From contig NZ_JACJUQ010000004.1 of the NCBI RefSeq assembly GCF_014235845.1, positions 62,001-126,000 on the forward strand: a stretch of 64,000 nucleotides of DNA. Direction: 5' to 3'. Numbering within the stretch: the stretch's first letter is position 1; each line of letters opens with the position of its first letter. Source of the stretch: Pontivivens nitratireducens (GTDB taxonomy: Bacteria; Pseudomonadota; Alphaproteobacteria; Rhodobacterales; Rhodobacteraceae). The position numbers and the translations under genes are program-made. Shown here piece after piece: positions 1 through 64,000 of this stretch. The notes under the pieces were generated by a model. The model had not been told where the DNA came from. It saw only the letters and a list, made by a program, of their open reading frames with translations, and did no database searches.

Positions 1-117
1 CGCCCCCCGTTCCGCCGCGATGACCAGACGCGTTGCGCGCAGGCGTCCGCGAAAGGCGTGCAGCGGGTCGAACTGAGGATCGGGCTCGTGTTCAGGCTGG
101 CGATCGGTCTGGCGCAT
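1..117 (-). CDS. TIGR02302/DUF4175 family protein, N-terminal fragment
   Basis: This is the first 39 codons of a gene that runs off the left edge. The peptide begins MRQTDRQPEHEPDP and reaches a basic stretch (FRGRLRATRLVIAAER) of the kind that precedes the first membrane helices in the large TIGR02302/DUF4175 membrane proteins. These commonly lie directly downstream of lysA in Rhodobacteraceae (recalled knowledge, and the main reason for the call). The start lies 93 bases beyond the lysA stop on the same strand, so it could be co-transcribed. The function of the family is not established. The fragment alone cannot prove the assignment. Confidence 0.55.
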   Translation of the reverse strand, partial: MRQTDRQPEHEPDPQFDPLHAFRGRLRATRLVIAAERGA

Positions 118-210
118 GAATGCTCCCTTCGCCATGGAAGGTAGCGTCTTGCCGCCCGATGGCCAAGCGTCCGGCAGCGTCACCCGCGATGACGTGATCG
201 CGAGGGCGGC

Positions 211-1488
211 TCAGCCCTCGTCTTGCAACCAGTCGGGCACCGTGTCGCGGGCCAGCATTTCCTCAAATGTCGGACGCGCCCGCACCACGGCGAAGCGGTC
301 GCCGCTGACCAGAACCTCAGGTATCAGGGGCCGCGAATTGTACTCCGATGACATGACCGCACCATAGGCCCCGGCGGACCGGAACGCGATCAGGTCGCCC
401 GCCGCCATACCCGGCAGATCGCGCCCCTTGGCAAAGGTATCGCCGCTCTCGCAAATCGGGCCGACCACGTCGTAGCGGTGCGGCTCCAACCCCGGCTCAG
501 GCTCGTTGACCGGAACGATATCGTGCCAGGCCTCGTACATTGCGGGGCGGATCAGGTCGTTCATCGCCGCGTCCACGATCAGGAAGGACCGGTCGGCACC
601 GGTCTTGTCATAGATCACCTCGCTGACCAGCAGTCCGGCATTGCCCGCGATCAGACGGCCCGGCTCGATCTCGATCTCGCAGTCCAGATCACCGACGGTG
701 CGGCGCACGACCTCACCGTAATCGAAGGGCAGCGGCGGGGCCTCGTTCGCGCGGACATAGGGTATGCCCAGCCCGCCGCCCAGATCCAGCCGCTTGATCG
801 TATGGCCATCGGCGCGCAATTGCCGGGTCAGTTCCGCGACCTTGCCGAACGCGGCCTCGTAGGGAGCCAGATCGACCAGTTGCGAGCCGATATGAACGTC
901 GATGCCGACAACCTCGATCCCCGGCAGGGCGGCGGCGCGGGCATAGGTGTCACGCGCGTTGGCGATGGGGATGCCAAACTTGTTCTCGGACTTGCCCGTC
1001 GCGATCTTGGCGTGGGTCTTCGCATCCACGTCGGGGTTCACGCGCACTGTGATCGGCGCGACCTTGCCCAGGGCGGTGGCCACGGCGGACAGACGCTCCA
1101 GTTCCGGCAGGCTCTCGACGTTGAACTGGCGGATGCCGTGTTGCAGCGCGTAGGTCATCTCCTCGGCGGTTTTTCCAACGCCCGAGAATACGATTTTCTC
1201 ACCCGGCACCCCGGCGGCGCGGGCACGGCGATACTCACCGATGCTGACCACGTCCATCCCCGCGCCCAGCCGCGCCATGATGCGCAAGACGGCAAGGTTG
1301 GAGTTTGCCTTCATCGCATAGCAGATCAGATGCGGCAGACCGGCCAGCGCCTCCTCGAACACCTTGAAGTGACGCTCGAGCGTCGCGGTGGAATAGACGT
1401 AGAACGGCGTGCCGACGCTGCGCGCGATCTCCGTCAGGGGGACGTCTTCGGCGTGCAGGACACCGTCGCGGTACAGAAAATGGTCCAT
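211..1488 (-). CDS. lysA: Diaminopimelate decarboxylase
   Basis: PLP-dependent enzyme that decarboxylates meso-diaminopimelate to lysine, the last step of lysine biosynthesis. The 425-aa protein is of family length. It shows the alanine-racemase-like barrel: CYAMKAN near residue 56 carries the PLP lysine, HIGSQ follows, then the glycine-rich LGGGLGIPY phosphate-binding loop, EPGR, and CESGDTF late in the protein. I chose the ATG giving MDHFLYRDG, which matches the family start; a longer reading of 20 extra codons is just upstream frame. It lies 13 bases after the DUF2834 gene and in the same transcript direction as argH and lptM. Confidence 0.96.
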   Translation of the reverse strand: MDHFLYRDGVLHAEDVPLTEIARSVGTPFYVYSTATLERHFKVFEEALAGLPHLICYAMKANSNLAVLRIMARLGAGMDVVSIGEYRRARAAGVPGEKIVFSGVGKTAEEMTYALQHGIRQFNVESLPELERLSAVATALGKVAPITVRVNPDVDAKTHAKIATGKSENKFGIPIANARDTYARAAALPGIEVVGIDVHIGSQLVDLAPYEAAFGKVAELTRQLRADGHTIKRLDLGGGLGIPYVRANEAPPLPFDYGEVVRRTVGDLDCEIEIEPGRLIAGNAGLLVSEVIYDKTGADRSFLIVDAAMNDLIRPAMYEAWHDIVPVNEPEPGLEPHRYDVVGPICESGDTFAKGRDLPGMAAGDLIAFRSAGAYGAVMSSEYNSRPLIPEVLVSGDRFAVVRARPTFEEMLARDTVPDWLQDEG

Positions 1489-1501
1489 GTCGCAGCGCCT
1501 T

Positions 1502-1819
1502 TCAGTCCTGCCCGCGTGATCGCAGGAGGAGGTAGAGGGGCAATGCACATGACACCCCGATGCAGAAGATCGCGGGGATCGCCACCAGCGACGACCAGTC
1601 GCGGCGCACGCGCACCTCTGCCACGATCCAGATGATCAGGGCGGCCGCCGTGACGTTCAGGTCGTAGACCAGGCCGGTCGTCGCATCCGAGACATTCCAC
1701 GCGCCGATCATCGCCGCCATCGACCAGTCGTTTTTCGCTAGCCAAGGCAGGAAATACGCCATCGGCAGGATCGTCCCCACCAGTGTCAGGATCAGATAGG
1801 TAATGCGCAGCGCAGACAT
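1502..1819 (-). CDS. DUF2834 family small membrane protein
   Basis: A 105-aa protein with three evident hydrophobic helices: about residues 6-27 (YLILTLVGTILPMAYFLPWL), 50-68 (around AAALIIWIVAEV) and 77-99 (around LVAIPAIFCIGVSCALPLYLLL). The middle holds WNVSDATTGLVYDL, a recognisable DUF2834 pattern. The function of the family is unknown. The ATG is preceded by a good GGAGGG ribosome site. It sits between lptM and lysA on the same strand, 13 bases from lysA, so it is probably part of the argH-lysA transcript. Nothing in the sequence links it to lysine or arginine metabolism beyond position. Confidence 0.8.
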   Translation of the reverse strand: MSALRITYLILTLVGTILPMAYFLPWLAKNDWSMAAMIGAWNVSDATTGLVYDLNVTAAALIIWIVAEVRVRRDWSSLVAIPAIFCIGVSCALPLYLLLRSRGQD

Positions 1820-1899
1820 CTCGCCCTCCGAATTTCGATTGCGCCCCGACCTAGCCACGCGCCCCGCGCATTGCAAGCAAACACCGCCGGCGCTCGGGA

Positions 1900-2025
1900 T
1901 CAGTCGGTTGGCTGTACCTGCGCCCCCAACGCGGTGGAGGCTTCGGACGGTGGCAGCGGGTCGCCCTTGCGCCCGCAGGCGGCGGGGGCTGTCAGCAGGG
2001 CCGCGACGATCAGGATGCGGATCAT
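1900..2025 (-). CDS. lptM: LptM-like small lipoprotein (41 aa)
   Basis: A very short gene whose ATG overlaps the argH stop as ATGA, so it is probably translationally coupled to argH. The 41-aa product is [20 protein letters not shown] followed by a proline-rich tail [10 protein letters not shown] to PTD. It has a lipoprotein signal with a lipobox ending in Cys17, then the Gly-Arg-Lys-Gly-Asp-Pro-Leu segment typical of LptM/YifL proteins. LptM is known in E. coli to bind the LptD/BamA outer-membrane assembly machinery and help LptD mature. A small lipoprotein of this kind between argH and lysA is common in alphaproteobacteria. The gene is easily missed because of its size. Confidence 0.85.
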
Positions 2026-3428
2026 GCGAGGGCCTCCTTCCACCGGGCGATCTGTTCGCGCACGCGCTCGGGCGATGTGCCGCCATAGCTGATGCGCGAG
2101 GCCACCGAAGCCTCGACCGTCAACACGTCGAAAACGCCCGCCGTGATCGACGGGTTCACGGACTGCATGTCGTCCAGCGTCAGGTCGGCAAGGTCACAAC
2201 CGCGTTCCTCCGCCATTTTCACCAGCGCACCCGTCGCGTGATGCGCATCGCGAAACGGCAGGTTCGCCTCACGCACCAGCCAGTCGGCAAGGTCCGTGGC
2301 GGTGGAGAAGCCCGAGGCCGCAGCGGCGCGCAGCACCTCGGCGTTGGGGCGCAGATCCGCCACCATGCCGGTCATCGCGGCGAGGCTGAGCATCATGGAA
2401 TCGGCGGCGTCGAACACCTGTTCCTTGTCCTCCTGCATGTCCTTGGAATAGGCCAGCGGCAGCCCCTTCATCACGGTCAGCAGGGCCACGGTCGCACCGA
2501 CGATGCGGCCCACCTTGGCGCGCAGCAATTCGGCCGCATCGGGGTTCTTTTTCTGCGGCATGATGGATGACCCGGTGGAGAACCGATCGCTCAGCGTCAC
2601 GAACCGGAACTGCGCCGACGCCCAGATCACCAGCTCCTCCGCGAAGCGGCTGAGGTGCATGGCGCAGATCGAGGAGGTCGTCAGGAACTCCAACGCGAAA
2701 TCCCGGTCGCTGACCGCATCCAGCGAATTGGCCGAGGGTCGGTCGAAGCCCAGCGATTCTGCCGTCATGTGGCGATCAATGGCAAAGCCGGTGCCCGCCA
2801 GTGCCGCCGCCCCCAGCGGACTTTCGTTCATGCGCGCACGGGCATCGCGCACGCGGCTGCGGTCGCGGGCGAACATCTCCACATAGGCCATCATGTGGTG
2901 GCCCCATGTCACGGGCTGGGCGGTTTGCAGGTGGGTAAAGCCCGGCATCACCATGTCCGGCCCGGCCTCCGCCTGCGCAACGAAGACCTTCATCAGCGCG
3001 GTCAGCCCCGCATCCATCGCGTCGAACTGGTCGCGGGTCCACAGCTTGAAATCCGTGGCGACCTGATCGTTGCGGCTGCGTGCGGTGTGCAGACGCCCGG
3101 CAGGTTCGCCCAACAGCTCCTTCAACCGTGCCTCGATGTTCATGTGGATGTCTTCGAGCGCGGTGGAGAACGCGAAGTTTCCAGCCTCGATCTCTGACAA
3201 GACCGTGAGCAGCCCTTCCCGAATGAGCTCGGCATCGCTATCCGTCAGTATACCGGTGGCGGCCAGCATGGCGGCGTGGGCGCGTGAACCCTCGACATCC
3301 TGCGGGGCAAGTCGCCGGTCATATCCGATGGAGGCATTGATCGCCTCCATCAACGCATCGGGGCCGTCGGCGAAACGGCCGCCCCACATGGCATTCGACG
3401 ATTTGGTTCCAGTGTTCTGGTCGGACAT
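2022..3428 (-). CDS. argH: Argininosuccinate lyase
   Basis: Cleaves argininosuccinate to arginine and fumarate, the last step of arginine synthesis. The 468-aa protein is of normal length and belongs to the fumarase/aspartase superfamily. It opens with MWGGRF, has [13 protein letters not shown] and [10 protein letters not shown], and carries the diagnostic family signature [12 protein letters not shown] with the catalytic serine loop. It is divergent from the thioredoxin-like gene, with only 30 bases between the two starts, so promoters and leaders are compressed. It overlaps lptM by four bases at its 3' end. Confidence 0.97.
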
Positions 3429-3458
3429 TCGGGGCCTCTAAACGGGGAGTATGGCGGG

Positions 3459-4061
3459 ATGAGCGCTTGGATGACGGGACGCGGCGGCAGGATGCTGGCC
3501 GCAGTTGGATTGTTCTCGGGCCTGTTCTACGCAGGCTTTGGCGGCATGGCAAACCACGCTGTCGCACAGGGCGCATCGCAACTGGAACAAATCCGCCGCG
3601 ATGACATGCGCAAACTGGACGTCCACGCCGAACCGCAGCAATTGCCGGGTGAGACGTTCACCGATCCCGAGGGCAATGCCTATACCCTGGCCGATTATGC
3701 CGGAAAGATCGTTCTGGTGAACTTCTGGGCCACGTGGTGCGCCCCCTGTCGTGAGGAAATGCCCGATCTCGACGCGCTCAACGCCGATCTGGGCGGTGAG
3801 GATTTCGAGGTCGTGACCATCGCCAGCGGGCGCAACAGCCTCAGCGGGATCCGGGCCTTCTTCGAGGAGGAGCAGATCGAAACCCTGCCGATCCTGCTGG
3901 ATCCGCAGGGGCAATTGTCGCGCCGCGCGGGCGTTCTGGGCCTGCCAGTCAGCATTCTGATGAACCGTGAGGGGCGCGAAATCGCGCGTCTGCAAGGCGG
4001 CGCCCATTGGAACGACGCCCCCGCGCGTGAGATCATTGCAGCAGCCATCGCGGCGGACTAG
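3459..4061 (+). CDS. TlpA-like periplasmic thiol-disulfide oxidoreductase
   Basis: A 200-aa protein with a hydrophobic N-terminal segment (about residues 11-38, around MLAAVGLFSGLFYAGFGGM) that acts as signal or anchor, followed by a thioredoxin fold. The active site is WCAPC with Cys94 and Cys97, inside VNFWATWCAPCREEMP, the TlpA/ResE-type context. A cis-proline region GLPVSILMN follows. The likely role is reducing periplasmic disulfides, for example in cytochrome c or metal-centre assembly; the substrate cannot be told from sequence. It is divergent from argH and convergent with tag, sharing the palindromic CTAG that holds the stop codons of both genes. Confidence 0.88.
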   Translation: MSAWMTGRGGRMLAAVGLFSGLFYAGFGGMANHAVAQGASQLEQIRRDDMRKLDVHAEPQQLPGETFTDPEGNAYTLADYAGKIVLVNFWATWCAPCREEMPDLDALNADLGGEDFEVVTIASGRNSLSGIRAFFEEEQIETLPILLDPQGQLSRRAGVLGLPVSILMNREGREIARLQGGAHWNDAPAREIIAAAIAAD

Positions 4062-4636
4062 ACCTCGCTCCCCGCGCGGATAGCCTCGGCCCGGTGGCAG
4101 TCGCGCACGTGGTCGTTCACCATGCCCGATGCCTGCATGAAGGCATAAACGATGGTCGGGCCGCAGAACTTGAACCCTGCTTTCTTGAGGTCCTTGGAAA
4201 GCTGTCTGCTCACCGGCGTTTCGGCGGGCACATCCGCCATCGTGCGGGGGGCGTTCTGCTGCGGGTCGCCATCGACATGCGACCAGATGAAGGACGCGAA
4301 TCCCTCCCGCTCCTCAATGGCGATGAACGCGCGGGCGTTGCCGATCGTCGCCTCGATCTTGCCCCGATGGCGCACGATTCCCGCGTCGCCCAGCAGGCGG
4401 GTCACGTCACTCTGATCATATCGTGCGATGCGGTAGGGGTCGAAATTGTCGAAGGCGGCGCGAAAGCTCTGCCGTTTGCGCAGGATGGTGATCCAGCTCA
4501 GACCGGCCTGAAACCCCTCCAGCACCAGCTTTTCCCACAGGTCGCGCCCGTCACGAACCGGGACACCCCATTCGGTATCGTGGTAATCAATATAGAGCGG
4601 ATCGGTTCCGCACCACGAACAGCGTTCAGCCATCAT
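4058..4636 (-). CDS. tag: DNA-3-methyladenine glycosylase I
   Basis: Removes 3-methyladenine from alkylated DNA in base excision repair. The 192-aa protein has the family hallmarks: zinc-binding CSWCGTDPLYIDYHDTEWG at the start, LVLEGFQAGLSWITILRKR with the catalytic Glu region, and a C-terminal GPTIVYAFMQASGMVNDH with the distal zinc ligands (H and C in DHVRDCH). Two adjacent ATG codons give MMAERC or MAERC; I took the outer one because AGGG sits about six bases before it. It overlaps the thioredoxin-like gene end to end by four bases and is divergent from the EAL gene. Confidence 0.95.
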   Translation of the reverse strand: MMAERCSWCGTDPLYIDYHDTEWGVPVRDGRDLWEKLVLEGFQAGLSWITILRKRQSFRAAFDNFDPYRIARYDQSDVTRLLGDAGIVRHRGKIEATIGNARAFIAIEEREGFASFIWSHVDGDPQQNAPRTMADVPAETPVSRQLSKDLKKAGFKFCGPTIVYAFMQASGMVNDHVRDCHRAEAIRAGSEV

Positions 4637-4704
4637 TTCACCCTTTAACGATTCGTTCAGAACGCTGTCAGAACATACAGTCGAACTCGGAAAGGGGCGA
4701 GAAG

Positions 4705-5493
4705 ATGCAGGCGCGGCTGGACGAGAAACCCTTTGATGATTCGCATGATCGAATGATCCTCGACGCGCTGGCCGCCGGCGGGACGGAGCTTGCCTTCCAG
4801 CCGATCCTGCGCAGCGGACCCCGGCAACGGATCGGTTTTTTCGAGGGGCTGGCGCGCCTGCGTCTGGAACGGGGTGAGGTGCTGATGCCCGGCGCATTCC
4901 TGCCCGTGATCGAGCAGGCGGGGCGCGGGCCGCAACTGGACCGCTATGTGCTGCGCCACGCGCTGGGAACTTTGGAGGACCGGCCGCGACTGCGCGTCTC
5001 GATCAATGTCGGCCTGCAAACGATGACCGATCCCGGCTGGATCAACCTGCTTCAGCGTGAGGTGGCGGACCGTCCCCATCTGACCGACCGCCTGATCGTG
5101 GAAATGACCGAACTGGCGGTGGCAGACCCCGACATAACCGTTCCGTTCACACGCACGGTGCGGGCACTGGGCGTTACGGTCGTGCTGGACGATTTCGGTG
5201 CGGGCCATACGGCCTTTCGCCAATTCCGCGATCTGGCACTGGATGGGGTCAAGATCGACGGCTTCTTCTCACGCGGGATCGAGAATGATGCCGACAACCG
5301 CTGCCTGATCAAGGCGCTGGTCGATATTGCCCGCCATTTCGAGATGTTCACCGTGGCGGAGTTCGTAGAAACCCCGGAACAGGCGCAGTGCCTGACCGAT
5401 CTGGGCGTCGATTTCCTGCAAGGTCACCTGTTCGCCCCGGCCCGGCAACACCCGGACTGGATCACGGCAAATATCGCACAAGCCGCGATGTAA
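4705..5493 (+). CDS. Stand-alone EAL-domain cyclic-di-GMP phosphodiesterase
   Basis: A 262-aa cytoplasmic protein consisting almost only of an EAL domain, with no GGDEF or sensor domain and no signal peptide. The signature is EGLARL instead of EALAR (near residue 49), but the other metal and catalytic positions look intact: the Asn in SINVGLQ, the Glu in VEMTELA, the Asp pair in LDDFGAGH, the Lys in VKIDGFF and the Glu in AEFVET. It should therefore hydrolyse c-di-GMP to pGpG, though this needs assay because the loop before DDFGAG varies in inactive members. Its stop codon directly abuts that of phaR, which runs the other way. Confidence 0.85.
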   Translation: MQARLDEKPFDDSHDRMILDALAAGGTELAFQPILRSGPRQRIGFFEGLARLRLERGEVLMPGAFLPVIEQAGRGPQLDRYVLRHALGTLEDRPRLRVSINVGLQTMTDPGWINLLQREVADRPHLTDRLIVEMTELAVADPDITVPFTRTVRALGVTVVLDDFGAGHTAFRQFRDLALDGVKIDGFFSRGIENDADNRCLIKALVDIARHFEMFTVAEFVETPEQAQCLTDLGVDFLQGHLFAPARQHPDWITANIAQAAM

Positions 5494-6087
5494 TCAGGAT
5501 TTTCGGACCAACTCGGACAACTGCTCCTGCATCTTGGCAAGCTGGCTCTTGAGATCGTCCAGCTCCACATCCTTCGCCTTTTCTGTGGGCGAGTCGGCGG
5601 TATCGGGTGCAGGTGCCACCGCAGTGGCAAAGGGGGTGAACATGCGCATGGTATTCTCGAACCATTCCATGTTGGAACGCGTCATCGCCTCGAAATTCGC
5701 GATGGCGGGGTTCGCCTCGAACGCCGTGCGGACCTGGGCGCGCATGTTTTCCTGATTTCGCGAAAAAGTGTCCATCGACGCGTCAAGATAGCCCGGTACG
5801 AACCCCTGAAGCGTGTCCCCGTACAGGCGAATCAACTGTCGCAGGAAATTGGTCGGCAGCATGTTCTGCCCCTTCGCTTCTTCTTCGAATATGATCTGAG
5901 TCAGGACGGATCGCGTGATGTCGTCCCCGGATTTCGCATCGTTCACCACGAAATCCTCACCGTCACGCACCATCTGTGCCAGATGTTCCAGCGTCACATA
6001 GCTGGATTTCGATGTGTTATAGAGCCGCCGATTGGCGTATTTCTTGATGATGATCGGCTGGTCCGGATCAACGTTCTTGTTCGCCAT
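5494..6087 (-). CDS. phaR: PHA synthesis regulator PhaR
   Basis: A 197-aa DNA-binding regulator that represses polyhydroxyalkanoate genes, mainly those for granule phasins, and is released by binding the nascent polymer. The N-terminal PHB/PHA accumulation regulator domain is clear: IIIKKYANRRLYNTSKSSYV, then LEHLAQMVRDGEDFVVNDAKSG and the following ITRSVLTQIIFEEE. The C-terminal part is helical and ends in a coiled-coil-like LDDLKSQLAKMQEQLSEL. I chose the ATG with GGGGAG upstream; the longer frame upstream has no family similarity. It is divergent from phaC with 106 bases between. Confidence 0.95.
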   Translation of the reverse strand: MANKNVDPDQPIIIKKYANRRLYNTSKSSYVTLEHLAQMVRDGEDFVVNDAKSGDDITRSVLTQIIFEEEAKGQNMLPTNFLRQLIRLYGDTLQGFVPGYLDASMDTFSRNQENMRAQVRTAFEANPAIANFEAMTRSNMEWFENTMRMFTPFATAVAPAPDTADSPTEKAKDVELDDLKSQLAKMQEQLSELVRKS

Positions 6088-6193
6088 CGTATCGCTCCCC
6101 GGTGCGGTCTTAGGTGCCGTTAGAAAACCATAGTGCGCCGCACCCTCGCATCGCAACGCATATTTCGCACGCGCGCTGCCGTGCTGTCGTGCT

Positions 6194-7357
6194 ATGAGCG
6201 CGTCGATGTCACATAGCGCCGAACCTGTCCGAAACCCGTCCGCCGGAACGCCTCCGGACTTCCGCGCGGCGGCGCCGGTGCCATTGCCGCTGCACCTTGC
6301 CCAATCCATCGTGCAACCGGGCGTGCCTCTGGATGTGCAAATGGACCGGCTGGACGCGATGCTGCGCGGGATCGAGATGTGGCGGGCGGCCCCCTGGCGC
6401 CGCCCCGACGATGAGACGGCCGTTTTGTGGTCGGAGGGTGCAACCACGCTGCGCGATTACGGCAACGGTCGGGGCAAGCCGGTATTGATCGTGCCCTCGC
6501 TGATCAACCGGTCCTACATTCTGGATATCACGCCGGAACGGTCCTTCCTGCGCGCTCTGGTCGAGGACGGCTACCGCCCATTATTGCTCGATTGGGGCGT
6601 ACCGGGAGAGGTCGAGAAAACCCTGTCCCTCAACGATTATGCCGATACGCGGCTGCGTCCCGCGCTGGCCATATCCCGGGTTCTTGCAGGCGGTCCGGTT
6701 CCGGTGATCGGGTACTGCATGGGCGGGGCGCTGGCGGTCGCAGCCGCCGTGCGACGATCCGACGACGTGCGCGCGCTCGTGACCCTTGGCACACCGTGGA
6801 ATTGTGCGGCGGCCTCTGCGATGGTGCGGATGATGCAGGATACCGCCCGCCCGCAGATCGGCACGTTGCGGGTCTTTTTCCGCACGGCGGCGCAGGTTTT
6901 CGGGGTGGTTCCGTCTGACCTGATGCAGGCACTGTTCGCAACGCTCGACCCCGGATTGGCGCGCCGCAAATTCGCGCGTTTCGCCCGGATGGACCAAGGC
7001 TCGTCCGAGGCGGGCCTGTTTGTTGCGGTCGAGGATTGGCTGAACGATCCCGTCACGGTCGCCCCCCGCGTGGCGGAGGAAGTCCTCCTCGACTGGCACG
7101 TGACCAACATGCTGGCCGCTGGCCAGTGGTCGTTGATGGGGGGGCCAGTCAGACCTGCGGACATTGCTTGTCCCACGCTGAGCTTCTGTGCGGCGAACGA
7201 CCTGATCGCGCCGCCGCAAAACGCCGAGGCCCTGCCGCAGCAGATCCCTCAGGCGCGCATTCTCAAACCCGAAACCGGCCATGTGGGCATGATTGTCGGT
7301 TCGAAAGTTGCGCAATCCGTTCATGAACCCTTAAAAAATTTCCTGAAAGGGATCTAA
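6194..7357 (+). CDS. phaC: Short PHA synthase / PhaC-like alpha/beta hydrolase
   Basis: A 387-aa alpha/beta-fold protein with the PHA-synthase-type lipase box GYCMGG, where the nucleophile is Cys175 rather than Ser. Asp336 (in AANDLIAP) and His363 (in TGHVGMIVG) complete the triad; the spacing of the three resembles that of class III synthases. It would polymerise 3-hydroxyacyl-CoA to PHA at the granule surface. Class I synthases, usual in this bacterial group, are about 600 aa, whereas this is class III-sized, yet no phaE is adjacent. Gene context (phaR divergent, phaA and phaB downstream) supports the role. Two close ATGs (6194, 6206) are possible starts; neither has a strong ribosome site. 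Confidence 0.8.
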   Translation: MSASMSHSAEPVRNPSAGTPPDFRAAAPVPLPLHLAQSIVQPGVPLDVQMDRLDAMLRGIEMWRAAPWRRPDDETAVLWSEGATTLRDYGNGRGKPVLIVPSLINRSYILDITPERSFLRALVEDGYRPLLLDWGVPGEVEKTLSLNDYADTRLRPALAISRVLAGGPVPVIGYCMGGALAVAAAVRRSDDVRALVTLGTPWNCAAASAMVRMMQDTARPQIGTLRVFFRTAAQVFGVVPSDLMQALFATLDPGLARRKFARFARMDQGSSEAGLFVAVEDWLNDPVTVAPRVAEEVLLDWHVTNMLAAGQWSLMGGPVRPADIACPTLSFCAANDLIAPPQNAEALPQQIPQARILKPETGHVGMIVGSKVAQSVHEPLKNFLKGI

Positions 7358-7402
7358 AGTCGTAGAGATTCGTGGGTGCAAACGACAGAAGCTGCTTTTA
7401 CG

Positions 7403-7413
7403 CTGCATTGCAT
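7403..7413. promoter_or_regulatory. Possible PhaR operator upstream of the thiolase gene
   Basis: In the 79-base gap between phaC and the thiolase gene the sequence CTGCATTGCAT occurs, inside GCTGCATTGCATG. PhaR of Paracoccus and Rhodobacter is known to bind paired TGC/GCA half-sites of the form CTGC-N3/4-GCAG, and this matches except for the last base. It lies 24 bases before the start codon, where bound repressor could block transcription or translation initiation. The assignment is inference from a short motif. Confidence 0.4.
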
Positions 7414-7436
7414 GATACTGGGATTGGGAGAGTTAC

Positions 7437-8612
7437 ATGACTAATGTCGTCATCGCCGCAGCCGGGCGTACCGCTGTCGGCTCGTTCAACGGTGCATTTG
7501 CCAACACCCCCGCGCACGATCTGGGTGCCGCCGTCATTCGCGGCGTTCTGGAACGCGCGGGTGTGGACGCGGGCGAGGTCTCCGAAACCATTCTGGGGCA
7601 GGTTCTGACCGCCGCGCAGGGTCAGAACCCCGCCCGCCAGGCGCATATCAACGCCGGATTGCCCAAGGAAAGCTCCGCCTGGGGCATCAATCAGGTTTGC
7701 GGCTCTGGCCTGCGCGCGGTCGCGCTTGGCGCGCAGCATGTGCAACTGGGCGATGCCGACGTGGTGATCGCGGGCGGTCAGGAAAGCATGAGCCTGGCAC
7801 CGCACGCATCCCACCTGCGTTCAGGCACCAAGATGGGCGATACAAAATTCATCGACACAATGATCCGCGACGGGCTGTGGGACGCCTTCAACGGCTATCA
7901 CATGGGCCAAACCGCTGAAAACGTGGCGAACCAGTGGCAGATCAGCCGCGATCAGCAGGATGAGTTCGCCGTAGCCTCGCAAAACAAGGCAGAGGCCGCA
8001 CAGAAGGCCGGCAAGTTCGACGATGAGATCATCCCCTTCACCGTGAAGGGCCGCAAGGGCGACACGATTGTCGACAAGGATGAGTATATCCGCCACGGCG
8101 CCACGATGGAGGCGATGCAAAAACTGCGCCCCGCCTTCACCAAGGATGGGTCCGTTACAGCGGCCAATGCCTCCGGCCTGAACGACGGCGCGGCGGCGAC
8201 CCTGCTGATGAGCGTGGAGAACGCCGAACGGCGCGGCATCCAGCCCCTCGCCCGCATTGCGTCCTATGCCACCGCCGGTCTGGATCCCTCGATCATGGGG
8301 GTCGGCCCCGTCTATGCCAGCCGCAAGGCATTGGAGAAGGCCGGCTGGTCCGCCTCCGACCTCGAACTGGTCGAGGCGAACGAGGCCTTCGCGGCGCAGG
8401 CCTGCGCTGTGAACAAGGAAATGGGCTGGGATCCCGAGATCGTGAATGTGAACGGCGGCGCGATTGCCATCGGGCACCCGATCGGCGCGTCGGGCTGCCG
8501 TGTGCTCAACACGCTGCTGTTCGAAATGCAGCGACGTGACGCCAAGAAGGGTCTGGCAACCCTGTGCATCGGCGGCGGCATGGGTGTCGCCATGTGTGTC
8601 GAGCGCGACTGA
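7437..8612 (+). CDS. phaA: Acetyl-CoA acetyltransferase (beta-ketothiolase)
   Basis: Condenses two acetyl-CoA to acetoacetyl-CoA, the first step of polyhydroxybutyrate synthesis. The 391-aa protein has all thiolase residues: nucleophile Cys88 in [11 protein letters not shown], His347 in GHPIGASG, and the base Cys377 in [10 protein letters not shown]. The length is standard for biosynthetic thiolases. It follows phaC by 79 bases and precedes the reductase gene by 64 bases on the same strand. Biosynthetic and degradative thiolases are hard to separate by sequence; the phaR/phaC/phaB context favours the PHB role. Confidence 0.95.
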
Positions 8613-8676
8613 GTTTCAATCGGGGAGGGTCCGAACGGCACCTCCCCCCAATCCAAAAAAATCGAGAGGAAACATA

Positions 8677-9399
8677 ATGGCAAGAGTGGCAGTGGTTACG
8701 GGTGGCTCCCGCGGGATCGGAGCGGCAATCTCCAAGGCGCTGAAGGCGGCCGGATGCGAGGTCGCAGCGACCTATGGGGGCAACGACGAGGCCGCAGCGG
8801 CCTTCACCAAGGAAACCGGCATCAAGACCTACAAGTGGTCCGTCGGTGACTATGACGCGTGCAAGGAGGGCATCGCCCAGATCGAATCCGATCTCGGCCC
8901 GGTGGATATTCTGGTCAACAATGCCGGCATCACCCGTGACGCCCCGTTTCACAAGATGACGCCGCAGCAGTGGCATGAGGTCATCGACACCAACCTGACC
9001 GGCGTGTTCAACATGACGCACAATGTCTGGCCGGGAATGCGTGAGCGCAAGTTCGGCCGCATCGTCACGATCTCCTCCATCAACGGTCAAAAGGGTCAGT
9101 TCGCGCAGGCGAACTATGCTGCCTCCAAGGCAGGCGATATCGGCTTTACCAAGTCGCTGGCCCAGGAGGGCGCACGTGCGGGCATTACCGTGAACGTCGT
9201 GGCCCCCGGCTATGTCGGCACCGACATGGTCATGGCCGTGCCCGAGAAAGTGCGTGAAAGCATCATCGGCCAGATCCCCGTCGGTCGTCTGGGTGAGCCG
9301 GAGGAGATCGCGCGTTGCGTGGCGTTCCTCACCGCTGACGATGCGGGCTTCATCACCGGCTCCACCATCACTGCGAATGGTGGGCAGTACTTCACCTGA
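8677..9399 (+). CDS. phaB: Acetoacetyl-CoA reductase
   Basis: A 240-aa short-chain dehydrogenase that reduces acetoacetyl-CoA to (R)-3-hydroxybutyryl-CoA, the monomer for PhaC. The nucleotide-binding TGGSRGIG is at residues 8-15, NNAG at 81-84, and the catalytic set is Ser134 with Tyr147 and Lys151 (NYAASKAG). The stretch NVVAPGYVGTDMV and the end TITANGGQYFT are typical of PhaB. The start ATG is preceded by GAGAGGAAA; the longer open frame upstream overlaps the thiolase gene and is not used. It is the last gene before a strong terminator. Confidence 0.95.
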   Translation: MARVAVVTGGSRGIGAAISKALKAAGCEVAATYGGNDEAAAAFTKETGIKTYKWSVGDYDACKEGIAQIESDLGPVDILVNNAGITRDAPFHKMTPQQWHEVIDTNLTGVFNMTHNVWPGMRERKFGRIVTISSINGQKGQFAQANYAASKAGDIGFTKSLAQEGARAGITVNVVAPGYVGTDMVMAVPEKVRESIIGQIPVGRLGEPEEIARCVAFLTADDAGFITGSTITANGGQYFT

Positions 9400-9422
9400 G
9401 GTGATCTGACCGCGAACCTGGC

Positions 9423-9453
9423 AAACGGCCCGCAGCACCCCTGCGGGCCGTTT
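9423..9453 (+). terminator. Rho-independent terminator after phaB
   Basis: A perfect 13-bp inverted repeat (AAACGGCCCGCAG and its complement) encloses a 5-base loop CACCC. The A-rich left arm and T-rich right arm give the usual AAA-stem-TTT layout. It begins 23 bases after the phaB stop and closes the phaC-phaA-phaB run. Confidence 0.85.
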
Positions 9454-9606
9454 GTCGTTCACACCATGCTTGCGGCCAAGCGCATCGCCACGGCGACGAA
9501 CGCGGCACTGATGCGGGATCGTGAAATCGTGACATTGCAGTGATTCTCACCCTTGGCGCGGGGAGCCCGCAGGCCTATCGTCCGCACGATTCGGAGGAGA
9601 CGAACG

Positions 9607-10344
9607 ATGCGCATCGGCATTCTGGAGACGGGTGAAGTCTCAGGTGATATGGCGGACAAGCACGGCTCCTACCCGCCGATGTTTCGCCGCCTGCTCGACG
9701 CGGCGGATGGTGATCTGACCTACCAGACCTTCAGCGTCGTGCGCGGTGTCATGCCCGACGATCCCGAACAGGCCGATGCGTGGCTTATCACCGGCTCGCG
9801 CCACGGTGTCTACGATCCGTTCCCGTGGATGGAACCGCTCAAGTCGTTTCTGCGCGATTGCCTTGCCCGGCGGGTTCCCGTTGTGGGCGTCTGCTTTGGC
9901 CATCAGCTTCTGGCGGAGGCGATGGGCGGAAAGGTCGAGAAATCCAGCAAAGGCTGGGGGCTGGGTGTGCATACCTATCAGATCACGACCCGCCCCGATT
10001 GGATGGAGACGGCCGGCGATACATTCTCGACACGCGCCTTGCATCAGGATCAGATCGTCGAATTGCCGCCCGAAACCGTGGTTCTGGCACGGTCCGAATT
10101 CTGTAACTACGCGGCCCTCGCCTATGGAGACGCCGATGCCCCCATCGCCATCAGCGTGCAGCCGCATCCCGAATTCGACGCGGACTTCGTGCGCGAAATC
10201 ATCTTGAGCCGGATTGGCGATGCGGTCCCGGAAGATGTCGGCACCGCCGCGCTGGAAACGCTTGACCAGCCGGTGCATAACGTGGACTGGGCGCGCTGGA
10301 TGGTCCGCTTCATGCGGGAGGCAGCCGCACGGCGCGCGGCATGA
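9607..10344 (+). CDS. Class I glutamine amidotransferase-like protein
   Basis: A 245-aa GATase1-fold protein. The nucleophile elbow is GVCFGHQ with Cys96, and His187 and Glu189 (QPHPEF) complete the triad, so glutamine or a related amide should be hydrolysed. It resembles the stand-alone GMP-synthase-like amidotransferases (YfeJ/PuuD-type) rather than a subunit of a known synthase; no synthase partner is adjacent, so its acceptor is unknown. The ATG is preceded by GGAGGAG. The stop overlaps the EamA transporter start as ATGA, which suggests that the product of one is handled by the other, for instance an amino acid derivative that is exported. Confidence 0.8.
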   Translation: MRIGILETGEVSGDMADKHGSYPPMFRRLLDAADGDLTYQTFSVVRGVMPDDPEQADAWLITGSRHGVYDPFPWMEPLKSFLRDCLARRVPVVGVCFGHQLLAEAMGGKVEKSSKGWGLGVHTYQITTRPDWMETAGDTFSTRALHQDQIVELPPETVVLARSEFCNYAALAYGDADAPIAISVQPHPEFDADFVREIILSRIGDAVPEDVGTAALETLDQPVHNVDWARWMVRFMREAAARRAA

Positions 10345-11213
10345 ATCCCACTCTCATCGGCGCGGGCGCGGTTGGTTTGTGGGCGACACTGGCGCTTTTG
10401 ACGGTTCTGGCGGGTGACGTGCCGCCGTTCCAGTTAACCGCGTTCTGCTTTGCGATCGGCGGCGCGATCGGTGTGATCTGGACCGCTCTGGGACGGGGCT
10501 TCGGCGCGATACGCGGGCTTGGATGGCGGGTCTGGATGCTGGGTATCGGCGGGTTGTTCGGCTATCATTTTTTCTACTTCACCGCCCTGCAAAACGCACC
10601 ACCGGCGGAGGCTGGGCTGATCGCCTATCTGTGGCCCCTGCTGATCGTGCTGTTTTCGGGATTGCTGCCCGGGGAAACCTTGCGCCGCGGGCACATCATC
10701 GGCGCCTTGGTCGCGTTCATGGGGGCCGTGCTGATCCTGGCCGATGCGAACCTCAGCTTTTCCGGCGAATATGCCTTGGGATACGCAGCCGCGATCCTGT
10801 GCGCGGTGCTGTGGTCCGGCTATTCCGTATTGTCGCGCCGTTTCGGCAGCGCCCCCACGCAAAGTGTCGCATTGTTTTGTCTGGTGACGGCGGTACTCTC
10901 GACCGGGGCACATCTGCTGTTGGAGGAAACGGTCTGGCCATCGCAGCCGAGCGGCTGGCTGGGGCTGGTGATGCTGGGTCTCGGCCCTGTCGGTGCCGCG
11001 TTCTATCTGTGGGATATCGGGGTGAAGCACGGGGACATCCAGCTTCTCGGAACGGTATCCTATGCCGCGCCATTGCTGTCCACTCTACTTCTGATTGCAA
11101 CCGGGTTTGCGCCGTTGACGTGGACGCTGGCCGCGTCTGCAATTCTGATCACCGGCGGGGCGGTCATAGCCGCCCGCGCCGGATCAGGAAAATCTAGGAG
11201 CGGAGCCGGCTGA
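10341..11213 (+). CDS. EamA/DMT family transporter
   Basis: A 290-aa inner-membrane protein with about ten hydrophobic helices arranged as two EamA repeats (residues about 1-135 and 145-280). LFGYHFFYFTALQNAPPAEAGLIAYLWPLLIVLFS, split over the first repeat, is the typical EamA pattern and is close to the YddG type, which exports aromatic amino acids. The substrate here is not determined. It overlaps the amidotransferase gene by four bases (ATGA) and its 3' end overlaps the convergent DUF465 gene by 20 bases. Confidence 0.85.
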   Translation: MNPTLIGAGAVGLWATLALLTVLAGDVPPFQLTAFCFAIGGAIGVIWTALGRGFGAIRGLGWRVWMLGIGGLFGYHFFYFTALQNAPPAEAGLIAYLWPLLIVLFSGLLPGETLRRGHIIGALVAFMGAVLILADANLSFSGEYALGYAAAILCAVLWSGYSVLSRRFGSAPTQSVALFCLVTAVLSTGAHLLLEETVWPSQPSGWLGLVMLGLGPVGAAFYLWDIGVKHGDIQLLGTVSYAAPLLSTLLLIATGFAPLTWTLAASAILITGGAVIAARAGSGKSRSGAG

Positions 11214-11358
11214 TTTCCTCCTTCAGTCGCAGCTTTTCCCGCTTCATCTCGGCAATCTGAAGATTGTCGGAGGCTGGGCTGCGTTGCTCCGTTTCAATGG
11301 TCTGGGACAGGATTTGATGCTTCTTCTGAAGTGCGCTGACATGTGAGGTAACGCTCAT
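11194..11358 (-). CDS. DUF465/YdcH family small coiled-coil protein
   Basis: A 54-aa protein, MSVTSHVSALQKKHQILSQ to KREKLRLKEEISRLRS, with the DUF465 hallmarks: HVSALQKKHQ.L near the start and K.EKLRLKEEI near the end. It should form an antiparallel helical hairpin. The function of the family is unknown. The ATG was chosen because AGGAG lies upstream at suitable spacing; a longer reading by 16 codons would lack family similarity. It converges with and overlaps the EamA gene. Confidence 0.85.
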   Translation of the reverse strand: MSVTSHVSALQKKHQILSQTIETEQRSPASDNLQIAEMKREKLRLKEEISRLRS

Positions 11359-11449
11359 TCTTGGGGTACTCCTTCCATCCAGATGACAGTCCGAGTATTT
11401 CGCCACATATTCATATAACTGTCATGTCTGGTTTTTTACGCAATTTTAC

Positions 11450-12208
11450 TTATATTGCGGCGAGCGAAAGGCAGGCCCCTTCGCGCAGCACCCCGGACGC
11501 CAGCGCGCTGAAATGCGAAACGTCCCCCGGATGCGAATCCCCCTCGTGCACAACCATAGGTGGCAACAGCTTCAAGGGTGCGCGTGCGCCCTTGATGGCC
11601 TGTACGATAACCCGCTCCGCCGCCCGCCCTGCCCGCGCGGCCAATGGCAGGATCAACACACCGCCGGTGCGACCTTGCAGGGGTGCCAGAATATCCGCCA
11701 GCCGGTCGGTGCGGTTGATCATGGTGAAGGTTCCACGATCCCGCAGCCGCCGCAGGCCCGAATCGATCCACGTAGCCAGGGGCGTATCCTCGACATGTGC
11801 CGTTCCGCGCCCCGGATCGTTGGGCCGAATCCCCTGACCTGCGCCGAAAAAGGGCGGGTTGGCGATAACATGATCGAATCGTTGGGCGCGCAATTCCGGC
11901 GGCATTCGCGACAGGTCCCCCTCCAAAACACGCGCGCCTTGGGGCAGGTTGCGCCGCGCCAATTCGGCGTAGTCGCGCTGCATCTCGATACCGGCCAGAT
12001 CCAGCCCCGCCACGCGCGCGTTCAGACAGGCCAGTGCCGTGCCCGCACCGCAACCCAGTTCCAGCACACTCTGCCCCGAAACCGCAGGGCAGGCCGCTGC
12101 CAGCCAGACGGGATCGGTCGCGGCGCGGTATCCCTTTCGTGGTTGCCAGATATGCACACGGCCGCCCAGAAATGCATCATGGGTCAGATCCGTTTGGGCA
12201 AAGCTCAC
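11450..12208 (-). CDS. TrmN6-like N6-adenine methyltransferase
   Basis: A 252-aa SAM-dependent methyltransferase. Motif I is VLELGCGAGTALACL near residue 48, and the catalytic NPPFF motif, typical of enzymes that methylate an exocyclic amino group, is in DHVIANPPFFGAG. Family members include TrmN6, which modifies A37 of tRNA-Val1, and this is the likely role, but substrate identity within the group is not certain. Its start overlaps the DUF2007 stop as ATGA, so translation is probably coupled. Confidence 0.85.
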   Translation of the reverse strand: MSFAQTDLTHDAFLGGRVHIWQPRKGYRAATDPVWLAAACPAVSGQSVLELGCGAGTALACLNARVAGLDLAGIEMQRDYAELARRNLPQGARVLEGDLSRMPPELRAQRFDHVIANPPFFGAGQGIRPNDPGRGTAHVEDTPLATWIDSGLRRLRDRGTFTMINRTDRLADILAPLQGRTGGVLILPLAARAGRAAERVIVQAIKGARAPLKLLPPMVVHEGDSHPGDVSHFSALASGVLREGACLSLAAI

Positions 12209-12426
12209 CTGCGCTCACTCACTTCGACGTCATTGTCGCGCAGGATCGCACGGGCGCGAAAGGCGTCAGCGCGCGCGACTGACATGCGTCGTGGCAGCAC
12301 ACCTATCGAACCTTCCAGCACGCTCATATGGACGTCCATGACGAACGTCTCTATCTGTTCACCGCGTAGCAATGCTTCGGCAAAGCTGAGTGTGACCGGA
12401 TCGTTGGTGCGCAGTATTTCTTCCAT
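12205..12426 (-). CDS. DUF2007 domain small protein
   Basis: A 73-aa protein, MEEILRTNDPVTLSFAEALLRG onward, with the DUF2007 pattern (LLRGEQIETFVMD, then a conserved R....A..RA..IL). The domain is described as a putative signal-transducing fold resembling PII proteins, but has no proven function. The start was taken at the methionine matching the family. It precedes and overlaps the TrmN6-like gene, an arrangement common in Rhodobacteraceae, and is divergent from the polyprenyl synthase gene with 71 bases between. Confidence 0.8.
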   Translation of the reverse strand: MEEILRTNDPVTLSFAEALLRGEQIETFVMDVHMSVLEGSIGVLPRRMSVARADAFRARAILRDNDVEVSERR

Positions 12427-12497
12427 GTGCCGGGTGTAGCCGGTGCCCCACAAACCGTCGAGTCCCCCCAGGGGCCGGTGCGAGCAAGGATAGTGAA

Positions 12498-13475
12498 TTG
12501 ACCTCTCCGATAATACGCCTTCAATCTCTGCTCGAGACGCGCATGAATGCGGTGAACCACCTGATCGCCACCCGGATGGAGAGCGAGAACGCCCCCCGCA
12601 TCCCCGAGGTGACGGCCCACCTTATCGGCGCGGGAGGCAAACGGATACGCCCGCTGCTGACCCTCGCGGCGGCAGGGCTGTACGGCTATGACGGTGAGCA
12701 TGACGTGAAGCTGGCAGCGACGGTGGAATTCATCCACACCGCCACCCTGCTGCACGATGACGTGGTGGACGAAAGCGATCAGCGACGCGGGCGTCCGACC
12801 GCCAACCTGCTATGGGACAATCAGTCCAGCGTTCTGGTGGGCGATTATCTGTTCGCACGCTCGTTTCAGTTGATGGTCGAGGCGGGCAGTCTGCGCGTGC
12901 TCGACATTCTGGCCAATGCAGCCGCCGTGATCGCCGAGGGCGAGGTCCTGCAATTGTCCGTCGCGCGCAACCTCGCCACGCCGGAGGAGACCTATATCCG
13001 CGTTGTCCGCGGCAAGACGGCCGCCCTGTTCGCCGCCGCAACCCAGGTGGGCGGTCTGGTCGCCGGCGCGTCCGAGCGGGACATCACGGCCCTGTGCAAT
13101 TATGGGGACGCGTTGGGCATCGCGTTCCAGATCGCCGACGATCTGCTGGATTTGACCGGCGACGATATCGGCAAGGATACTGGCGACGACCTGCGTGAGG
13201 GCAAGCTGACCCTGCCCGTCATCCGCGCCATCGCGGCCTCTGACGCGCAGGAGCGTAGCTTCTGGGAACGTCTGATCGGACGGGGCCGGTATCAGGAGGG
13301 TGATCTGGACATCGCGCTCGGCATCTTCGCCCGGCACAACATTCTGGAAACGGTGCGCGCCACCGCGTTCGACTATGTGGCAAAGGCGCAGGCGGAACTG
13401 GAGATTCTGCCCGATACGCCGATCCGCGCGGAACTGCACGATCTGGCGGATTTCGTGGTCTCGCGCCTGCGCTGA
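12498..13475 (+). CDS. All-trans polyprenyl diphosphate synthase
   Basis: Elongates isoprenoid diphosphates with IPP to make the long side chain of ubiquinone (octaprenyl/decaprenyl type). The 325-aa protein has both aspartate-rich motifs: first DDVVDE at residues 87-92 and second DDLLD at 214-218, with GKRIRP at 47-52 and the conserved GKT at 172-174. The start is a TTG with AAGGA eight bases upstream; the next ATG, 15 codons later, would cut into the first helix. Product chain length cannot be read reliably from sequence. It runs toward ispE, another isoprenoid gene, on the opposite strand. Confidence 0.92.
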   Translation: MTSPIIRLQSLLETRMNAVNHLIATRMESENAPRIPEVTAHLIGAGGKRIRPLLTLAAAGLYGYDGEHDVKLAATVEFIHTATLLHDDVVDESDQRRGRPTANLLWDNQSSVLVGDYLFARSFQLMVEAGSLRVLDILANAAAVIAEGEVLQLSVARNLATPEETYIRVVRGKTAALFAAATQVGGLVAGASERDITALCNYGDALGIAFQIADDLLDLTGDDIGKDTGDDLREGKLTLPVIRAIAASDAQERSFWERLIGRGRYQEGDLDIALGIFARHNILETVRATAFDYVAKAQAELEILPDTPIRAELHDLADFVVSRLR

Positions 13476-13487
13476 AGGCGGCCTGGC

Positions 13488-14321
13488 CTAACGTCCGACG
13501 GGCGCCGCCGCGACCCACCAGCCGGGATGGGCATCACGCACCCGGTCCGCCGCGCGCAGCGCCGCCGCCTGCTCCGCATAAAGACCAAAACATGTCGCGC
13601 CCGAGCCTGACATCCGCGCGAACGGCGCGTCATGATGCAGGGCCCTGAGCACCTCACCGATCACCGGCGACAACTGCTCGGCCGGGAATTGCAGATCATT
13701 GCGCTGCCTGGTGAGCCATTTCACAAAGCCGTCAAAGTCACCGAAGCTGTCGGGCATATCCATCGGCGCTTTGTCGGCATGATCCAGGCGCGCGAAAACC
13801 GCAGGGGTCGCCATGCCGACACCCGGATTGACCAGAACCAACCATGCGGGAGGCAACGCGGGCACCAGCTGCAACACCTCCCCTATGCCGCGCATCCGGG
13901 TCGGGACCGATGCCAGACATACCGGCACATCGGCACCCAGCGGCGTCAGATCGGCAGCGGCTGGCAGGGTGAGGCCGTGCAACCGGGACATTGCGCGGAT
14001 CGTCGCCGCAGCGTCAGCCGAGCCGCCCCCGATACCGGATGAGACCGGCAATGCCTTGGTCAGACGCAGCGCCCCGCTTACACCCAAATGCCGTGCCGCG
14101 CGCAACACCAGATTATCGGGCGTAGCGCCGATTCCGCTGCCGAAGGGGCCGTCGATGGCCAGGGACAGTCCTGGTCCGGCCTCCACCTCCACCACGTCTC
14201 CAAGATCAGCGAAGACCACCAGCGAATCGAGCATATGCAGCCCGTCGGGCCTGCGTCCTGTCACGTGCAGTGTCAGGTTGATCTTGGCCCGGGCGAGCTC
14301 CCGTATCGACGCGTCTACCAC
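13488..14321 (-). CDS. ispE: 4-diphosphocytidyl-2-C-methyl-D-erythritol kinase
   Basis: GHMP kinase of the MEP pathway that phosphorylates CDP-ME on the way to IPP and DMAPP. The 277-aa protein has ARAKINLTLHVTGRRPDGLH at the N-terminus and the ATP-binding PVSSGIGGGSADAAA, both diagnostic. The start is GTG, placed two bases after the stop of the TPR gene, so re-initiation or coupling is likely. It converges with the polyprenyl synthase gene and thereby sits beside the enzyme that uses the pathway product. Confidence 0.95.
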   Translation of the reverse strand: MVDASIRELARAKINLTLHVTGRRPDGLHMLDSLVVFADLGDVVEVEAGPGLSLAIDGPFGSGIGATPDNLVLRAARHLGVSGALRLTKALPVSSGIGGGSADAAATIRAMSRLHGLTLPAAADLTPLGADVPVCLASVPTRMRGIGEVLQLVPALPPAWLVLVNPGVGMATPAVFARLDHADKAPMDMPDSFGDFDGFVKWLTRQRNDLQFPAEQLSPVIGEVLRALHHDAPFARMSGSGATCFGLYAEQAAALRAADRVRDAHPGWWVAAAPVGR

Positions 14322-14322
14322 C

Positions 14323-15996
14323 TCAGTTCGCAGCCTCCTGCGCCAGAACCGCGTCCAGACCGATGTCGAGCTTCAGGCGGATGCGGCTCTCTTCCTCAGG
14401 CTCCGGCTCGAAGGACAGGGCGCGCTTCCACTGAAACTCCGCCTCGCGCTTGCGCCCGACGGCCCAGTAGACATCACCCAGATGGTCGTTGATGATCGGA
14501 TCGACGGGCGCCAGTTCCACCGCACGTTCCATCGGCTCGATCGCCTCCTCGAAACGCCCGAGGCGGTACAGAACCCAGCCAAGGGAATCGGTGATGTAGC
14601 CGTCATAGGGGCGCTGATCGACGGCACGGCGGATCATCTCCAACGCCGCATCCAGATCGCGCTTCTCCTCGACCAGCGAATAGCCCAGATAGTTCAGAAC
14701 CAGCGCGTTGTCCGGCTCCAGTTCCAACGCCCGGCGCAGGTCAGCCTCCGCCGCCGTCCAGTTGTCCGCATTGTGATGCGCCACCGCACGTTGATAATAG
14801 ACCAGCCAGTGCTGTGGCGACGGCTCCCCCAGCAGTGACACAGCCATGTCGAAGGCCTCTATCGCCTCAGCCGGGCGGTCGGCGCGGCGCAAGGTATCGC
14901 CGTGCAGGTAATGCAGGCGCATGCTGTCGGGATAGGCGCGCGTCAGACCGGCCAGAACAGCGATTGCATCGTCCTGACGCCCATCATTGGCAAGCGCTTG
15001 CATGCGACCCAGTTCCGCCTCCACGAATTGGGGTGAAGTGCTGGACACCGCATCGAATGCATCGGTTGCCAGCGTGTACTGCCCCTGCTCGTTCAGCACG
15101 GTGGCCACCAATAGCTGCGCCTCGGCGAAGTCCGGCTGAATATGCGCGGCAAGGCGGCTGTAGATCAATGCGACGTCAGCGCCTTCCTCCCCCAGAACGG
15201 AGGCGAGGTCGAACAGAACCTCCGCGATGCCGTCATCCGGGGTCTGCACCAGATCGAACTGCACGGAATCGTCCTGTTCGATCCGGGTGCGCAGCACCTC
15301 GAACGTGCGGTCGCCGAAGCCTGTGGCCAGCACATCGTCCGCAACCGCCAGCGCCGTTTCCTTCTGTCCGGTGGCGGCCAGCAACTGGATGCGCGCCTGG
15401 GTGGACCGGCGGTTCAGGCGAACCGGACCGGTATCGCCCCCCTCCATCCTGCGCGATGCGGCCTCGACCTGTCCGGTCAGCGCCAACGCCAATGCGGAGT
15501 GAAAGGCCGCGAAGACCTCGTAGGTCTCATTCCCTGAAACCGCATCGAACAAGTCCAGCGCCGCAGCCTCATCCCCCAGTGACATCATCAGCCAGCCGCG
15601 CAACAGCTCCGCCAACAGGGGCGTCATGCCCTGCTCACCCTGATCCAGCCGCGCCAGGGCGCGGGCCGGATCGTCGCGACGGATATCATGCGTGATCGCA
15701 ACAAGGGTTGCGAACTGGTTCTCGGAATTCAGCGCCAGCAGCCGTTCCGCGATGCTGGCCGCGACACCGACCCGCCCGGCGGAGACTTGCGCCTGCATCG
15801 CACGTTGCAGCAATTGCGTGTCTTCACCGTCATAGCCGAGGGCACGGGTGTAGTAGAGCGCCGCCTGCACATGATCGTCGCGCAGCTCCGCCTGCGCGGC
15901 CGCCAGATAGGATCCGGACAGACTGCGTGCCTCGACCATTGTGGGCAGCAGCACCGACAGAGCTGTCGCGAATGCGAAAAGGGAGCGGACGGGCAT
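14323..15996 (-). CDS. Tetratricopeptide-repeat protein, exported
   Basis: A 557-aa protein with an N-terminal signal peptide (MPVRSLFAFATALSVLLPTMVEA, cleavage near residue 23) and then an all-helical array of TPR repeats. The clearest are near the C-terminus, for example AEADLRRALELEPDNALVLNYLGYSL and EEAIEPMERAVELAPVDPI. It probably acts in the periplasm or at the outer membrane as a protein-protein interaction scaffold; no catalytic domain is visible. It lies immediately upstream of ispE on the same strand with two bases between. A TPR protein at this place is usual in related genomes but has no defined role that I know. Confidence 0.85.
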   Translation of the reverse strand: MPVRSLFAFATALSVLLPTMVEARSLSGSYLAAAQAELRDDHVQAALYYTRALGYDGEDTQLLQRAMQAQVSAGRVGVAASIAERLLALNSENQFATLVAITHDIRRDDPARALARLDQGEQGMTPLLAELLRGWLMMSLGDEAAALDLFDAVSGNETYEVFAAFHSALALALTGQVEAASRRMEGGDTGPVRLNRRSTQARIQLLAATGQKETALAVADDVLATGFGDRTFEVLRTRIEQDDSVQFDLVQTPDDGIAEVLFDLASVLGEEGADVALIYSRLAAHIQPDFAEAQLLVATVLNEQGQYTLATDAFDAVSSTSPQFVEAELGRMQALANDGRQDDAIAVLAGLTRAYPDSMRLHYLHGDTLRRADRPAEAIEAFDMAVSLLGEPSPQHWLVYYQRAVAHHNADNWTAAEADLRRALELEPDNALVLNYLGYSLVEEKRDLDAALEMIRRAVDQRPYDGYITDSLGWVLYRLGRFEEAIEPMERAVELAPVDPIINDHLGDVYWAVGRKREAEFQWKRALSFEPEPEEESRIRLKLDIGLDAVLAQEAAN

Positions 15997-16136
15997 GGGC
16001 AAACCTCGGAATTCTCGTTTTGCACACCCTAGGCATCCGACCGGAGGAGGGCAACGCGACACGACCCGAACCGGCCCGTGGCAGGATCGCGGGGTCGGGC
16101 GCGCGTCGCAGCGCACGCCCGAAAGTTCTCAGCCGA

Positions 16137-17786
16137 TTACATGTTCGGATAGTTCGGCCCGTCGCCGCCCTGCGGAACCGTCCAGACGATGTTCTGGAGG
16201 GGATCCTTGATGTCGCATGTCTTGCAGTGGACGCAGTTCTGACCGTTGATCTGGAACGATTTCTCACCTTCCTGACCCACGAATTCGTAAACGCCCGCAG
16301 GGCAGTAGCGCTGCGAAGGTCCGGCATATTTCGGCAGGTTCACATGCGTGGGCAGATCCGCATCCTTCAGCTTGAGGTGCGTCGGTTGATCCTCGGCATG
16401 ATTGGTGCCCGAAAAGGACACGTTGGTCAGCCGGTCAAAGCTGAGCTTCCCGTCCGCCTTGGGATAGTCGATGGGCTGGTGACGCCGGGCGGGTTCGGTG
16501 CTTTCCGCATCGGTCTTGCCGTGCTTCAGCGTGCCCAGCAGGGGCTTTCCGAACAGCGACGCCCACCACATATCGAGGCCGCCCACGACCATCGAGGCGA
16601 TCAGACCATAGCGGGACCACAACGGCTTGACGTTGCGCACCTTGATCAGATCCTTGCCGATCGCGCCGGTCTTGACCTCCTCGGTGTAGTCGGACAACTC
16701 ATCCGACTGGCGACCAGCCGCGATGGCAGCATGCGCAGCCTCGGCCGCGGCCTTGCCCGACAGCATCGCGTTGTGGTTGCCCTTGATCCGCGGCACGTTG
16801 ACGAGGCCGGCGGAACAGCCCAGCAGCGCGCCGCCCGGGAACGCCATCTTGGGGATGGATTGGAACCCGCCCTCGGTGATGGCGCGCGCGCCATAGGCGA
16901 CCCGCTTTCCCCCCTCGAACACAGGGGCGATGTCGGGGTGATGCTTGAACCGCTGAAACTCCTGATAGGGCGACAGGTAGGGGTTCTTGTAATTCAGGTG
17001 CGTCACGAAACCAACGTAGACCTGATTGTTTTCAGCGTGATACAGGAACGAACCGCCGCCCGCATTCTTGCCCAGTGGCCAGCCCATGGTGTGCGTGACC
17101 TGCCCCAGCTTGTGATGCTCGGGCTTGATATCCCAAACCTCCTTGATGCCCAGTCCGTATTTCTGGACATCGCAATCCGCGTCGAGACCGTAGCGCGCGA
17201 TGGCCATCTTGCTCAACGAACCGCGCACGCCCTCGGCCAGGAAGACGTACTTGCCGTGCAATTCCATCCCCGGCTCGTAGCCCGCGCCCTTGGTGCCGTC
17301 CTTCTCGATGCCGAATTCGCCTGCGACGACGCCCTTGACCTCTCCGTTATCGCCATAGACCAGTTCGGAGCAGGACATGCCGGGAAAGATTTCGACGCCC
17401 AGCGCCTCGGCCTGCTCGGCCATCCAGCGGCAGACATTGCCCATTGATACGACGTAGTTGCCATGGTTGTTCAACAGCGGCGGCATCGGAAAGTTCGGGA
17501 TCTTGACCGATCCGTTCGGGGCGAGGACGAGGAAGCGATCCTCGGTCACTTCGGTCGTGACAGGGGCCCCCTTCTCACGCCAATCGGGAATCAGCGCGTC
17601 CAGGCCGATGGGATCCAGCACAGCACCGGACAGGATGTGCGCTCCGACCTCGGACCCCTTTTCCAGAACGACGACGTTCATGTCAGCGTCGAGTTGTTTC
17701 AGCCGGATCGCAGCCGACAGGCCAGCAGGCCCCGCACCGACGATGACGACATCGTATTCCATGGCTTCACGTTCGACTTCAGACAT
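16137..17786 (-). CDS. Electron transfer flavoprotein-ubiquinone oxidoreductase
   Basis: Moves electrons from reduced ETF (fatty acid and amino acid oxidation) to ubiquinone at the inner membrane. The 549-aa protein begins with an FAD-binding VVIVGAGPAGLSAAIRL, has the membrane-associated quinone domain in the middle, and ends with a [4Fe-4S] domain whose ligands are Cys495 (YCPAGVYEF) and Cys518, Cys521 and Cys524 (NCVHCKTC), followed by DIKDP. All expected ligands are present and the length is standard. The electron-donor genes etfAB are not in this window. Confidence 0.96.
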   Translation of the reverse strand: MSEVEREAMEYDVVIVGAGPAGLSAAIRLKQLDADMNVVVLEKGSEVGAHILSGAVLDPIGLDALIPDWREKGAPVTTEVTEDRFLVLAPNGSVKIPNFPMPPLLNNHGNYVVSMGNVCRWMAEQAEALGVEIFPGMSCSELVYGDNGEVKGVVAGEFGIEKDGTKGAGYEPGMELHGKYVFLAEGVRGSLSKMAIARYGLDADCDVQKYGLGIKEVWDIKPEHHKLGQVTHTMGWPLGKNAGGGSFLYHAENNQVYVGFVTHLNYKNPYLSPYQEFQRFKHHPDIAPVFEGGKRVAYGARAITEGGFQSIPKMAFPGGALLGCSAGLVNVPRIKGNHNAMLSGKAAAEAAHAAIAAGRQSDELSDYTEEVKTGAIGKDLIKVRNVKPLWSRYGLIASMVVGGLDMWWASLFGKPLLGTLKHGKTDAESTEPARRHQPIDYPKADGKLSFDRLTNVSFSGTNHAEDQPTHLKLKDADLPTHVNLPKYAGPSQRYCPAGVYEFVGQEGEKSFQINGQNCVHCKTCDIKDPLQNIVWTVPQGGDGPNYPNM

Positions 17787-17856
17787 ATTTCGGCTTCCTT
17801 TGCATGGGTCCGGGCAATTTCATTTCGTGACAGGTATGGGGCCGGGCATTGCCCTG

Positions 17857-18948
17857 TCAATCGTATGCACGTGTATCAGGTGGCATCTCTTGCATCTTCT
17901 GCCCTGTTCTGGCGGGATTTTTCGTCAACCATCCCGCACCGATCCAGACTGCGATCACCGATATGATAGAAGCGTATCCATCAATGGCATAGTGCCAGCC
18001 ATAGATCACACTGCTCCACTGCGTCAGTACACAGAACCCGATCCCCAACACCCCGGCAAGGCGCCCCAGCGACATCAGGTATACCATCACCAGCGCCGCA
18101 ATGCCGACATGTACCGAGGGAAACGCCGATATGCCAAGACCCAGCCGGCCCTGCCGCAGCTCCACGTTCGCCCACAGCAAGTCCTGCAAGACCCGCACTG
18201 CATGATCGGGCGGCAGCAGGCCCTCCCGATGCTGCATGTATTCGGCATATCGGGGAATGCCGCTCAATGATTCGTAATATACCGGACCGACGGATGCGAA
18301 CGCTGTCGCCGCGATATTGCCCAATCCGATCCAGACGAAGACATAGACGATCAGCATTCGATCACGCCGTGCCGTATCGGTATCCAACGCAGCCACCAGA
18401 ACCGGCAACACCATGGATATGACGGCCCAGCCGTAATTGTAGCCGATAAAGGCGAGCCTGGGGGGAACGACCTCGACCAGGGGCCAGTACAGACGCCATG
18501 CGTCCTGCCCGCCATGCAGCGCATGATCCAGCCGCGCCAGCCACGGATCGGCCCAGAAGCCGAAGGGTAAAGACACCATGCCCTTGACCACGGCAAAGGC
18601 CGGCAGGAGGTACAGGTACAGACCGCAGCCGATCAGAATCGCTGCCAGCAGCCGCGTGGCCAGCCCCTGGGCCGCGCCGCGCCACAGTCCGTAGAACGTC
18701 ACGAACAGGCTCAGCCCCAGCAGGACGAGGACCAACACGGCGTCCCGCGTCCCCCGCATCGCCATTTCGACGACGCCGTGCGGCTCACCCAGCAATTGCG
18801 TCATCACCACCGTGGCCAGCAGATAGATGCCGAATGCCAGATTGAACAGGATCGGACCCGACAGCGCGGCGCGCGGCGACCTCTCACCCGCTGCCCGCGC
18901 AGGCCCTGTTCGCGCAGGCCCGGTTTCAGCCGTTCTCAGTTGCCGCAC
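17857..18948 (-). CDS. PAP2-superfamily membrane protein (inositol phosphotransferase-like)
   Basis: A polytopic membrane protein of about 363 aa with roughly seven to eight helices. The C-terminal third has the PAP2 catalytic signature: GISAFPSVHVGIAAL (SxxH) and GWHYAIDGYAS (HxxxD). The pattern fits the PAP2_3 group related to Aur1/Ipt1 phosphoinositol transferases, so it may transfer or remove a phosphate head group on a lipid; the substrate is unknown. The start is uncertain: no ATG is in place before the first helix, and I chose a GTG with GGGA about ten bases upstream. Other in-frame GTG/TTG codons lie within 20 codons. Confidence 0.75.
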   Translation of the reverse strand: MRQLRTAETGPARTGPARAAGERSPRAALSGPILFNLAFGIYLLATVVMTQLLGEPHGVVEMAMRGTRDAVLVLVLLGLSLFVTFYGLWRGAAQGLATRLLAAILIGCGLYLYLLPAFAVVKGMVSLPFGFWADPWLARLDHALHGGQDAWRLYWPLVEVVPPRLAFIGYNYGWAVISMVLPVLVAALDTDTARRDRMLIVYVFVWIGLGNIAATAFASVGPVYYESLSGIPRYAEYMQHREGLLPPDHAVRVLQDLLWANVELRQGRLGLGISAFPSVHVGIAALVMVYLMSLGRLAGVLGIGFCVLTQWSSVIYGWHYAIDGYASIISVIAVWIGAGWLTKNPARTGQKMQEMPPDTRAYD

Positions 18949-19075
18949 GCCTCGGGTTCCCTTGCAACTCACCAACTGCGAACCTATCGTCAATTGACAG
19001 GCCGTGCCAATCGAGTGCGGCCCTTTTTTTGTATTTCGCGCGGCGTGGTCCGCCACCGATTGACGGAGACGAACG

Positions 19076-19546
19076 ATGGAGAAGGTTCCCCTGACCGAGC
19101 GGGGTTTTGCGAAACTGGACGCCGAACTCAAGAAGCTCAAGCTTGAGGAACGCCCCGCCGTTATCAAGGCGATCGCGGAGGCCCGTGAGCATGGCGATCT
19201 GTCCGAAAACGCCGAATACCACGCCGCCCGCGAAAAGCAGTCCTTCATCGAGGGGCGCGTCAAGGAGTTGGAAAGCGTGATTTCCCGCGCCGAGGTCATC
19301 AAGGTCTCGAAAATGACCGGCGCGATCAAGTTCGGTGCCACGGTCACGATCGTGGATGAGGATACCGATGAGGAGAAGGTCTATCAGATCGTGGGTGAGC
19401 AGGAGGCCGATATCGAAAACGGTCTGCTCAACATGCGCTCTCCCATCGCGCGGGCCCTGATCGGCAAGGAAGAGGGCGACAGCGTCGATGTGCGCACGCC
19501 CGGCGGCACGCGCAGTTACGAGGTGCTGAAGATCGAATTCAAGTAG
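19076..19546 (+). CDS. greA: Transcription elongation factor GreA
   Basis: A 156-aa factor that rescues backtracked RNA polymerase by stimulating transcript cleavage. The N-terminal coiled coil carries the conserved [20 protein letters not shown] with the acidic tip (D and E), and the C-terminal domain shows [14 protein letters not shown] and the following GRALIGK-like [19 protein letters not shown] precedes the ATG. A gene of unknown function follows on the same strand. The last 11 bases of greA are repeated 16 bases downstream. Confidence 0.97.
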
Positions 19547-19574
19547 AGTGCAATTCAAGTAGTGGAGTAACCGG

Positions 19575-20546
19575 ATGCAGAGCGTCTGGAAGGGTTGGCC
19601 CATCGCGGGCGCTGCAATTTTCTGCTGGCTCGCGTTGATCGCGGCATGGTGGATCACGACAGAAAGCGGTCAGGGGTCGGGGCTGTTCGCCTTCATGGCG
19701 GCAATTGTGCCGTCCCTGCTGATCGGAATGCTTGCCTATGTCATCGAACGTCTGGGTGAGACGCGGGCACAAGTTTCCGATCTGGCGCAAACGGTGTCCA
19801 GCCAGCCGCGTGGCACCGCAAATCTCAGCCGGTCGGAAATAGACGCGATGTTCCAGAAGCTGACCGCGCGCCAGCAGGTCAGCGACCGGGCGCTGCTCTC
19901 CCTGCTCGAAGGGCGCGCGGCAGACAGGACGGTTCTGGCCGAGGTCGCGGAAAACTCGGCCCGCGCGGCCAGCGTGCGCCCGGTCCCGCGCCCGAAACCG
20001 ATGGTCGCGCCCAAGCGTGAAATCGGCCAATCCTCCCTGCCCCTGAACGAAGAGGCCGCCCCATCGGATGAGCCCCCCGCCTGGGCCGATCTGGTCCGCG
20101 CGCTAAACTTTCCGCAGGATCAGGATGATACGGCGGGATTCCGCGCCATGCACCGCGCCAACCGCGACAGACAGGTCGCACAGGTCCTGCGCGCGGCGGA
20201 GGATGTGCTCAACCTGCTGTCGCAAGACGGCATCTACATGGATGACCTCGATCCGATTGCCATCGACCCGGCATTGTGGCGTCGCTTCGCCGAGGGGGAA
20301 CGTGGCGATGTGACCTCGGGCCTTGCCGCGATAGACGACCAGACGGCGCTGTCGCTGACGCGGGGGCGGATGCGTTCGGACGACGTGATGCGCGACGCCG
20401 CGCTGCACTTCATCCGGCATTTCGATCTGTTGCTGAAATCCCTGTGCGCGCGCATGGACGACGACACGCAGATCGCACGGCTGGCGGATACCCGGACGGG
20501 GCGGGCCTTCATGCTGCTGGCCACGGTCACGGGGGCGTTGGAGTAA
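19575..20546 (+). CDS. Unknown two-helix membrane protein downstream of greA
   Basis: I do not recognise a named domain. The 323-aa product has two N-terminal membrane helices (about residues 8-29 and 37-58), then a helical stretch with coiled-coil tendency (ETRAQVSDLAQTVSS to LLEGRAADRTVLAEVAE), a proline-rich low-complexity linker (RPVPRPKPMVAPK, about residues 135-150), and a folded C-terminal domain of about 150 aa with many acidic residues (VLNLLSQDGIYMDDLDPIAIDPALW). The soluble part is most likely cytoplasmic. It begins 28 bases after greA. Similar proteins of unknown function occur beside greA in related genomes as far as I recall. Confidence 0.7.
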   Translation: MQSVWKGWPIAGAAIFCWLALIAAWWITTESGQGSGLFAFMAAIVPSLLIGMLAYVIERLGETRAQVSDLAQTVSSQPRGTANLSRSEIDAMFQKLTARQQVSDRALLSLLEGRAADRTVLAEVAENSARAASVRPVPRPKPMVAPKREIGQSSLPLNEEAAPSDEPPAWADLVRALNFPQDQDDTAGFRAMHRANRDRQVAQVLRAAEDVLNLLSQDGIYMDDLDPIAIDPALWRRFAEGERGDVTSGLAAIDDQTALSLTRGRMRSDDVMRDAALHFIRHFDLLLKSLCARMDDDTQIARLADTRTGRAFMLLATVTGALE

Positions 20547-20547
20547 C

Positions 20548-21726
20548 TCACTCCAGCGTCTGCTCACCGCTCCAGATACGGCGCAACCACAGCGCGAAAA
20601 CCAGTCCTGTCAGCGACATCGCCAAAGCCACCCCGTAGGTTGCCCCCCCCGCATAGGGATAGACCAGCGCCGCGATGGCCATCGCAATGGCGAACAGAAC
20701 ACCACCGATGACGGAGGAAAACATGCCCTGCGCCGAGGCGGCCAATCGCTCCGGCACCGCCGCCCCTATGAACGCGATCCCCCCCAGATGACCCGCCGCG
20801 AAGGTCAGTGCATGCAATGATTGCGTCACCCACAGCGCCACCCCGGTCGGATCGGTCATCATGATTCCCCACCGCACGATGCCGGCACATGCACTGATAG
20901 CGATAGCCCCCACTGCGCCGAAACGGGCGATCAGCCAGGTGCCCACGAACAGCATCAACGCCGTTTCGACCGCGACGCCAAAGGCCCAAAGCTGACCGAT
21001 CACAGCCTCCTCCACCCCCAGCGCCCGCCAGTGCAGCGAGCCATAGACATAAAGCACCGCATGGCTGGACTGCGCGAACCCGATTGCCGCGAGGAAAACC
21101 AGAAACCGCTTCTCGCTCAGCAAGCGTCCCAGATCGCTCAGCCGTGGCGGCGTGGACTGGCGCACCTTGCCCCCGCCGGGATGAGTCGCGCCGAACCAGA
21201 TCGTCAGCGCCAGGCTCGCCACGATCCACCATTGCGCGACCCCGATGCCATATCGCCCGACCAGCCAGCCGACGCCGAGGCTGGCAACCAGAAAGGCGAA
21301 CGACCCCAGCGACCGGGCCGGCGCATAGGCAAATCCTGCCGTGCGCGCAGCCGCCCCGCCCAGCGCATCGGCAATCGGGATCATCCCCGCGAAGACGATG
21401 CCGCTGCACAACGTGGCCAGCAACAGCACCGCCTTGTCAGCGAGCAAGCCGTGCACTGCGAAGATCAGGGCACCGAACGCCGCGACAACGGCCAGAACCA
21501 GCCTGCGATTGTCGATCCGATCCGCCAGCGCGGGCACCGTCAAACCGGCCACGACGCGAATGACCATGCCGGCGGCGGTGAAGGTGCCGATCTCCGCCTC
21601 GCTCAATCCCCAGTCCGACAGCCATAGCGGCCAGAACGGCAGGTGCGCGCCCAGGGCGGCGAAAATCGCGGCATAGGTCAGCGCCGTGCGGATACCCGCA
21701 GGTTGCAGCACAGGATTTCGAAGCAT
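20548..21726 (-). CDS. MFS transporter (phenylpropionate-permease-like)
   Basis: A 392-aa major facilitator protein with about twelve helices in two halves. The N-terminal half has LPFWPLWLSDWGLSEAEIG and VPALADRIDNRRLVLA, the loop 2-3 signature seen in the HcaT/PPP transporter group (MFS_1-like). Candidates are aromatic acids or nucleosides; the substrate cannot be deduced and no catabolic genes lie beside it. It converges with the greA-linked unknown gene (one base between stops). It lies downstream of the moeA fusion on the same strand with 105 bases between, including a dispersed repeat copy. Confidence 0.8.
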   Translation of the reverse strand: MLRNPVLQPAGIRTALTYAAIFAALGAHLPFWPLWLSDWGLSEAEIGTFTAAGMVIRVVAGLTVPALADRIDNRRLVLAVVAAFGALIFAVHGLLADKAVLLLATLCSGIVFAGMIPIADALGGAAARTAGFAYAPARSLGSFAFLVASLGVGWLVGRYGIGVAQWWIVASLALTIWFGATHPGGGKVRQSTPPRLSDLGRLLSEKRFLVFLAAIGFAQSSHAVLYVYGSLHWRALGVEEAVIGQLWAFGVAVETALMLFVGTWLIARFGAVGAIAISACAGIVRWGIMMTDPTGVALWVTQSLHALTFAAGHLGGIAFIGAAVPERLAASAQGMFSSVIGGVLFAIAMAIAALVYPYAGGATYGVALAMSLTGLVFALWLRRIWSGEQTLE

Positions 21727-21776
21727 GGGAGGCCCCTTTCAACCATCCCTTAGCAGCCGGATTGGCACCCGGAAAC

Positions 21777-21810
21777 CCTTTCACTTTCCGTAAATATCCG
21801 CGCCGCAGGC
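21777..21810 (-). repeat. Dispersed 3'-flank element, copy A
   Basis: Read on the minus strand this copy is GCCTGCGGCGCGGATATTTA followed by CGGAAAGTGAAAGG. It starts 21 bases past the stop codon of the moeA fusion, in that gene's direction of transcription. Copies B and C in this window are close matches in the same relative position and orientation. It contains no good hairpin by itself, so it is not an ordinary terminator. Confidence 0.65.
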
Positions 21811-21831
21811 AACCGTGCCGGTGTCACCACC

Positions 21832-23937
21832 TCAAATCCCGAACGACGACCATGCGTGATAGGTCACGGGCGTCCCCGGGCCGATATCGAGCGCCTCATC
21901 AGGCAGTTCACACAGCCCCTCGGCCCAGCTCAACCCGGCGATCCGGCCTGATCCCTCCGAAGGGTACACCTCGACCCGACCGTCGCGCACCCGCGCGCGC
22001 AGGAACTCGCGGCGTCCGGCCTTCTTGCGCTTGGTGAACGCAGCGGGCAGCGTTGAGCCCGTCAATACAGGCCAGTCCGCGCCCGCCAATGTCAGCAGTG
22101 CCGGACGGGCGAAGATCACGGCGCAGACCAGCGCGGCAACCGGATTTCCCGGCAGGCCGAAAACCGGAACGTCGCCCCACACTCCCAGCGCCAGCGGCCG
22201 CCCCGGCTTTATCGCGATCCGCCACGTTTGCAGGGCATTCGCCGCGCGCAAGGTTGCCGAAACGTGATCCTCATCCCCGGCGGAGGCACCGCCGGTGGTC
22301 AAGATCGCATCGGCCTGCGCGGCACCAGCATCCAGCGCCGCCCGCACGTCTTCGCGGCGATCCCCCGCGATGCCCAGATCGACGGCCTCCATGTTCCAGC
22401 GTTGCACCAGATCGATCAGCATGGGGCGGTTGGCATCTGGCAGGGTCGCATCGCCAGGCTGCCAGCGATCCGACAATTCGTCCCCGGTCGACAGCACGGC
22501 GACCCGCAATTTGCGCCGCACCGCGACCTGCCCCGCTCCACCCGCAGCCAGCAGGGCCAGATCAGGCGCACGCAGCCTGTGCCCCTGAGGCAGAAGGACG
22601 CTGCCCTGCGCGAAATCCTCCGCGCTTTGGCGGACATTGGCACCGGGACGCAGCCCGCTCTCGAACGAGATGGTGCTGCCGGTGCGGCTGGTGTCTTCCT
22701 CCATGATGACGGTATCGCATCCTTCAGGAACGGCCGCGCCCGTCAGGATCCGCAGCGCGGCATCGGGCGGGACCACACCGTCGAACGGCACCCCGGCCGC
22801 GGCGCGCCCTGGGGTGAGCGGCAGCGTGATCGTCGCGTTCCCTTCCCCCGCGCGCCATGCGAAGGCATAGCCGTCCACAGCCGCGTTCGCCACCGACGGG
22901 TTGGAGCGGCGGGCAACGGCATCCTGCGCCAGAACACGCCCGCCCGCCCTGCGCAACGCGACCGTTTCCGTGCCGACCACGGCTGTAAGGCTTCCCCGCA
23001 ACCGATCGAGCGCGGTGGCGACAGGCGTCCAGTGGACCCCCGGCGGCAAGGCGAAGCAGTCGTTGCGCAAACGCGGCGCGGTGCCCGTGGCCGGAACGCC
23101 AAGGATCCAGCCTTCCTCCTGCGTGATCACGTCACCCAGCGCGTGAATGTCCATCAGATCTGCCAGAACGCCCAACCGGTCCAGTCCGGCCAGATGTGCC
23201 GCCGTGACCCGCACCTGCGCACGGTCGGGAATTTCATCGCTTTCCCCTGAGGCGGCGATCTGCTCACGGAACAGACCGGGATAAATCTCGGCCAGCACCA
23301 CATCGCCATCGGGCACGGCGCCGTCCGTGTCGAACGGCCAGACCTGCGCCCCGATAGCCTTGCGCAAGGCGTGCAGCCGCGCGACACCCAGCAGGGATTG
23401 CGATCCGACACTGCCTGCCCCGGCAAGCTGCCAGACCGATTTCGTGCCCTTGGCGCGCCGCTCGACCATCCGGCGTTCGGGCATCCGGTGGTCTGTGCGC
23501 GTGTCGGTATAGGGAATTGCGGCCCAGCGGTCGCGATGCGATTTTGCCCAGAACGGACCCCCGTGGGGCAGTCCGGCGTTCAGAACTTCGGCCACGTCAT
23601 AGCGGTTGTTGGCATTGTCGGCGGCGTCCACGATCCGGGCCGCCAGATGATCCCAGACGGCCAGCGCGCGCGCCTGCCCCGTGACCGCCGCGGCGAAGCC
23701 CTGTGGCCAGCCGAACGCGAAATCGAAGCCGATCAGCACCCTGCGCCCGGCCGCGCGGTCCCGTTCCACCATCCGCATCAACTGCGCCATCGCCTCGGCC
23801 CGTGTGCGACAGTAGAGCGGAGCCTCATCCACGCCATCGCACGTGCGACCAATCCAGATAGCATCCCGGCAAGGCCCGGCAGGGGACGGGGTGGAGCGTG
23901 CCGACCAATCCACCGCCACGACGCTGTCGAAGATCAT
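21832..23937 (-). CDS. MoeA-type molybdopterin molybdenumtransferase with extra N-terminal domain
   Basis: A 701-aa fusion. Residues about 300-700 are a full MoeA, which inserts molybdate into adenylated molybdopterin: VANAAVDGYAF, LRILTGAAVPEGCDTVIMEED, the LSTGDEL and TTGGASAGDEDHV motifs and FGLPGNPVAA are all present. Residues 1-285 form a separate domain that ordinary MoeA (about 400 aa) lacks. It starts VVAVDWSA (Asp10), has LIGFDFAFGWPQG (Asp72) and LAEIYPGLF (Glu217); this resembles the RNase H-like DUF429 fold, which is my inference. The start overlaps the mobB stop by four bases. The joint operon with mobB, mobA and fdhD supports a molybdoenzyme role for both halves. Confidence 0.85.
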   Translation of the reverse strand: MIFDSVVAVDWSARSTPSPAGPCRDAIWIGRTCDGVDEAPLYCRTRAEAMAQLMRMVERDRAAGRRVLIGFDFAFGWPQGFAAAVTGQARALAVWDHLAARIVDAADNANNRYDVAEVLNAGLPHGGPFWAKSHRDRWAAIPYTDTRTDHRMPERRMVERRAKGTKSVWQLAGAGSVGSQSLLGVARLHALRKAIGAQVWPFDTDGAVPDGDVVLAEIYPGLFREQIAASGESDEIPDRAQVRVTAAHLAGLDRLGVLADLMDIHALGDVITQEEGWILGVPATGTAPRLRNDCFALPPGVHWTPVATALDRLRGSLTAVVGTETVALRRAGGRVLAQDAVARRSNPSVANAAVDGYAFAWRAGEGNATITLPLTPGRAAAGVPFDGVVPPDAALRILTGAAVPEGCDTVIMEEDTSRTGSTISFESGLRPGANVRQSAEDFAQGSVLLPQGHRLRAPDLALLAAGGAGQVAVRRKLRVAVLSTGDELSDRWQPGDATLPDANRPMLIDLVQRWNMEAVDLGIAGDRREDVRAALDAGAAQADAILTTGGASAGDEDHVSATLRAANALQTWRIAIKPGRPLALGVWGDVPVFGLPGNPVAALVCAVIFARPALLTLAGADWPVLTGSTLPAAFTKRKKAGRREFLRARVRDGRVEVYPSEGSGRIAGLSWAEGLCELPDEALDIGPGTPVTYHAWSSFGI

Positions 23938-24452
23938 GATGCCCCGCCTTCCTCCTTGTGCAGACCGACTTCGCGCAGGATGAACGCGGCAATGGCCCGG
24001 GTGTCGTTCAGATCGAGCACGGGAACGGCCAGATCCTTCGGGGTGCTGTCGCTTGCCACCGCGCGGATCGTGTCGTCATCCGGCGCGATCAGCGGTTGGC
24101 CGGTGGCGTTGCGATGCGCCTCGATCTTGGGATGGCGGTCGCGCTTGTACCCCTCGATCAGGACCAGATCGACCGGGCTCAGACGGTGCAGCAATTCATC
24201 CAGCGCAGGCTCAGGCTCGCCACGCAGCTCGTGCATCAGAGCCCAGCGATTGCGCGACGCCAACAGCACCTGCCGTGCGCCGGCCATGCGGTGACGAAAA
24301 CTGTCCTTTCCGGGGTGATCCACGTCAAAGGAATGGTGCGCGTGCTTGATGGTCGAGACGGAATATCCCCGCGCGGTGATATCATCCACCAGACGTTCCA
24401 TCAGTGTCGTCTTGCCGGAGTTTTTCCAGCCCGTGATACCGTAAAGCCTCAT
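23934..24452 (-). CDS. mobB: Molybdopterin-guanine dinucleotide biosynthesis protein MobB
   Basis: A 172-aa GTP-binding P-loop protein that assists MobA in adding GMP to molybdopterin. Walker A is GWKNSGKTTLMERL near residues 8-21, followed by STIKHAHHSFDVDHPGKDSFRHR and VDLVLIEGYKRDRHPKIE, all diagnostic of MobB. The ATG at this position overlaps the mobA stop as ATGA, so coupling decides the start although no strong ribosome site is seen. Its own stop overlaps the moeA fusion. Confidence 0.95.
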   Translation of the reverse strand: MRLYGITGWKNSGKTTLMERLVDDITARGYSVSTIKHAHHSFDVDHPGKDSFRHRMAGARQVLLASRNRWALMHELRGEPEPALDELLHRLSPVDLVLIEGYKRDRHPKIEAHRNATGQPLIAPDDDTIRAVASDSTPKDLAVPVLDLNDTRAIAAFILREVGLHKEEGGAS

Positions 24453-25051
24453 CCGATGCGTCGCCTTGCCTGTTGCAGATCGTCGGGGGTGTTGACGTTG
24501 AAAAACGGGTCGTCGCCTGCGAACACCACACGTGCGCAGCCGTGGCGGTCCGTCCACGCGACCACCTTACGCGTGCCATCGCTCAATGCGCGGCGCAAAT
24601 CGTCGCGCAGATCGACGGACCACAGGCCGAAGGTGGGGTGCCGGTCGAACCCTCCACCCGGACGCTCGGTCTCGGCGCGGGCCAGCAATTTGCCCTCGGA
24701 CGCCATGCCGGCCCACAGATCGGCAACCAGGCCGGGGGGGAAGAACGGCGTATCCGCCGCCGCCGTCGCGATCAGGTCGAAGCCTTGCGCGGCGGCCCAG
24801 TCCATACCGGCCAGAACTCCGGCCAAAGGCCCTGCGCGGGTGTCATCAGCATCGGCCACCACCGGCAGGCCGAACGGCGCAAAGCGTCGCGGGTCCCCAT
24901 TGGCGTTCAGGGCCAGCACCGTGACCTGAGGCGACAGGCGATCGACCACATGCGCCAGCAAGGGTTTTCCCCCCAGATCGAGCAGTCCCTTGTCGCCGCC
25001 CCCCATCCGGGTGGCGCGCCCCCCGGCCAGAATGATCCCCGCGACGTTCAT
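24449..25051 (-). CDS. mobA: Molybdenum cofactor guanylyltransferase MobA
   Basis: A 200-aa nucleotidyltransferase that transfers GMP from GTP to molybdopterin to make the MGD cofactor used by bacterial formate dehydrogenases and DMSO-reductase-family enzymes. The N-terminal GIILAGGRATRMGGGDKGL is the family signature, with AAADTPFFPPGLV as the metal-binding segment. Its presence implies that this bacterium makes bis-MGD enzymes. It is coupled by four-base overlaps to the unknown membrane protein upstream and to mobB downstream. Confidence 0.95.
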   Translation of the reverse strand: MNVAGIILAGGRATRMGGGDKGLLDLGGKPLLAHVVDRLSPQVTVLALNANGDPRRFAPFGLPVVADADDTRAGPLAGVLAGMDWAAAQGFDLIATAAADTPFFPPGLVADLWAGMASEGKLLARAETERPGGGFDRHPTFGLWSVDLRDDLRRALSDGTRKVVAWTDRHGCARVVFAGDDPFFNVNTPDDLQQARRRIG

Positions 25052-25821
25052 GCCTGTACCTCACACTCACGAGCACGCAGGATGTCAGCCTCGTCCTGGT
25101 CGACCTCGCTCATCATGATGCGTGACCAAACGGACGGTCGTCGGTCGAAGATGCATTCCGCCACCCGCCGCTCGATCTGCCGGCGCGCCTCGAACCGGGT
25201 GAGCAGCTCCGTCTCGAACCGCCGGGCGCCGGTTCTGATCTTGTCCACATCCAGCCGCAGCCACCGCATCGGGTCTGTCACGGCCTCGGGCGGGCAGCTC
25301 AGATGGCTGGAGGCGAAGGCATGTTGCGTCGCGCGCGACAGGAAGCGGTCGTGCACCAGCGTGATACACCCGTCGATCCGCGCGAACTTGCTGGCGAAAT
25401 CGCCGATGAACGAGGCCGAAAGCTCCGCACGCAGTCCCTCCGCCGCATCGAACCCGTCCAGAGTGGCGAGGATCTGCGGCAGTTGCGTGTTCCATCGTTG
25501 ATAGATCGCATCGTAGAGGATCTTGCGCTCCAACACTTCGTGCATGACCTGCCGTTGCAGCGCGGAGCGCAGCAGATCGGTCATCGCCGCCCGTTCGAAC
25601 ATCAGGGTCGTGATGCGGTTCGCGTGCGATGCATCATCCTGCCAGCGCGCGGCGATCTGGACCAGGCTGTCGTCATAGCTGCGGCGGGCGTCGGCGTTGC
25701 GCTGGATGCTCTGGTTGATGAACGTACCGATAATGCTGGACAGGACGAACACCACGAAGGTCAGAAACAGCGGATGGGCCAGCCATGCCGCCCGGCCCGG
25801 GGGGTGGTTATCCTCGCTCAT
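25048..25821 (-). CDS. Unknown single-helix membrane protein in the Mo-cofactor cluster
   Basis: Not recognised. The 257-aa product has a short polar N-terminus, one strong membrane helix (about residues 17-36, LFLTFVVFVLSSIIGTFINQ) and then about 220 residues of mostly helical, charged soluble domain with three cysteines. No enzyme motif is visible. The start is the ATG with GGAAAGGG upstream; it lies 14 bases inside the end of fdhD, and the gene's stop overlaps mobA by four bases. It therefore sits in the middle of a tightly coupled fdhD-mobA-mobB-moeA transcript, which suggests a role with a membrane-bound molybdoenzyme or its maturation, but this is inference only. Confidence 0.7.
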   Translation of the reverse strand: MSEDNHPPGRAAWLAHPLFLTFVVFVLSSIIGTFINQSIQRNADARRSYDDSLVQIAARWQDDASHANRITTLMFERAAMTDLLRSALQRQVMHEVLERKILYDAIYQRWNTQLPQILATLDGFDAAEGLRAELSASFIGDFASKFARIDGCITLVHDRFLSRATQHAFASSHLSCPPEAVTDPMRWLRLDVDKIRTGARRFETELLTRFEARRQIERRVAECIFDRRPSVWSRIMMSEVDQDEADILRARECEVQA

Positions 25822-26695
25822 GACGTGCCCTTTCCTGCGGATTTGCCCCTGTGGATTTGCGCGGCTCTTCGGCCACATGCGCGGGGTTTGCGTCGCGGAT
25901 CAGACGATCCTCACCCGCCAGGCAGACGAACCGCCTGCCTCGCATCCGCCCGATCAGCGTCAGTCCGACCTGACGCGCGATTTCCACCCCCCACGCGGTG
26001 AAGCCGGAGCGGCTGACCAGCACGGGAATACCCATCAGCGCCGTCTTTATGACCATCTCGGATGTCAGACGCCCCGTGGTGTAGAGGATCTTGTCCGACG
26101 GGTCGGCGCCTTGCATTCGCATCCAGCCCGCGATCTTGTCCACCGCGTTGTGGCGACCGACATCCTCCATGTAGACCAGCGCCCGATCCTGTCGGCACAG
26201 CACGGTGCCGTGGATCGCACCCGCCTCCAGATACAGGCTGGGCGTTGTGTTGATGCGATGGGCGAGCGTGTAGAGCCAGCTTGTGCGCAGTTCGGCCAAC
26301 GGCAGGCGCACGCCCTCCAGCCCCTCCATCATGTCGCCAAAGACTGTGCCGACCGCGCAGCCAGAGGTCCGGGTCTTGCGCTTGAGCTTATCCTCGTAAT
26401 CCGTGGCGCGGGCGGTGCGCACGACGACGGTTTCCACCTCCTCGTCGAAATCGACGGCGGTGATCCGGTCATCGGACAGCAGCATCCCCTGATTGGACAG
26501 ATATCCCACGGCCAGCCAGCGCGGGTGATCCCCGATGGTCATTGCCGTCACGATCTCCTGCGAATTGAGATAGATCGTCAGGGGCCGTTCCTCGACCACG
26601 CGCAGATCGACCTCCCGCCCCTCATGGTCGCGCCCGCTGAGCGCGCGCGTCAGCGTCAGATCGTCGGGGGATGGGCCGATCAGGTAGTCGCTCAT
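25808..26695 (-). CDS. fdhD: Formate dehydrogenase sulfurtransferase FdhD
   Basis: A 295-aa accessory protein that passes sulfur from a cysteine desulfurase to the bis-MGD cofactor of formate dehydrogenase. Family patterns are clear: EERPLTIYLNSQEIVTAMTI, VGYLSNQGML, the RTSGCAVG loop, GAIHGTVLCR with DVGRHNAVDKIAG, and TGRLTSEMVIKTA. The loop has Cys113 but Gly116 where E. coli FdhD has the second cysteine of its CxxC. Formate dehydrogenase structural genes are not in this window. It is coupled to the hydrolase gene by ATGA and to the next gene by a 14-base overlap. Confidence 0.93.
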   Translation of the reverse strand: MSDYLIGPSPDDLTLTRALSGRDHEGREVDLRVVEERPLTIYLNSQEIVTAMTIGDHPRWLAVGYLSNQGMLLSDDRITAVDFDEEVETVVVRTARATDYEDKLKRKTRTSGCAVGTVFGDMMEGLEGVRLPLAELRTSWLYTLAHRINTTPSLYLEAGAIHGTVLCRQDRALVYMEDVGRHNAVDKIAGWMRMQGADPSDKILYTTGRLTSEMVIKTALMGIPVLVSRSGFTAWGVEIARQVGLTLIGRMRGRRFVCLAGEDRLIRDANPAHVAEEPRKSTGANPQERARHERG

Positions 26696-27363
26696 GCCGA
26701 TTTCTCCGTGTCGAAGCGTCCGTTGCGCAGGAACGCGGCCGTCTGCCGCGCCGCGCCCATCGACAGGGGCAGCATTCCGTGCACCGTCCGCGTGATCAGC
26801 GCATCCGCATGATCTATGCCCAGTGCGGAGCTAACCGGGACCATGCCATCCGACGGCTCCGCCAGCCCCCAGAAACCACTTACCGGGCCGATCGGCGCAG
26901 ACCCGGCAATGATGCCCAGATCCCGCGCGACCTCCGGCGGCAGATGATCCAGCCCCATATCGGCTGCGGCCAGCCGTTCCAGCGCCGGGCCCATCAAATC
27001 CGCGACCAGGCGATAATCGCGAAAGAACGTGGCCATGGGCGAGCCCAGATTCGGCGGCCCCAATTGCACCACCCGTCCGATGCGGTCGGGCTGCGCGATC
27101 TTGATCCGCAACGCCAGCACCCCGCCCAGTGAATGCCCCACCAGATCGCAAGGTCCCGGCGACAGCGCGTCCAGTTGCTGGACCAGATCGGCCTGTGCCT
27201 CGGCCGGAACGACATGGCGTGAGCGATAATGCATCAGGAACGTGCGAAAGCCTGCTGCCTCCAACCGATTTGCCATCAGCGTCATCGAGCCCGGACCACG
27301 GCCCAGCCCGTGGATCAGACCCACCGCGCGACGATCATCCGAATTCTGTGCCAAATCACTCAT
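26692..27363 (-). CDS. Alpha/beta hydrolase (lipase-like) upstream of fdhD
   Basis: A hydrolase of about 223 aa with GLIHGLGRGPGSM as the oxyanion-hole region and the nucleophile elbow GHSLGG (Ser78 from the chosen start). DGMVPV and the later HGMLPLS are the likely Asp and His sites. It resembles small cytoplasmic esterases/acyltransferases. The substrate is unknown. An in-frame ATG 12 codons upstream (27399) is an alternative start, and neither has a strong ribosome site. Its stop overlaps the fdhD start by four bases, so it leads the Mo-cofactor cluster transcript; no functional link to molybdenum metabolism is evident. Confidence 0.75.
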   Translation of the reverse strand: MSDLAQNSDDRRAVGLIHGLGRGPGSMTLMANRLEAAGFRTFLMHYRSRHVVPAEAQADLVQQLDALSPGPCDLVGHSLGGVLALRIKIAQPDRIGRVVQLGPPNLGSPMATFFRDYRLVADLMGPALERLAAADMGLDHLPPEVARDLGIIAGSAPIGPVSGFWGLAEPSDGMVPVSSALGIDHADALITRTVHGMLPLSMGAARQTAAFLRNGRFDTEKSA

Positions 27364-27505
27364 CGTTCGAGATAGGAACTTTTGCGCGATCATGTCCACA
27401 CCGATACGCTCCCATCAGATTGCAGATCGTTATGGACACAATTCCCGTCTTGGCCTCACCGCCCGGATCGCCAATAGTCCGCACGATCCGAAAAGGAGCG
27501 TTTCT

Positions 27506-28237
27506 ATGGCCGAGATATCTTCTATCCAAGCCGGCACCTCGGCATGGTTCTGGCGCGGCGTGCGCGACGGCGCACCCTTCACCCTGGTCATTGCACCGTT
27601 CGCGCTGCTGTTCGGCGTTGTCGCGACCGAGGCCGGGCTGCCGCTGCTGGAAACCATGGTGATGACCGTACTGGTGATCGCGGGCGCGTCGCAATTTACC
27701 GCCGTGACGTTGATGCTGGACAACGCCCCGCTGTTCATCGTCATCCTCACCGCGCTGGCGGTCAACCTGCGCATGGCGCTGTATTCCGCATCGCTGAGCA
27801 CGCATCTGAATTCATTGCCCCTGTGGAAGAAAGCTTTCGTCGCCTATTTCCTGGTCGATCAGGCCTATGCCGCGTCGGTGGCGCAATACGAGACGGAGCC
27901 GAGCGCCCCAGTCCGGTCCAAATTCGCCTATTTCATGGGTGTCGTGACGCCGATCGCGCCCCTGTGGTACGGCTGCACATGGATCGGCGCGGTGGCGGGC
28001 AGCGCGATCCCGCAGGAATATGCGCTGGATTTCGCGGTGCCGATCACATTCATCGCCCTGATCGCGCCGATGTTGCGCACCATTCCGCATGTGATGACGG
28101 CTATCGTTTCCATCGTGGCGGCGCTGGCGCTGGTCTGGGTGCCCTACTCGCTGGGCCTGATCATTGCGGCGGCATTGGCGATGGCCGCAGGGGCCGCGAC
28201 GGAAATCGCGCTCGAACGCCGGGGAGGGGACTCGTGA
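27506..28237 (+). CDS. azlC: AzlC family branched-chain amino acid exporter, large subunit
   Basis: A 243-aa inner-membrane protein with about six to seven helices, belonging to the AzlC/YgaZ family that together with a small AzlD/YgaH partner exports branched-chain amino acids or methionine. Characteristic stretches are GAPFTLVIAPFALLFGVVATEAG, GASQFTAVTLML and NLRMALYSASLSTHL. AGGAG precedes the ATG well. The gene overlaps azlD by one base (TGATG). It is divergent from the hydrolase gene and converges, through azlD, with an Lrp-type regulator. Confidence 0.92.
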   Translation: MAEISSIQAGTSAWFWRGVRDGAPFTLVIAPFALLFGVVATEAGLPLLETMVMTVLVIAGASQFTAVTLMLDNAPLFIVILTALAVNLRMALYSASLSTHLNSLPLWKKAFVAYFLVDQAYAASVAQYETEPSAPVRSKFAYFMGVVTPIAPLWYGCTWIGAVAGSAIPQEYALDFAVPITFIALIAPMLRTIPHVMTAIVSIVAALALVWVPYSLGLIIAAALAMAAGAATEIALERRGGDS

Positions 28238-28557
28238 TGGACATGCGCGATATCTGGATCGTCATCATAGCACTGGGGATCGGCACATTCGCGATCCGCT
28301 TCTCGTTTCTGGGCCTGATGACAGGCCGGCGCTTTCCTGACTGGACCATGCGCCTGCTGCGCTATGTTCCGGTTGCCGTCATGCCGGGACTGGTGGCCCC
28401 GCTGGTGGTCTGGCCCGCCGCGACAGATGGCGACTTCGACCCGGCCCGCATCGGCGCGGCACTGGTGGCGCTGCTCATCGGTGCGGGGACGCGAAACACG
28501 CTGGGCGCGATCTTCGGCGGTCTGGCGACGCTCTATCTATTGTTGTGGCTTCTGTAG
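28237..28557 (+). CDS. azlD: AzlD family exporter small subunit
   Basis: A 106-aa membrane protein with about four helices, the obligate partner of AzlC. Family features include FAIRFSFLGLM and LLRYVPVAVMPGLVAPLVV near residues 40-58, and GAGTRNTLGAIFGGL near the end. It starts within the azlC stop codon (TGATG). Its last 25 bases overlap the 3' end of the convergent Lrp-type regulator gene. Confidence 0.92.
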   Translation: MDMRDIWIVIIALGIGTFAIRFSFLGLMTGRRFPDWTMRLLRYVPVAVMPGLVAPLVVWPAATDGDFDPARIGAALVALLIGAGTRNTLGAIFGGLATLYLLLWLL

Positions 28558-29018
28558 GCAGGCACCGGCAACTCCCCACCCGCGCGCACCGTGCGCAGGG
28601 CGAAGCTGGACTGCATCTGGACCACTCCGGGCAGGCGGGACAGATGCTCGCGGTGAATGCGGGCGAAATCGTCGCTGTCCGCAGCCATCACCTTGGCCAG
28701 ATAATCCGCTGATCCCGCCATCAGATGGCATTCCACCACGTCGGGAACCAACAGGATCGCGGCCTCGAACAGGTCGAGCACAGCCTGACTTTGCCCGTTC
28801 AAGGTGAACTCCACATAAACGACCGTGCGCCGCATGATCGCCACCGGGTCCAGCCGCGCGCCATAACCTGCGATCACGCCGCCTGCCTCCAGCCGCCGCA
28901 CCCGGCGATGACAGGCGGAGGCGGAAAGATTCGCCGCCTCCGCCAGCGCCGCGTTCGACTGTCGCGCATCGCGCTGCAGCAAGGTCAGCAACTTCAAGTC
29001 CTGCGCATCCAAGTCCAC
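28533..29018 (-). CDS. Lrp/AsnC family transcriptional regulator
   Basis: A 161-aa regulator: an N-terminal helix-turn-helix (LKLLTLLQRDARQSNAALAEAANLSASACHRRVRRLEAGGVI) and a C-terminal RAM/ligand domain (VEFTLNGQS, VVECHLMAGSADYLAKV). The start is GTG with GGAGG upstream. It is divergent from alanine dehydrogenase, the layout of AldR-type activators that respond to alanine, and convergent with azlCD, the layout recalling B. subtilis azlB. It may control either or both. It should act as dimers and higher oligomers on the 137-base intergenic region. Confidence 0.92.
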   Translation of the reverse strand: MDLDAQDLKLLTLLQRDARQSNAALAEAANLSASACHRRVRRLEAGGVIAGYGARLDPVAIMRRTVVYVEFTLNGQSQAVLDLFEAAILLVPDVVECHLMAGSADYLAKVMAADSDDFARIHREHLSRLPGVVQMQSSFALRTVRAGGELPVPAYRSHNNR

Positions 29019-29075
29019 TGTCGGAAAATCCTCCCGCAATACGGCGGAACCACGCCTGAAATCGGTCACATTCTG

Positions 29076-29114
29076 GCGAAGTACCACACATCTTCGCAAG
29101 CACTTTGCACGCAA
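29076..29114. promoter_or_regulatory. Candidate Lrp-type operator region between lrp and ald
   Basis: The 137-base divergent region holds GCGAAG (29076-29081) repeated in inverse as CTTCGC (29092-29097) with a 10-base spacer, then TTGCACGCAA (29105-29114) with 4-base arms. These lie 42-80 bases before the ald start, a usual place for an Lrp-family activator. They are short and the assignment rests on position. Confidence 0.35.
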
Positions 29115-29155
29115 GTTCAGGCATGATGCACGTTATAAAATCAACGGAGGTTTCC

Positions 29156-30262
29156 ATGCATATCGGTTGCCCTACTGAAATCAAAGTTCGTGAATACCGC
29201 GTCGGCCTGACGCCCGCCGCCGTCCATTCCCTGACCGGGCGCGGTCATTCGGTCACCATCCAGGCGGGGGCCGGTCTGGGCGCAGGCTTCTCCGACGCCG
29301 ACTATATCGCCGCCGGGGCTCAGATCGGGGATGTCGATGCGGTCTTTGCCGCTGACATGATCGTAAAGGTCAAGGAGCCGCAGGCGGATGAACGCGCCCG
29401 CCTGTGCAAGGGGCAGACCCTGTTTACCTATCTGCACCTCGCCCCCGATACGCCGCAGACGCAGGACCTGCTCGCGTCCGGCGCCACCTGTATCGCGTAT
29501 GAGACTGTGACCGACCGCAACGGCGGCCTGCCCCTGCTGGCCCCGATGTCCGAGGTCGCCGGTCGTCTGGCCCCGCAAGTCGGTGCGTGGTCCCTGCAAA
29601 AGGCCAATGGCGGGCGCGGCGTTCTGATGGGCGGCGTGCCGGGGGTCGGTCCGGCGGATGTTGTCGTCATCGGCGGTGGCGTCGTGGGCACCCACGCGGC
29701 GCGGATCGCGGCGGGCATGGGCGCGCGCGTCACGGTGCTGGACCTGTCCCTGCCCCGTCTGCGGCAGTTGGACGACCAGTTCGGCGGCGTCTTTGGCACC
29801 CGCTACGCCAGCCCTGCCAATATCGCGGAACTCGTCAGGCAGGCCGACATGATCGTCGGAGCCGTCCTGATCCCCGGTGCGGCCGCGCCCAAGCTGCTCA
29901 CCCGTGCCGATCTGTCCACGCTCAAGCCAGGGGCGGTTCTGGTCGATGTGGCCATAGATCAGGGCGGATGTTTCGAGACGTCGAAGGCCACGACCCACGA
30001 CGATCCGATCTACGAGGTGGACGGCATCGTGCATTACTGCGTCGCGAACATGCCCGGCGCGGTCGCGCGTACATCCACCATCGCGCTCGGCAATGCGACG
30101 ATGCCCTTCGTTCTGGCCCTGGCCGACAAGGGCTGGAACGCGGCGTGCGCCGCTGACCCTCACCTTGCCGCCGGTCTGAACGTCCATGAAGGCACCCTTA
30201 CGAACGAAGCAGTGGCCACGGCACAGAACCTCGACTGGGTCGCGCCCGAGACGTTGCTGTAA
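29156..30262 (+). CDS. ald: Alanine dehydrogenase
   Basis: NAD-dependent enzyme that interconverts alanine with pyruvate and ammonia, serving alanine catabolism. The 368-aa protein is of family length. It opens MHIGCPTEIKVREYRVGLTP with the substrate-binding Arg15, has Lys73 in VKVKEPQ and His94 in YLHLAPD, and the NAD-binding VVVIGGGVVGTHAARIAAGMGA. CGGAGG precedes the ATG with good spacing, which decides between it and an upstream in-frame ATG. It is divergent from the Lrp-type regulator. Confidence 0.96.
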   Translation: MHIGCPTEIKVREYRVGLTPAAVHSLTGRGHSVTIQAGAGLGAGFSDADYIAAGAQIGDVDAVFAADMIVKVKEPQADERARLCKGQTLFTYLHLAPDTPQTQDLLASGATCIAYETVTDRNGGLPLLAPMSEVAGRLAPQVGAWSLQKANGGRGVLMGGVPGVGPADVVVIGGGVVGTHAARIAAGMGARVTVLDLSLPRLRQLDDQFGGVFGTRYASPANIAELVRQADMIVGAVLIPGAAAPKLLTRADLSTLKPGAVLVDVAIDQGGCFETSKATTHDDPIYEVDGIVHYCVANMPGAVARTSTIALGNATMPFVLALADKGWNAACAADPHLAAGLNVHEGTLTNEAVATAQNLDWVAPETLL

Positions 30263-30275
30263 CCGAAACGACAAA

Positions 30276-30299
30276 GGGCCGGAGGTTCGCCGCCGGCCC
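30276..30299 (+). terminator. Hairpin terminator after ald
   Basis: A 7-bp perfect stem GGGCCGG/CCGGCCC with a 10-base loop starts 14 bases after the ald stop. There is no U-run, only ATTCTCCTT, so termination may be inefficient or Rho-assisted. It lies between the convergent ald and mscL genes and could serve both. Confidence 0.55.
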
Positions 30300-30300
30300 A

Positions 30301-30332
30301 TTCTCCTTCCGGAAATATCCCCGCCGGAGGCT
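30301..30332 (-). repeat. Dispersed 3'-flank element, copy B
   Basis: Read on the minus strand this copy is AGCCTCCGGCGGGGATATTT followed by CCGGAAGGAGAA. It starts 18 bases beyond the mscL stop, in the direction of mscL transcription. It shares the GCCTCCGGCGGGGATATTT core exactly with copy C and with two differences from copy A. Confidence 0.65.
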
Positions 30333-30350
30333 CCCCGGCGTGCAGCAGGC

Positions 30351-30788
30351 TCAAACCTGCGTGGTGCCGCGCGCCATCAGGTCGCGGATTTCGATCAGGA
30401 GTTGTTCCTGCGTCGGGCCCACGGGTCCGGGCATCACTTCTTTCTCTTCCTCGGCCATGGTTTCCTTGACGCGGTTCACGCCCTTGACCAGCAGGAACAC
30501 GACGAAGGCAATGATCAGGAAGTTGATGACGGCGTTGATGAACGAGCCATAGGCGAAGACGGCGGCACCGGCCTGCTGCGCCTCGACCAGCGAAGCATAT
30601 TCGGAGCCGTCCAGCACGACGAACAGGTTGGTGAAATCTATCCCCCCGGTGAACAATCCGACGAACGGGTTGATCAGGTCCTTCACCACGGATTGCACGA
30701 TCGCGGTAAACGCGGCGCCGATGATGATGCCGACGGCCATGTCCATGACATTGCCCTTGGCGATAAACTTCTTGAATTCTTGCAGCAT
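30351..30788 (-). CDS. mscL: Large-conductance mechanosensitive channel
   Basis: A 145-aa inner-membrane channel that opens under membrane tension to release solutes during hypo-osmotic shock. The start [31 protein letters not shown] is diagnostic: amphipathic N-terminal helix followed by TM1 with the glycine-rich gate. A periplasmic loop follows, then TM2 (about residues 82-104, [22 protein letters not shown]) and a cytoplasmic helical bundle rich in glutamate. Length and topology are standard. It converges with ald. Confidence 0.97.
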
Positions 30789-30935
30789 CCCTTGCCTCCC
30801 CCTGTGTGGCGCGCATACGATCCCTAGCGTGTAGCGGATGGGAGCAGGCGGTCAAGAAACTTGCGATTCGCGCCCGTGGTTGGTTGCGCGCGGTTTCGCG
30901 CCTACCTTCGAGGGACAATCCCCAAGGAGATGACG

Positions 30936-31637
30936 ATGACCAAACTGACAGACCATCCGATCACCAAGTTGCGTCCACCGGAATTTCCCGAGCGAATTCA
31001 ACTCTATTCCTTCCCGACACCCAACGGTATCAAGGTCTCCGCCATGCTGGAGGAAACCGGCCTGCCCTACGAGGCGCATACCATCAACATCATGCAGAAC
31101 GACCAGATGACACCGGAGTTTCTGGCGCTCAACCCCAACAACAAGATCCCCGCAATCATCGACCCCGGCGGCCCCGGCGGCGACCCGGTCGAAATTTTCG
31201 AAACGGGTGCGATCATGATCTATCTGGCGGAAAAGTCGGGAAAATTTCTGCCATCCGCACCGCAGGCGAAGGCCGAAGTGCTTAGCTGGCTGATGTGGCA
31301 GATGGGCGGGCTCGGCCCGATGCTGGGGCAGTTCGGACATTTTTATAAATTCGCCGCCGACAAGACGACCGACGATTATGCCAAGGATCGCTTCACGACG
31401 GAGGCAAAGCGGCTGCTGGGCGTTCTGGATGAGCATCTGCGCGCGAAGGATTTTGTCGCAGCCGGTCAGCATACGATAGCGGATATGGCGATCTGGCCAT
31501 GGCTGAACGCGGTCAGCTTCTATGAGGGGGAGGAAGCCCTGGGCATGTCCGACTATGGCAATGTCGCGCGCTACCTGACCCTGCACGCCGGACGTCCGGC
31601 GAGCAAGGCGGCGATGAACATCCCTCCGCGAGAGTGA
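30936..31637 (+). CDS. Glutathione S-transferase, Ure2p/YfcG-like
   Basis: A 233-aa protein with an N-terminal thioredoxin-like GST domain (IQLYSFPTPNGIKVSAMLEETGLPYEAH, LALNPNNKIPAIID) and a helical C-terminal domain (SWLMWQMGGLGPMLGQFGHF). The TPNG.KV context and the GHF segment fit the YfcG/Ure2p-like group, which acts as glutathione-disulfide oxidoreductase rather than a classical conjugating enzyme. Two ATGs lie six bases apart; AAGGAG touches the first, so the second gives correct spacing and is taken. It converges with ytoQ, with two bases between stops. Confidence 0.92.
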   Translation: MTKLTDHPITKLRPPEFPERIQLYSFPTPNGIKVSAMLEETGLPYEAHTINIMQNDQMTPEFLALNPNNKIPAIIDPGGPGGDPVEIFETGAIMIYLAEKSGKFLPSAPQAKAEVLSWLMWQMGGLGPMLGQFGHFYKFAADKTTDDYAKDRFTTEAKRLLGVLDEHLRAKDFVAAGQHTIADMAIWPWLNAVSFYEGEEALGMSDYGNVARYLTLHAGRPASKAAMNIPPRE

Positions 31638-31639
31638 CC

Positions 31640-32089
31640 CTAGCCCGGCAGCGTTCCGGCGATGACGTAGCGCAGCATGTCCACGACCTGCTGCGGCGTT
31701 TCGCACACGGCATTCGCGGCTGCGTCCACTTCCTTCAGGGCGTGGGCGTGGTCGGAACCGTGCATGATAATCAATGACTTGCCCAGCGCCGCCGCGTAGC
31801 CAGCATCGAAGGCGGCGTTCCATTGTTTGTACTTTTCACCAAAGCGCACGACGACGATGTCGGCTTCCTCGATCCCCTTGCGAGTGCGGATCGCGTTGAG
31901 GCCAGCGCCCTTGCGATCATGCCAGAACTTGTCGGATTCCGCGCCCAAAATGGCGACACCGCAATCGTCGGAGGCGGCGTGATCCGTTACTGGGGAGCTG
32001 AAGGACACCGGCAGGTCTGCCGCGCCCTGGGCGATTTCATCGCGCCAGTCAGTGTGGATCTCGCCTGAAAGGTACACGCTCAGATGCAT
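31640..32089 (-). CDS. YtoQ family protein
   Basis: A 149-aa cytoplasmic protein of the YtoQ family: LSVYLSGEIHTDWRDEI at the N-terminus, then SPVTDHAASDDCG, LGAESDKFWHDRKGAGLNAIRTRKGI, IVVVRFGEKYKQWNAAFDAGYAAALGK and LIIMHG. The pattern suggests a nucleoside 2-deoxyribosyltransferase-like Rossmann fold, but the biochemical role of YtoQ is not known to me. I took the ATG that matches the family length, 16 codons inside the longest frame. It lies 69 bases downstream of the hydantoinase-like gene on the same strand. Confidence 0.85.
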   Translation of the reverse strand: MHLSVYLSGEIHTDWRDEIAQGAADLPVSFSSPVTDHAASDDCGVAILGAESDKFWHDRKGAGLNAIRTRKGIEEADIVVVRFGEKYKQWNAAFDAGYAAALGKSLIIMHGSDHAHALKEVDAAANAVCETPQQVVDMLRYVIAGTLPG

Positions 32090-32158
32090 TGGGATAACTC
32101 CTGTTTTCGTGGGCTGCGGCTGCCCAGTGGTTGGCAAATTGCCGGCTGCGGCCCCGGA

Positions 32159-35100
32159 TCAGACCTCTGGCGTGAAACCGCCGCCCGACGGCGTGTCGAG
32201 CCAGTAGGTATCGCCGGGGGCCATTTCGGTGCGGTCGGCGGATTTCAGACGCTCCACCTCACCGTTCGCGCGCAAGATGCGGCTGGCGCCGACCTCGCCG
32301 GGACCGCCCCCCTCCAGCCCCGGTGGGGGAACGATGCGGTGGCCGGACAGAACGGCGAGGGTCATCTCCTCCAGAAAGCGAATCCGACGTGTGGTGCCGT
32401 CGCCGCCGCGAAACTGCCCCGCCCCGCCTGAATCGCGGCGCAGGCTGAATTCATCGAGCACGACCGGGAACCGCCATTCCAGAACCTCGGGGTCGGTCAG
32501 GCGTGAATTGGTCATGTGGGTGTGCACGCCGCCAGTGCCCGGATGGCCTGTGCCGTCGGTCAGACGCCCCGCGCCGGAACCCCCGCAGATCGTCTCGTAA
32601 TACTGGTAGGTTGCGTTGCCCCATGTGGTGTTGTTCATCGTGCTCTGCGCCGCCGCCTGCACGCCCAGCGCCAGCAGCAGGGCGGAGGTCACGGCCTGCG
32701 ATGTCTCGACATTACCGGCGATCACCGCGGCGGGGTATCGGGGGCTGAGCATGGTGCCGCCGGGCAGGATCACCCTGAGCGGTTTCATCACCCCCTCGTT
32801 CATCGGAATGTCGTCATCCACCAGCAAACGGAAGACATAGAGCACGGCGGCCATCGTCACCGGTTCGGGTGCGTTGTAATTCGTGGCAAGCTGCCCCGTG
32901 GTGCCGGTGAAATCCACGGTGGCGGACCGGGTGTCGCGGTCCACGGTGATCTTGACGCGCACCTCACGCGGGTTGCCATCGAAGTCGGGGTCCATCGGGT
33001 AGACATATTCGGCATCGTGAAGCGTCTGGATCGCACGGCGCACGCATTCCTCAGCGTTGTCCTGCACGTGGCCCATATAGGCGCGCACCACGTCGAGCCC
33101 GAACAGCTCGACCATGCGGCGCAGTTCCGCCGCCCCCTTGGCACAACTGGCCACCTGCGCCTTGAGGTCGGCAATATTGGTGTCGACGGCCCGCACGGGA
33201 TGCTGTGCCGACAACAGCAGATCGCGGGTTTCCTGTTCGCGAAACTGCCCGGCATCCACCAGTTTCCAGTTGTCGATCAACGCGCCCTCGTCATGAATGG
33301 TGCGGCTGTCGGGCGGCATCGAACCGGGGGTCAGACCGCCCACATCGGTATGGTGCCCACGGGCGGAGGTGAAGAACAGCAGTTCCCCCCCGTCCGAGAA
33401 GATCGGCTGCACCACCGTAATGTCGGGCAGATGCGTGCCGCCATTATAGGGCGCGTTCAGGACGTAGACGTCGCCCTGCCCCATATCGGGGTTCTGGGCG
33501 ATAATCGCCTTGACGCTGGCCCCCATTGAGCCGAGGTGCACCGGCATGTGCGGCGCGTTCGCGATCAGATCGCCCGCCGCATCGAACACAGCGCAGGAAA
33601 AATCCAGCCGCTCCTTGATCGTGACGGAGGCGGCGGTGTTTTCCAGCACCGCGCCCATCTGTTCGGCGATGGACATATAGAGGTTGTTGAACACCTCCAG
33701 CATCACGGGGTCGGCGCGGGTGCCGATGGCGTGGGCATCCTCACGCGCTGCGATCCGATGCAGGGTGACGTGGTCGTGTGCGGTGATGCGCGCCTGCCAG
33801 CCCGGCTCGATCGTGATGGAGGTGTGCGGCTCGACCAGCACGGCGGGACCGGTCAGGGTGTCGCCGGGGCGCAGGACCTCACGCTTGACGAAGCGGGCGT
33901 CGTGCCAGCCGCCGACATAAATCGGAGCGATAAGCGCGGTGTCGTAGGTCTCCTCCCGCGCGGCCATGTCCAGCGTGGGCTCGGACAGGTCGCCCGCCTC
34001 GCCCACAACCTCGACCGCGACGCTTTCGATCACCAGCGGCGCATCGGGCGATGCGAAGCCGAACCGTTGCAGATGCGCCTTGTCAAAGGCGGCACGCAGA
34101 TCGGAGAGTGACCCGAACGGGATCGGCAGGGAGGTGTCGGTGCCCTGCACCTTGAGGTTCAGGATACGGTCATAGTGCACGGTATTGGCTGGAACGCCCT
34201 GCCCCATCACTTCATTCGCCGCCTGCGCCGACAGCGATTCGATGATATTCGCGGATTCCAGTCGACTGCTGTCGTCCAGCACCGCCTCCACCGCTTGCTG
34301 GCGTGCGGCGCGAATATCGGCCAGGCCCATGCCATAGGCGCTGAGCAGCGAGGCAAACGGATGGATCAGACAGGTTTCCATGCCCAGCGTATCCGCGATG
34401 GCGCAGGCATGTTGCGCCCCGGCCCCGCCGAACACGGTCAGGCAGTATTTCGACACCTCGTAGCCGCGCTGGACGGAGATTTTCTTGATGGCATTCGCCA
34501 TGTTCTCAACCGCGATGCGCAGGAAACCGTCGGCCAGCACCTCCGCGCTTTTGCCAGTCTGAATGACTAGCATATCGAAGGCGGCCTTGGTCGCGGCCAC
34601 ATCCAGCGGTTGGTCGGCATCAGGGCCGAAGATGGCCGGGAAGAATTCCGGCCGCAGCTTGCCCGTCATCACATTGGCATCGGTCACGGCCAGCGGTCCG
34701 CCGCGGCCATAGCAGGCCGGGCCGGGATCGGCGCCGGCGCTTTCAGGGCCCGCACGCATCCGCTGGCCGTCAAAGGTCAGCAGCGACCCGCCGCCCGCCG
34801 CGACGGTGTGAATGTTCATCATCGGAGCGGTGATGCGCACGCCCGCAACCTCGGTGTTAAGCACACGCTCGAAATCACCGGCGAAATGGCAGACATCGGT
34901 GGAGGTGCCGCCCATGTCGAATCCCACGATCCGCTCGAACCCCGCGATCTGCGAAGTGCGCACCGCGCCCACGACGCCGCCCGCCGGACCCGACAGGATC
35001 GCATCCTTGCCCTGAAACAACCGCGCATCGGTCAGCCCGCCCGAAGATTGCATGAACATCAGCTTGCCCGCTGGATCGCCGTCGAACGCATCCGCCACAC

Positions 35101-35773
35101 GGTCCACATAACGACGCAGGATCGGGGACAGATAGGCGTCCACCACGGTGGTGTCGCCCCGGCTGACCATCTTCATCAGGGGGGAGACCTCGTGACTGAC
35201 GGAGACCTGAGAGAAGCCGATCTGACGCGCGATCTGTGCGGCGCGTGCCTCATGCGCGGTGTGGCGGTAGCCGTGGACGAACACGATGGCCAGCGCGTCG
35301 AAACCGTCGGCTCGCAAGCGGTTCAGGTCATCGCGAAGGCGATCGGCGTCCAGCGCCCGCTCCACCGTGCCATCGGCGCGCACACGCTCATGCGCCTCGA
35401 CCACCTCATCATAGAGCATTTCGGGCAGCACGATATGGCGATCGAACAGACGCGGACGGTGCTGGTAGGCCAGTCGCAACTGATCCCCCAGCCCCTGCGT
35501 GATGACCAGCGCGGTGCGGTCGCCCTTGCGTTCCAGAAGCGCGTTGGTGGCGACGGTTGTGCCCATCTTGACCGACCCGACGCGGCTCAGCGGGATCAGC
35601 GCATCGGGCGCGAGGCCCAGGAACCGGCGGATCCCCGCAAGTGCCGCATCAGCGTATTGTTCGGGATTTTCGGACAGCAGCTTGGCCGTGGACAGCCCCC
35701 CCTCGGGGTCGCGGGCGACAATATCCGTGAAGGTTCCACCGCGATCGATCCAGAAATCCCAGTTGTCGCTCAT
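32159..35773 (-). CDS. Fused HyuA-HyuB hydantoinase / 5-oxoprolinase
   Basis: A 1204-aa ATP-dependent amidohydrolase with both subunits fused. The HyuA part (about residues 1-690) begins with [13 protein letters not shown], has [39 protein letters not shown] and [10 protein letters not shown]. The HyuB part (about 710-1204) has [36 protein letters not shown] and [15 protein letters not shown]. The fused size fits 5-oxoprolinase, which opens 5-oxoproline to glutamate using ATP; hydantoin or acetone-type substrates cannot be excluded. I chose the ATG giving [15 protein letters not shown]. It is divergent from the GNAT gene with 66 bases between. Confidence 0.9.
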   Translation of the reverse strand: [1204 protein letters not shown]

Positions 35774-35839
35774 CTGATGCTCTATGCTCCACCCATGTTC
35801 AGCCCCAGTCTTGGACCGGGAAAATCGGAAGGGCAAGCA

Positions 35840-36325
35840 ATGCAAGGTGCGGTACGCATGGCACAGGACGCGGACATTCCCGCGATCGAGGCAATCTGGA
35901 ACCGGGTGATCGCGCTGACGACCGCCACGTTCACGTCCGAGGCAAAGGACTTGCGCCACTGGCTGACCGCGAAGGCCACCGCAGGGGAGCCGGTTCTGGT
36001 CCTCGATACCGACACCAACTGCACCGGGTTTGCCACCTACGGGACCTTTCGCGGCGGCACCGGCTACGCGCATGTCGCGGAACATACCGTGATGCTGGCT
36101 GAGGGGGCCCAGCGCGGCGGTGGCGGGCGTGCCCTGATGCACGCGCTGTACGACCAGGCGATCCGGGATGGAAAAACCGCGATGATCGGTGGAATCAGCG
36201 GGGAGAATACCGCCGCGATCCGCTTCCATGCCGCCCTGGGCTTCACCGAAGTCGGGCGCATACCCGGGGCCGGGCGCAAGTTCGGGCGTGATCTGGATCT
36301 GGTGCTGATGCATCGCAAGCTTTGA
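35840..36325 (+). CDS. GNAT acetyltransferase, phosphinothricin-acetyltransferase-like
   Basis: A 161-aa N-acetyltransferase. The pattern VRMAQDADIPAIEAIWNRVI, then FATYGTFRGGTGYAHVAEHTVML, the acetyl-CoA loop QRGGGGRALMHALYDQAI and SGENTAAIRFHAALGFTEVG match the PAT/YncA group that acetylates amino acid-like amines such as methionine sulfoximine or phosphinothricin. The natural substrate is unknown. The ATG chosen has GGAAGGG upstream; an ATG 15 codons earlier is possible. A copy of the dispersed repeat lies 52 bases after its stop. Confidence 0.88.
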   Translation: MQGAVRMAQDADIPAIEAIWNRVIALTTATFTSEAKDLRHWLTAKATAGEPVLVLDTDTNCTGFATYGTFRGGTGYAHVAEHTVMLAEGAQRGGGGRALMHALYDQAIRDGKTAMIGGISGENTAAIRFHAALGFTEVGRIPGAGRKFGRDLDLVLMHRKL

Positions 36326-36377
36326 GAACGCTGCGCGAAGCCCCGTTCCAGGAAGGTCTGCGGCAAGAGAAAGGCAT

Positions 36378-36411
36378 GCCTCCGGCGGGGATATTTCAGG
36401 AAAGTGAAAGG
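36378..36411 (+). repeat. Dispersed 3'-flank element, copy C
   Basis: The plus strand reads GCCTCCGGCGGGGATATTTC followed by AGGAAAGTGAAAGG. It follows the GNAT gene in its direction of transcription, within the 170-base gap before the PhzF gene. The right arm AGTGAAAGG is identical to that in copy A and the left core to that in copy B. The rest of the gap holds no other feature I can name. Confidence 0.65.
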
Positions 36412-36495
36412 CTTGATGGATCGCATCAAGGATTGGCGTTGGACCGCCTCGCCGGCGCGCCACATCGTAGCGGGAGCCTGAACAGGAGAGATATC

Positions 36496-37320
36496 ATGGA
36501 TGTACAGCGGCTTGCGGCCTTCGCCGATGGGGATCTCGGTGGCAATCCGGCAGGTGTGGTGATCCGCGATAGCCTGCCGGATGTGGAGACCATGCAGGAT
36601 GTGGCGCGCGAGGTCGGGTATTCCGAGACCGTCTTCGCCGCCCCGGTCGGGAATCGTTGGTCCGTGCGATATTTCGCGCCCGTGGGGGAGGTGCCCTTTT
36701 GCGGTCACGCAGTGGCACTGGGGGCCGCGCTGGGGCAGGCCCATGGCGCGGGTGCTTTTCACCTGGATACCTTCGCCGCGGGCCCGGTCGAGGTTCGGGC
36801 CGAAGCGGAGGGCGATCACTGGCAGGCGGAGCTGACATCCCCGCCTGCGCACCACGACGCACCGCTGGCCGGAACGGTTGCCCGCGCGATGCTGCTCTTC
36901 GGGCTGACGGGGGGCGATCTGGATCCCACCCTGCGACCGATCTGCGCCCATGCCGGGGCCGATCACCTGATCATCAGCCTGCACGACCGCAGCCGCCTCG
37001 CGACGATGACCTACGACCTGAGTGAGGGGGCCGCCCTGATGCGTGAGGTCGGGCTGGTAACGATTTCGCTGATCCATGTGGCGCAGGATGGCATTGTGCA
37101 TGCGCGCAACGCCTTCGCCTCGGGCGGTGTGATCGAGGACCCCGCGACCGGTGCCGCGGCGGCTGCACTGGCGGGTTGGTGGCGCGATGCGAATCTGCGC
37201 CACGGCCGGATCGAAATCGCGCAAGGCCATGATATGGGTGTGCCCAGCAGGTTGTTCGCCACCGCCCTGCCGGGGCAAGGCGCGGGGGTGCGTGTCGCCG
37301 GTCGCGTTCGTGTGATCTGA
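36496..37320 (+). CDS. PhzF family isomerase-like protein
   Basis: A 274-aa protein with the duplicated diaminopimelate-epimerase-like fold of the PhzF family. Seen motifs: GNPAGVV at the N-terminus, YSETVF with the catalytic glutamate, FAPVGEVPFCGHAVALGAAL, and DPATGAAAAALAGWW. PhzF of phenazine synthesis isomerises DHHA, but most family members outside phenazine clusters have no known substrate, and no phenazine genes are present here. ACAGGAGAG upstream fixes the start. It follows GNAT by 170 bases and precedes the TerB/DnaJ gene by 46. Confidence 0.9.
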   Translation: MDVQRLAAFADGDLGGNPAGVVIRDSLPDVETMQDVAREVGYSETVFAAPVGNRWSVRYFAPVGEVPFCGHAVALGAALGQAHGAGAFHLDTFAAGPVEVRAEAEGDHWQAELTSPPAHHDAPLAGTVARAMLLFGLTGGDLDPTLRPICAHAGADHLIISLHDRSRLATMTYDLSEGAALMREVGLVTISLIHVAQDGIVHARNAFASGGVIEDPATGAAAAALAGWWRDANLRHGRIEIAQGHDMGVPSRLFATALPGQGAGVRVAGRVRVI

Positions 37321-37366
37321 TAAATCGACGCATGGTTCTCCGCCCTGATTCTGCTATGGTCGGGGC

Positions 37367-38053
37367 ATGTCGATCTGGACCCGCATAGTTGAGGCGCTGT
37401 CAGCTCTTCGCGCAGGCGAAGGGCTTTCGGTCGTGTTCGACAGACTCGCCTCGAATCCGGAGCGCAGCGTCGGCTTCACCATCGCGGTCATCGCCTTGGG
37501 CGCCAAGATGGCGAAGGCCGACGGTCAGGTGACGCGGGACGAGGTGACAGCCTTTCGCGAGGTCTTTCAGATCGCCCCCGAGGATGAGGCAAAGGCCGCG
37601 CGCATCTTCGACATGGCCCGCACCGATTCGGCAGGCTTCGAAGCTTACGCCACCCAGATCGCCCGCATGTTGGCCTATGACGAAGCCGTGCGGCAGGATT
37701 TGCTGGAGGGGTTGTTTCATATCGCCGCCGCCGACGGGTTCTATCACCCGGCGGAGGATCGGTTCCTGCACCGCGTGGCCGAGATCTTCGGAATTGACGA
37801 GCGGTGCTTTCGCGCGATTCGCGCCCGGCAGGTCCCCGATGCGGAACAGGATCCCTACGATGTGTTGGGCATCAGCCCCGACATGACGATGGACGAAATG
37901 CGTGCGCGCTGGCGTGCGCTGGTACGCGAGACCCATCCCGACAGCATGATCGCACGGGGCGTCCCCGAGGAAGCCGTTCAACTGGCAACCAAGAGAATGG
38001 TCGCGATCAATCGCGCATGGGATGAGATCCTGCGCGAACGAACTGCGGCCTGA
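37367..38053 (+). CDS. TerB-DnaJ co-chaperone, DjlA-like
   Basis: A 228-aa protein with a TerB-like helical domain (about residues 30-150, with two acidic repeats AKMAKADGQVTRDEV and FHIAAADGFYHPAEDRFL) and a C-terminal J domain (about 162-225) that carries the catalytic HPD at residues 190-192 and should stimulate DnaK ATPase. This is the domain order of DjlA, but the N-terminal membrane helix of E. coli DjlA is absent, so it is probably soluble. Clients are unknown. Confidence 0.9.
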   Translation: MSIWTRIVEALSALRAGEGLSVVFDRLASNPERSVGFTIAVIALGAKMAKADGQVTRDEVTAFREVFQIAPEDEAKAARIFDMARTDSAGFEAYATQIARMLAYDEAVRQDLLEGLFHIAAADGFYHPAEDRFLHRVAEIFGIDERCFRAIRARQVPDAEQDPYDVLGISPDMTMDEMRARWRALVRETHPDSMIARGVPEEAVQLATKRMVAINRAWDEILRERTAA

Positions 38054-38193
38054 AAACCAACCATTCCGTTTATCACGAAGAATTTGTCCCAAATGGGAAC
38101 CAATACCGCACCGGGTCGTTGGTCGGACACATCGACATATCCGCATATTGCTCGATCCACCGTGATCTTGGCATTCTAAAAAGGAAAATTACC

Positions 38194-38628
38194 ATGAAGA
38201 CCTACGCAACTCTCCTCCTCGCTGGTTCCGCATTCGCCCTGGCTGCATGTGGCGGCAATGAAGAAGTGGTCGTCGCAGAGCCGGTCGTCGAAGTCGTCGC
38301 GGAAGACTACACGGTGTATTTCGGGTTTGACCGCGCCGATCTGACGCCGGTCGGTGCAGAAACTGTCGCAACTGCATCCAACCTCGCGACAAATACCGGG
38401 TCGTCCACCGTTTCCGTCGTGGGTCACACCGACACTGTCGGTTCCGTTGCCTATAACCAGGCATTGTCCGAAGCACGGGCTGCAACCGTCGTGGGTGCGA
38501 TGGTCGGCAATGGTGTGAACCCTGCAATCATCACCGCAGCGGGCCGTTCCGAGCTGGACCTTGCCGTGCCGACAGCAGACGGCGTGCGCGAAGTTCGCAA
38601 CCGTCGTGTTGAAATCGGTGTAGAATAA
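38194..38628 (+). CDS. OmpA-like peptidoglycan-associated lipoprotein 1
   Basis: A 144-aa protein with a lipoprotein signal (MKTYATLLLAGSAFALAAC, lipidated Cys19), a short acidic valine-rich linker, and an OmpA C-terminal domain: VYFGFDRADLTP, VVGHTDTVGSVAYNQALSEARA and RRVEIGVE at the end. The domain binds peptidoglycan and the protein likely tethers the outer membrane to the wall. AAAGGAAAA precedes the ATG. It is followed by a hairpin and then a paralogue with an almost identical core domain. Upstream, TCCCAAATGGGA at 38087-38098 is a small palindrome in the leader. Confidence 0.9.
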   Translation: MKTYATLLLAGSAFALAACGGNEEVVVAEPVVEVVAEDYTVYFGFDRADLTPVGAETVATASNLATNTGSSTVSVVGHTDTVGSVAYNQALSEARAATVVGAMVGNGVNPAIITAAGRSELDLAVPTADGVREVRNRRVEIGVE

Positions 38629-38635
38629 AAGACTC

Positions 38636-38661
38636 TGCTGGCGGACCTGCGTTCGCCAGCA
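38636..38661 (+). terminator. Hairpin between the two OmpA-like genes
   Basis: TGCTGGCG and CGCCAGCA form a perfect 8-bp stem around a 10-base loop, beginning 8 bases after the first OmpA-like gene. No U-run follows (TACTACC), so it may be a weak terminator or an mRNA-stabilising hairpin. The remaining bases up to the second gene hold no other feature that I can support. Confidence 0.55.
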
Positions 38662-38857
38662 TACTACCGTTGGAGCGTGCTTCGTGATGAAGGTCATATT
38701 GCGCATAAGGCCGATGCGGAAATGCATCAGTCCACAATAATCGGAGCCGCGTGATTGCGTGACGCTGTACTTAAATCAATTAATACCGCGTTCTAACCCG
38801 GATGGTCCGGTGAATTTACTGGGCCGAAATCACCTCTAACAAAGAATGGAGAGAGGG

Positions 38858-39397
38858 ATGAAAACTGCTTCCGTTATGATGATCGGCGCGGCTGCGTTCC
38901 TGGCAGCATGTGCTAGCGAACCCACAACTACTGCGGCTGTCGCCGTGGACCCTACACCGACGCCTGCGGCCACCGATTACACGGTCTTCTTCGCGTTCGA
39001 TCGCGCTGACCTGTCGGCGCTCGGCGCTGAAACTGTGGCCGAAGCCTCCGGCGCGGCTGAGGGCTCCACGTCCGTGTCCGTCGTGGGCCACACCGACACC
39101 GTTGGTTCCGTCGCCTACAACCAGGCGCTGTCCGAAGCACGTGCGGCAACTGTCGTTGGCGCAATGGTCGGCAATGGTGTGAACCCCGCGATCATTACCG
39201 CTTCGGGTCGTTCCGAGCTGGACCTGGCCGTCCCCACTGCAGATGGCGTGCGCGAAGGACGTAACCGTCGTGTTGAGATCAGCGTCGATGGCGTTGCGGC
39301 ACCGGTTCAGGAAGTCACCTATGACTGCGTGATCGTCGCTTCCGACGGCCTGTGCGAATCCGCCTCCACGAAGGACGGCATCGTTCTGCACAACTGA
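38858..39397 (+). CDS. OmpA-like peptidoglycan-associated lipoprotein 2
   Basis: A 179-aa paralogue of the preceding protein. It has a lipoprotein signal (MKTASVMMIGAAAFLAAC, Cys18), a Thr/Pro/Ala linker, and the same OmpA-like domain (VFFAFDRADLSALGAE, VVGHTDTVGSVAYNQALSEARA). It then adds a C-terminal tail of about 35 residues with two cysteines (VTYDCVIVASDGLCESAS) that could form a disulfide. GGAG six bases before the second ATG supports this start rather than an ATG four codons upstream. It ends at a good terminator. Confidence 0.9.
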   Translation: MKTASVMMIGAAAFLAACASEPTTTAAVAVDPTPTPAATDYTVFFAFDRADLSALGAETVAEASGAAEGSTSVSVVGHTDTVGSVAYNQALSEARAATVVGAMVGNGVNPAIITASGRSELDLAVPTADGVREGRNRRVEISVDGVAAPVQEVTYDCVIVASDGLCESASTKDGIVLHN

Positions 39398-39435
39398 TTT
39401 CAGTGAAGGTTTGAACGCCTTCGATTTGAAATTTG

Positions 39436-39467
39436 AAAACGCCTCGGCATCACTGTCGGGGCGTTTT
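39436..39467 (+). terminator. Rho-independent terminator after the OmpA-like pair
   Basis: AAAACGCCTCG pairs with CGGGGCGTTTT (11 bp with one G-U) around a 10-base loop, and the right arm runs into a T-rich end. It lies 39 bases after the second OmpA-like gene. Confidence 0.8.
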
Positions 39468-39576
39468 TGCGTTCGCACGATCGCCTGAACGATCAGGAAA
39501 CTTTATCTGCGCATTGTCTCTTGCCTGGCATGGCTTACCTGAGGGTCAGCACATCCATACCAACCCGGAGCCTCCG

Positions 39577-41409
39577 ATGAATTCGATCCGTCCCCTTCGC
39601 CCGCTGACCTGTCTGCAACCCGGTGAAGGTGGTGGCGGCGGCGACATGGCCGATCTGCCGGAATGGGATTTTTCCGCCCTATATGCCGGACAGGACGACC
39701 CCAAGATCGCCAGCGACCTGAACTGGTTGGCCGAGGAGGCGAAGAGGTTCCGCGCGGATTACGAGGGGCAGCTGTCCGACAAGACCGCCATCGCTTTGGG
39801 CACCTGCATCCAGCGATATGAGGGGATGCAGTCGGTCATGGGCCGGATCATGTCCTTTGCCGGATTGCGCTATTATCAGAACACCACGGATGCGAACCGT
39901 GCGAAGTTCATGTCGGACATGCAAGACAGGATCACCACGATCTCCTCCGATCTGGTGTTCTTCAGTCTGGAAATGAACCGGATCGAGGATGAACGCTTCG
40001 ACCTGCTGGTCAGTCAGGATGAGACGCTGACCCGCTACAAACCCGTTCTGGATCGGATGCGGGCGATGAAGCCCTATCAGTTGAGCGACGAGTTGGAGAC
40101 ATTCCTTCACGATCAATCCGTCGTCGGGGCCGCCGCGTGGAATCGCCTGTTTGATGAAACGATGGCCGGGCTGGAATTCGACGTCGAGGGGAAAAAGCTG
40201 AGCCTTGAGGCAACGCTGAACCTGCTCAGCGATCCCGACCGCGCCCGTCGCGAAACCGCCACCCACGCCCTGATCGCCGTGTTCCGGCATCACTTGCCGC
40301 TGTTCGCCCGGATTACCAACACGCTGGCCAAGGATAAGGAGATCGAGGATCGGTGGCGCAAACTGCCGACGCCGCAGGCCTCCCGCCACCTTGCGAACCA
40401 TGTGGAGCCTGAAGTGGTCGAGGCGCTGCGCGACGCGGTTGTCGCGGCCTATCCCCGATTGTCGCATCGCTATTACGCGCTGAAGGCAAAGTGGCTGGGG
40501 CTGGAGACGATGCAGGTCTGGGACCGCAACGCGCCTTTGCCGATCTCCGACGATCGGACCATCGGTTGGGAGGAAGCAAAGCAGACCGTGCTGGACGCCT
40601 ATTCCGGCTTCGATCCGCGGCTGGCCGAATTGGCGGAGCCGTTCTTTACCAAGGGCTGGATCGACGCGCCGGTAAAACCGGGCAAGGCCCCGGGCGCCTT
40701 CGCCCACCCAACTGTCGTGGATGCCCATCCGTTCGTGATGTTGAACTATCTGGGCAAGCAACGCGATGTCATGACCCTGGCACACGAACTGGGCCACGGC
40801 GTGCACCAGCGTCTGGCGGCGAAGCAGGGTGAGATGCTGTCCTCCACCCCGCTGACGCTGGCCGAAACAGCCAGTGTGTTCGGTGAGATGCTGACCTTCC
40901 GCAAATTGCTGGAGGGCAAGGAGGGCACCGCGCGCAAGGCGCTTCTGGCCTCCAAGGTCGAGGACATGATCAACACGGTCGTGCGCCAGATCGCCTTTTA
41001 CGATTTCGAGTGCAAGTTGCACGCCGCCCGGCGCGAGGGCGAACTGACCCCCGACGACATCAACGCCATCTGGATGAGCGTTCAGGCCGAATCCCTGGGC
41101 CCGGTGTTCGAGTTCGTGGAAGGGTACGAGACATTCTGGAGCTATGTGCCCCACTTCATCCACTCGCCCTTTTACGTCTATGCCTATGCCTTCGGTGACG
41201 GCTTGGTAAACGCGCTCTATGCCGTTTACGAAGACGGCGACGAGAATTTTCAGGAGAAGTACTTCGCGATGCTGGAGGCAGGCGGCTCAAAGCACCACAA
41301 GGATTTGCTGGAGCCGTTCGGGCTGGATGCAAGCGACCCCAAGTTCTGGGACAAGGGCTTGAGCGTCATCGAGGGCCTGATCGACGAGTTGGAGGCGATG
41401 GAGGACTGA
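39577..41409 (+). CDS. pepF: Oligoendopeptidase F family metalloprotease
   Basis: A 610-aa cytoplasmic M3 zinc peptidase that trims short peptides. The HELGH zinc motif is at residues 403-407 (TLAHELGHGVHQ), and the third ligand lies in TASVFGEMLTF. FYDFECKLHAARREGELTPDDI and SPFYVYAYAFGDGLVNALY are family-typical. Length is normal for the alphaproteobacterial PepF. The ATG chosen gives MNSIRPLRPLT and is the family-sized start. A small inverted repeat (CCTGA-ACGA-TCAGG at 39484-39497) lies in its leader. Confidence 0.93.
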   Translation: MNSIRPLRPLTCLQPGEGGGGGDMADLPEWDFSALYAGQDDPKIASDLNWLAEEAKRFRADYEGQLSDKTAIALGTCIQRYEGMQSVMGRIMSFAGLRYYQNTTDANRAKFMSDMQDRITTISSDLVFFSLEMNRIEDERFDLLVSQDETLTRYKPVLDRMRAMKPYQLSDELETFLHDQSVVGAAAWNRLFDETMAGLEFDVEGKKLSLEATLNLLSDPDRARRETATHALIAVFRHHLPLFARITNTLAKDKEIEDRWRKLPTPQASRHLANHVEPEVVEALRDAVVAAYPRLSHRYYALKAKWLGLETMQVWDRNAPLPISDDRTIGWEEAKQTVLDAYSGFDPRLAELAEPFFTKGWIDAPVKPGKAPGAFAHPTVVDAHPFVMLNYLGKQRDVMTLAHELGHGVHQRLAAKQGEMLSSTPLTLAETASVFGEMLTFRKLLEGKEGTARKALLASKVEDMINTVVRQIAFYDFECKLHAARREGELTPDDINAIWMSVQAESLGPVFEFVEGYETFWSYVPHFIHSPFYVYAYAFGDGLVNALYAVYEDGDENFQEKYFAMLEAGGSKHHKDLLEPFGLDASDPKFWDKGLSVIEGLIDELEAMED

Positions 41410-41470
41410 TCAGCGGAGTGTGATGCACAGTTCCGGTTGCCGCCACGTCGGACTTGGCCATCCAAGCCCC

Positions 41471-43141
41471 CTATGAATGTTCCTCCTCCGCGATCTGGGC
41501 CAATGCGCGGTTGTAGGCTTTCAACGCCTCGACGTGAAACACTGCGCCCAGCAGTTCTGGCGGGCTGTCGTCGCCGGTAGGTTGCACCACGGGGATCATG
41601 CCGCCGCTGATCTGGTCGAACATCGGCAGGGCGGTTTCCAGCGTGTCACCGCGCGTGAAGAAGGCCCCCTGCTCCACCAGCGCCCAGCTTTGCGTGTCGG
41701 AGGCGCCGTTTTCCGCCCCCCGCGGGCGCATGAGGGAGCCGACCGTGATGGTGCACAAGACATAGTCCTGCGGCCCGGCGGCGACATGCCGCCCGCTGCG
41801 TTCCAGTTGGGTGAGAAAGAAGGACCGGTCCACAAACTTCACCGCCACGGCGGAGGCTAGCGACACCGCCACCATCACCGCGATTCCGGCCTGCCAATCG
41901 CCCGTCATCTCGAACACGATCAGCGTGGTGGAAATCGGCGCCCCCAGCACCGCCGCCGCAACCGCCCCCATCCCGGCCAGCGCATAGAGCGCCTGCGACC
42001 CGGAGACTGAAGGGAATATGGAAGTCGCGATCCAGCCAAAGGCCAACCCCGTCAGCGCGCCCAGCATCAACGAGGGTGAGAAGACACCGCCCCCCATGCG
42101 CCCCGCCATGGTGATGGCGACGGCCACGACCTTGACCACGGCGAAAATGATCGCGGTCCACAGCAGCAGGTGGCCGTTCAGGGCGTTGGTCGTCGTCTCA
42201 TACCCGACGCCGATGATATGGGGGAACTGCGTCGCGATCATACCCAGCAGCAGACCCGCCAATGCCGGGCGTAGCGGCAACCACAGATTCAGCCGCTTCG
42301 CGATCCAGTCGCCTGCATCCTCGGCCAGAAAGATGGCGCGCATCATCACCACGGCCACCAGACCGCAGACCAGACCCAGCACCATGAAGGCCGGAATCTC
42401 AACATAGAAGGCCAGCGTGCTGACCGGTTGCGTGAACTCCGGCACATTGCCCGACCACATGCGGCTGACCACCGTGGCGGATACGGAGGCCACCACGATC
42501 GGGGCAAAGGCGTGGATGGCAAAGTGGCGCAGGATCACCTCCAACGCGAAAAGCGCACCCGCGATTGGCGCGTTGAAACTGGCGCTGACCGCACCCGCCA
42601 CGGCGCAACCCATCAGATCGCGCGCGGTGATATCCGGCGCGCGCAGCCAGTTGGACACAGCGGAGGAGATCAGCGACGCCAGATGAACCACCGGCCCCTC
42701 TCGCCCGGTTGAGCCGCCGGTGGACAATGTGATCAGTGACGCGGCGGCGGAGGCAAGCCCGGCCTCCTGCTCCACCCGGCCGTGGCCCAGGGCCGCGCCC
42801 TCGATCGCATGGGCGACGGAGCGACCCCGCCCGTCGGGCGTGAAGCGCCACAGGATCAGGCCAACGACAAAACCGCCGACGACCGGAATCCCCAGCACCC
42901 AATACCACGGCAAGGTGGACAGGTGGGAATGCAACATCTCATCCGTTTCACCGTAAACGGTGCGTTGCAGCAGCGCGATACCCTCACGAAACCCGATGGC
43001 GGCCACACCGGCCAGCGCACCGATCACCAGCGCGATCAGCCAGAATTGAACCTGATCGGGACCGCGCGTGCGCATACGTCGCAACATGCCTGCCAGGCCA
43101 TCGCGGTGGCGCGCAAAGTTCGCTTTGATGACGTCGCGCAT
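41471..43141 (-). CDS. ClC-type chloride channel/antiporter
   Basis: A 556-aa inner-membrane protein of the voltage-gated ClC family with about ten to twelve helices. The selectivity signature GSTGREGP has the gating glutamate Glu148, and GRMGGGVFSPSLMLGALTGLAFG is the second conserved anion-binding region. A C-terminal stretch of about 110 aa (VGSLMRPRGA onward to VEALKAYNRAL) looks like a degenerate CBS pair. Whether it is channel or Cl-/H+ exchanger is not settled by sequence. The 228 bases upstream of its start, up to the DUF427 gene, hold nothing I can assign. Confidence 0.92.
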   Translation of the reverse strand: MRDVIKANFARHRDGLAGMLRRMRTRGPDQVQFWLIALVIGALAGVAAIGFREGIALLQRTVYGETDEMLHSHLSTLPWYWVLGIPVVGGFVVGLILWRFTPDGRGRSVAHAIEGAALGHGRVEQEAGLASAAASLITLSTGGSTGREGPVVHLASLISSAVSNWLRAPDITARDLMGCAVAGAVSASFNAPIAGALFALEVILRHFAIHAFAPIVVASVSATVVSRMWSGNVPEFTQPVSTLAFYVEIPAFMVLGLVCGLVAVVMMRAIFLAEDAGDWIAKRLNLWLPLRPALAGLLLGMIATQFPHIIGVGYETTTNALNGHLLLWTAIIFAVVKVVAVAITMAGRMGGGVFSPSLMLGALTGLAFGWIATSIFPSVSGSQALYALAGMGAVAAAVLGAPISTTLIVFEMTGDWQAGIAVMVAVSLASAVAVKFVDRSFFLTQLERSGRHVAAGPQDYVLCTITVGSLMRPRGAENGASDTQSWALVEQGAFFTRGDTLETALPMFDQISGGMIPVVQPTGDDSPPELLGAVFHVEALKAYNRALAQIAEEEHS

Positions 43142-43369
43142 CGGTCCTCCTGCCCTTCGGTCCTAGCACCGCAAATGACACGGTGGAAGATCGCAGATGA
43201 CCCGCGCGCACAAAAGAACGCGCGACGTGCCATGACCTGAAATGGAAAGGAGCGGGGCCGCACCGCCCCGATCAGCCAAAAATACCGGGCCAGCACAGAT
43301 CGCGCGGAACAAAATCCCGGCGAGATCCGACAGGGCGGATGCCCCGCGGAGGACGCCCGCCTTCGCGGT

Positions 43370-43714
43370 TCAGAACCGCTCGACAGTTACACGATCAGTG
43401 TGGAACGCGATGTGGCCGGCAATCTGCTCCACCCCTTCGTTCGGCTGGGGATAGGACCAGGCGACATCGACCAGAGTGCCGCTTTTCGTAACGATGGAAA
43501 AATACTCGGCCTCGCCCTTATGCGGGCAGTGTGTCGTCTTGTCCGAAGGATCCAGAAAGGCCATCGCGATGTCTGCGCGGGGGAAATAGATCACGGCGGG
43601 ATTGTCGCCCTCGATCAGTTGCAGAGCGTTGGCGCTCTCCGCGATGATTGCGCCGGCGGTGCGGACGGTCCAGGGTTCGCTGGCCTCGACGATGGTAATG
43701 TGCTTTTCGACCAT
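43370..43714 (-). CDS. DUF427 domain protein
   Basis: A 114-aa protein with the DUF427 signature: TVRTAGAIIAESANALQLIEG, then VIYFPRADIAMAFLDPSDKTTHCPHKGEAEYFSI, and AWSYPQPNEGVEQIAGHIAFH. The fold is a small beta barrel; the function is not known. GAGGAG precedes the ATG well. It lies 74 bases upstream-to-downstream of the aminopeptidase gene on the same strand, so the two may be co-transcribed. Confidence 0.88.
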   Translation of the reverse strand: MVEKHITIVEASEPWTVRTAGAIIAESANALQLIEGDNPAVIYFPRADIAMAFLDPSDKTTHCPHKGEAEYFSIVTKSGTLVDVAWSYPQPNEGVEQIAGHIAFHTDRVTVERF

Positions 43715-43788
43715 TGCGGTCTCCTCCTCAAACGGAACGTCCGCAACCGGTCTGCCATGCAGGGCATGACAGGTCGGTGACGCGTTCT

Positions 43789-45582
43789 TCAATCTTTCGG
43801 TAGCGGCGCGCAGGCGGCTTTGAGCCAGTCGCGTGTCGCAGGGGGAACGAGGGCGCCAATCTGGGCGCACACTCGGTTGTGATATCGGTCGAGCCAGTCA
43901 CGCTCCTCCGATGTCAGAAGGTGGGGGAGGATCAGCCTGCGGTCAATGGGTACCAGTGTCAGCGTCTCGAAGGACAGCATCGGCGCATCGCCACCGGGCA
44001 CGTCCGAAGGCGGCTGGACCACCAGCAGGTTCTCGATCCGTATGCCGAACGCGCCCTCGCGGTAATAGCCCGGTTCGTTGCTGAGGATATTGCCCGGCTC
44101 GAACGGCACGGTGGACCGGCGCGACAGGCTTTGCGGGCCTTCGTGAACGCCCAGATAGGCCCCGACGCCATGCCCCGTGCCGTGGGCGTAATCCATGCCG
44201 GCCGACCACAGCGGTGCCCGCGCCAGCGCGTCGATATGCGCCCCGCCCAAACCCGAAGGCCATCGCAGACGGCTGATTGCGATCATGCCCCGCAGAACCA
44301 GCGTGAAGGCCCGCGCCGCCTCCGGATCGACCGGCCCCACCGACACCGTGCGTGTGATATCGGTCGTTCCGTCGGGATATTGCCCACCGGAATCCACCAG
44401 CATCACCTCCCCCGGTGACAGGATTCGGTCGGAGGCTTCGGTAACGCGGTAATGCACGATCGCACCATTCGGGCCTGCACCCGATATCGTTTCGAAGCTG
44501 ATGTCGCGCAACTGACCGGTGGCATTGCGGAATGATTCGAGTTCGCGCGCGATGGCGATTTCGCTCAAATTACCGCTCGGCGCGTTCTGATCCAGCCAGT
44601 GCAGGAACTGCGCCATCGCGACGGCATCGCGGACATGCGCGTTGCGCGCGCCCTCGATCTCGGCTGCGTTCTTGCGGGCCTTGGGCAGGCGCACCGGCTC
44701 GAAATCCAATGCATCCGCCACCCGGTCCGCGATCCAGACGGGCGCGGAGGATCGGTCGAGCGCGACCTTGCCCTGCAATGCGTCCAGCGTCGCGGCGAAG
44801 GCATCCATCCCATGCAGATGCACATCCGGGCCGAGATGCGCGCGCAGGGCATCATCGGCACGTTCCGCCGCATTGAACAGATCGACGGAGCCATCGGCAT
44901 ACAGGATCGCGAACAGCAGCGCGACAGGAGTGCGGGCGATATCCGCCCCCCGGATATTGAGGAGCCACGCGATGCTGTCCGGCAGACTGAGGATGGCCGC
45001 CTCGGCACCCTTCCCGCGCAAATCTTCGGCCAGCCGCGCGCGCTTGTCCACGCTCGCCTCACCCGCCAGGTTCAGCGGGTGCACGACAATGGGCGCGTCG
45101 GGCGGCGGCGGCTGGTCGTGCCAGACGGCATCCAGCGGGTTGGAGTCCAGCGCGTGTAGCTCGACCCCAGGCGGCAGTTTTTCGCGCAACGCCGCGATTT
45201 CCCGTGGGGTATGCAGCCACGGATCGAATCCGACGACACCTTCGGACAGATGTTGCGCGATCCACGGGCCGACCTCCTGCCCCGTCCAGGCGACAGGCGT
45301 AAAATGGTCGAGGTCGATCTGTCCGCGCACCTGCAAGGTATACCGCCCGTCGATGAACACGCCCGCATGATCCGGCAGAACCGCGCAAAGACCGGCCGAG
45401 CCGGTGAACCCCGTCAGCCATGACAGCCGCTCATCACGGGCGGCGACGTATTCACCCTGATGCGCGTCCGCACGCGGAACCAGAAATCCGTCGATGCCGC
45501 GCCGCGACAGTTCGGCGCGCAGCGCGCGCAGTCGAGCGGCACCCGTCTCGGGCGAGGTGGTCATCTCGAAGGATTGATACAT
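43789..45582 (-). CDS. pepP: M24 family Xaa-Pro aminopeptidase
   Basis: A 597-aa creatinase-like metallopeptidase that removes N-terminal residues preceding proline. Two N-terminal creatinase domains (about 1-310) are followed by the pita-bread catalytic domain with all dinuclear metal ligands: Asp in VMLVDSGGQY, Asp in GTTDITRT, His in HGTGHGVGAYLG, Glu in SNEPGYYREG and Glu in IRIENLL. The size matches the larger three-domain members similar to eukaryotic XPNPEP1. GAGGAAC before the ATG supports the outer start. Confidence 0.93.
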   Translation of the reverse strand: MYQSFEMTTSPETGAARLRALRAELSRRGIDGFLVPRADAHQGEYVAARDERLSWLTGFTGSAGLCAVLPDHAGVFIDGRYTLQVRGQIDLDHFTPVAWTGQEVGPWIAQHLSEGVVGFDPWLHTPREIAALREKLPPGVELHALDSNPLDAVWHDQPPPPDAPIVVHPLNLAGEASVDKRARLAEDLRGKGAEAAILSLPDSIAWLLNIRGADIARTPVALLFAILYADGSVDLFNAAERADDALRAHLGPDVHLHGMDAFAATLDALQGKVALDRSSAPVWIADRVADALDFEPVRLPKARKNAAEIEGARNAHVRDAVAMAQFLHWLDQNAPSGNLSEIAIARELESFRNATGQLRDISFETISGAGPNGAIVHYRVTEASDRILSPGEVMLVDSGGQYPDGTTDITRTVSVGPVDPEAARAFTLVLRGMIAISRLRWPSGLGGAHIDALARAPLWSAGMDYAHGTGHGVGAYLGVHEGPQSLSRRSTVPFEPGNILSNEPGYYREGAFGIRIENLLVVQPPSDVPGGDAPMLSFETLTLVPIDRRLILPHLLTSEERDWLDRYHNRVCAQIGALVPPATRDWLKAACAPLPKD

Positions 45583-45649
45583 TTGCGTTCCTCAGGCGGC
45601 GGCGTACTGTTCGGGCGCAGGCTGCGCGAACATTCAGGGGAAGATCAAG

Positions 45650-45955
45650 ATGCGGAAGACATTCAAGGCCATCGGCTACATCTTCATGGCGCTTGCGCTG
45701 CTGCGGGTCTGGTTCGACTTTTCCGCCACCACCTTGCAGGACCGCGAATTCAAGCTGGCCGAGACCGGTGCGGTCTGGGCCGGGTTCCACCGCGAAAGCT
45801 TGCTGGGATTGCAGCCGGGGGTCGAACGATATCTGGCGCCGTGGATCTGGGAAAGCGTCATCGCGCCCATCCTGTATACGCCGCTGGCGCCGATTCTGGT
45901 CGTGATGGGGGTGTTTTTCCTGATCGCCGGGGCCGCCGCGCCGAAATTGCGCTGA
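45650..45955 (+). CDS. Small unknown two-helix membrane protein
   Basis: A 101-aa product with a helix at about residues 7-22 (AIGYIFMALALLRVWF) and one at about 72-95 (APILYTPLAPILVVMGVFFLIAGAA), separated by a charged periplasmic or cytoplasmic loop. No named family is recognised. GGGGAAG precedes the ATG. It is divergent from the Xaa-Pro aminopeptidase and converges with the DUF6476 gene, with 13 bases between stops. Confidence 0.65.
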   Translation: MRKTFKAIGYIFMALALLRVWFDFSATTLQDREFKLAETGAVWAGFHRESLLGLQPGVERYLAPWIWESVIAPILYTPLAPILVVMGVFFLIAGAAAPKLR

Positions 45956-45968
45956 CCGGTTCGGGCCT

Positions 45969-46286
45969 TCAATCCACCGTCACCTCAACCGTCTGGCGAA
46001 TCGTGCCGTCCGGGCGCAGGATGTGAATACGCTCCACGCCGCTGTCATCGCGGGTGACGATTGCGTTCCATCCGGTGCCCATGGTGGCGGCGCGCACGCT
46101 CTCTCCTTGCGGGGCGGTGACGTGATCGGGAAATTCGGGGGGGGCTGAAATCCGGCTCAACCGGATGACAAGCAGGACAACTACGACTATGACCCCTGCG
46201 ATCAGCACGATCGTCAGGGTCGTGACCAATCGGCGCAACGCGCGCAACCTTGGCGGTTCGGGCGGAAACTCATCTGGAGATGTCAT
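45969..46286 (-). CDS. DUF6476 family single-helix membrane protein
   Basis: A 105-aa protein with a basic, proline-rich N-terminus, one strong membrane helix (about residues 21-42, VTTLTIVLIAGVIVVVVLLVIR) and a short beta-rich domain (PDHVTAPQGESVRAATMGTGWNAIVTRDDSGVERIHILRPDG). I place it in DUF6476, a Rhodobacterales family of unknown function. Its ATG and that of rluD overlap on opposite strands within the tetranucleotide CATG; AAGGA on its own strand lies inside the rluD coding sequence. Confidence 0.8.
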   Translation of the reverse strand: MTSPDEFPPEPPRLRALRRLVTTLTIVLIAGVIVVVVLLVIRLSRISAPPEFPDHVTAPQGESVRAATMGTGWNAIVTRDDSGVERIHILRPDGTIRQTVEVTVD

Positions 46287-47316
46287 GTCGCATCCTTTCC
46301 ACATTGTGGCAGGCAGTTCTGGCCGCCTTGATAAGGTGCTGGCCGACGCAGCGCCAGAGGGGGTCGGGCTGAGCCGCTCGCGCCTGCGCAATCTGGTGGA
46401 AAGCGGCGCCGTCACCGGGCCGGACGGGGTTGAGACGGACATCAAGCGCAAGGTCGTCGTGGGCGAAAGCTTCACCGTGCAACCGCCGCCGCCCGCCGAT
46501 GCCGCGCCCGAACCGCAGGACATTCCGCTGGATGTCGTGTTCGAGGATGACGCCCTGATCGTGGTCAACAAACCTGCCGGCATGGTCGTGCACCCCGCCC
46601 CCGGTGCGCCCGACGGCACGCTGGTCAACGCCCTGCTGCACCATTGCGGCGACACGCTATCGGGCGTAGGCGGTGAACGACGGCCCGGCATCGTGCACCG
46701 GATCGACAAGGATACCTCCGGTTTGCTGGTGGTGGCCAAGTCCGACGCGGCGCATCAGCCCCTGTCCGCCGCTTTCGCACGTCATGACATTGCCCGCCAT
46801 TACACGGCCCTGTGCCACGGTGTTCCCGATCCGGCCGACCCGCGTCTGCGCGGCATTTCCGGCGTCACATTCGAGGCAGGCGGCCTGATCCGCATCGCGA
46901 CCGAGATCGACCGCCACCCTGCGGATCGCAAGAAGATGGCCGTGCGTGCAGGCGGGCGCCATGCCGTGACGCGAGCGAAGATTCTGGAACGCTTCGACTT
47001 GGCCCGCCCCCTGGCGGCGCTGCTGGAATGCCGTCTGGAAACCGGGCGCACCCATCAGATCAGGGTGCACATGACCCATGCCGGACACGCGCTGGTCGGC
47101 GATCCGGTTTATGGCGGGCATTGCACCGTGCCGCGCGGGGCGGAGATGCTCAAACGCTTCCCCCGGCAGGCGCTGCACGCGACCAGCCTGGGCTTCGTCC
47201 ATCCGATCAGCGGTGAAAACCTGTATTTCGAGGCCCCCCTGCCCGCAGATTTCGCGCAATTGTTGCAAGAACTGCGAAACCTCACGCGAACACGTGAACA
47301 ATCGCAACATTTGTGA
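46285..47316 (+). CDS. rluD: RluD-type 23S rRNA pseudouridine synthase
   Basis: A 343-aa RluA-family pseudouridine synthase. An S4-like RNA-binding domain (residues about 12-75) precedes the catalytic domain with VVNKPAGMVVHPAPG and the active-site motif HRIDKDTSGLLVV, where Asp141 is catalytic. The target is most likely helix 69 of 23S rRNA, as for RluD, though RluC-type sites are not excluded. GGAG lies eight bases before the ATG, within the DUF6476 coding strand. It precedes rpoH by 67 bases. Confidence 0.92.
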   Translation: MSHPFHIVAGSSGRLDKVLADAAPEGVGLSRSRLRNLVESGAVTGPDGVETDIKRKVVVGESFTVQPPPPADAAPEPQDIPLDVVFEDDALIVVNKPAGMVVHPAPGAPDGTLVNALLHHCGDTLSGVGGERRPGIVHRIDKDTSGLLVVAKSDAAHQPLSAAFARHDIARHYTALCHGVPDPADPRLRGISGVTFEAGGLIRIATEIDRHPADRKKMAVRAGGRHAVTRAKILERFDLARPLAALLECRLETGRTHQIRVHMTHAGHALVGDPVYGGHCTVPRGAEMLKRFPRQALHATSLGFVHPISGENLYFEAPLPADFAQLLQELRNLTRTREQSQHL

Positions 47317-47383
47317 CGGATTGCTTGTCTTCATCCGTACAATCCTTAAATGACCACTGAGACCGTTACGAGGGAGACGCACC

Positions 47384-48286
47384 ATGGCCAGCACTTACAC
47401 ATCACTTCCAGCCCCGTCACCCGAACAGGGGTTGAGCCGTTACATGCAGGAAATCCGCAAGTTTCCCATGCTGGAGCCCGAGCAGGAATACATGCTGGCC
47501 AAGGCATGGGTGGACCATCAGGATTCCGACAGCGCGCACCAGTTGGTGACGTCGCACCTGCGGCTGGCAGCAAAGATCGCCATGGGCTATCGCGGCTACG
47601 GCCTGCCGACGGCTGAGGTGGTATCGGAGGCGAATGTCGGTCTGATGCAGGCGGTCAAACGCTTCGATCCCGAGAAGGGATTCCGTCTGGCCACCTATGC
47701 GATGTGGTGGATCCGCGCCAGCATTCAGGAATACATCCTGCGGTCCTGGTCGCTGGTCAAGATGGGCACGACCGCGGCGCAAAAGAAGCTGTTCTTCAAC
47801 TTGCGCAAGGCCAAGAACAAGATCGGCGCGTTGGAGGATGGTGATCTGCGCCCCGACAATGTTTCGCGCATCGCCACCGATCTGGGCGTGACGGAGGAAG
47901 AAGTCACCTCGATGAACCGGCGACTGTCGGGCGGTGACGCCTCATTGAACGCACCGCTGAAATCCGATGGTGAGGGCGCGTCCGAATGGCAGGATTGGCT
48001 GACCGACGACGATGCCGATCAGGCCGAGGCCTATGCCGAGCAGGACGAGCTGGACAACCGCCGCGCCATGATGATGGAGGCGATGCAGGAGCTGAACGAG
48101 CGTGAGCGCCATATCCTGACTGAGCGCAAGCTGAAGGATGAGCCGCAAACGCTCGAAGATCTCAGCCAGGTCTACAATGTCAGTCGGGAACGCATCCGTC
48201 AGATCGAGGTCCGTGCCTTCGAGAAGCTGCAAAAGAGGATGCGCGAACTTGCCGCGGAGCAAAACATGATTCCTGCCCTGAACTGA
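47384..48286 (+). CDS. rpoH: RNA polymerase sigma-32 factor RpoH
   Basis: A 300-aa heat-shock sigma factor. Region 2 (SHLRLAAKIAMGYRGYGLPTAEVVSEANVGLMQAVKRFDPEKGFRLATYAMWWIRASIQEYILR, described in parts) and region 4 (NVSRERIRQIEVRAFEKL) are complete. The RpoH box QKKLFFNLR is at residues 133-141, which separates it from other sigma-70 factors and mediates regulated turnover. Alphaproteobacteria often carry two rpoH genes; which type this is cannot be told here. The leader is AT-richer than its neighbours (TACAATCCTTAAATGA), where a promoter probably lies. Confidence 0.95.
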   Translation: MASTYTSLPAPSPEQGLSRYMQEIRKFPMLEPEQEYMLAKAWVDHQDSDSAHQLVTSHLRLAAKIAMGYRGYGLPTAEVVSEANVGLMQAVKRFDPEKGFRLATYAMWWIRASIQEYILRSWSLVKMGTTAAQKKLFFNLRKAKNKIGALEDGDLRPDNVSRIATDLGVTEEEVTSMNRRLSGGDASLNAPLKSDGEGASEWQDWLTDDDADQAEAYAEQDELDNRRAMMMEAMQELNERERHILTERKLKDEPQTLEDLSQVYNVSRERIRQIEVRAFEKLQKRMRELAAEQNMIPALN

Positions 48287-48332
48287 ACCGCAGACGGTAT
48301 AGTTGTCCTGCATGACATTGCGGGAGGGATTC

Positions 48333-49031
48333 ATGACGAAACGCATCCTATTGCTCGGCGCGACCGGGGGCACCGGCGCGCTGGTGATGCAAGCCGCGCT
48401 GGATGCCGGGCTGGCGGTCACAGCCGCCGCCCGCGATCCCGGGGATATCGAGATATCTTCCCCCGAGGTTCGCCCGGTGAAAGTGAACGTCATGTCCGGC
48501 GAAGGCTTGGACGTGGCTTTGCGGGATGTCGATGCCGTCATATCGGCATTGGGCGTTGCGAATGACCCGAAAACGCTGCTCAATCCGCCACCGCTCTACA
48601 CGGACGGGCACGAAAACGTCATCGAAGCGATGCAACGCGCAGGCGTCGACAGGCTGGTATGCATTTCAGCCCTGTGGTCGCGCAGCAATGATTTCGGGCC
48701 GTTGTGGTTCCGCACCGGCCCCGTCATGGCGCTGACTCGTATTTATTCGCAGATGCGCAGCATGGAGCGGATGTTGAGCGGATATCCCAGCCTGCAATAC
48801 ACCGCCGTTCGGGCTGGATACCTTCAGGATGATGTGATCGCATCGCCCCCGCCCCAAGCCTGCGCAGATCGACCGCCCGAGGGGCATTGGCTGACCCGCC
48901 GTGCCGATCTGGCGGCGTTCATGGTGCAATGCGCCGTTCAGGACGACTGGTTGCGCGCCACGCCCTGCTATGTGCAGAGCGCAGACGGGCACGTTCTCAA
49001 CCGAAAACTGCCCAATCTGCGCACCTATTGA
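48333..49031 (+). CDS. NAD(P)H-binding atypical SDR protein
   Basis: A 232-aa NmrA/atypical short-chain dehydrogenase. ILLLGATGGTGALVMQAAL is the nucleotide-binding loop, DVDAVISALG and RLVCISALWSRSNDFG follow, and the end is a short substrate-binding region. The classic YxxxK is not seen, as expected for atypical members that reduce flavins, quinones or bind NADP as sensors. The function is undetermined. GGGAGGG before the ATG fixes the start. It converges with upp. Confidence 0.8.
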   Translation: MTKRILLLGATGGTGALVMQAALDAGLAVTAAARDPGDIEISSPEVRPVKVNVMSGEGLDVALRDVDAVISALGVANDPKTLLNPPPLYTDGHENVIEAMQRAGVDRLVCISALWSRSNDFGPLWFRTGPVMALTRIYSQMRSMERMLSGYPSLQYTAVRAGYLQDDVIASPPPQACADRPPEGHWLTRRADLAAFMVQCAVQDDWLRATPCYVQSADGHVLNRKLPNLRTY

Positions 49032-49049
49032 ACTGGCCGCGCGGTCGGA

Positions 49050-49682
49050 TCACTTCGTCCCGAACATCCGGTCACCCGCATCGCCGAGTCCGGGCAGGAT
49101 GTACCCCTTCTCATTCAGACGCTCGTCCAGCGCAGCCGTAATGATCGGCACGTCGGGGTGGCGATCCTTCATCAGGGCCACACCCTCGGGCGAGGCCAGC
49201 AGGCACAGGAAGCGAATATCGGTGGCGCCCGACTGTTTGAGCAGGTCAATCGCGGCAGCGGAGGAGTTGCCCGTCGCCAGCATCGGATCGACCGCGATCA
49301 CCACGCGGCTGTTCAGCTCCGACGGCACCTTGTAGTAATACTGCACCGGCTTGAGGGTTTCCTCATCCCGGTACAGACCGACAAATCCGACACGGGCGGA
49401 CGGAATCAGGTCCATCACCCCATCCAGGAGGCCGTTGCCGGCCCGCAGGATCGAGATCAGGGCCAGCTTCTTACCCTTGAGCGTCGGGGCGTCCATCTCG
49501 ACCAGCGGCGTGTCGATATTGGTGGTGGTCATGGGCAGGTCGCGCGTCACCTCATAGGCCAGCAGGTGGCTGATCTCTCGCAGCAACTGCCGGAAGACGG
49601 CGGTGGAGGTCGATTTCTCCCGCATCAGCGTAAGCTTGTGCTGCACCAGGGGGTGATTCACGACGGTCAGGTGGTCGCTCAT
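49050..49682 (-). CDS. upp: Uracil phosphoribosyltransferase
   Basis: A 210-aa enzyme that makes UMP from uracil and PRPP, recovering the base released by nucleoside phosphorolysis. The PRPP loop [17 protein letters not shown] is clear, along with the uracil-binding [11 protein letters not shown] and the C-terminal [18 protein letters not shown]. It is the last gene of the nucleoside cluster and its start overlaps the add stop by four bases (ATGA). Confidence 0.97.
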
Positions 49683-50668
49683 GCGGCAAGCTCCTCGAAA
49701 TGTTTCATCAGGCGCGCGCGGGTCGCCTCGTCACAGAATGCCGCGCTGAGTGCGACGCGGTTGATGGCATCGAATTCCAGCTTCGTCCAGCCGAAGACCC
49801 GCGCCAATTCGCTGTATTCGTCCCGCATCGTGGTGCCGAAATACGGCGGATCATCGGTGGAGACGGTGACGGCCACGCCGGCCCGCAGCAAACGGTCGAT
49901 GGGATGATCGTCCAGCGTCGGATACACGTCCAGCCGCAGGTTCGAGCCGGGGTTGACCTCCAGCACGATCCCCTCCGCCGCCAGCCGGTCGATCAGGGCG
50001 GCATCCTCGATGGCGCGCACGCCATGGCCGATCCGGCTGGGTTTGAGGTAGTCGAGACTGTCGAGGATGCTTTGCGGGCCCTCAACCTCACCAGCATGGG
50101 TGGTGATGCCCAGCCCGGCCTGCCGCGCGATGTCGAAGGCAGGCACGAAATCGGCGGGGCAGAACATGCTCTCGTTCCCGCCCATGCCCCACCCGGTCAG
50201 GCGGGGGGTCAGGTGAGCCACCGTCACCTCCGCCGTCTGGCGGGCGATTTCGGGGCCGAGATGACGCACGGCCGTGGAAATGAAGCGGCATTCGACCTGC
50301 GGCACATCGTCGGCGCCAGCCTCCATCCCGGCGAGGTATTGCGGCCAATCGGCCATCGACGTTCCGGTGATTGCAGGGGCCACGAACAGTTCGGTATAAA
50401 TGACGCCCTGATCGCGGGACTGTTCCAGCACGGCACGCACCAGACGGCGATAGTCATCGGGCGTCTGCAAAATGGAACTGACGGCCTCGTAAGCGGCCAG
50501 AAAGGCTGGAAAATCAGTGTAGATATAGGTGTCGCCGTCGATCACGGCGCTGAGGTCCAACCCCTTTTCCGCCGCGAGGGCCGACATGAAGGCGGGCGGG
50601 GCCGCGCCCTCCAGATGCAGGTGCAACTCGACCTTGGGCAGATCGGCCACGTCTATTCCAGTACTCAT
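49679..50668 (-). CDS. add: Adenosine deaminase
   Basis: A 329-aa zinc enzyme that deaminates adenosine or deoxyadenosine to (deoxy)inosine. Metal ligands His16 and His18 lie in [16 protein letters not shown] holds the catalytic Glu region, then RIGHGVRA and [11 protein letters not shown] with the zinc Asp. Length fits bacterial Add. The start is inferred from coupling: the ATG overlaps the deoB stop as ATGA. Its products feed the purine phosphorylase encoded upstream. Confidence 0.95.
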
Positions 50669-51879
50669 AACAGTGATTTTCCATGTTTTCCGGGCGCGAG
50701 TTCCAGATGCGCGGCGATGGTTTCGCCCACATCGGCAAAGCCGTGCAGACCAAGTTCGCGCGCGGGACCCAGACCGGCCATCAGCACGGGCACCCGTTCG
50801 CGGGTGTGATCGGTGCCGCGCCAAGTGGGATCGTTTCCGTGGTCCGCGGTGAAGATCACCAGATCATCCGGGCGCATCCCGCCGAGGATCTGCGGAACGC
50901 GGGTGTCGAACACCTCCAACGCGCGGGCATAGCCGGACACGTCGCGGCGGTGGCCATACTTGCTGTCGAACTCGACATAATTGGCAAAGACGAAGGCCCC
51001 GTCCGGCGCCTCGTCCAGCAGGCGCAGGGTGTGGTCCACGAGGGCCATGTCGTCCTTGCCCTTGTGCAACTCGTCGATCCCGCGATGGGCGAAGATGTCT
51101 CCGATCTTGCCCACGGCGATGGTCCTGCCACCGGCGGCCTGCACCCGGTCCAGGATCGTGGGTTCGGGCGGCGCGATGGCGTAGTCGCGGCGGTTCGCGG
51201 TTCGCTGCCAATTGCCCGGCATGCCAACGAAGGGGCGGCCGATGACGCGCCCGACCAGCATCGGATGCACCAGTTCGGCGGCGACCTCGCACAGCTTGAG
51301 CAAACGCTCCAACCCGAAATGTTCCTCATGCGCCGCGATCTGGAACACGCTGTCGGCGGAGGTGTAGCAAATCGGCTTGCCGGTGCGGATATGCTCCTCG
51401 GCCAGCTCCTCGATGATCGGTACGCCCGAGGCGTGCTTGTTGCCAAGGATGCCGGGAATGTCACCGCGCGCCACCAGCTCCGCGATCAGGTCATCGGGGA
51501 AGGTCGGGACGGTTTCCGGGAAATAATGCCAGTCCCACGGCACGGGCACGCCCGCCAGTTCCCAATGCCCGGACGGCGTGTCCTTGCCCTGCGAAACCTC
51601 CGTCGCGGTACCCCATGCCGCGGTCGGGGTCGCGCCCAGGCCCGGCACGTCGAGGCCGGAGGAGAGCCGCGTGGCCGCCCCCAGTCCCAGCGCGTCCAGA
51701 TTTGGCACGGTAAGCGGGCCGGTGCGCCCCTCCTCCGCACGCCCGGCGGCGCATTCCTGGGCAATGTGACCCAGGGTGTTGGACCCCTCGTCACCGTTCG
51801 GACCATCGCCAAACTGCGCGGCGTCAGGGGCACCGCCCACGCCAACACTGTCAAGCACGAGGAGAAACGCGCGCGCCAT
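50665..51879 (-). CDS. deoB: Phosphopentomutase
   Basis: A 404-aa metalloenzyme of the alkaline-phosphatase superfamily that converts (deoxy)ribose-1-phosphate to the 5-phosphate. [16 protein letters not shown] at the N-terminus contains the metal-binding Asp, SGHWELAG follows, then the inserted cap domain, and [22 protein letters not shown] holds the remaining ligands and the family signature. It starts inside the deoA stop (TGATG). Confidence 0.96.
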
Positions 51880-53186
51880 CAGCCGATCCGCCCTTTTTCC
51901 AATTGCAACTGATGCGGTGCCTCGTCGCTGATGCGATAAGCGGCGCGCAGGCGGGCCTCCGCCCGGTCGGCGGCGGCCTCGTCGCTGGCATGGATGCGGG
52001 CGATCGGCTGCTCGTCATCCACCCGCAGGCCCCGCCCTGCCAGCATGTCCAGACCGACGGAATAGTCGATGGGATCAGCGGCGCGCACCCGGCCACCGCC
52101 AAGCTCGACCACCGTCAGACCCACGCCGCGCGTGTTGATCTTGGCCACGAAACCAGGGCGCTCCGCGATCACCTCACGCACGACATTGGCGCGGGGCAAG
52201 TGATCCTCGTAGCGGTCCATGAAATCGGCGGGTCCGCCGAGTTCCGTGACCATCCGGGCGAACCGCTCGGCGGCCTGACCGGAGTCGAAGGCATCGCGCA
52301 TCCGCGCCTCACCGTCCGCGGCGTCGCCAGCGATCCCCGCCAGCACCAGCGCCTGACCGCCAAGGGCGACGGTCACGTCCCAAAGGCGGCTGTCGATCTC
52401 CTCCATCTTCAGGAACCGCACGGCGTTGATGACTTCGAGCGCGTTGCCCGCAGCCGAGGCCAGCGGTTCGTTCATATCGGTCACGATGGCGGAGGTCTTG
52501 CACCCCGCGCCGTTCGCCACCTCAACCAGCGACCGCGCCAGCGCATCGGCATCCTCGGCCGTGGCCATGAAGGCACCGGTGCCGACCTTCACATCCAGCA
52601 CCAGCGCGTCGAGGCCCGCCGCCAGCTTCTTGGACAGGATGGATGCGGTGATCAGATCGATACTCTCAACCGTGCCCGTCACATCGCGGATACCGTAGAG
52701 CCGCTTGTCCGCCGGGGCGATATCAGGGGTCTGGCCGATGATGGCGCAGCCGACCTTGCCCGTGACGCGGTACAACTCCTCGATATCGGGCTGGGTACGG
52801 TAGCCGGGGATCGCGTCGAATTTGTCGAGCGTGCCGCCGGTATGGCCCAGACCGCGCCCCGAAATCATCGGCACATAGGCCCCGCAGGCGGCCAGCGCCG
52901 GTGCCAGCATCAGTGAGACGTTGTCACCGACACCCCCCGTCGAATGCTTGTCGATCACAGGTCCGTCCAGGTCCCATTTCAGAACGGTGCCGCTGTCGCG
53001 CATCGCCTGGGTCAGGGCGACACGTTCGTCCATCACCATGCCGTTGAGCAGGATCGCCATGGCCATGGCACCGACCTGCCCCTCGGTAATGCTCTCATCG
53101 TGCAGACCCTCGATAAAGAAACGGATCTCCGCCTCCGTCAGGCGGTCGCCGTCGCGTTTCTTGCCGATGACTTCCTGTGGCAGCAT
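51879..53186 (-). CDS. deoA: Thymidine phosphorylase
   Basis: A 435-aa enzyme that splits thymidine or deoxyuridine with phosphate to the base and deoxyribose-1-phosphate. The N-terminal helical domain ([18 protein letters not shown]), the phosphate-binding [17 protein letters not shown] and the family signature [14 protein letters not shown] are all present. Length is standard. It overlaps both neighbours by one base (TGATG), so the deoC-deoA-deoB run is translated in a coupled way. Confidence 0.97.
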
Positions 53187-53950
53187 CAGTAACCCTCCCC
53201 TTCGGTCGGTTCCCCGTCATCATCGAGCGTTGCCAGCAGAGCCGTCAGCACACCCGACGCGCCGATGCGGAACGTCATGGGCGTGACCCAGCCGTCGCCC
53301 ATGATTTCCTCGCACAGGGCAATATAGGCTGCGGCGTCATTGGTGGATTTTACACCGCCCGCAGGCTTGAACCCGACCGGCTCGCCGCTGTCGCGGATCG
53401 CCTCCAACATCAGACGGGCGGAACTCAGCGTGGCGTTGACGGGAACCTTGCCGGTCGATGTCTTGATGAAATGGGCGCCGCCCTCGATGGCGAGCTTCGC
53501 GGCTTGGCTGATCAGGTCCGGCTCCCTGAGCATTCCCGTCTCCAGAATCGCCTTGACCAGCGCCCCGTCGGCAGACCGGCGCACCCGTCCGACAATCGCG
53601 GAGACGTCCTGATCGTGCCCCTCGATCAGCTTGGGCCAGGGGATCACCATATCGATCTCATCCGCGCCATCGGCGACGGCCTGCTCGGTCAGGGCCATAA
53701 CGTCATCGGCATCGTCCATGCCACCCGGAAAGTTCACAACGGTGGCGATGCGGATCGGACTGTTGTCGCCCAGATGCGTTCGTGCCGCCGCGACGAAACG
53801 AGGCCAGATGCAGATGGCCGCCGTCGGCCCGTGCGGGGTTTGCGCCCGCTTGCACAGGGCGATGACGTCCTCCTCGGTGCAATCGTCGTCGAGGTTGGTC
53901 AGGTCGAGGCAGGACACTGCCTTGAGGGCGACAGCTTTCAGATCGCTCAT
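53186..53950 (-). CDS. deoC: Deoxyribose-phosphate aldolase
   Basis: A 254-aa class I aldolase that cleaves deoxyribose-5-phosphate to acetaldehyde and glyceraldehyde-3-phosphate. The Schiff-base lysine is in FIKTSTGK, the second catalytic lysine in [10 protein letters not shown], and [13 protein letters not shown] matches the family. The chosen ATG overlaps the purine phosphorylase stop as ATGA; a longer frame upstream is unused. Confidence 0.96.
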
Positions 53951-54738
53951 GCGAAGCTCCGAATATAGGCGCGGACCAGCTGGATGAAGGCGCCGCGTGC
54001 CTTGGCGGATTCCTCCAGCGTTTCCGCGTGGGAATTGTTGGTGGTGGTCATTCCGGCCCCGAAATTCGTGATGCACGAGATCGCGGCGACCTTCAGCCCG
54101 ATCCGCCGGGCCAGGATGGTTTCGGGCACGGTGGACATGCCGACAGCATCGGCTCCCATTGTGCGGATCATGCGAATCTCGGCCGGGGTTTCAAAGGACG
54201 GACCCGAAAACCACGCATAGACGCCCTGATGCAAGGTGATACCCTCAGCCTGGGCGGCATCGCGCAGGCGGGTCAGCAGGTCGGGCGCATAGGCGTCCAC
54301 CATGCCGACGAACCGTTCGTCGCCGCCATCGCCGATCAGCGGGTTCAGGCCGGAATAGTTGATATGATCGTTCAGCGCCATCAGGCTGCCCGGTGGCATT
54401 TCCTCACGCGTGGACCCGGCGGAGTTCGTCAGCAGAACCGATTGCGCGCCCAGCGCGGCGAGCAGTTCCAGCGCCGGGCGCATCGCCGCCGCGTGACCCT
54501 GCTCATAGTAATGAACCCGGCCCGAGAAGATTGCGCAGCGCACACCTTCCAGATTGCCGACGACCAGCGCCCCGGCATGGCCCGAGACACCCGATTGCGG
54601 CATCCCCTCAATCTGATCGAAGGGGATCGAGGTCGCATCCTCCATTTCCCCGGCCATCTGGCCAAGACCCGAGCCGAGGATCATGCCCAGCGCGATGGGG
54701 GCATCGCCGATGCGTGCGCGAATGTCCTCCAGCATCAT
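53947..54738 (-). CDS. punA: Purine-nucleoside phosphorylase (trimeric class)
   Basis: A 263-aa enzyme that splits (deoxy)inosine or guanosine with phosphate. It belongs to the trimeric PNP/MTAP family: LGMILGSGLGQMAGEM at the N-terminus, SGRVHYYEQG, LLTNSAGSTREEMPPG, WFSGPSFETPAEIRMIR with the substrate-binding Glu, and GMSTVPETILARRIG. Two adjacent ATGs at the start overlap the cdd stop; I took the outer one. The gene could also be named deoD, but sequence class favours punA/xapA. Confidence 0.93.
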   Translation of the reverse strand: MMLEDIRARIGDAPIALGMILGSGLGQMAGEMEDATSIPFDQIEGMPQSGVSGHAGALVVGNLEGVRCAIFSGRVHYYEQGHAAAMRPALELLAALGAQSVLLTNSAGSTREEMPPGSLMALNDHINYSGLNPLIGDGGDERFVGMVDAYAPDLLTRLRDAAQAEGITLHQGVYAWFSGPSFETPAEIRMIRTMGADAVGMSTVPETILARRIGLKVAAISCITNFGAGMTTTNNSHAETLEESAKARGAFIQLVRAYIRSFA

Positions 54739-55121
54739 TTCATGTGCTCCACCGTGAAGGTGCCGGGCAACAGGTCACCGACCTTCATTCGGGCGGTCTC
54801 CCCCTGCAACCCGGCAAGGATGACCTGCGCGTCCGCGCCCGCAAACTCGACCAGTTTCTGACGGCACCCGCCGCAGGGCGTGATGGGAACAGGGCTGTCC
54901 GCGATGACCAGAACCTCGATGATCTGACGTTCGCCCGCCGCGCACATGGCAGCGATGGCACCGGCCTCGGCGCAGGTGCCCTCAGGGTAGGCGACGTTTT
55001 CGACGTTGCATCCGACATAGATGCCGGACGGCGTGCGCAGGGCAGCCCCGACCTTGAAGTCGGAATAGGCGGCGTAGGCGTTTTCACGGGCAGCCCGGGC
55101 CGCCTCGAACAGATCGGACAT
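54735..55121 (-). CDS. cdd: Cytidine deaminase
   Basis: A 128-aa zinc enzyme (homotetrameric type) that deaminates cytidine and deoxycytidine to the uracil nucleosides. Zinc ligands are Cys50 in TCAEAGAI with the catalytic Glu52, and Cys83 and Cys86 in TPCGGCRQ. FKVGAALRTPSGIYVGCNVEN is typical. It starts inside the stop codon of the permease gene (TGATG), linking transport to the first intracellular step. Confidence 0.96.
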   Translation of the reverse strand: MSDLFEAARAARENAYAAYSDFKVGAALRTPSGIYVGCNVENVAYPEGTCAEAGAIAAMCAAGERQIIEVLVIADSPVPITPCGGCRQKLVEFAGADAQVILAGLQGETARMKVGDLLPGTFTVEHMK

Positions 55122-56101
55122 CAGCGTTCCTTCACATAGGGCACGCCGCCCGCCTTGGGCGCGCGCGCCTGCCCGATGAAGCCTGCGAGCAGGATCACGA
55201 CGAGCAGATAGGGCATGGCCTGTACCAACTGCACAGGAATTTCAAAGCCGAGGACCTCCGTCCCTTGCAGGCGGCTTTCGGAGGCATTGAGAAATGCGAA
55301 CAGCAGACATGCGAACATAGCCTGCACCGGACGCCACTTGGCAAAGATCAGGGCGGCAAGGGCGATGAAGCCGCGCCCCGCGCCCATATTATTGATGTAG
55401 CCGGAATTGAGCGCCATGGACAACGTCGCACCGGACAAACCACATAGAACGCCAGCGCATATCACCGCACGGTAGCGCAGACCGGTGACGGAGATACCCG
55501 CCGTATCGACCGCCGCAGGATTTTCGCCGACCGCCCGCAACCGCATGCCAAAGCGGGTGCGGTACAGCACCCACCACGTGAACGGCACAGCGGCAAAGGC
55601 GATGTAGACGAAGATGGATTGATCGAAGGCGATATCCTCCACCGCCTGACCGTAGCGCCCCATCCCCTCCAACATCGGGGTGAACCAGCTGTCCCCTCCG
55701 TTCAGACGCGCGCTGGCCGGCAATTGCGGCGTGCGCCCCCCCATGGAGAAGATCGCGTTGCCCGCCACAGCCGCCAATCCCAGCGCCAGAAAGTTGATCG
55801 CCACGCCCGACACGATCTGATTGCCCCGAAAAGTGATGCAGGCCACCCCGTGGATCAGCGCGAACAGGGTCGAGGCCGCGATGGCCGCAAGAACGGCGAT
55901 GAGCGCGCTGCCGGTCAGGATACCCACCGTCGCCCCGGCGAAGGCCGCGATCAGGATCTTGCCCTCCAGCCCGATGTCGAACACGCCGGAACGCTCCGAA
56001 TACAGCCCCGCCAGACAGGCCAGCAACAGCGGCGTGGCCCCGCGCAAGGTGCCGTCGGTCAGGGCGACGACGGTACTCAGATCGGGAATGAAATCACCCA
56101 T
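55121..56101 (-). CDS. Nucleoside ABC transporter permease (second)
   Basis: A 326-aa inner-membrane permease of the BPD_transp_2 (LivH/M, YufQ/NupC-like) family with about eight to ten helices. GLYSERSGVFDIGLEGKILIAAFAGA is the conserved early loop, and NPAAVDTAGISV is the EAA-like contact region for the ATPase (GENPAAVDTAGI). It pairs with the other permease encoded just upstream, overlapping it by eight bases. Specificity for nucleosides is inferred from the BMP proteins and the linked deo genes. Confidence 0.9.
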   Translation of the reverse strand: MGDFIPDLSTVVALTDGTLRGATPLLLACLAGLYSERSGVFDIGLEGKILIAAFAGATVGILTGSALIAVLAAIAASTLFALIHGVACITFRGNQIVSGVAINFLALGLAAVAGNAIFSMGGRTPQLPASARLNGGDSWFTPMLEGMGRYGQAVEDIAFDQSIFVYIAFAAVPFTWWVLYRTRFGMRLRAVGENPAAVDTAGISVTGLRYRAVICAGVLCGLSGATLSMALNSGYINNMGAGRGFIALAALIFAKWRPVQAMFACLLFAFLNASESRLQGTEVLGFEIPVQLVQAMPYLLVVILLAGFIGQARAPKAGGVPYVKER

Positions 56102-57191
56102 TTTCCTGCTCCCTCATCGAAAAGGCGCGGGCAACCCACGGCCTGAACATGAACTCCATCGCACCCGCAAACAGAATTACCAGACCCTGGATCACCACGA
56201 CCATGTCGCGCGTGATTGAAGGCATCTCGAACGCCAGTTCCGCACCACCCTGATACAGTGTGCCGAACAGCAGCGCCGCGAAGACGATCCACAGCGGATG
56301 TGAGCGGCCCATCAGCGCCACCGCAATCCCGACGAATCCCGCCTGTTGCGGAATATCCAGAAAGATGCGCGTCTGATCCCCCATAACCGGGTTCAGACCC
56401 ATCAGGCCCGCCAGCCCCCCCGAAATCGCCATGGTCAGAACCACGACCCGGGTGGTGGAAATCCCAGCATAGCGCGCGGCCGAGGGGCTGGCACCGTAGA
56501 CCCGTACCTCGTAACCGAACTTCGTCCGCCAGATCAGGATGTAGACGAAGACACATGCGATCAGCGCGATCACGAAGCTGAGGTTGGCAGGGCTGGTGGA
56601 TATTCCGGGCATCACCCCTTCGAGCCATGTCAGCTTCGGCATCCATGCCGATTGTTCAAACGTGCGCGACTGGACGGAGGCGTTGCCGGGCATCTTGAGA
56701 TATTCGTTGATGATGTAATTCATCAGGGAAAAGCTGATGAAATTGAACATGATGGTGGTGATCACGACATGCGCGCCGCGCTTGGCGTACAGAATGCCCG
56801 GAATAGCCCCCCAGATCGCGCCGAAGCTGGCCCCCAGCAGGATCGCCACCGGCAGGATGCCCCACCACGGCAGATATTGATCCAGCATCAGACAGGCGAG
56901 GCCGACACCCAGACCGCCCAGATAGGCCTGCCCCTCGCCCCCGATGTTGAACTGGCTTGCATGGAACGCAACGGCGACCGCCAGACCCGTGAAGATGAAG
57001 TTCGTGGTATAGAACAGCGTGTAGCCGACACCGTTTCCGTATCCGAACGCGCCATAGAGGATGTGCCTCACCGCCTCCAACGGGTTTTCCCCGATGGCCA
57101 GCACCACGATGCCGGCGACCAGAAACGCGGTCAGCAGATTTAGCAGCGGCAACAGCCCGAAATCCACCCAGCCGGGAAGGTCCTTGTTCAT
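56094..57191 (-). CDS. Nucleoside ABC transporter permease (first)
   Basis: A 365-aa permease of the BPD_transp_2 (YufP/NupB-like) family. Helices start near residue 13 (LPLLNLLTAFLVAGIVVLAIG); a characteristic region is FTGLAVAVAFHASQFNIGGEGQAYLGGLG, and YGASPSAARYAGIS is the ATPase contact loop. It forms a heterodimer with the following permease. It lies 70 bases downstream of the ATPase gene; this gap has no feature that I can assign. Confidence 0.9.
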   Translation of the reverse strand: MNKDLPGWVDFGLLPLLNLLTAFLVAGIVVLAIGENPLEAVRHILYGAFGYGNGVGYTLFYTTNFIFTGLAVAVAFHASQFNIGGEGQAYLGGLGVGLACLMLDQYLPWWGILPVAILLGASFGAIWGAIPGILYAKRGAHVVITTIMFNFISFSLMNYIINEYLKMPGNASVQSRTFEQSAWMPKLTWLEGVMPGISTSPANLSFVIALIACVFVYILIWRTKFGYEVRVYGASPSAARYAGISTTRVVVLTMAISGGLAGLMGLNPVMGDQTRIFLDIPQQAGFVGIAVALMGRSHPLWIVFAALLFGTLYQGGAELAFEMPSITRDMVVVIQGLVILFAGAMEFMFRPWVARAFSMREQENG

Positions 57192-57261
57192 GCCGTCCGC
57201 TCCTTATGTGCGCTTTGCGCCTTGCTGGTCGTCACAATATCCCCGCGTAAGGTCCTGCCCG

Positions 57262-58776
57262 TCATGCCGCATCCTCCGCCCGGACGCCGGACATCAGCAA
57301 GCCTATTTCACGCTCGCTGGCCTCGGGTCCGACCTCGCCCATGATCTCCCCCGCGAACATGACGAGGATGCGGTCCGACAGGGCGCGAATTTCGTCCAAT
57401 TCCACGCTGACCAGCAGGATCGCCTTGCCCGCGTCGCGCAGTTCGATCAGGCGGCGGTGGATGGATTCGATGGCGCCGACATCGACGCCGCGGGTCGGTT
57501 GACCGATCAGCAGGACATCGGGGTCCTGCTCGATCTCACGCGCCAGAACGATCTTTTGCTGGTTGCCGCCGGAAAAGTTCGCGGCCTTCAGGCTGGGATC
57601 AGGCGGGCGCACGTCGAACCGTTCCATCTGCGCCTTGGACGCCTCAAGCACCGCCTTGCGATCCAGGAACATGCCGGAGCCGAATTCGGCGTCGCGCTGA
57701 TAGCCCAGAATGGTGTTTTCCCGTGCGGTGAACTTGGTCACGAGACCCATGCGGTGGCGATCCTCTGGCACGTGGCCCAGACCATGACGGGGGCGCCAGC
57801 CTGTCGGCTCACCTGAAATGTCGAACAGCTCTACCTCACCGCTGGCGATGGGACCGATGCCCGCGATCGCCTCGAGCAATTCCGACTGACCGTTGCCCGA
57901 GACCCCGGCGATGCCGACGATCTCTCCCGCGCGCACCTGAAAGCTGGCATCCTTGACCCGGCGCACACCGATATCGTCCACCACCTCCAGATTCCGGACC
58001 TCCAGCTTTACCTTGCCGGGGGTGGCGGCGCCCTTGTCCACCTGCAACAGCACGCGGCGGCCGACCATCAGCTCGGCCAACTCCTCCACGCTGGTATCCG
58101 CGGTGTGACGGGTCGCGACCATCTGCCCCTGACGCATCACGGACACGTCATCGGTGATCGCCATGATTTCGCGCAATTTGTGCGTGATCAGCAGAACCGT
58201 CTTACCCTGTGCGCGCAGCTGGCCGAGGATGCGGAACAGGTGGTCCGCCTCATCCGGTGTCAGCACGCCCGTAGGCTCATCCAGAATCAGGATCTCCGCC
58301 CCGCGGTACAGCGCCTTGAGGATTTCGACACGTTGTTGAAGCCCGACCGGCAGATCGCCGACGATGGCATCGGGATCGACGTTGAGCTCGTATTCCTTCT
58401 CCAGCCGCTGCAATTCCTGACGCGCCTCGGCGCGGCCCTTGTTCAACAGGGCACCGCCCTCCGCGCCCAGCATGACATTTTCCAGAACGGTGAACGGTTC
58501 GACCAGCATGAAGTGCTGATGCACCATGCCGATGCCCAGCCCGATTGCAGCGTCCGAATCCCTGATCGTGACCTGCGTACCATCCACCGCGATTGTGCCC
58601 CGGTCCGCCTGATAGAACCCGTAGAGGATCGACATCAGCGTGGACTTTCCCGCGCCGTTCTCACCGATAATGCCGTGAATGGTGCCCTTTTCGACCGTCA
58701 GATCAATATCGCGGTTGGCATGGACGGAGCCGAAACTCTTGGAAATGCCCTGAAGCTGGATGGCGGGGGCGGTCAT
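57262..58776 (-). CDS. Nucleoside ABC transporter ATPase (two nucleotide-binding domains)
   Basis: A 504-aa protein with two fused ABC domains. The first has Walker A GENGAGKST near residue 40, LPVGLQQRVEILKAL as its signature region and LILDEPTGVL as Walker B. The second has GVSGNGQSELLEAI in place of a canonical Walker A, FSGGNQQKIVLAREI as signature and LLIGQPTRGVDVGAI. This degenerate second site is usual in BMP/sugar-type importers. The ATG chosen overlaps the VOC gene stop by four bases. It powers the two downstream permeases. Confidence 0.93.
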   Translation of the reverse strand: MTAPAIQLQGISKSFGSVHANRDIDLTVEKGTIHGIIGENGAGKSTLMSILYGFYQADRGTIAVDGTQVTIRDSDAAIGLGIGMVHQHFMLVEPFTVLENVMLGAEGGALLNKGRAEARQELQRLEKEYELNVDPDAIVGDLPVGLQQRVEILKALYRGAEILILDEPTGVLTPDEADHLFRILGQLRAQGKTVLLITHKLREIMAITDDVSVMRQGQMVATRHTADTSVEELAELMVGRRVLLQVDKGAATPGKVKLEVRNLEVVDDIGVRRVKDASFQVRAGEIVGIAGVSGNGQSELLEAIAGIGPIASGEVELFDISGEPTGWRPRHGLGHVPEDRHRMGLVTKFTARENTILGYQRDAEFGSGMFLDRKAVLEASKAQMERFDVRPPDPSLKAANFSGGNQQKIVLAREIEQDPDVLLIGQPTRGVDVGAIESIHRRLIELRDAGKAILLVSVELDEIRALSDRILVMFAGEIMGEVGPEASEREIGLLMSGVRAEDAA

Positions 58777-59198
58777 GGGTGAGGCTCCTTCAGCTTGGCG
58801 ACAAGTTCGACGGTATTGCCTTCGGGGTCCGCCGTGAAGACCCCGCGCCAGCCGATCCAGTCGAAATGCTCGATACGGTAGGGTTGGCCGCAACGTTCGA
58901 ACCAGTCAATGGCACGATCTTGATCGGGCGGCGTCAAACCCAGCGCGATGTGGTGCAGGGTCGAGGTCGCGCCGGCAAGCGCCTGATCGCCGCTGAACAG
59001 CGCCAGCACCTGCGTGTGACCCGCCACACCCGCGACCAGACGATAGAAGATCAGATCGGCGTGGCGCTGCGTCAGAACCTCCAGCCCCAGCACATCGCCA
59101 TAGAAGGCGCACATCGCGCCCATGTCACGACATCTGATGGCAATTTCGCCCAATCCACCGATCTGGAAGGGGGGACGTTCAGGTCTGGTTTCGCTCAT
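58773..59198 (-). CDS. VOC superfamily protein
   Basis: A protein of about 141 aa with the glyoxalase/bleomycin-resistance/dioxygenase (VOC) fold: GLGEIAIRCRDMGAMCAFYGDVLGLEVL as the first beta-alpha-beta-beta-beta unit and HHIALGL to GVFTADPEGNTVELV as the second. Candidate metal residues are the His in LHHIAL and the Glu in NTVELV. The reaction is unknown. Starts at 59198, 59216 and a GTG at 59237 are possible, with no decisive ribosome site. It is coupled to the ABC ATPase by ATGA and lies within the nucleoside cluster. Confidence 0.8.
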   Translation of the reverse strand: MSETRPERPPFQIGGLGEIAIRCRDMGAMCAFYGDVLGLEVLTQRHADLIFYRLVAGVAGHTQVLALFSGDQALAGATSTLHHIALGLTPPDQDRAIDWFERCGQPYRIEHFDWIGWRGVFTADPEGNTVELVAKLKEPHP

Positions 59199-59249
59199 CC
59201 ACCATTTTTTGACCATCCGGTCCAGTGTGGCAAGCACTAATCCGCAGGG

Positions 59250-59272
59250 CCGGTCCTGTGCGATCCGACCGG
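59250..59272 (-). terminator. Possible hairpin between the second BMP gene and the VOC gene
   Basis: CCGGTC and GACCGG form a 6-bp stem around an 11-base loop, 19 bases after the second BMP gene in its direction of transcription. No U-run follows, so it would at most lower downstream expression relative to the abundant binding proteins. Confidence 0.4.
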
Positions 59273-59290
59273 TGCCTCAATGGAAATTCT

Positions 59291-60277
59291 CTAGAACGGG
59301 CAGTCGCCGTCAACGTAGGTGTCGTGAACGACGATTTCCCCCGCGGCGATGGACCGTGCTGCCTCATCAGCCGCTGCCTTCATCGCCGGGGATACCAGCG
59401 CGGCGTTGTTGTCATCCATCGCGATGGACAGGCCACCCTCCGCCACGCCCAGCGATACCACACCGGCGCTCCATGTCTTTTCGTCGAATGCCTCCTGAAC
59501 GGCGACGTCTACACGTTTCAGCATCGAGGTCAGCACTTGCCCCGGATGCAGGCCGTTCTGATTGGAATCGGTTCCGATACCCAGAATGCCCGCGTCCGCT
59601 GCCGCTTGCAGCACACCGATCCCGGTTCCGCCAGCGGCCTGCATGATCACGTCCGCACCTTCGGAGATCTGGCCGCGCGTGATTTCGGCACCGCGCACGG
59701 GGTCCGACCAGGCGGCGGGCGACGCGCCGGTCATCGTGGCGATGACCTCGATATCCGCATCCTGCGAGGCCGCCCCCTGACGGTAACCGCATTCGAACCG
59801 GCGGATCAGCGGAATGTCCATGCCCCCGACGAAGCCGATTACACCGCTTTCGCTGGCCATCGCCGCCATGACACCGGTGATATAGCTGCCTTCATGTTCC
59901 CGAAACACGATGGACATGACGTTCGGGGCCTCCACCACCATATCCACAATGGCAAAGCGGGTCTGCGGAAACTCCGCCGCGACCTTGGCCAGCGCGTCGG
60001 CATGCAGGAACCCGATGGCGACCACCGGATCGTAGCCACGCCGGGCGAAGGACCGCAGCGCCTGTTCGGATTGGGCGATACCGTCGATTTCGAATTCGCC
60101 GTAACTCTCACCCGTTTCCATCGCCCACTGTTCCGCCCCGCGCCAGGCACCTTCGTTGAAGGAAGCGTCGAACTTGCCACCGACGGAGTAGACGATGCCC
60201 GGCTCAGCCATCGCAGGGCCGGACATGCCAATCATCAGGCCGAGCATCAAACCGAGGGCAGTACGGGCAGAGAACAT
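59291..60277 (-). CDS. BMP family substrate-binding protein 2
   Basis: A 328-aa periplasmic binding protein with a signal peptide (about residues 1-24, ending SGPAMA) and a BMP/Med-type bilobal fold: IVYSVGGKFDASFNEGAWRGAE, SFARRGYDPVVAIGF, GFVGGMDIPLIRRFECGY, QAAGGTGIGVLQAA and GTDSNQNGLHPG. BMP proteins such as PnrA bind purine and pyrimidine nucleosides. It is a clear paralogue of the next gene upstream. GGAG precedes the ATG, which decides the start over one 12 codons earlier. Confidence 0.93.
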   Translation of the reverse strand: MFSARTALGLMLGLMIGMSGPAMAEPGIVYSVGGKFDASFNEGAWRGAEQWAMETGESYGEFEIDGIAQSEQALRSFARRGYDPVVAIGFLHADALAKVAAEFPQTRFAIVDMVVEAPNVMSIVFREHEGSYITGVMAAMASESGVIGFVGGMDIPLIRRFECGYRQGAASQDADIEVIATMTGASPAAWSDPVRGAEITRGQISEGADVIMQAAGGTGIGVLQAAADAGILGIGTDSNQNGLHPGQVLTSMLKRVDVAVQEAFDEKTWSAGVVSLGVAEGGLSIAMDDNNAALVSPAMKAAADEAARSIAAGEIVVHDTYVDGDCPF

Positions 60278-60313
60278 GGGACGCTCCAATGCGTAACAGT
60301 TGTAGAATGACAA

Positions 60314-60340
60314 GGGGGCAAGTCCGTCGGACCTGCCCCC
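60314..60340 (-). terminator. Strong hairpin between the two BMP genes
   Basis: GGGGGCA and TGCCCCC form a 7-bp outer stem, and GTCCG/CGGAC inside it can extend the hairpin. It lies 24 bases after the first BMP gene. Such hairpins between a binding-protein gene and the rest of an ABC operon often raise the relative level of the first mRNA segment. Confidence 0.6.
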
Positions 60341-60363
60341 AGATTTCAGACGATCCGCAAGGA

Positions 60364-61365
60364 TCAGTAAGGGCAGGAACTGTCCGAGGTGTAGTCGTGC
60401 ACCTCCACTTCGCCATCTATGATCTGCTGACGCGCCAGATTTACCGCTTCGAGGATTTCAGGTGTCATCAACTCTTCGTTGTGCTCGTCCAGGGCAAGGC
60501 CAACGCCCTCCTCAGCCAGACCGTTCACGTCGAAGCCATAAGTGAACTCCCCGTTCATGGAATCCTCGAACGTGTCATAGACAGCATTGTCCACACGCTT
60601 GAGCATCGAGGTCAGGACCGAACCGGGATGCATGCCGTTCTGGTTGGAATCGACGCCGATCCCCAGAAGACCCTCATCCGCCGCCGCCTGAAGAACGCCG
60701 ATGCCGGTGCCGCCAGCCGCATGGTAGACCACATCGACGCCGCGCGCGAACTGCGAACGGGCAAGCTCATCACCTCGGGTCGGGTTGTTCCACGCGGACC
60801 CGTCCGTGCCGGTCATGTTGCCGATGAACTCGATATCCGGGTTCACGGAGCGTGCGCCGCCGAGGAAGCCGCACTCGAACTTGCGGATCAGGGGGATGTC
60901 CATGCCGCCGACGAAGCCGACCGCCTGAGAATCCGAAGCCATGGCCGCCGCGACACCGGCAAGATACGATCCCTCCTGCTCCTTGAAGACGATGGAGCGG
61001 ACGTTGGGCTGTTCGACGACCATGTCGACGATGGCGAAATCGGTGTCGGGAAACTCAGCCGCGACCTTGTCCACGGCCGCACCGTGCGAGAAGCCGATGG
61101 CGATGATCGGGTTATGGCCCTGCTGGGCAAAGCGGCGCAGGGCCTGTTCACGCTGGGCGTCGTTCTGGATCTCGAAATCGCGATACTCGATTCCGGTCTC
61201 CTCCATGAAACGCTCTGCCCCGATATAGGCGGCCTGATTGAACGACTGGTCGAACTTGCCGCCCATGTCATAGACCACGGCAGGCATGATCTCCGTGTGA
61301 CTCTCGGCATATGCGCTGGTCGCGACCAGCGATGCGACGACGGCACCGATCAGGGTCTTTTTCAT
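60364..61365 (-). CDS. BMP family substrate-binding protein 1
   Basis: A 333-aa periplasmic nucleoside-binding protein, first in the cluster. The signal peptide is MKKTLIGAVVASLVATSAYA, then VYDMGGKFDQSFNQAAYIGAE, RFAQQGHNPIIAIGFSHG, GFVGGMDIPLIRKFECGF, HAAGGTGIGVLQAA and GVDSNQNGMHPGSVLTSMLKR. It shares most of these blocks with the second BMP protein, so the two arose by duplication and may differ in nucleoside preference. The upstream region carries a perfect 15-nt palindrome that probably regulates the cluster. Confidence 0.94.
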   Translation of the reverse strand: MKKTLIGAVVASLVATSAYAESHTEIMPAVVYDMGGKFDQSFNQAAYIGAERFMEETGIEYRDFEIQNDAQREQALRRFAQQGHNPIIAIGFSHGAAVDKVAAEFPDTDFAIVDMVVEQPNVRSIVFKEQEGSYLAGVAAAMASDSQAVGFVGGMDIPLIRKFECGFLGGARSVNPDIEFIGNMTGTDGSAWNNPTRGDELARSQFARGVDVVYHAAGGTGIGVLQAAADEGLLGIGVDSNQNGMHPGSVLTSMLKRVDNAVYDTFEDSMNGEFTYGFDVNGLAEEGVGLALDEHNEELMTPEILEAVNLARQQIIDGEVEVHDYTSDSSCPY

Positions 61366-61420
61366 GTGAAACCTCTACTGTTAAATGGCGACGCTTTCCC
61401 CGCATCGCCTGAATTGCGTG

Positions 61421-61435
61421 TTCGGTCAGACCGAA
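61421..61435. promoter_or_regulatory. 15-nt palindrome upstream of the nucleoside cluster
   Basis: TTCGGTC-A-GACCGAA is a perfect inverted repeat with 7-base arms and one central base, 55 bases before the start of the first BMP gene. The form suits a dimeric repressor (GntR, LacI or DeoR type). No regulator gene of that kind is present in the cluster, so the protein that binds would be encoded elsewhere. Confidence 0.55.
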
Positions 61436-61518
61436 ACGTGGCGTAGTGCACCGTATTCGTGACCAGCTTTCAAGGGCAAATGAGGTGCCCCAAGGTCAGC
61501 AAAAAGTGCGCGGCGGCA

Positions 61519-62916
61519 TCATTCAGCGGCATCGCGCGACTTACGCTCCCATGCCTCCCGCTTGCGGTAGAGGGTCGATGGGCTGATTTCCAGCATCCGC
61601 GCCGCACGTGGAATCGAGCCGTCGCAGGCGGATATCGTCGCCTGGATGAAAGTGCGCTCCAGATCGGCGAGCGGGCGGCCGACCAGAGCGTTCAACGCCG
61701 CATCCTCCGCCATGATCGCATCCGCACCCGCCGCCGGCCCGGACTGCGCCCGCCGCACCAGATCGGCCGGAAGCATTTCGCGCAGGACCAGCGGCCCGTC
61801 ATGCAGGACGACCACGTTGCGCAACACATTCAGCAATTGGCGCACGTTTCCGCGCCATTCCAGCGTGCGGAACAGCTCCTGCACGTTCTCCGCCAATCCA
61901 CGGAACTGCTTGCCTTCCTCGTGTGAGAATCGGGCCAGCGCATCCTGCGCGATCATGTTCACGTCATCGCCGCGTTCACGCAGGGGCGGCAGGTGCAGCG
62001 GCACGACATGCAGGCGATAGAACAGATCCTCGCGGAAACGGCCCTCCTGCACCTCGCGCTGCGGATCGCGATTGGTGGCGCACAGAATTCGCACATCCAC
62101 GCTGCGCGCACGCGTCGCGCCCACCGGCTGCACGGTCGAGCTTTGAATGAACCGCAGCAGCTTGGTTTGCAGATTCAGGTCCATCTCGCAGATTTCATCC
62201 AGAAACAGGGTTCCGCCGTCGGCGGCCATCGCTGCGCCCTGCTTGTCCGAGATCGCGCCGGTGAAGGACCCCTTGAGGTGGCCGAACACCTCCGATTCCA
62301 GAAGGTTCGTCGGGATCGCGCCACAGTTGAGCGGGATGAAGGGACCGTCCGCCCGTTTCGACATGGCATGAATGGCGTGGGCGCAAACCTCCTTGCCGGT
62401 GCCGCTTTCCCCGGTGATGAACACCGTAGCGGTGGAGCGGCTTATGACGCGGACGGTCTGGTAGATATCGCGCATCTGTCGACTCTGCCCGATGAACCCT
62501 TCGAGCGGCGGCAACGAATCGCTCGCGGTGGCAAGGTCCGCCGCCTCGGGCGTGTCGCCGCGTGTGGCGTTCGCGACAGCGTTGCGCAGGCGGCCTTCGT
62601 CGAATGGCTTCACCAGGAAATCGACCGCACCCATTCGCATGGCATCAACCGCAACCTTGACCGATCCGTTCGAGGTAATGACGATCACCCGCGTTTCAGG
62701 CGCCCGCTTCTTGATCCAGACCAGCACATCCTGACCGTTGCCGTCCGGCAGAATCATATCGAGCAACACGATCCTGTGTCTGGCCGGATCGAAGGCCCGT
62801 CGCGCATCGCGGGCGGTGAAAACGCAATCCACCTTGTGCCCCGCCTGTTTCAACACGGCCTCGTACACCATCGAAAGTGATGGGGTGTCTTCAACTAGGA
62901 GGAGAGAACTTGTCAT
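61519..62916 (-). CDS. Sigma-54-dependent response regulator, LuxO/NtrC-like
   Basis: A 465-aa regulator with three domains: receiver (residues 1-120, phosphoacceptor Asp53 in LLDMILPDGNG), AAA+ activator domain (about 140-375) with Walker A GESGTGKE at 169-176 and the sigma-54 contact loop GSFTGA at 216-221 (the usual GAFTGA with Ala to Ser), and a Fis-type helix-turn-helix at the C-terminus (SIPRAARMLEISPSTLYRKREAW). It should activate sigma-54 promoters when phosphorylated. The closest architectural parallel is LuxO; no quorum-sensing small RNA or sensor kinase is in view. The receiver-Hpt gene lies 72 bases upstream. Confidence 0.92.
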   Translation of the reverse strand: MTSSLLLVEDTPSLSMVYEAVLKQAGHKVDCVFTARDARRAFDPARHRIVLLDMILPDGNGQDVLVWIKKRAPETRVIVITSNGSVKVAVDAMRMGAVDFLVKPFDEGRLRNAVANATRGDTPEAADLATASDSLPPLEGFIGQSRQMRDIYQTVRVISRSTATVFITGESGTGKEVCAHAIHAMSKRADGPFIPLNCGAIPTNLLESEVFGHLKGSFTGAISDKQGAAMAADGGTLFLDEICEMDLNLQTKLLRFIQSSTVQPVGATRARSVDVRILCATNRDPQREVQEGRFREDLFYRLHVVPLHLPPLRERGDDVNMIAQDALARFSHEEGKQFRGLAENVQELFRTLEWRGNVRQLLNVLRNVVVLHDGPLVLREMLPADLVRRAQSGPAAGADAIMAEDAALNALVGRPLADLERTFIQATISACDGSIPRAARMLEISPSTLYRKREAWERKSRDAAE

Positions 62917-62988
62917 ATTGTTACAATATGACGATCTGAAACGCCGCGCCAGTCCCGGGTGAACGTGGCCTGAGACTTTCCGAGGGGA

Positions 62989-63723
62989 TCAACGCTCGGT
63001 CATTTCGCGCAACAGCGCGTTGATTTCCACCCGCAGTTGCGGCACGGTGCTGCGCAGGGCGATAATATCCTCCCCATGCGCGGCGGAGTTCAACTGCCCC
63101 GCCAGCACGGCCAGACGCGATGCACCGACCGATCCGGCCACCCCCGTCAGGATATGCGTCTGGGTGCGCACATCCTTCAACGATTTGTTGCGCACGGCAT
63201 CGACCAGCGCGGCATTGCACTTCTCAAGATCCGTACCGAGTTGATCGACCAGCGATCCGACCATATCCGCCCCCAACGCCCGGGCCAGCATGTCAAAGAC
63301 CGTCAGGTCGAGCACGGGCACATCCAGCGCATCGCGCAATCCGTTGTGGATCTCCAGAATACGCTGGCCCAGACGCTCGATCGAGCGTAGCGGCTTGCCG
63401 ATCGTTCCCTTCGCGCCCAGTTCCAGCACACGGTTGAGATAGTCCTGATCCACATGCGCCGTCAGGCAGATCACCGTCGGAGGGGTGCTGTCTCGCCCGA
63501 TCTCACGCAGCACGTCCAGCCCCGACATCTCGGGCATTTCGATATCCAGAAGGACAATTTCGGGGCGGTCGCGGCGTATCCGCTCCACCGCCGTGATGCC
63601 GTTGCGGGCGGTCGTCACCGCCGCCCCCAACTTCGTCAGCATCTGCGTGACCACATCCAGATTGGAGGCGTCATCCTCGGCCACGAGGATCGAGCGGCCA
63701 TCAAGGAGTGGCGGACCGCTCAT
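62989..63723 (-). CDS. Receiver-Hpt phosphotransfer protein
   Basis: A 244-aa protein: an N-terminal receiver (SILVAEDDASNLDVV, phosphoacceptor Asp60 in LLDIEMPEMSG, switch Thr in CLTAHV, Lys110) and a C-terminal Hpt domain with His190 in THILTGVAGSVGASRL. It can accept phosphate on Asp and carry it on His, so it is a phosphorelay intermediate, like a LuxU with an added receiver. Its most natural partner is the sigma-54 regulator encoded next. No kinase is in the window. The ATG overlaps the stop of the acyl-CoA ligase gene by four bases. Confidence 0.9.
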   Translation of the reverse strand: MSGPPLLDGRSILVAEDDASNLDVVTQMLTKLGAAVTTARNGITAVERIRRDRPEIVLLDIEMPEMSGLDVLREIGRDSTPPTVICLTAHVDQDYLNRVLELGAKGTIGKPLRSIERLGQRILEIHNGLRDALDVPVLDLTVFDMLARALGADMVGSLVDQLGTDLEKCNAALVDAVRNKSLKDVRTQTHILTGVAGSVGASRLAVLAGQLNSAAHGEDIIALRSTVPQLRVEINALLREMTER

Positions 63724-64000
63724 TTTTTCGCTGCATCCGCATATCCGATACGGCTCAACGCCTCGGAGATTTCGGTGAGGATGGCGGGGTCGTCGATGGT
63801 TGCGGGCACTTTATACTCCGCCCCGTCCGCGATCTTGACCATGATCGCCCGCAAAATCTTGCCGGATCTGGTTTTCGGCAACCTCTCCACCACCACCGCG
63901 GATTTGAAGGCCGCGACGGGGCCCAGCACCTGACGGACCTGCGCAACACATTCCGCCACGATCTCCGCCTCGGGGCGGTCCACGCCGCGATTGAGGCAGA
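63720..64000 (-). CDS. prpE: Propionyl-CoA-synthetase-like AMP-forming ligase, C-terminal part
   Basis: The last 93 codons of an AMP-forming acyl-CoA ligase that enters from the right edge. The reading frame shows CLNRGVDRPEAEIVAECVAQ and the catalytic lysine motif VERLPKTRSGKILRAIM, whose SGK lysine forms the acyl-adenylate. The following VKIADGAEYKVPATIDDPA resembles the end of PrpE more than that of acetyl-CoA synthetase, so propionate activation is the best guess. It overlaps the receiver-Hpt gene by four bases (ATGA). Confidence 0.75.
   Translation of the reverse strand, partial: CLNRGVDRPEAEIVAECVAQVRQVLGPVAAFKSAVVVERLPKTRSGKILRAIMVKIADGAEYKVPATIDDPAILTEISEALSRIGYADAAKK

Follow-up and report, generated by a model that had tools for sequence, protein, structure and literature searches.

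The window analyzed here, a stretch of 64,000 nucleotides from Pontivivens nitratireducens, carries on its minus strand a reading frame (21832-23937) that begins with ATG and remains open for 701 codons. The frame encodes a 701-residue fusion protein (P0001), defined by the ORF and its domain matches, whose architecture recurs in locus L062 and others. Its N-terminal part is a predicted RNase H-like domain, hereafter DOM (residues 1-284; 23086-23937, minus strand), supported by a match to NCBIfam NF011066, an AlphaFold model and invariant acids. The MoeA part (residues 305-701; 21832-23025, minus strand) matches Pfam MoeA_N (305-467), MoCF_biosynth (480-614) and MoeA_C (631-695), in this order and all above the Pfam cut-offs. 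The alignment to Escherichia coli MoeA (PDB 1fc5; E 5.5e-62) starts at residue 306 of the fusion protein, and the extra N-terminal part thus measures about 285-300 residues. The ORF and the three Pfam domains bear out a previous reading, made from the sequence only, which had described, without giving its strand, a single 701-codon frame ending in a MoeA; the motifs that it named also lie where it placed them, with VVAVDWSA at residues 6-13, GFDFAFGWPQG containing Asp72 and AEIYPGLF containing Glu217.

That reading had named a frame error as the result that would split the protein into two genes. Such an artefact is ruled out, since the same fusion is present in many genomes: the nearest relative, Monaibacterium marinum (L062), has a fused ORF of 704 codons (71% identity in DOM, 69% in MoeA), and 27 of the 110 distinct loci have DOM and MoeA joined in a single open frame. 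By eye, in the 1fc5 alignment, the window MoeA keeps the E. coli active-site set, which we take to be D59, T100, E188, D228, D259, K275 and K279, save that K275 is replaced by Arg. Its scores fall below the NCBIfam equivalog cut-offs of NF011060 (373.8 against 532), NF007960 (329.1 against 440) and NF045515 (219.2 against 475). Judged by its sequence, the window protein is a MoeA, though none of these named equivalogs. A second MoeA, 37% identical and without DOM, is encoded elsewhere in the genome. The AlphaFold model of the full-length fusion (pTM 0.47) does not give the packing of the two halves.

DOM-moeA is the last molybdenum cofactor (Moco) gene of a tight operon, in which the order is alpha/beta-hydrolase, fdhD, a 276-residue orphan, mobA, mobB and DOM-moeA. 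The fdhD gene (25808-26695, minus strand), for the formate dehydrogenase accessory sulfurtransferase, was identified by Pfam FdhD-NarQ (E 3.9e-72), and mobA (24449-25051, minus strand), for the molybdenum cofactor guanylyltransferase, by TIGR02665 above its cut-off. For mobB (23934-24452, minus strand; Pfam MobB, E 5.5e-51) the start was taken at the Met of MRLYGITG. With this choice, the ORF coordinates give 4-base overlaps at four gene pairs (hydrolase-fdhD, orphan-mobA, mobA-mobB and mobB-DOM-moeA), and the run from the hydrolase to DOM-moeA therefore looks like one translationally coupled operon.

The 276-residue ORF between fdhD and mobA (25048-25878, minus strand) has no Pfam or NCBIfam match and, among the loci compared, occurs only in the window's own; L062 lacks it, with some 20 bases between its fdhD and mobA matches. 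After DOM-moeA comes an MFS_1_like transporter gene (20548-21726, minus strand), whose counterpart in L062 occupies the same place and is 81% identical. The window genome also has a stand-alone CobH, and its formate dehydrogenase alpha subunit is 77% identical to the fdhF product of Alloyangia pacifica, a gene that sits near that species' copy of the same operon.

A pocket like that of MoeA1 in the MoeA half

Two residues of the MoeA half align with positions discussed for MoeA1 of Methylorubrum extorquens. R580 of IKPGR (22198-22200, minus strand) corresponds to Arg291 of MoeA1, and A601 of GLPGNPVAA (22135-22137, minus strand) to Ala312 of MoeA1 and Ser303 of E. coli MoeA. In the portions of the study available to us, MoeA1, MobB and FdhD are described as a tungsten-specific route to formate dehydrogenase, and the tungsten bias of MoeA1 is linked to Arg291 and Ala312 (Phan and Kim 2026, PMC13197769). 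According to the same portions, MoeA1 of strain AM1, a tungstate insertase, resembles the window MoeA in having the Arg and Ala of the pocket 21 residues apart and in acting with MobB, MobA and FdhD. It differs in that these portions mention no fused DOM and place moeA1-mobB with tungstate transport genes (PMC13197769).

The pocket was then read in the 36 MoeAs whose match covered about 350 residues or more. All 35 operon MoeAs carry Arg/Ala, and the second MoeA of the window genome carries Lys/Ser; one of the 35 (L184) belongs to a genome that carries its DOM elsewhere, as a CobH fusion. Given the match of Arg580 and Ala601 to MoeA1, the window operon may be a tungsten-biased or dual formate-dehydrogenase module, two residues being no proof. 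Formate dehydrogenases of related bacteria are known as molybdenum enzymes.

Family, predicted fold and conserved acids of DOM

Pfam gave no match to DOM residues 1-284 at E<=0.1, and a PDB sequence search returned only two matches (E 0.51 and 0.64). The entire domain matches the C-terminal half of NCBIfam NF011066 (PRK14495; profile positions about 167-442, E 4.8e-67), a family named 'putative MobB/unknown domain fusion protein'; the domain had thus come to NCBI's notice without receiving a name. The window protein stays below the PRK14495 cut-off of 596, scoring 226.9 bits for DOM alone and 225 over its whole length. The architectures differ: PRK14495 is MobB-DOM in a single chain, whereas the window has DOM-MoeA, with MobB encoded by a separate overlapping ORF. 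The expectation that DOM would match no characterized molybdenum-cofactor domain stands to the extent that PRK14495, although a named family, is itself uncharacterized.

The label 'DUF429-type', which the sequence-only reading had attached to DOM, is not supported. PF04250 (DUF429) gave no row for residues 1-284 at E<=0.1, nor any match in 10 further DOM-family proteins and distant kin at E<=1. When DOM was compared by hhalign with a profile of 14 DUF429 sequences, the probability was 4% and the E value 0.0097, close to the CobH control run against the same profile (E 0.029); the MoeA control gave E 0.35. DOM resembles DUF429 in its predicted fold, in having acids both in strand 1 and at strand 4, and in its strand-4 motif (GFDF.FGYP in DOM, VDMPIGLP in DUF429); it differs in its strand-1 motif, in being less basic and in the lack of an HMM match. 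In the available part of their survey, Majorek et al. (2014, PMC3985635) place DUF429 in clade D of the RNase H-like superfamily, together with RuvC, and mention that it occurs fused to Nudix and to RelA/SpoT domains, each of them a nucleotide enzyme. For the function of DOM, these fusions are a lead and not a test.

The AlphaFold2 model of DOM, built from eight sequences only, reached a pTM of 0.82 and a pLDDT of 77, with residues 120-180 modeled more poorly. Its elements follow the order of the RNase H core, beta-beta-beta-alpha-beta-alpha-beta-alpha. Among the leading VIA-align matches were Tex (Z 8.2), terminase nucleases, Spt6 and RuvC (Z 7.3, 131 residues aligned), followed by Ppx/GppA phosphatases (Z 6.6); these are middling values, with one chain of 1000 at Z>=8. 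RuvC (4ld0), YqgF and Tex are among the best matches to DOM (Z 6.3 to 8.2) and differ from it in having about 10% identity and other genomic partners. Foldseek found no match at E<=0.001 against the PDB or against viral models. DOM very probably has an RNase H-like fold, and the earlier assignment of this fold is supported, as a prediction, by the model and the VIA-align matches.

Four acids stand out in the model and the alignment, all encoded on the minus strand: D10 at the end of strand 1 (23908-23910), D72 just after strand 4 (23722-23724), E217 in strand 5 (23287-23289) and D238 at the start of the C-terminal helix (23224-23226). In the predicted structure they are placed as in the metal sites of the RNase H-like superfamily, which use strand 1, strand 4 and the C-terminal helix. 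Across the conservation alignment, which holds 107 sequences after omission of 3 distant rows of 110, all 107 are identical at D10, W11, D72, N120, W130, R156, G178, Q180, P201, E217 and D238, and E275 is conserved at 99%. The site of three acids proposed earlier was therefore correct as to conserved acids and short by one in its count, D238 having been missed. DOM is probably catalytically active. The same site is found in all contexts, so a single chemistry across them is likely.

Molybdenum-cofactor and vitamin B12 contexts

Within the window's family (Rhodobacteraceae), DOM was found in 67 of 120 genomes. In the other 53 none was found, so MoeA does not need DOM, and DOM is dispensable. 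We matched the places of DOM and MoeA and their open frames by hand: 34 of the 67 genomes appear to carry the fusion (the window genome included, and G102 counted from a partial DOM match), and in 8 the two are adjacent but separate (G009 with a partial MoeA match). Ruegeria sp. TM1040 encodes DOM on its own, as a 'hypothetical protein' whose gene stands between mobB and moeA. An open MobB-DOM frame was seen in 3 of 110 loci (L028, L089 and L093), and L093 passes the PRK14495 cut-off (764.8 against 596).

The 110 distinct loci, a collection biased to the window's family, comprise 27 MoeA-fused, 24 Moco-adjacent, 9 CobH-fused, 10 B12-adjacent, 1 RarA and 39 other cases. MobA lies within 2.5 kb of DOM in 50 of the 51 Moco-type loci, a count that is partly circular because the Moco-type label means the presence of MobA, MobB, MoeA, FdhD or ModA. 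The informative point beyond this count is that MobA alone stands beside DOM in nine loci, where DOM directly follows mobA and the flank read (about 1.5 kb per side in five of them) contains neither mobB nor moeA nor fdhD. Nine records in a plasmid collection also contained DOM; of the four surroundings read, two were Moco operons and two, from Azospirillum, were neither Moco nor B12.

The sequence-only reading had raised the question of whether the domain occurs only fused or next to moeA or mobAB. It does not, as CobH fusions and B12 operons contain it too. The DOM family was found here chiefly in Alphaproteobacteria; in a class-wide search with its profile, 81 of 385 genomes gave a match. 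The 43 strong matches (E<=1e-50) divide into 15 with a B12 context, 5 with a Moco context and 23 with neither. This last class is an upper bound, inflated by contigs that end near DOM (147 bases downstream in L170) and by a reference set without several cob and moa genes; genes in the flanks were called by codon score. The Moco cases are four from the window's family plus G571, where DOM lies beside a modA-like gene and fdhD. Outside that family the 39 strong matches comprise 15 B12, 1 Moco and 23 neither; there, the context of DOM is often B12, yet not mostly.

The 15 B12 contexts come from 9 family codes. In five of them DOM and CobH form a fusion, in five DOM lies directly upstream of CobH, in three it is beside CobU, and in one each beside CobQ (L166) and CobD (L157). 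The CobU neighbors are those of L148, L159 and L162, the latter two also having CobS and CobT. Fused DOM-CobH genes lie inside B12 operons in L064, L068 (Cucumibacter marinus), L071 and L085, the operon taking the form CbiX-DOM-CobH-methyltransferases-CbiG. In L064 the CobH part (precorrin-8X methylmutase) matches PF02570 (E 7.9e-63), and Pfam identifies CbiX upstream and tetrapyrrole methylases and a CbiG-methylase fusion downstream; we take the downstream methylase genes to be CobL, CobI, CobJ and CobM. CbiX and CobH flank DOM in 14 of 19 B12-type loci.

A quickly made tree of DOM, whose branches are long and in which 33 forks of 107 stay open, was used only to ask whether contexts cluster and how often fusion changed. 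The contexts do cluster, 29 changes being counted where shuffling gave a mean of 60.6; on the starred branches, MoeA fusion must have changed 5 times or more and CobH fusion 2 times or more.

Several other neighborhoods were recorded. In L154 (3561-6575, plus strand; genome G839), DOM is in frame with a hydantoinase A-like protein over 1005 open codons, possibly a fourth fusion partner, and in L065 a similar large gene lies next to DOM in the opposite direction. Loci L073-L083 (families f5, f13 and others) have a stand-alone DOM in a partly conserved neighborhood, which in L075 comprises, by Pfam, a class II DAHP synthase, a MATE transporter, a zinc-type oxidoreductase and a Gfo/Idh oxidoreductase. 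Distant DOM relatives stand directly beside rarA, which encodes a replication-linked AAA+ ATPase, in L087, L088 (where rarA has a Pfam MgsA_C match), L096, L175 and L177, and on an Azospirillum plasmid another follows dnaE. The wider DOM family is therefore not confined to cofactor clusters; the weaker relatives near rarA are homologous to DOM over the full length (profile-profile probability 99.8%, E 1.4e-30, 6 sequences).

A candidate function in cofactor biosynthesis

We consider it reasonably likely that the role of DOM is tied to the synthesis of Moco, or of the tungsten cofactor (Wco), and of B12; this is tempered by the fact that B12 contexts are a minority (15 of 39) outside the window's family. 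In favor of a cofactor role are the in-frame fusions to MoeA (27/110), CobH (9/110) and MobB (3/110). Our best guess, a tentative one, is that DOM is a metal-dependent phosphohydrolase acting on a cofactor intermediate, possibly a guanylylated one. That DOM acts on a nucleotide-bearing cofactor, as the sequence-only reading had proposed, is possible. The intact four-acid site, the acidic to neutral charge in four of five context groups and the several near-invariant tryptophans lead us to favor a phosphohydrolase, and the prospects that its substrate is a small cofactor or nucleotide rather than a nucleic acid appear slightly below even. The proposed chemistry draws on the predicted fold and on the general behavior of RNase H-like enzymes; with the family, fusions, neighborhoods and invariant acids as observations, we infer metal binding and hydrolysis.

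In this model, DOM would be a single RNase H-like enzyme domain serving cofactor biosynthesis, which in the window's family would work in a formate-dehydrogenase cofactor module of FdhD, MobA, MobB and MoeA. Its four acids would hold one or two divalent metal ions, and the bond that it hydrolyzes would be a phosphate, pyrophosphate or nucleotide bond, either in a cofactor intermediate or in a by-product. Two features are common to both pathways, the insertion of a metal and a stage activated by GMP, at which MobA makes MGD and CobU makes adenosylcobinamide-GDP. MobA is the steadiest Moco neighbor of DOM, and CobU is its neighbor in three B12 loci. GMP activation (MobA; CobU) would be the candidate stage common to the two, the DOM step being one of clean-up, proofreading or release, and fusion would hold DOM beside the enzyme carrying the intermediate. 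The full version, a hydrolase for a nucleotide-activated intermediate that is common to the Mo/W-cofactor and B12 pathways and was repeatedly recruited to MoeA, MobB and CobH, seems rather unlikely to be right in all its parts. That the substrate is specifically a guanylylated intermediate is improbable: CobH acts before any nucleotide step, and the fusion to it, the basic B12-adjacent members and the rarA kin all count against this narrow version. Against the best guess more generally stand the 23 of 43 strong matches with neither context, the dispensability of DOM and the middling fold matches.

It is also conceivable, though we doubt it, that DOM binds rather than catalyzes, acting as a scaffold or chaperone that passes an intermediate or metal ion along MobB, MobA, MoeA and FdhD, or between CbiX and CobH. 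DOM does stand beside a metal-insertion enzyme in both pathways (MoeA and the chelatase CbiX), and several near-invariant tryptophans could stack on rings. A MoeA1-MobB platform is reported for M. extorquens in the accessible part of PMC13197769. However, the four-acid RNase H-type site kept in 107 of 107 sequences is more than binding seems to require.

An unlikely role, too, is that of a nuclease or RNA-binding regulator acting on the mRNA or riboswitch of cofactor genes, with the MoeA or CobH fusion conveying cofactor status. The predicted RuvC/Tex/terminase-like fold and the invariance of the four acids would fit such a role, and the rarA and dnaE neighbors of distant kin suit a nuclease; Moco and B12 genes are, besides, often under riboswitch control. 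However, an Rfam scan of window positions 15000-32000 gave no family at gathering score, no nucleic-acid gene was seen among the fused partners, and the median charge of DOM is acidic to neutral in four of five context groups (median pI 5.2 for MoeA-fused DOM and 8.4 for B12-adjacent DOM, against 9.3 for the 14 DUF429 sequences).

An unrelated housekeeping role, with ancestral gene order carried over into both cofactor clusters, would agree with the 23 of 43 strong matches that lie elsewhere, as in the DAHP synthase/MATE/oxidoreductase neighborhood of f5 and f13, and with the 53 of 120 family genomes lacking DOM, but it is made improbable by the in-frame fusions to MoeA, MobB and CobH, by the spread of the 15 B12 contexts over 9 family codes and by the 20 of 43 strong matches in a cofactor context against about 1 expected if such contexts took up an assumed 2% of positions, an enrichment whose P value is only indicative because the genomes are related and the rate is assumed.

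The RNase H-like fold, the PRK14495 domain and MoeA are of known kinds. Within the open-licence PMC literature, where we found no paper describing the role of DOM under DUF429, PRK14495, or MoeA or CobH fusions, neither its pairing with MoeA and CobH nor the two-cofactor pattern seems to have been described. The late assembly of Moco and Wco poses questions about the task of MobB, the choice of metal and the hand-off to FdhD, and the accessory genes of B12 operons pose others; a catalytic-looking domain fused into both pathways provides a concrete handle on them. The DOM relatives in B12 clusters hint at an unrecognized step common to two very different cofactors. For the window's family, in which this operon is common, the Arg/Ala pocket predicts that the operon could build a tungsten cofactor, and this would bear on CO2-reducing formate dehydrogenases.
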